This document shows, piece after piece, positions 1-34,282 of a stretch of DNA of 34,282 bases (position 1 is the stretch's first letter; every line of letters starts with the position of its first letter). Below the pieces are notes generated by a model. It was not told the DNA's origin. It worked only from the letters and a program-made list of their open reading frames with translations, and made no database searches. This DNA is from Alistipes senegalensis (GTDB lineage Bacteria > Bacteroidota > Bacteroidia > Bacteroidales > Rikenellaceae), in the NCBI GenBank assembly GCA_023665825.1, contig JAMPDE010000001.1:1227581-1261862 (forward strand), read 5' to 3'. The position numbers and the translations under genes were made by a program.

Positions 1-121
1 TCGATCGAACAGAAGTCCGACCGCACCAGACTGCTGCCGCTTGCATCGAAAGCAAGCGACAAAAAATCGAACGCGAAAAAGAAAAAATGTTTCGTCGTAG
101 CATCATCAGACCGCTTTTTAT

Positions 122-129
122 TATATTTG
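122..129 (+). promoter_or_regulatory. Putative -7 box of korAB
   Basis: TATATTTG matches the Bacteroidetes -7 consensus TAnnTTTG exactly and lies 34 bases before the korA start, leaving a short leader. I see no TTTG at the expected 19-21 base spacing upstream, so only half of the promoter is supported. The rest of the first 163 bases is A/T-rich and holds no gene I can recognise. Confidence 0.45.
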
Positions 130-163
130 TATGATTTTTCACCAAAAACAGACCTAAACGAAT

Positions 164-2008
164 ATGGAACAAAATTCTGTGCGCGAGTTGCAGGATGTCG
201 TCATCCGGTTTTCGGGTGATTCCGGCGACGGAATGCAGTTGACGGGCACGCTCTTTTCCGACACTTCGGCGCTGATGGGCAATGGGATTTCGACTTTTCC
301 CGACTATCCGGCCGAAATCCGCGCTCCGCAGGGAACCGTTGCGGGCGTTTCGGGTTTCCAAGTGCATTTCGGAGACCACAGTGAACTGAATCCGGGCGAT
401 TATTGCGATGTGCTGGTCGCCATGAACCCCGCCGCACTCAAAGCCAACCGCAAGTGGTTGAAACCCGGTGCTACGGTGATTCTCGACGGCGATTCGGTTA
501 CCGAAGAACACTTGCAGCGCGCCGGTTTCGCGACGACGGATTTCGTCGCTGAGCTGAAACTCGACGAGTACAATCTCGTCGTGCCCGACATCACCTCTTT
601 GACGCGCGAGGCGCTGAAGGAGACCGGATTGGACAACAAGGCGGTGGTGAAGTGCAAGAACATGTTCGCGCTGGGCATCTGTTTCTGGATGTTCAACCGT
701 CCCGAAGCGCATGCGCTGGAATATATCGACTCCAAGTTCCTGAAAAAGAACCCCGTCGTCGCGCAGGCCAACAAACTGGCTCTCCGCGCGGGGTACGATT
801 ATGCGGCCAATACGCACCAGTTCGCCAATACCTATACGGTGGCTCCGGCCCAGCTCGAAAAGGGCACTTACCGTTCCATTTCCGGCAACGTCGCGACGGC
901 TTGGGGGCTTTGCGCCGCCGCCGAAAAGGCGCATTTGCCGTTGTTCTGCGGGTCGTATCCGATTACCCCCGCGACGGTCATCCTCGAAGAACTGGCCAAA
1001 CGCAAGGATTTGGGTGTCAAGACCGTGCAGGCCGAAGACGAAATCGCCGGCATCTGCACGGCTATCGGTGCGGCCTACGCCGGCAATTTCGCCGTAACTT
1101 CGACTTCGGGGCCGGGTCTGTCGCTCAAAAGCGAGGCATTGGGCTTGGCAGTCATGACCGAATTGCCGTTGGTCGTCGTCGATGTCCAGCGGGGCGGCCC
1201 CTCGACCGGCCTGCCGACCAAAACCGAACAGAGCGACTTGCAGCAGGCGCTTTATGGGCGTAACGGCGAGTGTCCGGTGGCGGTCGTCGCTGCTTCGTCG
1301 CCGAGCGATTGTTTCCGCTTCGCTTTCGAGGCCGGACGCATCGCGATGGAGCACATGACCCCCGTCATTCTGTTGACCGACGGATTCATCGCCAACGGTT
1401 CGGAGCCGTGGTTGATTCCGCAGATGAAGGATTATCCCGAGATTCATCCGCCCATCGTCGAGACGGCTCCCGAAGGCGGTTTCATGCCTTACGTGCGCAA
1501 TGAGAAACTGGCTCGCGGGTGGGCGTTTCCGGGCAAGGTCGGATTGGAACACCGCGTCGGCGGACTGGAAAAGGACGCTGTCAAGGGCAGTATTTCGCAC
1601 GATCCGGCCAACCACCAGAAAATGGTCGATTTGCGCGCTGCGAAAGTGGCCAAGATTGCCGAAGATATTCCCGTGCAGAGCGTCATCGGCGACCCCGAAG
1701 GCGACTTGCTGGTCGTAGGGTGGGGCGGTACGCGCGGCCACCTGCAAAATGCCGTCGAGGAGCTCCGCAAGGAGGGCAAACGCGTGTCGCTGTGCCACTT
1801 CAACTACATCAACCCGCTGCCGCGCGGCGTGCGCGAGATTTTCGCGCGGTTCCGCCGCATCGTCGTGTGCGAGTTGAACGAGGGGCAGTTCGCCGCCTAC
1901 CTGCGGCAGCAGTTCCAAGAGTTCCGCTACGAGCAGTACAACAAGTGCGAGGGCCAGCCCTTCACGATCGTCGAACTGAAAGCAAAATTTTCTTCCTTAT
2001 TGAGTTAG
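164..2008 (+). CDS. korA: 2-oxoacid (2-oxoglutarate-type):ferredoxin oxidoreductase, fused gamma-alpha subunit
   Basis: 614 residues. With KorB this catalyses reversible CoA-dependent oxidative decarboxylation of a 2-oxoacid, passing electrons to ferredoxin in the cytoplasm. The gamma domain comes first (about residues 10-190; motifs SGDSGDGMQLTG and FPDYPAEIRAP), followed by the pyrimidine-binding alpha domain (about 215-450; YPITPA, TSTSGPGLSLKSEAL and GLPTKTEQSDL) and a C-terminal Rossmann-like domain (about 500-614). This gamma-alpha fusion is the usual KorA form in Bacteroidetes, where the enzyme is generally read as 2-oxoglutarate or succinyl-CoA interconverting. Substrate choice cannot be proved from sequence; a branched-chain 2-oxoacid is the main alternative. 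korB follows after 6 bases, so the two are co-transcribed. There is no fused ferredoxin domain, so a free ferredoxin must be the partner. The start is the first ATG after the -7 box. Confidence 0.93.
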   Translation: MEQNSVRELQDVVIRFSGDSGDGMQLTGTLFSDTSALMGNGISTFPDYPAEIRAPQGTVAGVSGFQVHFGDHSELNPGDYCDVLVAMNPAALKANRKWLKPGATVILDGDSVTEEHLQRAGFATTDFVAELKLDEYNLVVPDITSLTREALKETGLDNKAVVKCKNMFALGICFWMFNRPEAHALEYIDSKFLKKNPVVAQANKLALRAGYDYAANTHQFANTYTVAPAQLEKGTYRSISGNVATAWGLCAAAEKAHLPLFCGSYPITPATVILEELAKRKDLGVKTVQAEDEIAGICTAIGAAYAGNFAVTSTSGPGLSLKSEALGLAVMTELPLVVVDVQRGGPSTGLPTKTEQSDLQQALYGRNGECPVAVVAASSPSDCFRFAFEAGRIAMEHMTPVILLTDGFIANGSEPWLIPQMKDYPEIHPPIVETAPEGGFMPYVRNEKLARGWAFPGKVGLEHRVGGLEKDAVKGSISHDPANHQKMVDLRAAKVAKIAEDIPVQSVIGDPEGDLLVVGWGGTRGHLQNAVEELRKEGKRVSLCHFNYINPLPRGVREIFARFRRIVVCELNEGQFAAYLRQQFQEFRYEQYNKCEGQPFTIVELKAKFSSLLS

Positions 2009-2014
2009 AGCATC

Positions 2015-3046
2015 ATGGCAGATTATAAATATACTCCCGCCGATTTCAAGAGCGACCAAGAGGTGCGCTGGTGTCCCGGATGCGGCGACCATGCGATTCT
2101 CAACGCTGTGCAGCGCGCCCTGCCCGAAATCGCCGACGCGACCGATACGCCGCACAACCTGTTCACGTTCGTGTCGGGCATCGGGTGTTCGTCGCGCTTC
2201 ATCTATTACATGAAAACGTTCGGCTTCCACTCCGTGCACGGACGCGCCAACGCCGTCGCTACGGGCGTCAAGGTGGCTAACCCCAATCTGGCCGTGTGGG
2301 TCTGCACGGGCGACGGCGATTCGCTGGCGATCGGCGGCAACCACTTCATCCACGCCATCCGGCGCAATGTCGATTTGAACGTAATCCTCTTCAACAACGA
2401 GATTTACGGTCTGACCAAAGGCCAGTATTCCCCCACCTCGAAATTGGGCAAAATCACGAAAACTTCGCCTTATGGTACGGTCGAGAAGCCGTTCAACCCG
2501 GGCGAGCTGGTCATCGGGGCCAAAGGGACTTTCTTCGCCCGTTCGGTCGATATGGAGGTGATGCTGTCGAAGGATTGCATGGTCGCCGCCGCCAAGCACA
2601 AGGGCATGTCGGTGGTCGAGGTATTGCAGAACTGCGTCATTTTCAACGACAAGACCCACGCTTCGTTCGCTGCCGACAAGGCGACCCGCGCCGAACATAC
2701 CATCACGCTGCGGCACGGCGAGAAGATGCTTTTCGGCGTGAACAACGAAAAGGGGCTCGTCTTCGAGAACATGAAGCTGAAAGTCGTGACGGTCGGGCTG
2801 GACGGCTATACGCTGGACGATGTGCTGACCCACGATGCCCACGAACGCGATACGACCCTGCATTCGATGCTGGCGGCGATGAAATATCCCGATTATCCGG
2901 TCGCTTTGGGCGTGATCCGGTGCGTCGAGGACGACGCCGTGTACGATGCCGCCGTCCAGCGGCAGGTCGAGGAGGTCAAGGCTTCGAGCCCGATCCGCTG
3001 CGTCGACGACCTGCTGCGCTCCGGTGCGACATGGGAGGTGAAATAG
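2015..3046 (+). CDS. korB: 2-oxoacid (2-oxoglutarate-type):ferredoxin oxidoreductase, beta subunit
   Basis: 343 residues. This is the thiamine-diphosphate and Fe4S4-binding catalytic subunit that pairs with KorA. Visible cluster ligands are Cys20 and Cys23 (WCPGCGDH), Cys58 (GIGCSSRF) and a Cys near residue 206 (LQNCVIF). The ThDP/Mg site is GDGDSLAIGGNH (about residues 98-109) followed by NNEIYGLTKGQ. Length and motif order fit a KorB/PorB-type protein. It starts 6 bases after korA and ends just before a strong hairpin, so korAB forms a two-gene operon. There is no Shine-Dalgarno sequence before the start, as is normal in this phylum. Confidence 0.93.
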   Translation: MADYKYTPADFKSDQEVRWCPGCGDHAILNAVQRALPEIADATDTPHNLFTFVSGIGCSSRFIYYMKTFGFHSVHGRANAVATGVKVANPNLAVWVCTGDGDSLAIGGNHFIHAIRRNVDLNVILFNNEIYGLTKGQYSPTSKLGKITKTSPYGTVEKPFNPGELVIGAKGTFFARSVDMEVMLSKDCMVAAAKHKGMSVVEVLQNCVIFNDKTHASFAADKATRAEHTITLRHGEKMLFGVNNEKGLVFENMKLKVVTVGLDGYTLDDVLTHDAHERDTTLHSMLAAMKYPDYPVALGVIRCVEDDAVYDAAVQRQVEEVKASSPIRCVDDLLRSGATWEVK

Positions 3047-3060
3047 TGCCGGATCCGTGC

Positions 3061-3104
3061 GCGGCCGCCTGTTGGTGTACATCCCGCAGGCGGCCGCCCG
3101 TTTT
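3061..3104. terminator. Terminator between korB and the convergent recombinase gene
   Basis: GCGGCCGCCTG (3061-3071) and CAGGCGGCCGC (3087-3097) form a perfect 11-bp stem around a 15-base loop. A short T run (3101-3104) follows on the + strand. The hairpin fills the gap between the convergent stop codons of korB and the recombinase gene. The T run is short and the loop large, so efficiency is uncertain. Confidence 0.65.
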
Positions 3105-4339
3105 CAGAACCGCGTCAGTAGTTTGGCGTTTTTCTCCCGTTCTTCGCGCTCGAACGAAGCGAGGTAGTTCTCTGTCGTCTTGATGTCGGAGTGACCCAGA
3201 CTCTCCGAGATGTAGGCGATGTTCGCTCCGGCGCGTTTCAGCACCGTCGCGAACGAATGCCGGGCCGTGTAGGTCGATATGTGGCTGATGCCGAGTGCAT
3301 CGGCAACTTTTTTCATCCGCCGGTTGATGTGGCGGGTGAGCGTTTTGGTCTTGGTTTTCAGTTGCACGGCCGTTTCCGTTCCGTCCAGCACCGGAAAAAT
3401 GAAGTTGTTCGGGGCCGGTTCGTTGCCCCATTTGCGGATGATTTCCTGCATCAGCGGCACGACGATGGCCCGAATCGGACGCAGCGATTTCGTCCGGTGG
3501 CGCGTTTTCTGGCGGACGTAGCACAGTTCGCCGTTCTGGATGTCGTGGTAGCGCAGATTCACGAAATCCGCCACGTTCAGCCCGTTGCAGAGGTAGAGAA
3601 AAAGCCAGTAGTCGCGGTATTTCGCGGTCGATTCCTTGCCGTCGTCGAATTTGACGATTGCACCGATCTGCTTGATCGAGAGGGCCATTTTGCGGCCAGA
3701 GCCCTCTTGGATGACGAATCGCCCCTGCCCGAACGGATATTGCATCTCCTTGATGATGCCGTCGGCTTTCGCGCGGTTGAATATGCCGCGCAGCGCCCGC
3801 AGATAGATGGCGATGGTCGTCTGGCTCTTGCCTTGCAGCCGCATGAAATCCTCGAACCGCATCAGCCACGAGGGCGAGATGTCCTGATATTGCAGCGTGC
3901 GGGTCGAAAATTCGCGCATGGCCCGCAGCAGGGCCCGGAAAATGTCCGCCGTGCTGATTCGGCCTGCCTTGCGTTGTTCCTGCTCACGGGTGGAAATGGC
4001 GTCCAGAATGGTCTTCGTGCCGCATCCTTTGATGCGGGCATCGAGCAGTCCGAACGAGAATCCGCCGCGATCGGCCAGTTCCTCGACCGCTTCCCGCACG
4101 AGGTTGAAGCTGCTCTCTATGTCCCGCCGCACGGCCAGCAGCGCACGCAAGCGCGTCGTGCCGAGCCGTTGCCAGTCGTCCTGCGACAGATTTTTGCCCG
4201 TAGGGTAGTAGACGTGTGTGCGGTGATAGGTTACGCGGGTCTTCACGGGGTAGTTTCCGTTGGCGAGGGCTCGCCGCGAATCGAGGATGACCGAGACGGT
4301 TATTCCGTCGCGGGAATAAAAGTACAAGGAATTGTTCAT
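3104..4339 (-). CDS. Bacteroidetes-type tyrosine recombinase (site-specific integrase)
   Basis: About 411 residues from the ATG at 4339; an in-frame ATG at 4354 would add five residues. An N-terminal arm-type region and a SAM-like core-binding domain (about 110-210) precede the catalytic domain (about 225-395). Numbered from the 4339 start, the catalytic domain shows a Lys-bearing beta hairpin (RQKTRHR), Arg360 in TYTARHSF, His383 in LGHSD and the nucleophile Tyr392 in TTENYL. The position of the first catalytic Arg, normally in a GLRxxE-like motif, reads NGLNVAD, so Asn replaces Arg. The His of HxxR is Tyr. From memory, loss of the first Arg is also known in IntDOT of conjugative transposon CTnDOT, so the protein may still be active. 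It stands alone between housekeeping genes, with no transposon partners and no attachment repeats that I can see. It could be an invertase or a relic. Confidence 0.9.
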   Translation of the reverse strand: MNNSLYFYSRDGITVSVILDSRRALANGNYPVKTRVTYHRTHVYYPTGKNLSQDDWQRLGTTRLRALLAVRRDIESSFNLVREAVEELADRGGFSFGLLDARIKGCGTKTILDAISTREQEQRKAGRISTADIFRALLRAMREFSTRTLQYQDISPSWLMRFEDFMRLQGKSQTTIAIYLRALRGIFNRAKADGIIKEMQYPFGQGRFVIQEGSGRKMALSIKQIGAIVKFDDGKESTAKYRDYWLFLYLCNGLNVADFVNLRYHDIQNGELCYVRQKTRHRTKSLRPIRAIVVPLMQEIIRKWGNEPAPNNFIFPVLDGTETAVQLKTKTKTLTRHINRRMKKVADALGISHISTYTARHSFATVLKRAGANIAYISESLGHSDIKTTENYLASFEREEREKNAKLLTRF

Positions 4340-4386
4340 ACGATTTGCACACAACTGCCGCCTAACTTTTCGACGAAAGCAGGGTA

Positions 4387-4394
4387 CAAAGATA
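4387..4394 (-). promoter_or_regulatory. Putative -7 box of the recombinase gene
   Basis: The - strand reads TATCTTTG, a perfect TAnnTTTG match, 33-48 bases before the two candidate starts. No -33 TTTG is found at the right spacing. The gap between the recombinase and lpxB (4340-4489) otherwise holds only A/T-rich leader sequence and no long inverted repeats. Confidence 0.45.
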
Positions 4395-4489
4395 AAAAAA
4401 TCCGAAGATTTTGTCCTTCGTTCGGCCGGGAATGTGCAACGTTTTTCCTCCGTTCCCGCAGGGAGGTGCAGCTGCTTCGTATTTCGGAT

Positions 4490-5617
4490 TTATCGCCCGA
4501 GAAATTCGACGATGCGGCGGGCGAAGCGGTCGCTCGCTCCTGCGCCCCCGATGATGCCGCGCAGTTCCCGAAAATCGGCCAGCATCCGGTCGCGTTTCGC
4601 TCCGCCCGGCAGAATGGCACGCAGTTCGCGTTCGGCCCGCGCGATGTCGAGGTCCGACTGGATGATTTCCGCCACCGATTCGCGTTCGAGGTTGAGATTC
4701 ACCAGCGAGACGTAGGGTACGTTCAGCACATAGGGTTGCAGTTTCACTTGGAACCACAGCGTGCGGTAGACCACCACTTCCGGTATCTCCAGCAGGGCCG
4801 TTTCGAGCGTCGCCGTGCCCGACGTGACGACGGCCGCTTCAGCCGCCGACAGCGTTTCGTAGGTTCGGTCGCAGACGTAGCGCAGGTCGCTGCCCTCCAT
4901 GTAGCGGTCGTAGAGCTGCTTGTCGAGCCAGTGCACGCCCGCTACCACGAACTGATATTCGGGAAATTTTTTGGACAGCCGGGCCATCAGCGGCAGGTTG
5001 TCGCGAATCTCTCCGCGTCGGCTTCCGGCCAGCAGCGCGACGATGGGCCGTTCGTCCAGCCCGTTTTCGCGGCGGAACGCTTCGGGTGTCGGCAGGGTAG
5101 GGCGTCGCGCTTCGATGGCATCTTCCAGCGGATTGCCCTCGAAAACCGGCTGTATGCCCTTGCCCGCGAAGTAGCTGCGCTCGAATGGAAAGATAATCAG
5201 CAGCAGATCGACGAACCGGCGGATGTTCTTGACCCGCCATTCGCGCCATGCCCACACTTTCGGCGCAATATAGTAAATGGTGCGGATGCCGTGTCCTTTG
5301 GCCCAGCGCGCCATTTTCATGTTGAATCCCGGATAGTCGACCAGTATCAGTGCATCGGGGGCGTAGGCCGCGACATCGTCCTGACATTCGCGCAGTTGCC
5401 GGCGAATGGTTTTCAGGTTCCGCAGTACTTGGACGATGCCGAAAAAGGAGGTTTCGCGATAGTTTTTCGCCAGATTCTCCGCTCCGCCCGCTTCGGCCAT
5501 CAGGTCGCCGCCCCAGAATCGGAATTGTGCTTCGGGGTCGGCTTTTCGGAGCCCTTTTATCAGGTTCGCGCCGTGCAGGTCTCCCGACGGTTCGCCGGCC
5601 AAGAGATAGTATTTCAT
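4490..5617 (-). CDS. lpxB: Lipid-A-disaccharide synthase
   Basis: 375 residues, the usual length. LpxB joins UDP-2,3-diacylglucosamine and lipid X (2,3-diacylglucosamine 1-phosphate) to give the lipid A disaccharide at the inner face of the cytoplasmic membrane. The N-terminus YYLLAGEPSGDLHG (GEPSGD box), VDYPGFNMKMA, YYIAPKVWAWREWR and the AAVVTSGTATLETAL region are typical of this GT19 family. It starts 8 bases after the trmD stop, so it is the last gene of the hydrolase-trmD-lpxB operon. No terminator is visible after its stop codon before the recombinase leader. Confidence 0.95.
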   Translation of the reverse strand: MKYYLLAGEPSGDLHGANLIKGLRKADPEAQFRFWGGDLMAEAGGAENLAKNYRETSFFGIVQVLRNLKTIRRQLRECQDDVAAYAPDALILVDYPGFNMKMARWAKGHGIRTIYYIAPKVWAWREWRVKNIRRFVDLLLIIFPFERSYFAGKGIQPVFEGNPLEDAIEARRPTLPTPEAFRRENGLDERPIVALLAGSRRGEIRDNLPLMARLSKKFPEYQFVVAGVHWLDKQLYDRYMEGSDLRYVCDRTYETLSAAEAAVVTSGTATLETALLEIPEVVVYRTLWFQVKLQPYVLNVPYVSLVNLNLERESVAEIIQSDLDIARAERELRAILPGGAKRDRMLADFRELRGIIGGAGASDRFARRIVEFLGR

Positions 5618-5625
5618 GATTTTAC

Positions 5626-6303
5626 TTATTTATCTAATAAATCCGGCCGCAGGCGTTTCGTCCGTTCGTAGGCCTGTTCTTCCTGCCACTTCGCGATTTC
5701 GGCGAAATTGCCCGACAGCAATACGTCCGGCACGCGCCAGCCCCGAAATTCGGCCGGCCGGGTGTAGTCCGGTGCCGACAGCAGGTTGTCTTGGAACGAA
5801 TCGGTCAGCGCCGACGTTTCGTCGCCGATAGCTCCCGGAATGATGCGCACCACCGAATCGGCGATGATGCAGGCCGCCAGTTCGCCGCCCGTCAGCACGT
5901 AGTCGCCGATCGAGATTTCGCGCGTCACCAGATGTTCGCGGATGCGGTAGTCGATGCCCTTGTAGTGGCCGCACAGGATGATGATGTTTTCCAGCGTCGA
6001 CAGCCGGTTTGCCTCGTGTTGGTCGTAGCGCACGCCGTCGGGCGACGTGTAGATGATTTCGTCGTAGCGGCGTTCGGTTTGCAGTTTTTCGACCAGCTCG
6101 AAGACCGGTTCGCACTTCATCACCATGCCCGCTTCGCCGCCGAACGGATAGTCGTCCGTCGTCTTGCGTTTGTCGTGGGCATAGTCGTGCAGGTTGTGGA
6201 CGACGATTTCCACCAGTCCCTTTTGTTGGGCCCGTTTCAGAATGGACTCGTTGAGCGGCGAGGCCAGCAGTTCGGGTACGACGGTAAGTATATCGATACG
6301 CAT
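5626..6303 (-). CDS. trmD: tRNA (guanine(37)-N1)-methyltransferase
   Basis: 225 residues, the normal TrmD size. The enzyme uses S-adenosylmethionine to methylate G37 of tRNAs with G at position 36, which prevents +1 frameshifting. Diagnostic motifs are [33 protein letters not shown] and [11 protein letters not shown] (the trefoil-knot cofactor site), then SALTDSFQ and [16 protein letters not shown] in the C-terminal tRNA-binding part. It begins 7 bases after the upstream hydrolase and ends 8 bases before lpxB. It is not next to rpsP, rimM or rplS, its common partners in other phyla. Confidence 0.96.
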
Positions 6304-6310
6304 GGTCGGT

Positions 6311-6979
6311 TTATTGGCGGTAGTTCACTTCGTCGTTCAGCACTTCGACGATGAACGGATTGTACATCGTTTCGTGTCCGAGATCGCTTTCGGGGCCGTG
6401 TCCCGGATAGATTTTGACTTCGTCGCCCAGCGGCAGGATCTTTTCCACGATAGAGCGCATGATCCACGAGTAGTCGCCTCCCGGCAGGTCCGTGCGGCCG
6501 ATGCTCTCGCGGAAAAGCGTGTCGCCCGTGAAGAGCGATTTCGATTGCGGTTCGTAGAGTACCGCGTGGCCCGGCGTGTGGCCCGGCGTCGGGATGACTT
6601 GCAGCGTCGTGTTGCCGAACCGCACTTCCGGCATCCCGTCCAGATCGACATCGCCCGGCGGCAGCGTTCCGACCTGCACGCCGAATACCGATCCGCTCGC
6701 CGACGCGCCTTCCAGCAGGAACCGGTCTTTGAACGATACGGCGAACGGCACGTCGTAGCGGGCCTTGACATGCGCCACGCCCAGCGTATGGTCGAAATGG
6801 CCGTGCGTGTTCACCGCCAGCACCGGCCGCAGCCCGTGTTCGGCGATGAAGTTGTCCAGCGCCGCATCTTCGCGGGGCGTCGCGTTTCCGGCGTCGACGA
6901 TGACGCATTCCGTCGTTTCGTCCCATACGACGTAGGTGTTTTCCTGTATCGGGTTGAATGTCAGGGCGGCGATTTTCAT
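6311..6979 (-). CDS. Metallo-beta-lactamase-fold hydrolase (glyoxalase II-like)
   Basis: 222 residues from the ATG at 6979. It carries the di-metal motif THGHFDH, a later GHTPGH (His ligand) and GDTLF (bridging Asp), and ends with a YPGHGPES segment, as in small cytoplasmic hydrolases of the YcbL/glyoxalase II group. The likely reaction is thioester or ester hydrolysis, possibly of an S-acyl thiol from methylglyoxal detoxification; the substrate is not shown by sequence. In-frame ATGs at 7003 and 6985 lie upstream. The one at 7003 overlaps the -7 box at 7001-7008 and cannot be the start. MKIAALTF at 6979 fits family N-termini best. First gene of the operon with trmD and lpxB. Confidence 0.88.
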
Positions 6980-7000
6980 AGGCATACGGTGTTTTCTTGC

Positions 7001-7032
7001 CAAAGGTACGAATAAGCGAGTGCAAACGCAAG
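7001..7032 (-). promoter_or_regulatory. Promoter of the hydrolase-trmD-lpxB operon
   Basis: On the - strand, CTTG (7032-7029), a 20-base spacer and TACCTTTG (7008-7001) match the Bacteroidetes -33/-7 promoter. Transcription should start near 6994. This rules out the ATG at 7003 and supports a start at 6985 or 6979. Confidence 0.6.
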
Positions 7033-7165
7033 TTTACTTGCGGTTTGCCGAATGGGAGTATCTTCGGCGAAGCCAAAGATAGCGATAAAAACCGAAACCG
7101 GAAGTGGAGGGCTCCTGCGGGCAGGCTTTTTTGTCCTCCGAGCGGGCGAAAAAGAGCAGTTCGTC

Positions 7166-7197
7166 CTTGCCGGTTTGAAAAAGAATCGTTAAATTTG
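7166..7197 (+). promoter_or_regulatory. Promoter of the surface lipoprotein / nuclease locus
   Basis: CTTG (7166-7169), a 20-base spacer and TAAATTTG (7190-7197) fit the Bacteroidetes consensus. The expected start near 7204 leaves a leader of about 80 bases before the ATG at 7283. Confidence 0.55.
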
Positions 7198-7282
7198 AAG
7201 CATGGGCGCGCCTCGATTCGACGCTCGCCCGATGGCCGGATACGGAAGTAATTATAAAATAATCGCTTAATAAAAATCATCT

Positions 7283-10200
7283 ATGAAAAACTCAATCTCC
7301 AAGTTATTGTTCGGGGCATGGGCGGTGCTTGCCGCCGGCTTGTTCGCCGCCTGCGTGGACGATAACGACGACAACGGGATGCCGTTCATCGAGGTGAATC
7401 CCGAGACGCTCGTATGCTCTCTCGACGGAATTTTTGAGGGGGGGGAAATTCCTTTGAGGTAAAATCCAACCGTGCGTGGACGCTCGTCGCCGAATCGGGC
7501 AGCGAATGGATCGAGTTCGAGCCCAAGCAGGGCCGCGAGGGCAAGACGAAAGTGGAATTGCTCGTGCCTTCGTCGAACGAGGGCCGGGTCGGCACGCTCA
7601 CTTTCCAGATCGCCAACGCTTACGGCGTGTACATGACCCAGTCGGTCGCCGTGCAGCAGGGCGATGCTCCCGTTGCCGGGCCTATCGCCTCGCTGGTCGC
7701 TTACATCAAGGAGAATTTGGCTTCTACATCGAGCGGTTCTACCGTCGATCTGAATTACTCGGAGCCGACCGTCGAGGGCGTCATTCTCGCCAACAACCAG
7801 TACGGCAACAATTTCGGCAAACTCTACGTGGGCGATAATGTCACCGCGCCCAATTCGGCCATTGTGCTCTACGATACCGGCGAGTTCACCAAAGACAAGA
7901 GTGCGAATTATCCCGTCGGCAAAAAAGTTACGCTCGACCTTTCCAACGCCAAATATACGCCCATCTACAACCTGCGCGAGTTGAAGGATGTCAAAATCGC
8001 GGTTTCGGACGAAGATGCCGTCGAGGTGGTCGTGCCGACGCTGACCGCCGCGCAATTCAAGACCGGCAACTATCAGGGCCAGTATGTCAAGATAACCGAC
8101 GTAACCCCGTTGGCCGAATTTGTCGGTCAGGCATGGGTTACAAATGCTAAACGTGCCGTGAAGTTGGATGCCGGCGGTGTGGAGATTCAGACTTATATGG
8201 CTACCGCTTCCGATGCGCCCGATTTCGCCAGCCTGCTTATCGCTGCCCAGCCGGGTGCCATTTGGGGTACGGCCGAGCAGCATAACAACGACGTTCAGAT
8301 TATCCCGACCAAGCCCGAAGACGTATTGGAACTTACTGCGGGCGGCGATCAGCCGGCCGTAACGACCGGTGGGGCGACCGCTGTCACGGCTGCATCGGTT
8401 ACGTTGTCCGGTTCTTCGCGCAACATCGACAACGCAACCGAAGTGGGCATCGCCTACAAAACCAATGACGCTACCGAAGTGGCTCCGACCGTTGTTCCGG
8501 CCGCTGCCGTCGCCGCAGAGTGGTCGGTGGAGGTCACCGGTCTGACCGAAGGCACTACCTATATGTATTATGCCTATGCGAAAGTCGGCGACACGGAATT
8601 CAAGGGCGCCGAGAAAACCTTTACGACCAAAACGATTTCCGACGCCGATATTTCGGTCGATTTTTCGGATATGTCGGTTTATCCGTCCGGCTTCCCCACA
8701 GGAAAAGGAACTACCGCGCTGGAAACGTATTTGTTTGGTGGCCTTTATAACATTGCCATTTGTGCACCGGATGCGTATTACAGATTGTCGTCAACCTTTG
8801 AAAATCAAGAATACACATGCCTATTCATGGGTAAAAAAGGGGCATATCTGGTACTTCCCGCACTTGAAGGCAAGTCGCTGATGAAGGTAGAGGCAAAGGC
8901 CAGCCCCAATGTAGCGGCCGGCGTCGAAATCGGCATATCGGATATGAACGATGCCGTAGTAGACGGTGGTGCGATTCAAGTATGGCAAAAAAATGGCACC
9001 TGTACCTATGAATTGAAAGGTACTACCGTTAATACCAGTTACAAACTCTATGTCAACAACGATAAGAATGTTCAGATCTCCACACTTGACCTTTATTATA
9101 TGGACGGGGAGGCTGTCAGTCTTTCACCTTCGACAAGTGAATTGACGTTCGAGCCTGATGAAACGACCGAACAGACGCAGGTGTATACATGGACTGGCAT
9201 TACAGACGGAGAATTAACCGTTTCGGTAGTACCTGAAGATTTCTTCACTGCGGACGTCGATGCCGATGGCAAGACCGTGAAAGTCACGCCGAAGGGTGAA
9301 AACGATTCCGATTCGCCGCGTACCGCTACCGTTACCGTCACTCTGACGGATAAAACGGACGCTTCCCGCACGGCCACCGCTACGATTTCCGTAACGCAGA
9401 AATCCCCTGCGCCGCAGCCTATCGACCAAATAATCGCTGGCGGGGCCGACAAGGATGCGTTCGTCGAGGGTGTGATTGTCGCCAAAAATACAAAGGGATT
9501 CATCTTGAAAGACGATACCGGTGTGGTGTATATTTATCTGAATGATGTGGTGCCGCAGAACATCGGTGACAAAGTGCAGGTGAAAGGTACGACCTATGTT
9601 CGCAACGGTGTGTTCCAAATCCAGAATAATCCTACGGTAACATTCGTCGAGACCGCTTCGTATACCCCGATGACACCGGAGCAGATGACCGCTTCGGAAA
9701 TCGATGCCTATGTGGGCGAAACCTCGTTTCCTGTAAAATACGTGCAGTATAAAGGCGTTTTGACCAATAGCGGCAGTTACTATAATGTCGAGATCGACGG
9801 CACCGCCGTGCAGGGCAGTATTCAGAATCCGCCGGCGAGCTTGAATCTTCCTGCGATGGTCGGTGCTCGCGTCGTCGTTACCGGTTATACCGTCGGAAAG
9901 AGCACTTCGGGCGGTACGACTTTCTTCAATACGATGGCGACGTCGGTCGAAGTCGATCCCAGTGCACCGGCGACGATTACAAAGGTCGATCCGAGTTCGT
10001 TGTCTTGGGCGAACGACGAGACGGACGCGCGAATCGTAACCGTCAAGGGTGCCAATCTGAACGGAATTACTTGCACGCTTTCCGGTGCCGGCAGCAGTCA
10101 TTTCACCGTCGTGGAGGGTGCTTCGACGACGACCGGTGCGATTACCACAATCGAGTTGACTGTTACGCCGACTGCCGCGAATACGGGCGCCGACGGTATT

Positions 10201-10701
10201 ACCGAAACCTTGACCGTCCAAGCCAACGGCGGCAACTCGAAAGAAATTATATTGGAACATAAAAAAATGCCGTCTGGGGATCAATTGGTTGTTACACTCG
10301 AAACGAAAAAGGGTTCGGGTTTACCAACTACCCAAAATACAACAGAAGAGGGTAGCGTAACGATTGGCTCTTATACATGGGGGACTTTTAATGTCAAACA
10401 AAACGATCAATATCTGATGATATACGGAAATACTGGTTATGTAGCAACCCCAGCAATAAGCGGAAAAACATTACAAAGTGTTGTGGTTACGACCAGTAGT
10501 GGTATTGCGGCGGCAGCGGCGGTTACAATTAAATCGACAGATGGAGCTATTGTTTCAGCGGAGCAAGTTGTCGGGGCGAAAAAAAATACTCCATTTACGT
10601 TTGATTTAATTGGGGCAACAGAAAACACCTCATATCGAATCAATTCTTCGGTATCGGGTAAGAATACGCAACTTGTGGAAATCAAGCTGATATACGAATA
10701 A
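7283..10701 (+). CDS. Large multidomain surface lipoprotein (BACON / DUF5689-like), frame broken in a G8 tract
   Basis: The ATG at 7283 opens a lipoprotein signal ending LFAAC (Cys24) with an acidic VDDNDD tail, the Bacteroidetes surface-export type. This frame stops at 7460-7462 after 59 codons. The rest (first internal ATG 7552) is open to 10701 in the -1 frame. One extra G in the run at 7438-7445 would join them into about 1139 residues. Approximate domains in that product: BACON 45-125, DUF5689-like 126-356, fibronectin III-like 358-451, beta-sandwich 452-608, BACON-like 608-708, second OB/DUF5689-like 710-893, BACON/Ig-like 893-993 and second beta-sandwich 996-1139. The two beta-sandwiches are clearly related (shared GKxL, DGAxV-like, NTSY and KNxQ patterns). 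It is likely a surface-exposed binding protein of the nuclease/TonB locus downstream; the ligand is unknown. Whether the break is phase variation, programmed slippage, decay or a sequencing error is open. Confidence 0.8.
7438..7445 (+). repeat. G8 homopolymer at the frame break
   Basis: Eight consecutive G, preceded by TTTTTGA and followed by AAATT. Upstream codons read GAG GGG GGG GAA and soon hit TAA. The -1 frame after GGG GGG reads GGA AAT TCC TTT GAG and continues into a normal BACON strand (NSFEVKSNRAW). Nine or six G would restore the frame. It is also a plausible slippery site for -1 ribosomal or transcriptional slippage. Confidence 0.85.
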
Positions 10702-10753
10702 ATTCCGTTCTCGCCTCCGGCAGACTTCGTTCTGCCGGAGGTCGGGACGGAAT
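10702..10753 (+). terminator. Long intercistronic hairpin (terminator or attenuator)
   Basis: CCTCCGGCAGA (10714-10724) pairs perfectly with TCTGCCGGAGG (10731-10741) around CTTCGT. An outer arm (10702-10713 with 10742-10753) extends the stem to about 23 pairs with one mismatch and some G-U pairs. It begins right after the stop codon of the lipoprotein gene. A T5 run occurs only about 10 bases downstream, and no promoter box is visible before the next ATG at 10790. Partial termination or mRNA stabilisation inside the operon seems more likely than full termination. Confidence 0.6.
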
Positions 10754-10789
10754 AGACGGACTTTTTGTTGATTTTTAACTTGAATCCGA

Positions 10790-12049
10790 ATGATTTTCAA
10801 AACGATATTTCGTTCGCGGACGGCCGTGCGGGTCGTAGCGGCGATATTCGGCATCGCGTCGTTCGCGATGACCGCTTGCAATGACGACGACGGGCCCGTC
10901 GGGCCGTTGGTCGAATGGGACTTGTCGAAGCCCATTTACCCCGACCAAGAGGGAAACGCCGTGCTGCTGCTTTCCGGTGCGGCCGGCACTTCGTGGACGG
11001 CCGAAATCATCTCCGGCGGCGACTGGGTGTCGTTCGGCCGGTCGGCTACGGCCGAACAGAGCGGCATCTCCGAAACGAGCGGCACGGTCGGCAAGGGCGT
11101 TGCCGGCACACGTCTGTTAGTCTATTATTGGCCCAATTCGACACCCGACGAACGGAGCGCCGTCATCCGCTTTGCGTATCAAGGGGCTGAGCCGGTCGCT
11201 TTGGAGCTGGTGCAGAACAGTGCGGCGGGCAATCGGAACATTTACCAGACCGGCAAGGACAAGGTCTGGCCCGAAATTCCGGCCCAATTGACGCGTAACA
11301 CACCTTATATAAAAACCGCCGACCTCATCTATGTGACCCATACGGCGCCGTTGACCGATCCTGCGACCGACCGCACGTTCAACGCGCGCAATTACACGTT
11401 GTGCTTCGACAAAACGAAGTTCGGCGCATGGTGGGTGGCTTATCCGCTCCACAAGGTCTACACCGGTTCGGGTCGTAACGAAAGTTGGACGTTCGACCCG
11501 AAAATCCCGTCGGAATATCAGGCCGACCTGACCCACAGTTATACGGATAGGAATCTCGATCGCGGGCACCAGATTCCGAATGCCGATCGCAGCGCGAATC
11601 TCACGATGCAGGCGCAGACGTACTATTTCTCGAACATGACGCCGCAAAATTCGCAGCTTAACCAAAAGCCATGGGCGAGGCTCGAAGCCAAAGCCCGCGA
11701 CAGTTGGATGTGCTCCGATACGCTTTATGTCGTTACGGGGGCTTGCTGGCAGACGAATACGACCAATACGACCACCGACGCTGCCGGTAAGGCGTGCCCC
11801 ATTCCCGACCACTATTTCAAGGTGTTCGTGCGTACGGTCGCCGGCAATGTCCGCGAGGAGGGCGACGAACTGTGGCGCCACGAATGCAAATCCATCGGCT
11901 TCTGGGTGGCGAATGCCGACGGTCAGGGCGAGGCGAAAGATTGGGTGAAGAGCGTCGCCGAAATCGAGCAATTGACCGGATTCGAGTTCTTCCCCACCGT
12001 CAGCGATGCCGTGAAGGAGCAGAAAGACCCCGCTTCGTGGGGGCTATAA
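10790..12049 (+). CDS. DNA/RNA non-specific endonuclease (NucA/Serratia type), surface lipoprotein
   Basis: 419 residues. The signal sequence ends FAMTAC with Cys30 followed by NDDDG, predicting an outer-membrane lipoprotein probably exposed on the surface. Residues about 40-145 look like a BACON-type beta-sandwich. The beta-beta-alpha metal nuclease domain follows (about 150-415). It has DRGHQ with His260 as general base, and SNMTPQNSQLN in which Asn291 is the probable Mg ligand by analogy with Serratia nuclease Asn119. Cleavage of extracellular DNA and RNA to oligonucleotides is the family activity. It follows the long hairpin and precedes the EEP-fold gene by 22 bases, so it belongs to the same locus as the TonB receptor. 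An N-terminal BACON domain on such a nuclease suggests anchoring or target binding. Start: the first ATG giving a proper lipoprotein signal. Confidence 0.93.
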   Translation: MIFKTIFRSRTAVRVVAAIFGIASFAMTACNDDDGPVGPLVEWDLSKPIYPDQEGNAVLLLSGAAGTSWTAEIISGGDWVSFGRSATAEQSGISETSGTVGKGVAGTRLLVYYWPNSTPDERSAVIRFAYQGAEPVALELVQNSAAGNRNIYQTGKDKVWPEIPAQLTRNTPYIKTADLIYVTHTAPLTDPATDRTFNARNYTLCFDKTKFGAWWVAYPLHKVYTGSGRNESWTFDPKIPSEYQADLTHSYTDRNLDRGHQIPNADRSANLTMQAQTYYFSNMTPQNSQLNQKPWARLEAKARDSWMCSDTLYVVTGACWQTNTTNTTTDAAGKACPIPDHYFKVFVRTVAGNVREEGDELWRHECKSIGFWVANADGQGEAKDWVKSVAEIEQLTGFEFFPTVSDAVKEQKDPASWGL

Positions 12050-12071
12050 CCGTCTGAAACGTATTGAGAAA

Positions 12072-13106
12072 ATGAAAAAAAATCTCTTTTTCACTTTGTC
12101 GCTCGTCGCGTTGTTCGCGGTCGGTTTCGCGCAGAAACCGTACAAAGTGGTCTTTTACAACCTCGAAAATTTCTTCGATACGATCAACGACCCTGAAGTG
12201 CGCGACGACGAGTTCACTCCCGACGGGCCCAAACAGTGGAATACGGCCAAATACCGGAAGAAACTGGACAACGTCGAACGGGTGCTTTTCGGTATCGCCG
12301 CGTCCGACAAGAACTATCCGGCCGTCATCGGCGTGTCGGAGGTCGAGACGCGTTCGGTGCTCGAAGACATCGTCGCTACGCCGAAACTCGCTCCGGCCGA
12401 CTACCGCATCGTGCACTACGATTCGCCCGAAGCGCGCGGGGTCGACGTCGCGTTCTTGTACCGTCCAGACGTCTTCAAGCTCGAAGGCAGTTTTCCCGTG
12501 CGGACGGTCGTGCCGACGTTGCCCAACTTCAAGACGCGCGACATTCTGACCATGTGGGGTACGATCGCCGACGAGCCGTTTTTCTTCATGGTGGCGCACT
12601 GGCCGTCGCGTTTGGGCGGCAAGGAGGCTTCGGAGTTCAAGCGGATCGCCGTCGGCGAGCAGATGCGGCGCATCGCCGATTCGGTACTGGCCGTGAATCC
12701 GGCGACGAAAATCCTCGCGATGGGCGACTTCAACGACGACCCGACGGACAGGAGCATCGCCGAAGGGCTCGGCGGCCGTGCCAAACTCAAAACGCTGGCC
12801 AAAGGGGAGTTCTTCAATCCTTTCGCCGAGATGCACCGTGCGGGGCTGGGTACGCTGGCTTACGGCGACGCTTGGAATCTGTTCGACAACATCGTCGTGA
12901 CGGAGAACTTGGCGACGGGTTCGGAGGGCGAGCTGCGATTGCAGCGGGCGCCCGGCTCGAAGTACTACGGCAACATCTTCAAGCAGCACTACATGGTGCA
13001 GCGCGAGGGTCAGTTCAAGGGGTATCCGTTGCGTACGTTCGTCGGTAACAATTTTCAGGGCGGGTACAGCGACCACTTCCCCGTCTATGTCTATTTCGCC
13101 AAATAA
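12072..13106 (+). CDS. Secreted endonuclease/exonuclease/phosphatase-fold enzyme
   Basis: 344 residues. A Sec signal (KKNLFFTLSLVALFAVGFAQ) with no lipobox sends it to the periplasm or outside. The DNase I-like fold is shown by YNLENFFD near the N-terminus, GVSEVE with the metal-binding Glu near residue 92, RGVDVAFLYRP, VAHWPSR, MGDFNDDP (about 217-224) and a C-terminal YSDHFPVYVYF with the catalytic Asp-His. All key residues of the family are present. Members hydrolyse phosphodiester or phosphoester bonds in nucleic acids, sugar phosphates or lipids. The neighbours, a surface nuclease and a TonB receptor, point to oligonucleotide or nucleotide processing, which is inference. It sits 22 bases after the nuclease gene and 15 bases before the receptor. 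Confidence 0.9.
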   Translation: MKKNLFFTLSLVALFAVGFAQKPYKVVFYNLENFFDTINDPEVRDDEFTPDGPKQWNTAKYRKKLDNVERVLFGIAASDKNYPAVIGVSEVETRSVLEDIVATPKLAPADYRIVHYDSPEARGVDVAFLYRPDVFKLEGSFPVRTVVPTLPNFKTRDILTMWGTIADEPFFFMVAHWPSRLGGKEASEFKRIAVGEQMRRIADSVLAVNPATKILAMGDFNDDPTDRSIAEGLGGRAKLKTLAKGEFFNPFAEMHRAGLGTLAYGDAWNLFDNIVVTENLATGSEGELRLQRAPGSKYYGNIFKQHYMVQREGQFKGYPLRTFVGNNFQGGYSDHFPVYVYFAK

Positions 13107-13121
13107 AAACATTCGCATATC

Positions 13122-15896
13122 ATGAAAATCAAAACATTATTGACCCTGATCCTGTCCGTCGCGACGCTTTCTGCCTTTGCGCAGGGCGGCGGCATCACGG
13201 GCAAGATCGTGTCGCGAGCGGGGCGGAGTGCGCTCGCCGGCGTGAAGGTGACGATGACGCCCGGCGAACGGACGACCGTTTCCGATGCGGAGGGCGAGTT
13301 CTTGTTCGACGACGTTCCGGCCGGCAGTTACTCGTTGACGTTCGAGGCGGAGGAGTTCGAGCCGTCGACCATCGCCGTGCGGGTCGAGCGGACGCTTCGC
13401 GACCTCAATATGGTCGTGCTCGTGCCCGCTATGCCGCAGCAGACGCTCGACGACGCCATTTTCGCGGAGTTCGACACTGAAACGACCGACGATGCGCAGT
13501 CGTTGCCGACTTCGCTTTCGGCATCGAAAGATATTTTCAATAACATTGCGTCGTACAAATTCAGCGAGATGCGTTTCAATGTGCGCGGCTATGATTCGCA
13601 GAATCAGGACGTTTACATGAACGGCATCCGGCTCAACGACGCCATGACCGGTTATACGCCTTGGTCGCTGTGGAGCGGTCTGAACGACGCCACCCGCAAC
13701 CAAGAAGTGACGTCGGGCATCGAAATGTCCGATGTCGGTCTGGGCGGCATCGGCGGTACGACCAATATCAACACCAGCCCGTCGCAGATGCGCAAGGGTC
13801 TGCGTGCCAGTCTGGTAAACGGCAACTCGATGTATCGGTTCCGCGCGATGGTTTCCTACGCTTCCGGTTATCAAGACAACGGGTGGGCGTATGCTTTCTC
13901 GCTTTCGACCCGTCAGGGCGGCAACTCCTACGTGCAAGGCGTCTATTACAACGCCTACGGCTATTTCGCCGCCGTCGAAAAACGCTTCGATGCACGTCAT
14001 CGGCTGGCGTTGACGCTCTTGGGCGCACCCACCGAACGCGGTGCGCAGCAGGCCGCCACGCAGGAGGCCGCCACGCAGGAGGCCTACGACTTGGTCGGCA
14101 ACAATTACTACAATCCCAACTGGGGCTGGCAGAACGGCAAACGCCGCAATGCCCGCGTGCGCGACAACCACGAACCCATCGTGCTGTTGAACTATGCGTT
14201 CGATATTTCCGACCGTTCGCAGTTGAGGCTGGCGACCTCCCTCCGTTTCGGTAAGAACGGCTATTCCGCGCTGACTTGGCAGAACGGCCCCGACCCGCGC
14301 CCCGATTATTACCGCAAATTGCCCAGTTATCTCGCTTCGGATGGCAACGCGCTCGGTGCGGCTTGGCAGGCGGTCTATTGGCAGGCGAATTACGACAATA
14401 TCCGCCACTTCGACTGGGACGGCATGTACCGGACCAACTACATCCAGAACAGCCCCGCCGACGAGGAGGTTTACGGGCCCGGCCACCGCTCGAACTACAT
14501 GGTCGAGGAGCGGCATACCGACCAGCTCGACTGGAATTTCGCGGCCAATTTCTCGCATCTGTTCCGCGATAATTCAAAGCTCAACGGCGGTTTGCGCTTG
14601 CGCCGCAACCGCACGGAGTATTATTCGCAGGTGAAAGACCTGTTGGGCGGCGATTATTGGGTCGATATCGACAAGTTCGCCGAACGCGATTTCGCATCGG
14701 ACGTGCTGGCCTACCAGAACAATCTGGATTACTACGACCGATACGGCCACGCCCACGCTGCGAAAGTGGGGGACAAGTACAGCTACGATTACTATGCCCA
14801 CGTGTTGAACAGCGATGTTTGGCTTTCCTACAACATGAATTTCGGCGGATTGGGCATTACGGTCGGCGGCGAAATCGGTTATGCCGCGATGTGGCGCGAG
14901 GGTCTGTGGCGCAAGGGCTTGTTCCCCGACAACTCCAAAGGCGATTCCAAGACGCTGGATTACCTCACTTACAAAGGCAAAGCCAATTTCACGTACCGTT
15001 TCTCGGCAGCGCACGCTGTTGAAGCGAATATCGTCTACATGCAGAAAGCACCCGAATTCCAGTCGGCCTTCGTGTCGCCCCGTACCCGCAACACGATTAC
15101 GCCGGGTATTTCGCCCGAGCGCGTTTTCGGCATCGATGCGGCTTACTCGCTGCGGCTGGGCGATATCAAGGCGCGCGTTTCGGGATACTATACCCGCGTG
15201 AATAATCAGTCGAAAGTGATGTCCTATTACGACGACGTGGCGGCCACGTACACCAATTTCGCCATGAGCGGCATCGACAAGCTCTACTTCGGTCTCGAAG
15301 CAGCCGTTTCCGTGCCGCTCTACCGCACGCTCACGCTCAACGGAGCCGTCAGCTGGGGTCAGTACACCTACGACTCGAATCCCGATTACATCCAGACGCA
15401 GGACAACAGCGGCAGCATCGTTTCGTCGGGCAAGGTCTACTGGAAGAACTTCCGGTTGGAGAGCACGCCTCAGACGGCGGTCAATATCGGCTTGTCCTAC
15501 CGGTCGAACAAGAACGTCTACCTCTCGGCCGATTTCAACTATTACAATAACATGTATCTGTCGATGAGCCCCATCTATCGCACCGACGCGGTGATTACCT
15601 CCGGCATGTCGACCGCCGACATCGCCAATATGCGCCGGCAGGAGCGTTTCGACGGGGCCTATACGCTCAATGCCAGCATCGGCAAGAACTGGTTCATCCA
15701 CCGGAAGTATACGCTGGGCTTCAGCCTCGACGTCAAGAACATCCTGAACGACCAGTCGATCAAGACCGGCGGTTACGAGCAGACCCGTCTCTCGAAGAAT
15801 ACCGAAACGACCGTGACTTCCTACCAACCGTTCGATTCCAAGTATTTCTACCTCTTCGGGACGACCTATTACCTGAATATCTATTTCCGTTTCTGA
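13122..15896 (+). CDS. SusC-like TonB-dependent outer-membrane receptor
   Basis: 924 residues. A Sec signal (MKIKTLLTLILSVATLSAFA) is followed by a carboxypeptidase-regulatory-like beta-sandwich (about 23-105; GKIVSRAGRSALAGVKV, GEFLFDDVPAGSYSL). The plug comes next (about 120-235; FNVRGYDSQNQDVYMNG, GGIGGTTNINTSPS), then a 22-strand-type barrel ending in YLNIYFRF with the terminal Phe used for outer-membrane assembly. It imports a substrate through the outer membrane using TonB energy. No SusD follows; a DUF5689-type lipoprotein takes that place 25 bases downstream. With two nuclease-type enzymes upstream, oligonucleotides or nucleotides are the likely cargo, though this is inference. A perfect 15-bp tandem duplication adds a second AATQE in a turn near residue 315. 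Confidence 0.92.
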   Translation: MKIKTLLTLILSVATLSAFAQGGGITGKIVSRAGRSALAGVKVTMTPGERTTVSDAEGEFLFDDVPAGSYSLTFEAEEFEPSTIAVRVERTLRDLNMVVLVPAMPQQTLDDAIFAEFDTETTDDAQSLPTSLSASKDIFNNIASYKFSEMRFNVRGYDSQNQDVYMNGIRLNDAMTGYTPWSLWSGLNDATRNQEVTSGIEMSDVGLGGIGGTTNINTSPSQMRKGLRASLVNGNSMYRFRAMVSYASGYQDNGWAYAFSLSTRQGGNSYVQGVYYNAYGYFAAVEKRFDARHRLALTLLGAPTERGAQQAATQEAATQEAYDLVGNNYYNPNWGWQNGKRRNARVRDNHEPIVLLNYAFDISDRSQLRLATSLRFGKNGYSALTWQNGPDPRPDYYRKLPSYLASDGNALGAAWQAVYWQANYDNIRHFDWDGMYRTNYIQNSPADEEVYGPGHRSNYMVEERHTDQLDWNFAANFSHLFRDNSKLNGGLRLRRNRTEYYSQVKDLLGGDYWVDIDKFAERDFASDVLAYQNNLDYYDRYGHAHAAKVGDKYSYDYYAHVLNSDVWLSYNMNFGGLGITVGGEIGYAAMWREGLWRKGLFPDNSKGDSKTLDYLTYKGKANFTYRFSAAHAVEANIVYMQKAPEFQSAFVSPRTRNTITPGISPERVFGIDAAYSLRLGDIKARVSGYYTRVNNQSKVMSYYDDVAATYTNFAMSGIDKLYFGLEAAVSVPLYRTLTLNGAVSWGQYTYDSNPDYIQTQDNSGSIVSSGKVYWKNFRLESTPQTAVNIGLSYRSNKNVYLSADFNYYNNMYLSMSPIYRTDAVITSGMSTADIANMRRQERFDGAYTLNASIGKNWFIHRKYTLGFSLDVKNILNDQSIKTGGYEQTRLSKNTETTVTSYQPFDSKYFYLFGTTYYLNIYFRF
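14052..14084 (+). repeat. 15-bp tandem duplication in the receptor gene
   Basis: GCCGCCACGCAGGAG occurs twice back to back (14052-14066 and 14067-14081), followed by a partial third GCC. It encodes AATQE-AATQE-A in frame, inside a predicted turn of the barrel. The identity at the DNA level suggests a recent duplication. Confidence 0.85.
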
Positions 15897-15921
15897 CAGC
15901 GGCGGACAAAGACGAAATGTT

Positions 15922-17043
15922 ATGATGAAATACCAATTATCCACTTTGATTTCGAGCGTCGCGGCGGGGTTGCTGCTCGTCGGATGTTACAACGATTTCG
16001 ACACTCCGTCGCCTGCGCCGGTCATGACCGACGAACAGATGCTGGAAGACGGCCTCGCCTATATTTCGATCGGGGATTTGAAGCAGAAATTCTATTCGGC
16101 CAAAGGCGATAATCCGGGCCAGCCCGGCTCGCTGACCATCGCCGAGCCGTTGTATACGCGCGGAAAGGTCATTTCGAGCGACCGCGACGGCAACATCTAC
16201 AAGTCGCTTTATATTTACGACAGCGGGAGCCAATCCGCGATTGAATTGAAACTCGCTTCGGGCAATTACCTGTTCCATCCTGTCGGTCAGATCGTGTTCG
16301 TGAAGTTGCAGGAGCTCGTCGTCGGGAATTATCGCGGCATGTTGAGCATCGGTACGCGTTCTTCCGACACGAACTATTCCAACGACAACATCGAAACCGA
16401 CATCCTGCGTCGGGAGCATATTTTCGCCGGCGAACAGCAGGCGATGCTCGCTTCCGACACGTTGGTGATTACGAAGGAAAACTACACGACGGTACTGAAC
16501 GAGAGCAACGGCATGTATGGTCAAAACGCATTGGGCCGACTGGTACGCTTCGAGGGGGTAAAAAGCCATTACGGTACGGCTAAATGGGGTTACCAGAATA
16601 CGTTCCCCAATTATTTCGCCAACAGCACCTCCTACGATGTCAATTCGCCCGGTTGGAGCGATATTCCCGAGTGGGCCACTTGGGCGGCCAAACGTGCTTT
16701 GCCCAATGCGAGCGGTTCTTTCACGGAGACCTATTTCTACGGTTCCGCATGGTTCACCTACGCCGACCCGAACGAGGGTGCTCAAGGGAAGTATACGCCC
16801 GGAAATTACGTCATCCGCACGAGCGGTTACAGTTCGTTCCGTGACGGCCGTATCCCGGCCGACGGTGCAACGGTCGATATCACGGCCATCTACACGATTT
16901 ATACGAGTTCGAGTGCGACGCCGGCTACGGCCAAAGGCAACTGCGCCTACCAGTTGGTGCTCAACAGCGAAAAGGATGTCGTCGTGAAAAACGATGGATC
17001 GGAGACCTCCGACGAGCCTGCAAATCCCGATTCGCAGGAATAA
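15922..17043 (+). CDS. DUF5689-type lipoprotein, partner of the TonB receptor
   Basis: 373 residues from the ATG at 15922 (a second ATG at 15925 is equally possible). The signal ends LLLVGC with YNDFDTP after the Cys, predicting an outer-membrane lipoprotein. Residues about 45-190 have the DUF5689 pattern: SIGDLKQKFYSA, TRGKVISSDRDGNIYKSLYIYD, GQIVFVKLQELVVG and a YRGMLSIG segment. This suggests an OB-like beta barrel of the kind that often binds nucleic acid. The fold is inferred from the strand pattern, not proved. The C-terminal half (about 190-355) is rich in aromatic residues and not assigned; the last 15 residues are acidic and likely disordered. It occupies the SusD position after the receptor, so I read it as the surface lid or capture protein. 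It is the last gene before a strong terminator. Confidence 0.85.
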   Translation: MMKYQLSTLISSVAAGLLLVGCYNDFDTPSPAPVMTDEQMLEDGLAYISIGDLKQKFYSAKGDNPGQPGSLTIAEPLYTRGKVISSDRDGNIYKSLYIYDSGSQSAIELKLASGNYLFHPVGQIVFVKLQELVVGNYRGMLSIGTRSSDTNYSNDNIETDILRREHIFAGEQQAMLASDTLVITKENYTTVLNESNGMYGQNALGRLVRFEGVKSHYGTAKWGYQNTFPNYFANSTSYDVNSPGWSDIPEWATWAAKRALPNASGSFTETYFYGSAWFTYADPNEGAQGKYTPGNYVIRTSGYSSFRDGRIPADGATVDITAIYTIYTSSSATPATAKGNCAYQLVLNSEKDVVVKNDGSETSDEPANPDSQE

Positions 17044-17061
17044 CACCGAAATGTGCTTATT

Positions 17062-17107
17062 GAAAAGCGAGCCGTGTCCGACGAAAATCGGACACGGCTC
17101 GCTTTTC
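17062..17107. terminator. Bidirectional terminator closing the nuclease/TonB locus
   Basis: A perfect 20-bp stem (17062-17081 with 17088-17107) around the loop CGAAAA, with AAAA and TTTT at the base of the stem, so it works on both strands. It separates the DUF5689 lipoprotein gene from the convergent esterase gene. Confidence 0.92.
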
Positions 17108-17124
17108 GCTTCGTTGCGTGCGCC

Positions 17125-18561
17125 TTACTGCGCAGGCTGACGGTCGGGACGATCCGACCGGAACGGTACGGCCGGATGCCCGTAGACGTTGATCAGATTT
17201 CCGGGCAGATAGTTGCGGAACGCATACCGCACGGCTTTCGGTTCGGCCACTGCGGGCGAAACGACCTCTACGATGGATTTCGACTTCACGATACGGCCCT
17301 TTGCCTTGTAGAAAACGCCGTCGGCTCCGGCCAGCTCAAATCCCGTAATCGTTTGTCCGAGCGGGCCGATTCCCATGCGGAGTTCTCCGAAATGCACGAA
17401 TGCTTTGCCGTTGCGGAATTCCACTTTCGTGTAGTGCGGTGCTTCGGTGTCGAACAACTCTTTGCGGTCGTAGGTTCGACGGAGGGCGGCGAGTGCCAGC
17501 CGTTCGCCGATGGGGCGTTTCGGTGCCGGATGGATGCAGTTCGCATCGCCTATGTCCGTCGTCGCAATCAGCGCGGCATTGGGAATGAGTTTCATCGCAT
17601 CGCTTTGCGCTTCGACCACTTGTGCCGCGTCGATTCCCATCGGGTCGCCATAGACGTGAGGGGCGATCTGAATGCACAGGAAGGTCATCCGGTTCTCTGT
17701 GTCGCTCCATGCCGTGCGCCAGTCGGCGACCATCCGTTCCAGCAGGCGGGCGTAGTGCGGTGCTTCGCTGCGGTTGGATTCGCCTTGATACCAGACGAAT
17801 CCGCGCGCCGCATAACCGGCGATCGGCGTGATCATTCCGTTGCGTAGGGTTCCGCATTTCGCATTCGGATGGATTTTCGGGTCGGCATTGATTTTTTCGA
17901 TGTCGTAACCCATTCCGCGCAGGTCGTCGACGTTCGACCACGCTTCGATTTTCGAGCCGCCCCAGCTGGTCGAAACGATGCCGACCGGCACGTCGAGCGC
18001 CTGCGTCAGTGCCCGCGCGAAAAAGTATCCTACGGCGCTCATGTGCGGGGCCGTCGTGGGCGAGGGTACCTCCCAGCGCCCTTCTACGTCGTCCAGCGGT
18101 TGCATGGCATCGCGGCGTTTGACCGTCAGCATGCGGATGCGGCCGGCGTATTCGGGCGATTCGAGTACGGTCGGAAGCGCATCGTCGACCGGTTGCCCCA
18201 CGTAGCCGCACAGCGGCATGTACATGTTCGACTGTCCCGAGCAGATCCACACTTCGCCGATGAGCAGGTTGCGCAGCACCACTTTCGAGTCCCGGTCGCT
18301 GACGGTCAGCGTTTGCGGTTCGTAGGAACCGGCCGGTGTGGGCAGTTCCGCGCTCCAGCGGCCTTGTTCTACGGTCGCACGGACGGGTTTTGCGGCCCAC
18401 GATGCTTTCAGCAGCACCTCTTTGGCATCCGAACGTCCCCAGATGCGGACATTCTGTTGTTGTTGCAGTACGGCGTTGTCCCCGAATATCGAGGGCAGGG
18501 TTACTTCGGCCGCCGCAGGCGATGCGATGGCCGCAAGCAATACGATAATCCACTTTTTCAT
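17125..18561 (-). CDS. Secreted sialate O-acetylesterase (SGNH/GDSL hydrolase)
   Basis: 478 residues from the ATG at 18561 with a Sec signal (KKWIIVLLAAIASPAAA). The SGNH blocks are visible: CSGQSNMYM with the nucleophile Ser near residue 108, VWYQGESNR and the catalytic pair in GDANCIHPAPKRPIGE. The family removes O-acetyl groups from sialic acid or from plant polysaccharides; which one cannot be told here. An ATG at 18651 lies within the -7 box of its own promoter and would place the signal peptide internally, so it is rejected. It is monocistronic, convergent with the locus upstream and divergent from rlmD. It may help the cell use mucin or dietary glycans. Confidence 0.9.
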   Translation of the reverse strand: MKKWIIVLLAAIASPAAAEVTLPSIFGDNAVLQQQQNVRIWGRSDAKEVLLKASWAAKPVRATVEQGRWSAELPTPAGSYEPQTLTVSDRDSKVVLRNLLIGEVWICSGQSNMYMPLCGYVGQPVDDALPTVLESPEYAGRIRMLTVKRRDAMQPLDDVEGRWEVPSPTTAPHMSAVGYFFARALTQALDVPVGIVSTSWGGSKIEAWSNVDDLRGMGYDIEKINADPKIHPNAKCGTLRNGMITPIAGYAARGFVWYQGESNRSEAPHYARLLERMVADWRTAWSDTENRMTFLCIQIAPHVYGDPMGIDAAQVVEAQSDAMKLIPNAALIATTDIGDANCIHPAPKRPIGERLALAALRRTYDRKELFDTEAPHYTKVEFRNGKAFVHFGELRMGIGPLGQTITGFELAGADGVFYKAKGRIVKSKSIVEVVSPAVAEPKAVRYAFRNYLPGNLINVYGHPAVPFRSDRPDRQPAQ

Positions 18562-18648
18562 CTTCGGATCAGTGTGTTTTTTAGGTTTGTAAGATTTTAT
18601 CGGGCATGTTTCGGCCGAATCGACGAACCGGTTCCGTCCGAAACCAAA

Positions 18649-18680
18649 CAAAGATAGCCGAAACCCGATAGACGGCCAAA
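18649..18680 (-). promoter_or_regulatory. Promoter of the esterase gene
   Basis: On the - strand, TTTG (18680-18677), a 20-base spacer and TATCTTTG (18656-18649) are a full match to the Bacteroidetes consensus. Transcription should begin near 18642, giving a leader of about 80 bases to the ATG at 18561. Confidence 0.75.
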
Positions 18681-18697
18681 TCTCGAAATAAAAATTT

Positions 18698-18705
18698 TAT
18701 CTTTG
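18698..18705 (+). promoter_or_regulatory. Putative -7 box of rlmD
   Basis: TATCTTTG lies 19 bases before the rlmD ATG, so the leader would be very short (about 13 bases). There is no TTTG at the -33 position. It is divergent from, and nearly overlaps, the esterase promoter. Confidence 0.5.
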
Positions 18706-18724
18706 CTCCCACAAACGGAAATCT

Positions 18725-20140
18725 ATGGCAAGAAAGAAAGCGAATTACCCTTTGATCGAGGGGCTCGAAATAACGACCCTCGCCGCCGAAGGCAAGGCGA
18801 TGGGCCGCTGGAACGACGTGGTGGTATTCGTCCCGATGACCGTTCCGGGCGATGTCGTCGACGTGCAGATACGGTGCAAGCGGCGGCGTTTCATGGAGGG
18901 TTACGTCGTCCGGTACGTGCGCCGGTCGCCCATGCGGGCCGAGCCGTTCTGCGAGCATTTCGGCACCTGCGGCGGGTGCAAATGGCAGAACCTGCCTTAC
19001 GGCGAGCAGCTGGCATTCAAGACCGCGCAGGTGCGCGACCAGCTGACCCGCATCGGCAAAATCGAACTGCCCGAAATCGCATCTTGCTTGGGCTCTGCCC
19101 GGACGCAGTTCTACCGCAACAAATTGGAATTCACCTTCGCCGACCGCCGTTGGTTGACCCGCGAAGAGATTGCGGCCGATGCCGACATCGTGGCCGGGCC
19201 TGCCGCCGGTTTCCACATTCCCGACATGTTCGACAAGGTGTTGGACATCCGCCGGTGCTGGTTGCAGCCCGACCCGTCGAACGCCATCCGCACCGAAACC
19301 AAGCGTTTTTGCCTCGAACACGGTTACTCGTTCCACAACGCCCGCGAGCATACGGGCTTGATGCGCAACCTGACTGTCCGCACCGCTTCGACCGGCGAAG
19401 TGATGGTCATCGTCGTCTTCGGGGCCGACGAGCGCGAGAAAATCGCCGCCTTGTTGGAGCACCTCGCTGCGACTTTCCCCGAAATCACGTCGTTGTTCTA
19501 TATCGTTAATACCAAGTTCAACGATTCGACCGCCGACCTCGACCCCGTGCTCTATCGCGGCAAGGACCATATCGTCGAGGAGATGGAGGGCTTGCGTTTC
19601 AAGGTGGGGCCTAAGTCGTTCTACCAGACCAATTCGGCACAGGCCTACGAGCTCTACAAGGTCGCCCGCGATTTCGCCGACCTGCACCCCGACGAGGTGC
19701 TTTACGACCTTTATACCGGAACGGGTACCATTGCCAACTTCTGCGCTTCGCGATGCGCGCGCGTCGTCGGCATCGAGTACGTCCCCGAAGCCATCGCCGA
19801 CGCCCGTGTCAATTCCGAGACAAACGGCATCGCCAATACCGTGTTCTATGCGGGCGATATGAAAGCCGTGTTGGACGATGCTTTCATCGCCGCGAACGGC
19901 CGTCCCGACGTCATCATCCTCGACCCGCCGCGTGCTGGGGTCGACGAGCCGGTCATCGAGGTGATTCGCCGCGCCGCTCCCGCGCGCATCGTCTACGTCA
20001 GCTGCAATCCTGCTACGCAGGCCCGCGATTTGGCCTTGCTGGACGCCGATTACCGCGTTGCTGCCGTGCAGCCCGTCGATATGTTCCCGCATACGCACCA
20101 TGTCGAGAATGTCGTGAAATTGGTGCGGCGCGACGCATAG
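18725..20140 (+). CDS. rlmD: 23S rRNA (uracil-5)-methyltransferase, RlmD/RumA family
   Basis: 471 residues. A TRAM-like RNA-binding domain (about 1-65) comes first. The Fe4S4 ligands Cys76, Cys82, Cys85 and Cys178 ([11 protein letters not shown] and RRCWLQ) follow. The Rossmann methyltransferase domain has [22 protein letters not shown], the nucleophile Cys427 in VSCNPAT and Glu461 in HVENVV. The enzyme transfers a methyl from S-adenosylmethionine to C5 of uridine, in this family usually U1939 (E. coli numbering) of 23S rRNA. The cluster-binding form fits RlmD; an RlmCD-like dual-site enzyme or a tRNA target cannot be excluded. It may be co-transcribed with the zinc transporter gene 31 bases downstream. 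Confidence 0.92.
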
Positions 20141-20171
20141 CACCGTTTTTGCTGGGAATGCGGCATTCGCC

Positions 20172-20972
20172 ATGAATGAAAATCTGATCGTACCGTTTTT
20201 GCTGACGCTCGGCGCCGGTCTCGCGACCGGTATCGGCAGCTTGGTCGCTTTCTTCGCCAAACATACCAACCGGCGGCTGCTTTCGTTTTCGCTCGGTCTG
20301 TCGGGCGGGGTGATGGTCTACGTGTCGTTCGTCGAGTTGTTCCCGCAGGCCGAAACTGCGCTCTTGGAGGCATGGAGCGGCGGAACGGGACACTGGCTTG
20401 CGGTCGCGGCTTTTTTCGGCGGTATGTTACTGATCGGTATCATCGACCGGCTCGTGCCGTCGGCCGAGAATCCGCACGAGGCGCATCTCGTCGAAGAGAT
20501 GAAACGGCGTCCGCATAACCCCAAGCTGATGCGCATGGGGCTTATGACGACGCTCGCTATCGCCATTCATAACTTTCCCGAAGGAATCGCCACGTTCGCG
20601 GCGGCGGTCGACAACCGCACGTTGGGCGTCGCCATTGCCGTCGCGATCGCCATCCACAACATCCCGGAGGGTATCGCGGTCTCCGTGCCCGTGTTTTACG
20701 CTACGGGCAACCGGCGCAAGGCGTTCGTCTACTCGTTGTTGTCGGGGTTGGCCGAGCCGGTCGGGGCGTTGCTGGCTTGGGTGGCGTTGATGCCCTTCAT
20801 GACGCCCACGCTCATGGGGTGCGTCCTCGCGGGCGTCGCCGGCATCATGGTCTTCATCTCCATCGACGAACTGCTTCCGGCCGCCCGCGAATACGGCGAG
20901 GCGCACACGGCCATCTACGGCGTGGTTTCGGGCATGGCGCTGATGGCGGTCAGTCTGTTGATGCTGAAATAA
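20172..20972 (+). CDS. zupT: ZIP-family metal transporter (ZupT-like)
   Basis: 266 residues with about eight transmembrane segments. The paired metal-site motifs HNFPEG (about residue 133) and HNIPEG (about residue 163) in adjacent helices, plus an SFVELFPQ helix, identify the ZupT branch, which imports Zn2+ and other divalent metals. A polar loop with His and Glu residues (about 95-120) matches the metal-rich loop between helices III and IV. It ends 10 bases before the next transporter gene. Confidence 0.92.
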
Positions 20973-20982
20973 GAATCGGATT

Positions 20983-21951
20983 ATGGAGATACTCGTTCTG
21001 TTATTGGGTTTGGCGCTGATACTTGGCGGCGCCAATTTTCTGACCGACGGTGCCGCCGCCGTCGCACAGCGTTTCCGCGTGCCGGAGTTCATCATCGGTC
21101 TGACCGTCATCGCCGTCGGCACTTCGACCCCCGAACTGGTCGTTTCCGTGCTTTCGGCCATTGCCGGCAAAAGCGACGTGGCGATCGGCAACGTCGTCGG
21201 CTCCAACCTTTTCAATGTCTTCGTCATCGTGGGCATCTGCGCCGTGATTCGCCCGCTGCCGCTCACGTCCGGTAATATCCGGCGCGACATACCTTTCGGC
21301 ATGCTCGGTTCGCTGTTGCTGTTGTTCGTCGCGTGCGACCGCTTTTTCGGGTTCGGCGATGCCGACCGCATCGGGCGCGCAGAGGGCATCGGCATGTTCC
21401 TGCTCTATGTTTTCGTCATGTGGTACACGGTGAAGCACACCGAACGGCCCGTCGTTTCGGAGACCGCATGCCCGACCGAATCGCAGCGGCAGCCCTCCGT
21501 CAAATTGTGGCTTGCCGTCGTGATGATTATCGGCGGGCTGGCGGCTTTGATCGGCGGCGGCGAGTTGTTCCTCGACAGCGCGACCCGCATCGCCCGCAAA
21601 TTGGGCGTCAGCGAATCGGTCATCGCCATTACGCTCGTTGCGGGCGGTACGTCGTTGCCCGAATTGGCCTCGTCGGTCGTTTCGTTGTTGAAGGGGCGCG
21701 CCGAAATGGCGTTGGGCAACGTGCTGGGCTCGAACATCGCCAATATCCTCTTGATTCTCGGGGTGAGTGCCACGATTCATCCGCTTTCGATGGGTGGTAT
21801 CACGTTCGCCGACATCCTGATGGTCGTGTTGAGTTCGCTGGTGCTTTTCCTCGCGGCCTTTACCTTCCGGCGCAAGGCCATCGACCGCGCGGAGGGCGTG
21901 CTCTTCTTGGCGATTTACATCGTTTACATCGGCTGCTTGGTCAGCAGGTAG
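20983..21951 (+). CDS. Calcium/sodium antiporter family protein (YrbG-like)
   Basis: 322 residues with about ten transmembrane segments in two inverted halves. The alpha repeats carry the CaCA signature: GTSTPELVVSVLSAIAG with GNVVGSNLFN in the first half, and GGTSLPELASSVVSL with GNVLGSNIAN in the second. The family exchanges Ca2+ for Na+ or H+ across the inner membrane. It is 10 bases after zupT, so the two form a cation-transport pair. Its last 28 bases overlap the 3' end of mutY on the other strand. Confidence 0.92.
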   Translation: MEILVLLLGLALILGGANFLTDGAAAVAQRFRVPEFIIGLTVIAVGTSTPELVVSVLSAIAGKSDVAIGNVVGSNLFNVFVIVGICAVIRPLPLTSGNIRRDIPFGMLGSLLLLFVACDRFFGFGDADRIGRAEGIGMFLLYVFVMWYTVKHTERPVVSETACPTESQRQPSVKLWLAVVMIIGGLAALIGGGELFLDSATRIARKLGVSESVIAITLVAGGTSLPELASSVVSLLKGRAEMALGNVLGSNIANILLILGVSATIHPLSMGGITFADILMVVLSSLVLFLAAFTFRRKAIDRAEGVLFLAIYIVYIGCLVSR

Positions 21952-22967
21952 CGTTCCAGTAGGCGCGGTACGGCGTAGTCGTCCACGTCCGCAATCGCTA
22001 CGGCGCAGGCTTCCGCCGCCGGAGCGAACGCTTCGACTTCGATGCGGTGCACTGTCGCGAAGATGCGTTGGTGCGACAGCTGGTGCTTCGACAGGTCGAT
22101 GCTTTCGCGCAGCACCCATTTGTCTCCGACCCAGCGGCGGAATTCTTCCGTTCGCGGGAGTTCGCACTCCTCTGCGCCGGTTTCCACCAGCGGAAATTCG
22201 TAAAGTCCCTGCCAGATGTCGCCCGCGCCGCGCCGGTGCAGGACTGTGCGGTCGCCGCAGACGATGTGCAGATAATGGAACCGTCGATCGCGGACGTGCG
22301 TGCGGCCTTGTTTGACGGGGCGTTCGGCAACGGTTCCGGCCGCACGGGCCGCACAGCGTTCCGCCAGCGGACATTCGTTGCAGCGGGGTTGAGCCGGCGT
22401 GCAGAGCGTCGCGCCGAAATCCATGACGGCCTGATTGTAGGCGGAGGGTTGCGCTTCGCCGAGCAGCTCCTGCGCCAGCGCGGCGAAAAGTTTCTTTCCG
22501 GTGCCCGTGTCGATGGGTTCCGCCAAATCGAACAGACGCGCCAGCACCCGATGGAAATTCCCGTCGACGGCGGCGTGGGGCAGGTCATAGGCGAACGCAC
22601 AGACAGCCGCTGCCGTGTAGTCACCCACTCCGCACAGCGAGCGCACTCCCTCGTAGGTCTCGGGGAAACGGCCGCCGAACTCCGCCATGATTTGTTTTGC
22701 GGCCGCATGGAGGTTGCGGGCACGGCTGTAATACCCCAGCCCTTGCCACAGTTTCAGCACTTCGTCCTCATTGGCGGTGGCGAGCGAAGCGACCGTCGGG
22801 AACCGTTGCGTGAAACGGAGGTAGTACTCCGTGCCTTGCGCCACGCGGGTCTGTTGCAGAATCACTTCCGACAGCCAGATGCGATAGGGGTCGCGTGTTT
22901 CGCGCCAAGGCAGCGAACGCCCGCAGCGTCCGTACCATTCGACGAGTATGTCGGCGACCGTGTGCAT
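21924..22967 (-). CDS. mutY: A/G-specific adenine glycosylase
   Basis: 347 residues from the ATG at 22967. MutY removes A mispaired with 8-oxoguanine. The catalytic Glu is in WLSEVILQQTRV, the helix-hairpin-helix in VRSLCGVGDYTAAAV, the catalytic Asp in VDGNFHRV and the Fe4S4 ligands in CTPAQPRCNECPLAERC. A C-terminal NUDIX-like domain (about 225-347) recognises 8-oxoG. An ATG at 22988 would begin on or before the transcription start expected from the promoter at 22988-23020, so 22967 is preferred. The 3' end overlaps the antiporter gene by 28 bases on the opposite strand, with no terminator between them. Confidence 0.94.
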   Translation of the reverse strand: MHTVADILVEWYGRCGRSLPWRETRDPYRIWLSEVILQQTRVAQGTEYYLRFTQRFPTVASLATANEDEVLKLWQGLGYYSRARNLHAAAKQIMAEFGGRFPETYEGVRSLCGVGDYTAAAVCAFAYDLPHAAVDGNFHRVLARLFDLAEPIDTGTGKKLFAALAQELLGEAQPSAYNQAVMDFGATLCTPAQPRCNECPLAERCAARAAGTVAERPVKQGRTHVRDRRFHYLHIVCGDRTVLHRRGAGDIWQGLYEFPLVETGAEECELPRTEEFRRWVGDKWVLRESIDLSKHQLSHQRIFATVHRIEVEAFAPAAEACAVAIADVDDYAVPRLLERYLLTKQPM

Positions 22968-22987
22968 GAACGAGGTGAATTTTGGCA

Positions 22988-23020
22988 CGAAGATACGATT
23001 TTTCCCGTTTCGGAATCAAA
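22988..23020 (-). promoter_or_regulatory. Promoter of mutY
   Basis: On the - strand, TTTG (23020-23017), a 21-base spacer and TATCTTCG (22995-22988) are one base off the consensus. Transcription would begin near 22981, leaving a very short leader to the ATG at 22967. Confidence 0.5.
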
Positions 23021-23057
23021 TTTGAAGCATTCGCCGTATCGTTAAAAGTCGAAAATT

Positions 23058-23363
23058 ATGGAAAAACGTCGCAATCTCGTGAACAACACCTCCGAAAGCC
23101 GTTACGAAATGGAGGTCGAGGGCCAGAAGGCCTATGTCGATTATCGGACTTATCCCGACGTCATCGAATTGACCTATACTTACGTTCCCCAGTCGTGTCG
23201 CGGCAAGCGGTTCGGGGGCGAGTTGGTCGAGTGCGTCTTGGAGCACGTTCGCGCGCAGCGTCTGAAAGTGATTCCGCGCTGCGGGTTCATTGCGCGGTGG
23301 ATTCAGATTCATCCCGAATGGGAGGGCATCGTCGCGACCGAGACCGTTCGGAGCGGGGAATAG
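23058..23363 (+). CDS. Small GNAT-fold N-acetyltransferase (YjdJ/NATD1-like)
   Basis: 101 residues. The short GNAT core is visible: RYEMEVEGQKAYVDYR, ELTYTYVPQSCRGKRFGG (the acetyl-CoA pyrophosphate loop, RGKRFG) and a final strand KVIPRCGFIARWIQIHPEW. This matches the 90-100 residue COG2388 type, whose substrate is generally unknown. It is a single gene, divergent from mutY and followed by a strong terminator. Confidence 0.88.
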   Translation: MEKRRNLVNNTSESRYEMEVEGQKAYVDYRTYPDVIELTYTYVPQSCRGKRFGGELVECVLEHVRAQRLKVIPRCGFIARWIQIHPEWEGIVATETVRSGE

Positions 23364-23365
23364 CG

Positions 23366-23391
23366 AAGGGGCCGTCCGAAACGGCCCCTTT
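23366..23391. terminator. Bidirectional terminator between the GNAT gene and gpmA
   Basis: AAGGGGCCGT (23366-23375) and ACGGCCCCTT (23381-23390) form a perfect 10-bp stem around CCGAA. It is followed by TTGTTCTATTT on the + strand and flanked by A residues on the other side. It sits three bases after the GNAT stop codon and just beyond the convergent gpmA stop. Confidence 0.88.
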
Positions 23392-23394
23392 GTT

Positions 23395-24141
23395 CTATTT
23401 CGCCTTGCCTTGCCGGGCGACCGCCTCCATACGGGCGGCGATTTCCGCAGGGTCGCCCAGAAAATAGTCGCCCACGCAGTTCAGTCCGTCGTCGAACTCG
23501 AAGACGTAAGGTGCCGCCGTCGGCAGGTTGAGTCCGGCGATTTCGTCGTCCGAGATGCCTTTGAGATGCTTGACGATTCCGCGCAGGCTGTTTCCGTGCG
23601 CCACGACCAGCAGCGCATCGTGATGCGCCAGCGCGGGCAGTATCTCGCATTGCCAGTAGGGGAGGGCACGCGCCACCGTATCCCGCAACGCCTCCGTGAG
23701 CGGCAATTCGGCATCGGGAATCCCCCGATAACGGATGTCCTGACGTGGATTGCGCGGATCGTCCGTCGCGAGCGGGGCGGGCGGTACGCCGTAGCTTCGT
23801 CGCCAGATGCGTACTTGTTCATCGCCGTATTTCGCGGCTGTTTCCGCTTTGTTCAGGCCTTGCAGCGCGCCGTAGTGCTTTTCGTTGAGGCGCCAGCTTT
23901 TCGATACCGGAAGCCATTGCGCGTCGAGTTCACGAAGCACGATATCGAGTGTCCGAACGGCTCGTTTCAGATAGGAGGTGTAGGCGTGTCCGAATCGGAA
24001 CCCTTCGCGGCGCAGCAACGCTCCGGCTTGCGCCGCTTCGCGTTCGCCCTGCTCGCTCAAATCGACGTCCGTCCAGCCCGTAAAGCGGTTTTCGCGGTTC
24101 CATACACTCTCGCCGTGGCGGAGCAACACGATTTTTTTCAT
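23395..24141 (-). CDS. gpmA: 2,3-bisphosphoglycerate-dependent phosphoglycerate mutase
   Basis: 248 residues, the typical size. It interconverts 3- and 2-phosphoglycerate in glycolysis. The phosphohistidine motif [18 protein letters not shown] contains His9; the second catalytic His is in [22 protein letters not shown] is also characteristic. The ATG overlaps the ldhA stop in an ATGA arrangement, so translation is coupled. The frame stays open far upstream, but that part is a shadow of ldhA. Confidence 0.95.
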
Positions 24142-25154
24142 CCGACGACCCTTTCCGTTTCCAAAATTACCCGGTTTTGCAGCGTGCGGTGCTCGAAAAA
24201 GTCGTTGATGTTCCGCATCGTGACCTCCGCGATGTTGTCCAGCGCCTCGCGCGTGAAAAATCCCTGATGCGATGTGAGCAGCACGTTGTTGAACGACAGC
24301 AGCCGCGCCAGCATGTCGTCGTCCATGATGCGGTCGGAGGTGTCCTCGTAGAAATACTCCGCCTCTTCTTCGTACACGTCCAGTCCCGCCGCGCCTACCT
24401 GTTTCTCTTTCAGCCCTTCGATCAGCGCGGCCGTGTCGATCAGTTTTCCGCGTCCCGTGTTGATGATCATCACGCCCGATTTCATGCTTGCAATCGCCGC
24501 GCTGTCGATCATGTGGCGGGTCTGTTCGGTCAGCGGGCAATGCAGCGAAATGATGTCCGCCCGGCGGTAGAGTTCGTCCAGCGCGACGTATTCGATGCCC
24601 TCCGCCAGCGCATAGCGTTCGTCCGGCCGGATGTCGTAGGCGAGCACTTCCATGCCGAACCCTTTGAGGATGTGGATCAGTTGCCGGGCGATTTTTCCCG
24701 TGCCGACGATGCCGGCCGTCTTGCCGTAGAGGTCGAATCCCAGCAGTCCGTGCAGCGTGAAATTGCCGTCGCGCGTGCGCCAGTAGGCGCGGTGGATTTT
24801 GCGGTTGAGCGACAGAATCAGCGCTGCGGCATGTTCGGCGACGGCATGCGGCGAGTAGGCCGGTACGCGCACCACCGGAATGCCGTATTGCGCGGCTGCT
24901 TGCAAGTCGACGTTGTTGAATCCGGCGCAGCGCAGGGCGATGAGCCGCACTCCGAATTCGGAGAGCTGCCGGACGGTTTCGGCATCCACCGTGTCGTTGA
25001 CGAAGACGCACACCGCATCGGCGCCTTTCGCCAGCAGCGCATTTTTTGCGTTGAGGTGGCTGCGGTGGTAGACTATCTCGAATCCGTAGTTTTTTCGGAT
25101 CCGGTCGAACGACGTTCGGTCGTAGGGCTGCGTTCCGAATAGCATGACATCCAT
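24138..25154 (-). CDS. ldhA: D-lactate dehydrogenase (2-hydroxyacid dehydrogenase)
   Basis: 338 residues. NADH-dependent reduction of pyruvate to D-lactate is the expected reaction. The NAD-binding loop is [12 protein letters not shown]; the catalytic Arg lies in NTGRGKLID, Glu in DVYEEE and His in [17 protein letters not shown] is typical of the LdhA branch of fermentative bacteria. The start is the ATG at 25154 (MDVMLFGTQ); one at 25145 is possible. A small hairpin (CGGGC/GCCCG around an A-rich loop, 25158-25174) sits right before the start. Coupled to gpmA by a 4-base overlap, which pairs lower glycolysis with a fermentation outlet. Confidence 0.93.
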
Positions 25155-25213
25155 AATCGGGCGTTTTTTGCCCGGAACGTTGCAATTCGGATTCCAAAAC
25201 GGGATTTTTTCTG

Positions 25214-26068
25214 TTATTTCCGCGATTTTCGGAATGCGGAGGGCGATTGGCCCGTCTGTTTTTTGAAATAACGTCCCAGATAGGACTGGTCGGGAAAGTG
25301 TAGCCGGTAGGCGATTTCGAGGATCGACAGGTCGGTCGATTGGAGCAGATGCTTGATTTCGAGCACGACGGCGCGGTCGATCAGTGTTTTGACCCCCTCG
25401 TGCGTCGTGTTGCGGACGATGGCCGAGAGGTAGCGCGTCGAGATGCACAGTTTGTCGGCATAGAACGCCACTTCGCGTTCGCGGGTGCAGTGCTCTTTCA
25501 CCAGCGCGACGAAACGGTGCAGCAGTTCGCTTTGGCGGGTCGAGGGTTCGACTGTGCGCCGTTCTTGGAACCGTTCCGAGAAGCGTTGCATTTTGTCGTA
25601 GGATTCCAGAAACAGGTTTTGCAACCGGTTGCGGATGATGATGTCGCGGAAACGGTTTTCGCGGTCGCGATAGGTGTAGCCTACGATCTGGAACCAGAAT
25701 TTCGCGCCTTCGGCGATTTGTTCCGACGGTGCGAAAAACGGATGTTCTTCCAGCAGTCGGAAAAAGGCGGGGTCGAACCGTCCCGCTATTTCGAGGAACA
25801 GGTCGTGGGAGAAGGCGCAGTATTCCATGCGGAAATCGTTCGTGCGGTCGTCGAGCCGGAAGGATCTTCCCGGCAGCAGGAAGATGAGCGTATTGCGCCG
25901 GATCGTGCCGCGAAAAAGATCGACGGTCACTTCGGCCGAACCTTCGCTGCAAAAGAGAATCACTCCGTTGTCGTTGTGGACGGTGAGGCCGTCGAAATCG
26001 GCGAAGTCGGATTCGCCTACGGCGAACGGTTCTTCGAGCAGGGGATGAAACGGTTTTTTCAGGGGCAC
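25214..26068 (-). CDS. AraC-family transcriptional regulator
   Basis: 284 residues if translation starts at the GTG at 26068; the nearest upstream ATG (26140) would give 308. A -7 box at 26087-26094 lies between the two, so the GTG is preferred, but with modest confidence. The N-terminal half is a cupin-like sensing domain ([19 protein letters not shown]). The C-terminal 100 residues contain two helix-turn-helix motifs: [18 protein letters not shown], then [35 protein letters not shown]. It is divergent from the RND efflux operon, with direct repeats between them, so it may control that operon. It also lies 59 bases upstream of ldhA on the same strand and might be co-transcribed with it. Confidence 0.9.
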
Positions 26069-26086
26069 GGTTATTCTTTTTCCGAA

Positions 26087-26094
26087 CAAAAATA
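26087..26094 (-). promoter_or_regulatory. Putative -7 box of the AraC-family gene
   Basis: TATTTTTG on the - strand, a perfect TAnnTTTG, about 20 bases before the GTG at 26068. No clear -33 element at the usual spacing. If used, it excludes the ATG at 26140. Confidence 0.5.
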
Positions 26095-26105
26095 GCGAAA
26101 AAATT

Positions 26106-26155
26106 CCAAATTCGCGTAATTTTGTTCCGAAAAGTACCAAAATAGTGCGTAAATT
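26106..26155 (+). promoter_or_regulatory. Direct repeats, candidate AraC-type operator
   Basis: CCAAATTCGCGTAATTT (26106-26122) and CCAAAATAGTGCGTAAATT (26137-26155) share CCAAA and GCGTAA blocks. The copies are 31-33 bases apart, about three helical turns. They lie between the divergent -7 boxes of the AraC-family gene and the efflux operon, where such a regulator would bind. The inner spacing differs by two bases between copies, which weakens the case. Confidence 0.4.
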
Positions 26156-26181
26156 AAAAAACTTAAAATCGTTTTATCCGG

Positions 26182-26189
26182 TATTTTTG
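26182..26189 (+). promoter_or_regulatory. Putative -7 box of the RND efflux operon
   Basis: TATTTTTG on the + strand, a perfect -7 match, 41 bases before the ATG at 26230. No TTTG at -33; a weak core promoter helped by an activator would fit the AraC-type neighbour. Confidence 0.5.
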
Positions 26190-26229
26190 CAGCGAGGAAA
26201 AAATTTCAATGTATTATAAAGAGGTATTT

Positions 26230-27384
26230 ATGAAGCGAAATTTTGTAAAGACGGCTTTGGCGGTTTGTTCGCTGGCCGTTGTTTCGTGCGGACAGGCGCC
26301 GACGGCCATGCGGCCCGCCGAGTACGCCGTGCTGACGGTCGGTACGACCGATCGGGAGATTCCGAGCCACTATTCGGCGATGATTCGCGGACGTCAGGAC
26401 ATCGACATCTACCCGCAGGTGAGCGGGACCATTTCGGAGGTGTGCGTGGTCGAGGGCCAGCAGGTCGAGAAGGGGCAGCCTTTGTTCATCATCGACCAAG
26501 TGCCTTACAAGGCCGCCTTGCAGACGGCCGAAGCCAACGTCGCCGCTGCCAAAGCCGGCGTCGCTACTGCGAAGCTGACCTATGACAGCAAAAAGGAACT
26601 GTTCGCCAACAAGGTGGTTTCGCAGTTCGACCTTTCGACCTCGAAAAACCAGCTGCTGACCGCCCAAGCGCAGCTCGCGCAGGCCGAAGCCCAGCGCGTG
26701 AATGCGGCGAACAACCTCTCCTATACGGTCGTGAAGGCTCCGTCCAACGGCGTCATCGGAACGTTGCCTTACCGTGTGGGGGCGTTGGTCAGCGCAGGGT
26801 TGCCCCAGCCGCTGACTACCGTGTCCGACAATTCGGACATGTACGTCTATTTTTCGATGACCGAAAACCAGTTGCTCGCCCTGACCCGTACCTACGGTTC
26901 CATCGCCAATACGTTGAAGAGCATGGCCGACGTGCAGCTGCGGTTGAACGACGGTTCGCTCTACGACAAGTCGGGCCGCATCGAGACCATCAGCGGCGTC
27001 ATCGACCCTTCGACGGGTACCGTGTCGTTGCGGGCCGTCTTCGAGAACAAGGGCGGGTTGTTGCACAGCGGCGGTGCCGGCAGCATCATTCTGCCGACCT
27101 CGTACAAGGATTGCATCGTCGTACCCCAGCGGGCTACGTTCGAGGTGCAGGACAAGGTCTATGTCTATAAGGTCATCGACGGTATGGCTGTCTCGCAGAT
27201 GATCGACGTCGAGAAAATTTCCGACGGCAAGGAGTACATCGTCCGCAGCGGTCTGATGCCGGGCGACGTCATCGTCGCCGAAGGCGTCGGTCTGATGCGC
27301 GAGGGTACGCCCATTGTCGCCAAAGGTTCGCAGGCTCCTGCTGCACCGCAGGCCGCTGAATCCGAAACCGGAAAGGAGGAATAA
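26230..27384 (+). CDS. RND efflux periplasmic adaptor (membrane fusion protein), lipoprotein
   Basis: 384 residues from the ATG at 26230, which gives a proper lipoprotein signal (LAVVSC, Cys20); an ATG at 26209 would add seven residues. The adaptor bridges the inner-membrane pump and the outer-membrane channel. The barrel-sandwich halves are DIYPQVSGTISEVCVVEGQQVEKGQPLF and YTVVKAPSNGVIGTLPYRVG. Between them lies an Ala- and Gln-rich alpha hairpin (about 85-150), then a beta-barrel (MYVYFSMTENQLL) and a membrane-proximal domain. First gene of a three-gene AcrA/MexA-like operon. Its last codons (AAG GAG GAA TAA) form a perfect AAGGAGG Shine-Dalgarno sequence for the next gene. Confidence 0.93.
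   Translation: MKRNFVKTALAVCSLAVVSCGQAPTAMRPAEYAVLTVGTTDREIPSHYSAMIRGRQDIDIYPQVSGTISEVCVVEGQQVEKGQPLFIIDQVPYKAALQTAEANVAAAKAGVATAKLTYDSKKELFANKVVSQFDLSTSKNQLLTAQAQLAQAEAQRVNAANNLSYTVVKAPSNGVIGTLPYRVGALVSAGLPQPLTTVSDNSDMYVYFSMTENQLLALTRTYGSIANTLKSMADVQLRLNDGSLYDKSGRIETISGVIDPSTGTVSLRAVFENKGGLLHSGGAGSIILPTSYKDCIVVPQRATFEVQDKVYVYKVIDGMAVSQMIDVEKISDGKEYIVRSGLMPGDVIVAEGVGLMREGTPIVAKGSQAPAAPQAAESETGKEE
27373..27379 (+). promoter_or_regulatory. Shine-Dalgarno sequence of the RND pump gene
   Basis: AAGGAGG lies 8 bases before the ATG at 27388, within the final Lys-Glu-Glu codons of the adaptor gene. Such a full match is unusual in Bacteroidota, which mostly start translation without it. Confidence 0.7.
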
Positions 27385-27387
27385 CCC

Positions 27388-30300
27388 ATGACACTCAAAA
27401 GTTTTATCGAACGCCCCGTATTGGCGTCGGTCATTTCGATTCTGATCGTCATCGCCGGTATCATCGGCTTGGCGTCGCTGCCCATCGAGCAGTATCCCGA
27501 TATCGCGCCTCCGACGGTCATGGTACGTGCCTCCTATCCGGGTGCCAGTGCCGAAACCATCCAGAAATCGGTCATCGTGCCGTTGGAGGAGGCCATCAAC
27601 GGCGTGGAGGACATGGATTACATCACGTCCAGCGCGGCCGTCGGCAGTGCTTCGTTGCAGATTCTGTTCCGTCAGGGCACCGACCCCGACATGGCGGCCG
27701 TCAACGTGCAGAACAAGGTTTCGCGTGCGACGGGTCTGCTGCCGTCCGAAGTTACGCAGATCGGCGTCACGACCATGAAGCGCAACCCGTCGATGGTCAA
27801 GATTTTCGCCTTGTACAGCCCCGACGATTCGTACGACGAAACATTCCTCTCGAACTACGCCAAAATCAATATCGAGCCCCGTATCCAGCGTATTCAGGGG
27901 GTCGGCGAGGTCATGACGTTGGGTGCCACCTATTCGATGCGCGTCTGGCTGAAGCCCGACATCATGGCGCAGTACAAACTGATTCCGTCCGACATCACGG
28001 GCGTGCTGGCCGAGCAGAATATCGAGGCGGCTACCGGTACGTTGGGCGAGAATGCCGATGTCGCGTTCCAGTATACGATGAAGTATCGCGGCCGCAGGAT
28101 GACCCCCGAAGAGTTCGGCGATATCGTGATCCGTTCGACTTCCGACGGCGAAGTGCTCCGCTTGAAAGACGTTGCCGAAATCGAACTCGGCAGCGAATCC
28201 TATGGTTACAGGGGTTTTACGAACGGTCATCCGGGTATCAGTACGATGGTCTTCCAGACGGCCGGTTCGAATGCTACGCGAGTAGTCGAGGAGGTCGATG
28301 CCCTGCTCGAAGAGGTGAGCCTCGACCTGCCCAAAGGCGTGGCCATCGCCCACCTGCACAGCGTCAACGACTTCCTTTACGCTTCGATGAACGAGGTGCT
28401 CAAAACCCTTATCGAGGCCATTATTCTCGTCGTCTTGGTCGTCTATGTCTTCTTGCAGGACATCCGGTCGACCTTGATTCCGACCGTTTCGATTCTCGTC
28501 GCGTTGATCGGTACGTTCGGCTTCCTCGCCGTCGCCGGTTTCTCCATCAACCTGCTGACGTTGTTCGCGCTCGTGTTGGCTATCGGTACGGTGGTCGACG
28601 ATGCCATCATCGTCGTCGAGGCGGTGCAGGCGCGTTTCGACGTCGGTTACAAATCGTCCTATATGGCTACGATCGACGCCATGTCGGGTATCACTTCGGC
28701 GATCGTCACTTCGACGCTGGTATTCATGGCCGTGTTCATTCCCGTCGCCATGATGGGCGGTACTTCGGGTATCTTCTACACGCAGTTCGGTATCACGATG
28801 GCCGTCGCCGTCGGTATTTCGGCTCTGAACGCCCTGACGCTTTCGCCTGCGCTTTGCGCGCTGCTGTTGAAACCCTACATGGACGAGAACGGCGAGATGC
28901 GCGATAACTTCGCCGCCCGCTTCCGCAAGGCTTTCAACGCCATTTTCACGGCGATGATCAACAAATACAAGTACGGCGTGCTGCTCTTCATCAAGCACCG
29001 TTGGCTCACGTGGTCGACGCTTGCGCTGGCTTTTGCGGCTCTCGTCGTGCTGATGAATACCACTAAGACCGGTCTTGTTCCCGACGAGGATCAGGGTACT
29101 ATCATGGTCAATGTGACCGCCGCTCCGGGGTCGTCGCTCGAATCGACGCACCGTATCATGGAGCAAATATCCGAACGCATCGAGGGCATCCCGCAGATCC
29201 GCGACTACATGCGTGTAGCCGGTTACGGTATGATTGCCGGTCAGGGTTCGTCCTACGGTATGTGTATCATCAAGTTGAAGGATTGGGAGGAGCGTCCCGA
29301 CAAGGCGGACGCCGTGCAGTCGGTCATCGGACAGATTTACGGCCGCACGATGGACATCAAGGATGCGCAGATTTTCGCCGTTGCTCCGCCGATGATTTCG
29401 GGTTACGGTTCTTCGACCGGTTTCTCGATGCACTTGCAGGATCGGGCCGGCGGCGAATTGACCGATTTCTATAATGTTTATCAGCAATTCATCGGCGCGC
29501 TGAATCAGCGTCCCGAAATCGCGATGGCCTATTCGACCTTCAACATCAATTTCCCGCAGTACGTCGTGGATGTCGATGCCGCCAAAGCCAAACGTGCCGG
29601 CGTTTCGCCGAATACCGTTCTTTCGACGTTGGCCGGTTATTACGGCGGACAGTACGTGTCGAACATCAACCGGTTCTCGAAGATGTACTACGTCACGATG
29701 CAGGCCGACCCGCAGTACCGCCTCGATCCCGAGTCGCTCGACCATGCGTTCGTGCGCCTGAACAACGGCGAAATGGCTCCTTTGAGCCAGTTCGTGACCC
29801 TCACGAAGGTGTACAGCTCCGAAGTGTTGAACCGTTTCAACCTCTATAACTCGATCGCCGTGAACGGTACGGCTGCCGACGGATATTCGTCCGGCGACGC
29901 CATCCGCGCCATTCGCGAAACCGCCGAGCAGGTATTGCCGCGCGGCTACGGTTACGAGTTCGACGGTATCAGCCGCGAGGAGGCCCGCACGGGCAGCAAC
30001 ACCGCCATCATCTTCGGTATCTGTATTCTTCTGATTTATCTGATTTTGAGCGCGCTTTACGAGAGTTTCATCATTCCGTTCGCCGTCATTCTTTCCGTGC
30101 CGTGCGGTCTGATGGGTTCGTTCGTCTTCGCCAAAATCATGGGATTGGAGAACAACATCTACCTCCAAACGGGTCTTATCATGTTGATCGGTCTGTTGTC
30201 CAAGACGGCCATTCTGTTGACCGAGTACGCCGGCGACCGCCGTCGGGCGGGCATGACGCTTACGCAGGCCGCTGTTTCGGCCGCCAAAGTCCGTCTGCGT

Positions 30301-30570
30301 CCTATTCTGATGACCGTCCTCACGATGGTGTTCGGTATGATTCCGCTGGTGCTTGCGCACGGTGTCGGCGCCAACGGCAACTCGACGCTCGGTTCGGGTG
30401 TCGTCGGCGGTATGATTATCGGTACGTTGGCGCTGTTGTTCCTCGTGCCTGCGCTCTTCATCGTCTTCCAGACCATTCAGGAGAAGATCAAACCGTTGGA
30501 GCTGGATCCCGATCCGCAGTGGTCGGTGCGTGCCGAAGTCGAGGACTGCCAAAACGAAAAGGAGGAATAA
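27388..30570 (+). CDS. RND multidrug efflux pump, inner-membrane transporter (HAE1/AcrB type)
   Basis: 1060 residues, the normal size for a proton-driven drug exporter with 12 transmembrane segments and two large periplasmic loops. TM1 starts at the N-terminus (FIERPVLASVISILIVIAG), followed by SLPIEQYPDIAPPTV. The proton-relay residues are Asp404-Asp405 in TVVDDAIIVVEA (TM4) and Lys939 in GLLSKTAILLTEYAG (TM10), matching AcrB Asp407, Asp408 and Lys940. It should export hydrophobic or amphipathic compounds such as bile salts, dyes or antibiotics; the real substrates are unknown. It starts three bases after the adaptor stop and ends four bases before the channel gene, so all three parts are co-expressed. 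Confidence 0.95.
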   Translation: MTLKSFIERPVLASVISILIVIAGIIGLASLPIEQYPDIAPPTVMVRASYPGASAETIQKSVIVPLEEAINGVEDMDYITSSAAVGSASLQILFRQGTDPDMAAVNVQNKVSRATGLLPSEVTQIGVTTMKRNPSMVKIFALYSPDDSYDETFLSNYAKINIEPRIQRIQGVGEVMTLGATYSMRVWLKPDIMAQYKLIPSDITGVLAEQNIEAATGTLGENADVAFQYTMKYRGRRMTPEEFGDIVIRSTSDGEVLRLKDVAEIELGSESYGYRGFTNGHPGISTMVFQTAGSNATRVVEEVDALLEEVSLDLPKGVAIAHLHSVNDFLYASMNEVLKTLIEAIILVVLVVYVFLQDIRSTLIPTVSILVALIGTFGFLAVAGFSINLLTLFALVLAIGTVVDDAIIVVEAVQARFDVGYKSSYMATIDAMSGITSAIVTSTLVFMAVFIPVAMMGGTSGIFYTQFGITMAVAVGISALNALTLSPALCALLLKPYMDENGEMRDNFAARFRKAFNAIFTAMINKYKYGVLLFIKHRWLTWSTLALAFAALVVLMNTTKTGLVPDEDQGTIMVNVTAAPGSSLESTHRIMEQISERIEGIPQIRDYMRVAGYGMIAGQGSSYGMCIIKLKDWEERPDKADAVQSVIGQIYGRTMDIKDAQIFAVAPPMISGYGSSTGFSMHLQDRAGGELTDFYNVYQQFIGALNQRPEIAMAYSTFNINFPQYVVDVDAAKAKRAGVSPNTVLSTLAGYYGGQYVSNINRFSKMYYVTMQADPQYRLDPESLDHAFVRLNNGEMAPLSQFVTLTKVYSSEVLNRFNLYNSIAVNGTAADGYSSGDAIRAIRETAEQVLPRGYGYEFDGISREEARTGSNTAIIFGICILLIYLILSALYESFIIPFAVILSVPCGLMGSFVFAKIMGLENNIYLQTGLIMLIGLLSKTAILLTEYAGDRRRAGMTLTQAAVSAAKVRLRPILMTVLTMVFGMIPLVLAHGVGANGNSTLGSGVVGGMIIGTLALLFLVPALFIVFQTIQEKIKPLELDPDPQWSVRAEVEDCQNEKEE
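30559..30565 (+). promoter_or_regulatory. Shine-Dalgarno sequence of the efflux channel gene
   Basis: AAGGAGG lies 9 bases before the ATG at 30575, again formed by the Lys-Glu-Glu-stop end of the preceding gene. It supports the 30575 start over the upstream in-frame start at 30530. Confidence 0.7.
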
Positions 30571-30574
30571 AACT

Positions 30575-31939
30575 ATGAAAAAGATAATCATTCTGTGCGC
30601 GGCGGCCGCCTTGACCGCTTGCGGCATCTACAAACCGTACAGCCGTCCCGACGACATCCGTACCGACGGGCTCTACGGCAACGTCGAGGGTTCCGACACT
30701 ACGTCGCTCGCCGATTTGAGTTGGCCGGAGGTCTTTACCGACCCGTTGTTGCAGACGCTGATCCGCACCGGATTGGCGAACAACACCGACATGCAGGCGG
30801 CTCACCTGCGCGTGGAGCAGGCCCAAGCGACGCTTACGTCGGCCCGCCTGTCCTACCTGCCGACGTTCAATTTCGCACCGCAGGGGGCGCTCAGCAGCTT
30901 CGATAACAGCAAGGCGGCGAAGACTTACAACATTCCGCTGACCGCCAGCTGGGAAATCGACATCTTCAACGGTCTGACCAATGCCAAACGCCGCGCAAAG
31001 GCGCTTTATATGCAAAGTCAGGCTTACGAGCAGGCCGTGCAGACCCAGTTGGTCGCCGGCATCGCCAACCTCTACTATACGTTGTTGATGCTCGACAGCC
31101 AGTACGAAGTGAGCCTGCAAACGGCCGACAAGTGGCGCGAGAGCGTCCGCACCATGCGGCACATGAAAGAGGCCGGTATGACGAACGAGGCCGGCGTCGC
31201 TCAATACGAGGCCAACAGTCTCGCGATTCAGGCTTCGCTGCACGACTTGGAGTATTCCATCCGCGAGGCCGAAAATTCGCTCGCCACGCTTTTGGGCGAA
31301 ACGCCGCACGTCATCGTGCGCGGACGGCTCGACGCGCAGCAGTTGCCCGAAGATTTGCTCGTGGGCGTTCCCGTGCAGCTTTTGGCCAACCGTCCCGACG
31401 TGCGGGCTGCCGAACTCTCGCTGACGATGTCCTACTATGCCACTGCTTCGGCACGTTCGGCACTCTATCCGAAAATCACGTTGAGCGGTGCCGCCGGTTG
31501 GACGAACAGCGCCGGTTCGATGATCGTCAATCCGGGCAAACTGCTTCTTTCGGCGGCCGGTTCGCTCGTCCTGCCGATTTTCAATGCCCGTGCCGGTCGT
31601 GCGCAGGTGAAGATCGCCAAAGCCGATCAGGAAACCGCGAAACTGAACTTCCAGCAGACGTTGCTCGATGCCGGTGCCGAAGTCAACAACGCGCTGATGC
31701 AGTGCCAGACGGCCCGTGTCAAAGGCGAACTGCGTGCGGCGCAGATCGAAGCGTTGGAGCGTGCCGTGAAGAGCAGCGAGCTGCTCATGCAGTACACGCC
31801 GACGACCTACCTCGAAGTGTTGACTGCTCAACAATCGCTGTTGTCGGCCCAGTTGTCGCAGATTTCCGACCGGTTCGACGAGATTCAGGGTGTCGTTACG
31901 CTCTACCGCGCGCTCGGCGGCGGTCGCGACGCAAACTGA
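30575..31939 (+). CDS. Outer-membrane efflux channel (TolC/OprM/CusC family), lipoprotein
   Basis: 454 residues from the ATG at 30575; an in-frame start at 30530 would lie inside the pump gene and hide the signal. The signal ends AALTAC (Cys17). Two outer-membrane factor repeats each form coiled-coil hairpins (about 65-240 and 265-450). Typical motifs are WEIDIFNGLTNAKRRAK, VGVPVQLLANRPDVRAAELSL and SLVLPIFNARAGRAQVKIAK. It forms a trimeric beta-barrel with a long periplasmic tunnel that completes the tripartite pump. Last gene of the operon; a terminator follows about 70 bases downstream. Confidence 0.94.
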   Translation: MKKIIILCAAAALTACGIYKPYSRPDDIRTDGLYGNVEGSDTTSLADLSWPEVFTDPLLQTLIRTGLANNTDMQAAHLRVEQAQATLTSARLSYLPTFNFAPQGALSSFDNSKAAKTYNIPLTASWEIDIFNGLTNAKRRAKALYMQSQAYEQAVQTQLVAGIANLYYTLLMLDSQYEVSLQTADKWRESVRTMRHMKEAGMTNEAGVAQYEANSLAIQASLHDLEYSIREAENSLATLLGETPHVIVRGRLDAQQLPEDLLVGVPVQLLANRPDVRAAELSLTMSYYATASARSALYPKITLSGAAGWTNSAGSMIVNPGKLLLSAAGSLVLPIFNARAGRAQVKIAKADQETAKLNFQQTLLDAGAEVNNALMQCQTARVKGELRAAQIEALERAVKSSELLMQYTPTTYLEVLTAQQSLLSAQLSQISDRFDEIQGVVTLYRALGGGRDAN

Positions 31940-32005
31940 TAGCGGCGGCGGATTTTTCCGAAGAGACGGCTTGCCCGTTTCAGAGAACGGCGAGTTCTCC
32001 GCTGT

Positions 32006-32052
32006 GAAAGCAAAAAGGGGAGTGTCTTTTATGACGCTCCCTTTTTGCTTTC
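32006..32052 (+). terminator. Terminator of the RND efflux operon
   Basis: GAAAGCAAAAAGGGGAGTGT (from 32006) pairs with the segment 32033-32052 around a TTTTAT loop. The stem has about 19 pairs with one bulged G and one G-U pair. The T5 run lies inside the descending arm. It ends 20 bases before the -33 element of the next promoter. Confidence 0.8.
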
Positions 32053-32071
32053 GTCGAAAGCGTGCCCGATA

Positions 32072-32103
32072 TTTGGTTCGGCATGCTATTTTTTCTATTT
32101 TTG
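32072..32103 (+). promoter_or_regulatory. Promoter of the dispanin-like / DUF2752 pair
   Basis: TTTG (32072-32075), a 20-base spacer and TATTTTTG (32096-32103): a full Bacteroidetes promoter. Transcription should start near 32110, 16 bases before the ATG at 32126. Confidence 0.78.
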
Positions 32104-32125
32104 TCCGACTTAACGGTTCGATTTC

Positions 32126-32407
32126 ATGGAAGAAATTACCCCCCCCCGCAAAAAACCGGAGAATTGCCTTGTTTGGGCGATTCTCTCCACTGTGTTGTGT
32201 TGCCTGCCGTTCGGCATCGTTTCCATCGTCTACGCATCCAAAGTAGATTCCGAATGGATGGTCGGTCATTTCGACGAAGCGGAAGATGCCGCCAAGAAAG
32301 CCCGCACATGGGCTATCGTTTCGGCTGCTTCGGCTCTCTTTTTCTGGGTGATTTACATCGTGGTCATCGTAGGCCTTGCTTTCTTCGTCGCTTCGGAAAC
32401 ATGCTGA
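32126..32407 (+). CDS. CD225/dispanin-family small membrane protein
   Basis: 93 residues. PENCLVWAILSTVLCCLPFG starts a first membrane segment (about 15-38). A polar, Ala-rich stretch with Lys follows (FDEAEDAAKKARTW), then a second membrane segment (about 63-88). The NxLVWAIL...CCLPFGIVSIVYASKV pattern is the CD225 signature, shared with animal IFITM proteins; bacterial roles are not known. Codons 5-7 lie in a C9 run followed by an A6 run, so single-base slippage would abolish translation. The 3' end overlaps the putative start of the DUF2752 gene. Confidence 0.88.
   Translation: MEEITPPRKKPENCLVWAILSTVLCCLPFGIVSIVYASKVDSEWMVGHFDEAEDAAKKARTWAIVSAASALFFWVIYIVVIVGLAFFVASETC
32139..32147 (+). 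repeat. C9 homopolymer just after the dispanin start codon
   Basis: Nine consecutive C starting 13 bases after the A of the start codon, in codons for Thr-Pro-Pro-Arg, closely followed by A6 (32150-32155). The gene is in frame with nine C; a change of one base shifts it. Confidence 0.85.
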
Positions 32408-32774
32408 AAAGTACGGGCGGTGGTTGCTCGCCGGCGGTCTCCTGATTACCGCCGCGTGGTTCTATTACCGTTTCGACCCTGCCCGTACGGCGTGGATGCC
32501 CCAGTGCCTTTTCCACCGGTTGACCGGTTGGGAGTGTCCGGCTTGCGGTAGCCAGCGGGCGATTTACAGTCTGTTGCACGGTCGGGTAGGGGCGGCGTTC
32601 CGTTTCAATCCGTTCATGATCATTTCCATTCCCTATCTTGCGGCGGTGGCTTGGACGACTTTCGACCGTCGGCCTTGCGCCGTGCGGTGGCGCGGGCGGG
32701 TACAGCATCCGAAGGTCGTGCGTCTCTATTTTGTCGCAGTCGTGGGGTGGTGGATAGGCCGTAATCTTTTTTGA
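32376..32774 (+). CDS. DUF2752 small membrane protein
   Basis: Up to 132 residues from a TTG at 32376, overlapping the end of the dispanin gene by 32 bases. A second TTG at 32424 would give 116 residues; there is no in-frame ATG before the domain. The DUF2752 core is clear: CLFHRLTGWECPACGSQRAIYSLLHG with the paired Cys of CPACG, then AFRFNPFMIISIPYL. About three hydrophobic segments suggest an inner-membrane protein. The function is unknown. The overlap suggests translational coupling to the dispanin-like protein. Confidence 0.8.
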   Translation: MLSSSLRKHAEKYGRWLLAGGLLITAAWFYYRFDPARTAWMPQCLFHRLTGWECPACGSQRAIYSLLHGRVGAAFRFNPFMIISIPYLAAVAWTTFDRRPCAVRWRGRVQHPKVVRLYFVAVVGWWIGRNLF

Positions 32775-32785
32775 GCTCGTGATAC

Positions 32786-32818
32786 GAAAAACGCCGTGCA
32801 ATTCTGCACGGCGTTTTC
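32786..32818. terminator. Bidirectional terminator before the mutase gene
   Basis: GAAAAACGCCGTGCA (32786-32800) and TGCACGGCGTTTTC (32805-32818) form a stem around ATTC, with A and T tracts on each side, so it stops both the DUF2752 transcript and the convergent mutase transcript. Confidence 0.9.
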
Positions 32819-32837
32819 CTATTATTCCGACAGCCGG

Positions 32838-34282
32838 TTATTCGGCCATCAGGATTTCGAGCATCTTGATCGACGCTTTCGCAATCGGCGTGCCCGGTCC
32901 GAAGATAGCGGCCGCACCGTCGCGATAGAGCTGGTCGTAATCCTGATGCGGAATCACACCGCCCACGATGACGATGATGTCCTCGCGGCCCAGTTTTTTC
33001 AGTTCGGCGATGATTTGCGGAACCAGCGTCAGGTGTCCGGCCGCCAGCGACGATACGCCTACGACGTGCACGTCGTTCTCGACCGCCTGCTTGGCGGCTT
33101 CGGCCGGCGTCTGGAACAGCGGGCCCATGTCGACGTCGAAACCGACGTCCGCATAGCCCGTCGCTACGACTTTCGCGCCGCGGTCGTGTCCGTCCTGTCC
33201 CAGCTTCGCAATCATGATGCGGGGTTGACGGCCCTCTTTTTTGGCGAATTCGGCGCACATGGCCTTCGCCTTCTCGAAATCCGAATCCTGTTTCATACTT
33301 GAACTGTAAACGCCCGAAATGGAACGAATCACTGCTTTGTAGCGGCCTACGACCACCTCGCAGGCATCCGAAATCTCGCCCAGCGTCGCGCGGACTTTGG
33401 CCGCTTCGACCGCCAGTTCCAGCAGATTGCCCTGCTTGGTCTTCACGCACTCCGTGATGGCTGCCAACGCTTTCTTCACGGCTGCTTCGTCGCGGTTCGC
33501 ACGCAGCTCTTTCAGACGCTTGATTTGGCTTTCGCGCACGGCCGTGTTGTCCACTGCCAAGATGTCGATCGGAGCTTCCTTTTCCAGCCGGTATTCGTTC
33601 ACGCCGATGATCTTCTGCTCGCCCGAGTCGATACGCGCTTGCGTGCGGGCTGCCGATTCTTCGATGCGCATCTTCGGAATGCCGGTCTCGATGGCTTTCG
33701 CCATGCCGCCCAGTTTTTCCACCTCTTGGATGTGCTCCCACGCCTTGTGCGCGATTTCGTTGGTCAGCGTTTCCACATAGTAGGAGCCTGCCCACGGGTC
33801 GACCTCGCGGCATACGGAGGTTTCCTCTTGGATGTAAATCTGCGTGTTACGCGCAATACGCGCCGAGAAGTCCGTCGGCAGGGCGATTGCCTCGTCCAGT
33901 GCGTTGGTGTGCAGCGATTGGGTGTGTCCCAACGCCGCTCCCATTGCTTCGATAGCCGTGCGGGCCACGTTGTTGAACGGGTCTTGCTCCGTGAGCGACC
34001 AGCCCGACGTCTGCGAGTGGGTACGCAATGCTAGCGATTTGGGGTTCTTCGGGTCGAACTGCTTGACGATTTTGGCCCACAACATACGTGCCGCGCGCAT
34101 CTTGGCGATCTCCATGAAGTGGTTCATGCCGATAGCCCAGAAGAACGACAGGCGCGGTGCGAATGCGTCGATGGACATGCCCGCGTTGATGCCTGCACGC
34201 AGATATTCCAGACCGTCGGCCAGCGTGGAGGCCAGCTCGATGTCGGCTGTCGCGCCCGCCTCCTGCATGTGGTAGCCCGAAA
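32838..34282 (-). CDS. Methylmalonyl-CoA mutase, large (catalytic) subunit, 5' end cut by the window
   Basis: The C-terminal 481 residues of an about 710-residue protein; the frame runs through the window edge ([10 protein letters not shown]), so the start is outside. The enzyme interconverts succinyl-CoA and (R)-methylmalonyl-CoA using adenosylcobalamin, on the route to propionate in Bacteroidales. The TIM-barrel part contains the [43 protein letters not shown] and [10 protein letters not shown] segments. The B12-binding domain follows with the cobalt-ligand motif [22 protein letters not shown] and IVGGVIP. All expected residues are present. The small subunit gene is probably upstream, outside the window. 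Naming varies (mutB/scpA), so no symbol is given. Confidence 0.95.

What the first reader, a model, noticed from the sequence alone, without database searches (positions are those of the whole stretch)
7283..17043. Locus that looks like a nucleic-acid utilisation system built on a SusC-like receptor without SusD
Five co-directional genes encode a large BACON/DUF5689-like surface lipoprotein, a surface-anchored NucA/Serratia-type nuclease with all catalytic residues, a secreted EEP-fold enzyme, a TonB-dependent receptor and a DUF5689-type lipoprotein. They are bounded by a promoter at 7166 and a perfect 20-bp terminator at 17062. The order (binding protein, degrading enzymes, SusC-like importer, lipoprotein partner) copies a polysaccharide-utilisation locus, but every enzyme acts on phosphodiesters and no SusD or glycosidase is present. 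I infer capture and cutting of extracellular DNA/RNA, import of oligonucleotides and further processing in the periplasm, as a source of phosphate, nucleobases or carbon. DUF5689 replacing SusD as the receptor lid would be new to my knowledge.
Basis: partly seen in the sequence, partly recalled or inferred. Interest (0 to 1): 0.78.

Follow-up and report, generated by a model that had tools for sequence, protein, structure and literature searches.

The report
Outer-membrane DNA importer with nucleases
A bacterial gene cluster pairs an outer-membrane import channel and a surface lipoprotein, relatives of two proteins that a related bacterium needs to take up DNA for natural transformation, with two nuclease-type enzymes, so it probably brings DNA across the outer membrane, either as genetic material or as food.

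Summary
The five co-directional genes are real, except that gene 1 is broken in this assembly by a frameshift at eight Gs (7438-7445). Genes 3-5 (EEP enzyme, TonB-dependent receptor, DUF5689 lipoprotein) are homologues of a unit in Riemerella anatipestifer, matched by recA-to-comEC gene order (RA0C_RS04910/04915/04920). Published markerless deletions of that receptor and of that DUF5689 gene abolish natural transformation. The window receptor is 29% identical to Riemerella's, in one tree group but on a separate deep branch. An EEP gene lies within 7 kb in 56 of 57 named loci with room. In the window's order a PF01223 nuclease joins: NUC-EEP-receptor-DUF5689 in 12 of 13 related loci, the thirteenth cut by its contig end. 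DUF5689 is fused to other nucleases elsewhere. Best reading: a TonB-dependent outer-membrane DNA importer whose nucleases cut or trim the DNA. Whether the DNA feeds ComEC or is digested is open; a second, diverged receptor/DUF5689 set exists in the genome. New variant of a known kind.

The parts
7283..7462 (+). g1 start fragment: signal peptide and lipobox (LFAAC), 59 codons, then stop
7438..7445 (+). run of eight G at which gene 1 changes frame (assembly error, null mutation or slippage; not decidable here)
   Evidence: the genes at this place in six relatives (L067, L068, L069, L071, L073, L074) are open through their signal peptide
7438..10701 (+). g1 body: DUF5689 plus BACON-like protein (stop-to-stop frame as it stands)
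   Evidence: PF18942 1.4e-13; BACON below cut-off
10790..12049 (+). g2: PF01223 DNA/RNA non-specific nuclease with lipobox (TAC/NDDDG, by eye)
   Evidence: alignment to Serratia nuclease 1ql0, 1.3e-16, with DRGH, SNxTPQ and WARLE stretches kept
12072..13106 (+). g3: EEP-superfamily enzyme PF19580 with signal peptide (by eye); homologue of the EEP gene at the RA0C_RS04910 position
   Evidence: 34% over 406 aligned columns
13122..15896 (+). g4: TonB-dependent receptor (CarboxypepD_reg, plug); homologue of the receptor at the RA0C_RS04915 position
   Evidence: 29% over 911 aligned columns, 3e-117
15922..17043 (+). g5: DUF5689 lipoprotein; homologue of the protein at the RA0C_RS04920 position, without its C-terminal DUF5017 / choice-of-anchor J domain
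17062..17107 (+). perfect 20-bp stem, 6-base loop: terminator, probably shared with the convergent gene 17125-18651
7167..7197 (+). possible Bacteroidota-type promoter (TTG-N20-TAAATTTG)
   Evidence: relaxed pattern only; no control run

Best explanation
The locus encodes a TonB-dependent outer-membrane importer for DNA (possibly nucleic acid in general), of the same wider family as the receptor/DUF5689 pair that Riemerella needs for natural transformation. The DUF5689 lipoprotein(s) bind DNA at the surface and hand it to the SusC-like receptor, which moves it inward with TonB energy. The surface PF01223 nuclease and the exported EEP enzyme cut the DNA or trim one strand before or during passage. 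In the periplasm the product goes to ComEC (transformation) or is degraded to nucleotides and phosphate (nutrition), or both. Shown by calls: gene content, homology to the Riemerella unit, conserved gene order, nuclease motifs. Shown by others in Riemerella: receptor and DUF5689 gene essential for transformation, TonB loss lowers it. Inferred: DNA as the cargo here, the direct contacts, the order of steps and the fate of the DNA.
For: Gene order in L206 (recA, four genes, comEC, two genes, EEP, receptor, DUF5689+DUF5017) fits RA0C_RS04870 recA, RS04895 comEC, RS04910, RS04915, RS04920 in steps of five; the genus is Riemerella by an exact 1-kb stretch shared between its member G651 and named R. 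columbipharyngis and equal contig length. Markerless RS04915 and RS04920 deletions are below the limit of 4.2e-10 against 5.4e-5 in the parent (PMC8459023 section 18). tonBA loss lowers transformation without the iron defect seen in tonBB (PMC8383284 sections 20-21). Window and Riemerella receptors: 29% over 911 columns, same A+P group of the tree, split from B/F receptors by a fully supported branch. EEP within 7 kb in 64 of 72 named loci, 56 of the 57 with upstream room. PF01223-EEP-receptor-DUF5689 in 12 of 13 relatives. DUF5689 fused to EEP, Endonuclease I and PLD domains. In 120 family-f4 genomes 4 of 4 without comEC lack DUF5689, 3 of 116 with comEC do. The window genome has ComEC, DprA, a three-HHH-repeat protein and a DUF1343 protein.
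Against: g5 is only weakly similar to the Riemerella lipoprotein (1e-7 over 72 residues in a two-sequence test; 38.8 bits against a 475-bit cut-off for NF052645) and lacks its C-terminal domain. If B/F are the outgroup, the window and Riemerella receptors lie on two sides of the deepest split of the A+P group. The window genome has a second, diverged receptor (G000:C11:716027-718303) near two DUF5689 genes; its P clade is sister to the A clade of the window's order, so either copy could keep the Riemerella role. comEC lies 315 kb away. Flavobacterium johnsoniae has the homologues but was not transformable in the test cited (PMC8459023). Essentiality in Riemerella might be indirect. No structure could be predicted. 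The comEC/DUF5689 co-absence rests mainly on one genus (two near-complete genomes); the other two genomes are 56% and 81% complete.
Confidence: 0.6

Rival explanations
1. Nutritional nucleic-acid utilisation: the lipoproteins bind DNA/RNA, the surface nuclease and EEP cut it, the receptor imports oligonucleotides for phosphate, bases or carbon. No role in transformation.
For: PF01223 nuclease in the operon in 12 of 13 relatives of the order but in 0 of 72 named, nearly all flavobacterial loci (home-made profile over called ORFs), as if this version were adapted to digestion; a gene-1-like protein in front in 8 of 12 same-family relatives (weak tblastn matches); phosphate-starved F. johnsoniae induces TonB-dependent transporters and extracellular EndA nucleases (PMC8115612, passages seen).
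Against: The homologous pair is essential for transformation in Riemerella; the EEP-receptor-DUF5689 core occurs without PF01223 in those 72 loci; no regulation data.
Confidence: 0.35
2. DNA-entry machine for natural transformation in this genome (the other sub-case): g4/g5 bring long DNA to the periplasm, g2 or g3 act as entry nucleases (as EndA, a PF01223 protein, does in pneumococcus; recalled), and ComEC takes one strand.
For: Riemerella genetics; ComEC, DprA, HHH-repeat and DUF1343 genes present; comEC/DUF5689 co-absence in family f4.
Against: No transformation is known to me for this genus; a surface non-specific nuclease would shred donor DNA; ComEC matched in all 45 genomes tried and HHH in all 34, so they are little evidence; dprA, DUF1343 and the HHH gene lie 17, 7 and 23 kb from the locus, but this linkage was not seen in 5 of 5 congeners (other contigs or at least 200 kb away).
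Confidence: 0.35
3. The receptor imports something else (for example an inositol phosphate or a nucleotide cofactor), the EEP enzyme being a phosphatase; the transformation phenotype in Riemerella is indirect, through nutrition or surface change.
For: EEP-superfamily members include phosphomonoesterases (recalled); M949_1556, whose NCBIfam family includes the Riemerella DUF5689 protein (599 bits), is reported to affect antigenicity and pathogenicity (title in a reference list), which could mean a general envelope effect.
Against: Non-specific nuclease in the same operon in 12 of 13 relatives; DUF5689-nuclease fusions; weak ExeM/NucH DNase match of the Riemerella EEP protein (5.4e-5, far under its cut-off).
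Confidence: 0.15

Closest known systems
Riemerella anatipestifer RA0C_RS04915/RS04920 natural-transformation pair (with the neighbouring EEP gene, RS04910 by position)
   Same: TonB-dependent receptor of the same A+P group, adjacent DUF5689 lipoprotein, EEP gene next door
   Different: window unit is one co-directional run with EEP upstream instead of divergent, adds a PF01223 nuclease and a BACON-like/DUF5689 protein, lacks the DUF5017 domain, is not near comEC
SusC/SusD polysaccharide-utilisation loci
   Same: SusC-like receptor, surface lipoproteins, enzymes in one transcription direction
   Different: no SusD and no glycosidase in the run
TonB receptors with a non-SusD lipoprotein partner (BtuB/BtuG, HmuR/HmuY; recalled, not tested)
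   Same: receptor and surface lipoprotein in adjacent genes
   Different: the DUF5689 profile has no significant match among solved chains (best 0.26); the receptor profile finds only matches to its N-terminal domain at E<=0.01
F loci of other class genomes (unnamed): LTD plus T9SS-tail protein, receptor, then a T9SS-tail protein with DUF5689 and/or a nuclease domain
   Same: receptor with DUF5689 and a nuclease (Endonuclease I in L114, PLD in L119)
   Different: different receptor clade; nuclease fused to DUF5689; in L118 the nuclease protein shows no DUF5689 at E<=0.01

Membership tests
Riemerella-type transformation receptor/DUF5689 pair | receptor in the same tree group as the RA0C_RS04915 position | tested here: met
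   full-length, 29% identity, A+P group apart from B/F by a 100 SH-aLRT branch; A alone is not one clade (P is nested), and window and Riemerella lie on separate deep branches within it
Riemerella-type transformation receptor/DUF5689 pair | DUF5689 lipoprotein directly downstream | tested here: met
Riemerella-type transformation receptor/DUF5689 pair | lipoprotein carries C-terminal DUF5017 / choice-of-anchor J | tested here: not met
Riemerella-type transformation receptor/DUF5689 pair | EEP gene beside the receptor | tested here: met
Riemerella-type transformation receptor/DUF5689 pair | linked to comEC | tested here: not met
   315 kb apart; also on another contig in Chryseobacterium G012 and in 2 of 6 Riemerella genomes, so not a general mark
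Riemerella-type transformation receptor/DUF5689 pair | needed for natural transformation | not testable with these tools
   bench work
NCBIfam NF052645 (M949_1556 family lipoprotein) | score over 475 bits | tested here: not met
   g5 38.8 bits; Riemerella L206 599, L175 484, Chryseobacterium L134 753
SusCD utilisation locus | SusD-family partner | tested here: not met
   (24 distinct ORFs)
PF01223 non-specific nuclease | over cut-off with catalytic motifs | tested here: met
   (which residues are catalytic is recalled)
PF19580 EEP enzyme | over cut-off with conserved N, E, GDxND and SDH motifs | tested here: met
   (motif meaning recalled)
OB-fold nucleic-acid-binding domain (for DUF5689) | recognisable OB-fold similarity | tested here: inconclusive

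The most novel reading that the evidence does not exclude
Many Bacteroidota may import long DNA across the outer membrane with a TonB-driven SusC-like channel capped by a DUF5689 lipoprotein, instead of type IV pili and a secretin, with a dedicated EEP entry nuclease (and, in the window's order, also a PF01223 nuclease); the window holds that order's form of this machine.
Probability: 0.4. Interest if true: 0.88.

Novelty: new variant of a known kind. Interest (0 to 1): 0.62.

Why it matters
How DNA crosses the outer membrane in Bacteroidota is an open question for which PMC8459023 gives a speculative model. The present comparison puts its two essential Riemerella proteins in a three-gene unit with an EEP enzyme found in 56 of 57 named loci with room. 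In that paper's main text RS04910 occurs once, as the upstream gene of an expression check, and the step from double to single strand is left to an unidentified protein. The unit is also found in the window's order, where a Serratia-type nuclease joins it (the paper's text says both that RS04915 homologues are widely distributed in the Bacteroidetes phylum and that they were found only in Flavobacteriaceae; its supplement was not seen). If right, DNA uptake and DNA scavenging in these bacteria become testable with single-gene removals.

Tried and rejected
Ordinary PUL with a missed SusD: none in 24 distinct scanned ORFs. Group B receptors (first thought to be the competence orthologue): another clade, and the one scanned with its neighbours sits beside PGI and an acyltransferase (L111); dropped. 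F loci as the Riemerella orthologue: rejected by tree and gene order. f23 loci (DUF5689-EEP fusion with an OMP_b-brl_4 receptor): different receptor family, kept only as a fusion. comEC linkage as a general mark: present in 4 of 6 Riemerella genomes (G567, G617, G631, G642; other contigs in G599 and G651), not in the window. DUF1343 co-occurrence: 12 of 14 carriers and 10 of 18 non-carriers of the A receptor, p 0.07 without phylogenetic correction; not used. dprA, DUF1343 and HHH genes near the locus: not seen in 5 of 5 congeners (some on other contigs, so not strictly excluded); not used as evidence. OB fold for DUF5689: inconclusive. Solved-structure searches gave close relatives only for the nuclease. 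My early note that f3, f5 and f6 genomes were Bacteroides-like was wrong: the tree sets f5 with Flavobacterium. Notebook entry 6 miscounts the loci of the window's order; the right count is 11 of 12 same-family relatives plus L107, the miss (L072) ending at its contig end.
Full report
What is there. The window is G000:C11:1227581-1261862 of a 2.27-Mb genome in 29 contigs, 88% complete. On the + strand, genes 2-5 are open and tightly spaced: PF01223 nuclease (10790-12049), PF19580 EEP enzyme (12072-13106), TonB-dependent receptor (13122-15896) and DUF5689 lipoprotein (15922-17043). Gene 1 begins at 7283 with a lipoprotein signal but meets a stop after 59 codons; its DUF5689/BACON-like body is open from 7438 in another frame, the switch lying at eight G. 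The genes at this place in six relatives are open through their signal peptide, so this is an assembly error, a null allele or slippage; I cannot tell which. The 20-bp terminator stem is perfect. No SusD was found (24 distinct ORFs).

What it is related to. The only paper in the held library that names DUF5689 is the Riemerella anatipestifer transposon screen PMC8459023 (passages and sections 18, 19 and 21 read). There RA0C_RS04915 (CarboxypepD_reg outer-membrane protein) and RA0C_RS04920 (DUF5689 plus DUF5017) are essential for natural transformation, both as markerless deletions (below the limit of 4.2e-10 against 5.4e-5). To test whether the window pair belongs with them I ran the one named genome scan with a Chryseobacterium lipoprotein, which brought 72 loci including Riemerella columbipharyngis (L175), and two family searches. 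Genome G651 shares an exact 1-kb stretch with L175 and its contig length, so its genus (g274) is Riemerella; each of the 6 g274 genomes in the sample has exactly one DUF5689 match. In G617 (L206) the order recA, four genes (dinB and sdhB/A/C by my reading), comEC, two genes, EEP, receptor, DUF5689 fits the tags RS04870, RS04895, RS04910, RS04915, RS04920 in steps of five; recA, comEC and the last three were confirmed by family scans, and the lipoprotein and receptor have the domains the paper gives. That G617 is the type strain itself is likely from its length, but that is recalled; that RS04910 is the EEP gene is inferred from the order.

Homology of the window genes to L206: receptor 29% over 911 columns, 3e-117; EEP 34% over 406 columns, 4e-72; DUF5689 protein weak in a two-sequence test (1e-7 over 72 residues), but C22, P29, V83, D87, G90, N91, K94 and G122 of g5 are invariant in an alignment with six relatives, and all 35 members of alignment A2, g5 first, match PF18942. 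In a profile search of 198 class genomes 39 have a receptor of at least 650 bits; the next match has 452 bits and is a fragment (counted by me from the listing). A 63-receptor tree (quick method, SH-aLRT only; 63 chosen from the 123 receptor-like ORFs; group labels set by score) separates the A and P receptors from B and F by a fully supported branch; P is nested in A, and one F row lies in B. If B/F are the outgroup, the flavobacterial receptors, Riemerella's among them, and the window's lie on two sides of the deepest split of that group. Other TonB receptors were not included.

Conserved neighbourhood. In the 72 named loci (all have DUF5689 by construction; many are near relatives, so not independent) the A receptor is adjacent in 67 and an EEP gene lies within 7 kb in 64; of the 8 without EEP, 7 lack upstream sequence and one (L205) has room: 56 of 57. 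PF01223 is in 0 of 72 (home-made profile, score over 60, called ORFs). In the window's order, 13 relatives were examined: NUC, EEP, receptor and DUF5689 in this order in 12, in one of them (L107) with the nuclease cut by the end of the held stretch; the thirteenth (L072) ends at its contig edge beside the receptor. A gene-1-like protein precedes in 8 of 12 same-family relatives by weak tblastn matches. DUF5689 is fused to EEP (L089), Endonuclease I (L114) and PLD nuclease (L119) in other loci; these are three examples, not a census. Two f2 loci carry SusC-like, SusD-like and DUF5689 genes together (L096 by domain scan; L097 by gene order), so DUF5689 does not always stand in for SusD.

Link to transformation beyond one species. 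In 120 family-f4 genomes, comEC is missing in 4 and DUF5689 in 7; all 4 without comEC lack DUF5689 (Fisher p 4e-6; 1e-3 for the 112 near-complete genomes). Two of the four are one genus and the other two are incomplete, so this is about one independent event. The window genome has ComEC, two DprA genes, a three-HHH protein and a DUF1343 protein; ComEC matched in 45 of 45 and HHH in 34 of 34 genomes tried, so these weigh little. TonB matters in Riemerella: tonBA and tonBB mutants transform less, and the tonBA mutant shows no iron-uptake defect in the streptonigrin test (PMC8383284, abstract and sections 20 and 21 read). Against a simple phosphate-hunger link: phosphate removal lowers transformation there (abstract). 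Against transformation: F. johnsoniae has the homologues without observed competence.

Which copy does what. The window genome has a second receptor (716027-718303, 27% identity, no Pfam hit at E<=0.01) and two DUF5689 genes nearby on the other strand, with obg between. Receptors about 30% identical to the window's occur in many of the 61 family genomes searched; five were put in the tree and form the P clade, and none of these five loci has an EEP match within its 20 kb. Since P and the A clade of the window's order are sisters, the transformation role could have stayed with either, and the nuclease-rich A operon might be the scavenging version. This is the main reason why I hold nutrition and transformation equally likely; both are sub-cases of the best explanation.

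Mechanism, with marks. Shown here: gene content, order, homology, nuclease motifs. Shown by others in a relative: receptor and lipoprotein essential, TonB loss lowers transformation. Inferred: DUF5689 binds DNA and caps the receptor; g2 and g3 cut or trim; DNA reaches the periplasm.

Novelty. Searches listed no other paper that, by title or start of abstract, deals with this pair; one search listed 25 of its 32 papers and 12 of its 34, listed papers were otherwise not read (for instance PMC7965970 on Riemerella columbina), and subscription journals are mostly not held. The pair is known from Riemerella; the constant EEP gene and the added PF01223 nuclease are not in the parts of PMC8459023 that I saw.

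Noticed in passing
window 7438-7445: Run of eight G breaks gene 1; could be a slippage switch of a surface lipoprotein or an assembly error.
   Followed up: partly
G000:C11:713530-718303 (L079): Second, diverged receptor convergent with two tandem DUF5689 lipoproteins, with obg between; similar receptors in many family genomes, and 2 of the 5 such loci examined (L081, L083) have a PF01223 match within 20 kb.
   Followed up: partly
window 13122-15896 and L107: The closest receptor (71%) is in another family (f35, G272), nearer than five congeners (58-62%); suggests horizontal transfer of the operon.
   Followed up: no
G000:C11:1217059-1268609: dprA, DUF1343 gene, the locus and a three-HHH gene lie within 52 kb; not seen in five congeners.
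   Followed up: partly
G000:C11:691684-692313 and 1217059-1217688: Two strong DprA matches in one genome.
   Followed up: no
L114-L122: Loci of other class genomes: LTD plus T9SS-tail protein, receptor, then DUF5689 fused to Endonuclease I (L114) or a PLD nuclease (L119).
   Followed up: partly
L206 15731-17134: The Riemerella transformation lipoprotein scores 599 bits for NCBIfam 'M949_1556', a gene reported under antigenicity and pathogenicity; two literatures may describe one gene.
   Followed up: partly
(control genomes): DUF5689 also matches over its cut-off in Bacillus subtilis; which gene was not shown (the OB-fold nuclease YhcR is my guess from memory).
   Followed up: no
window 26209-31939: RND efflux trio (HlyD, AcrB, OEP families).
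   Followed up: no
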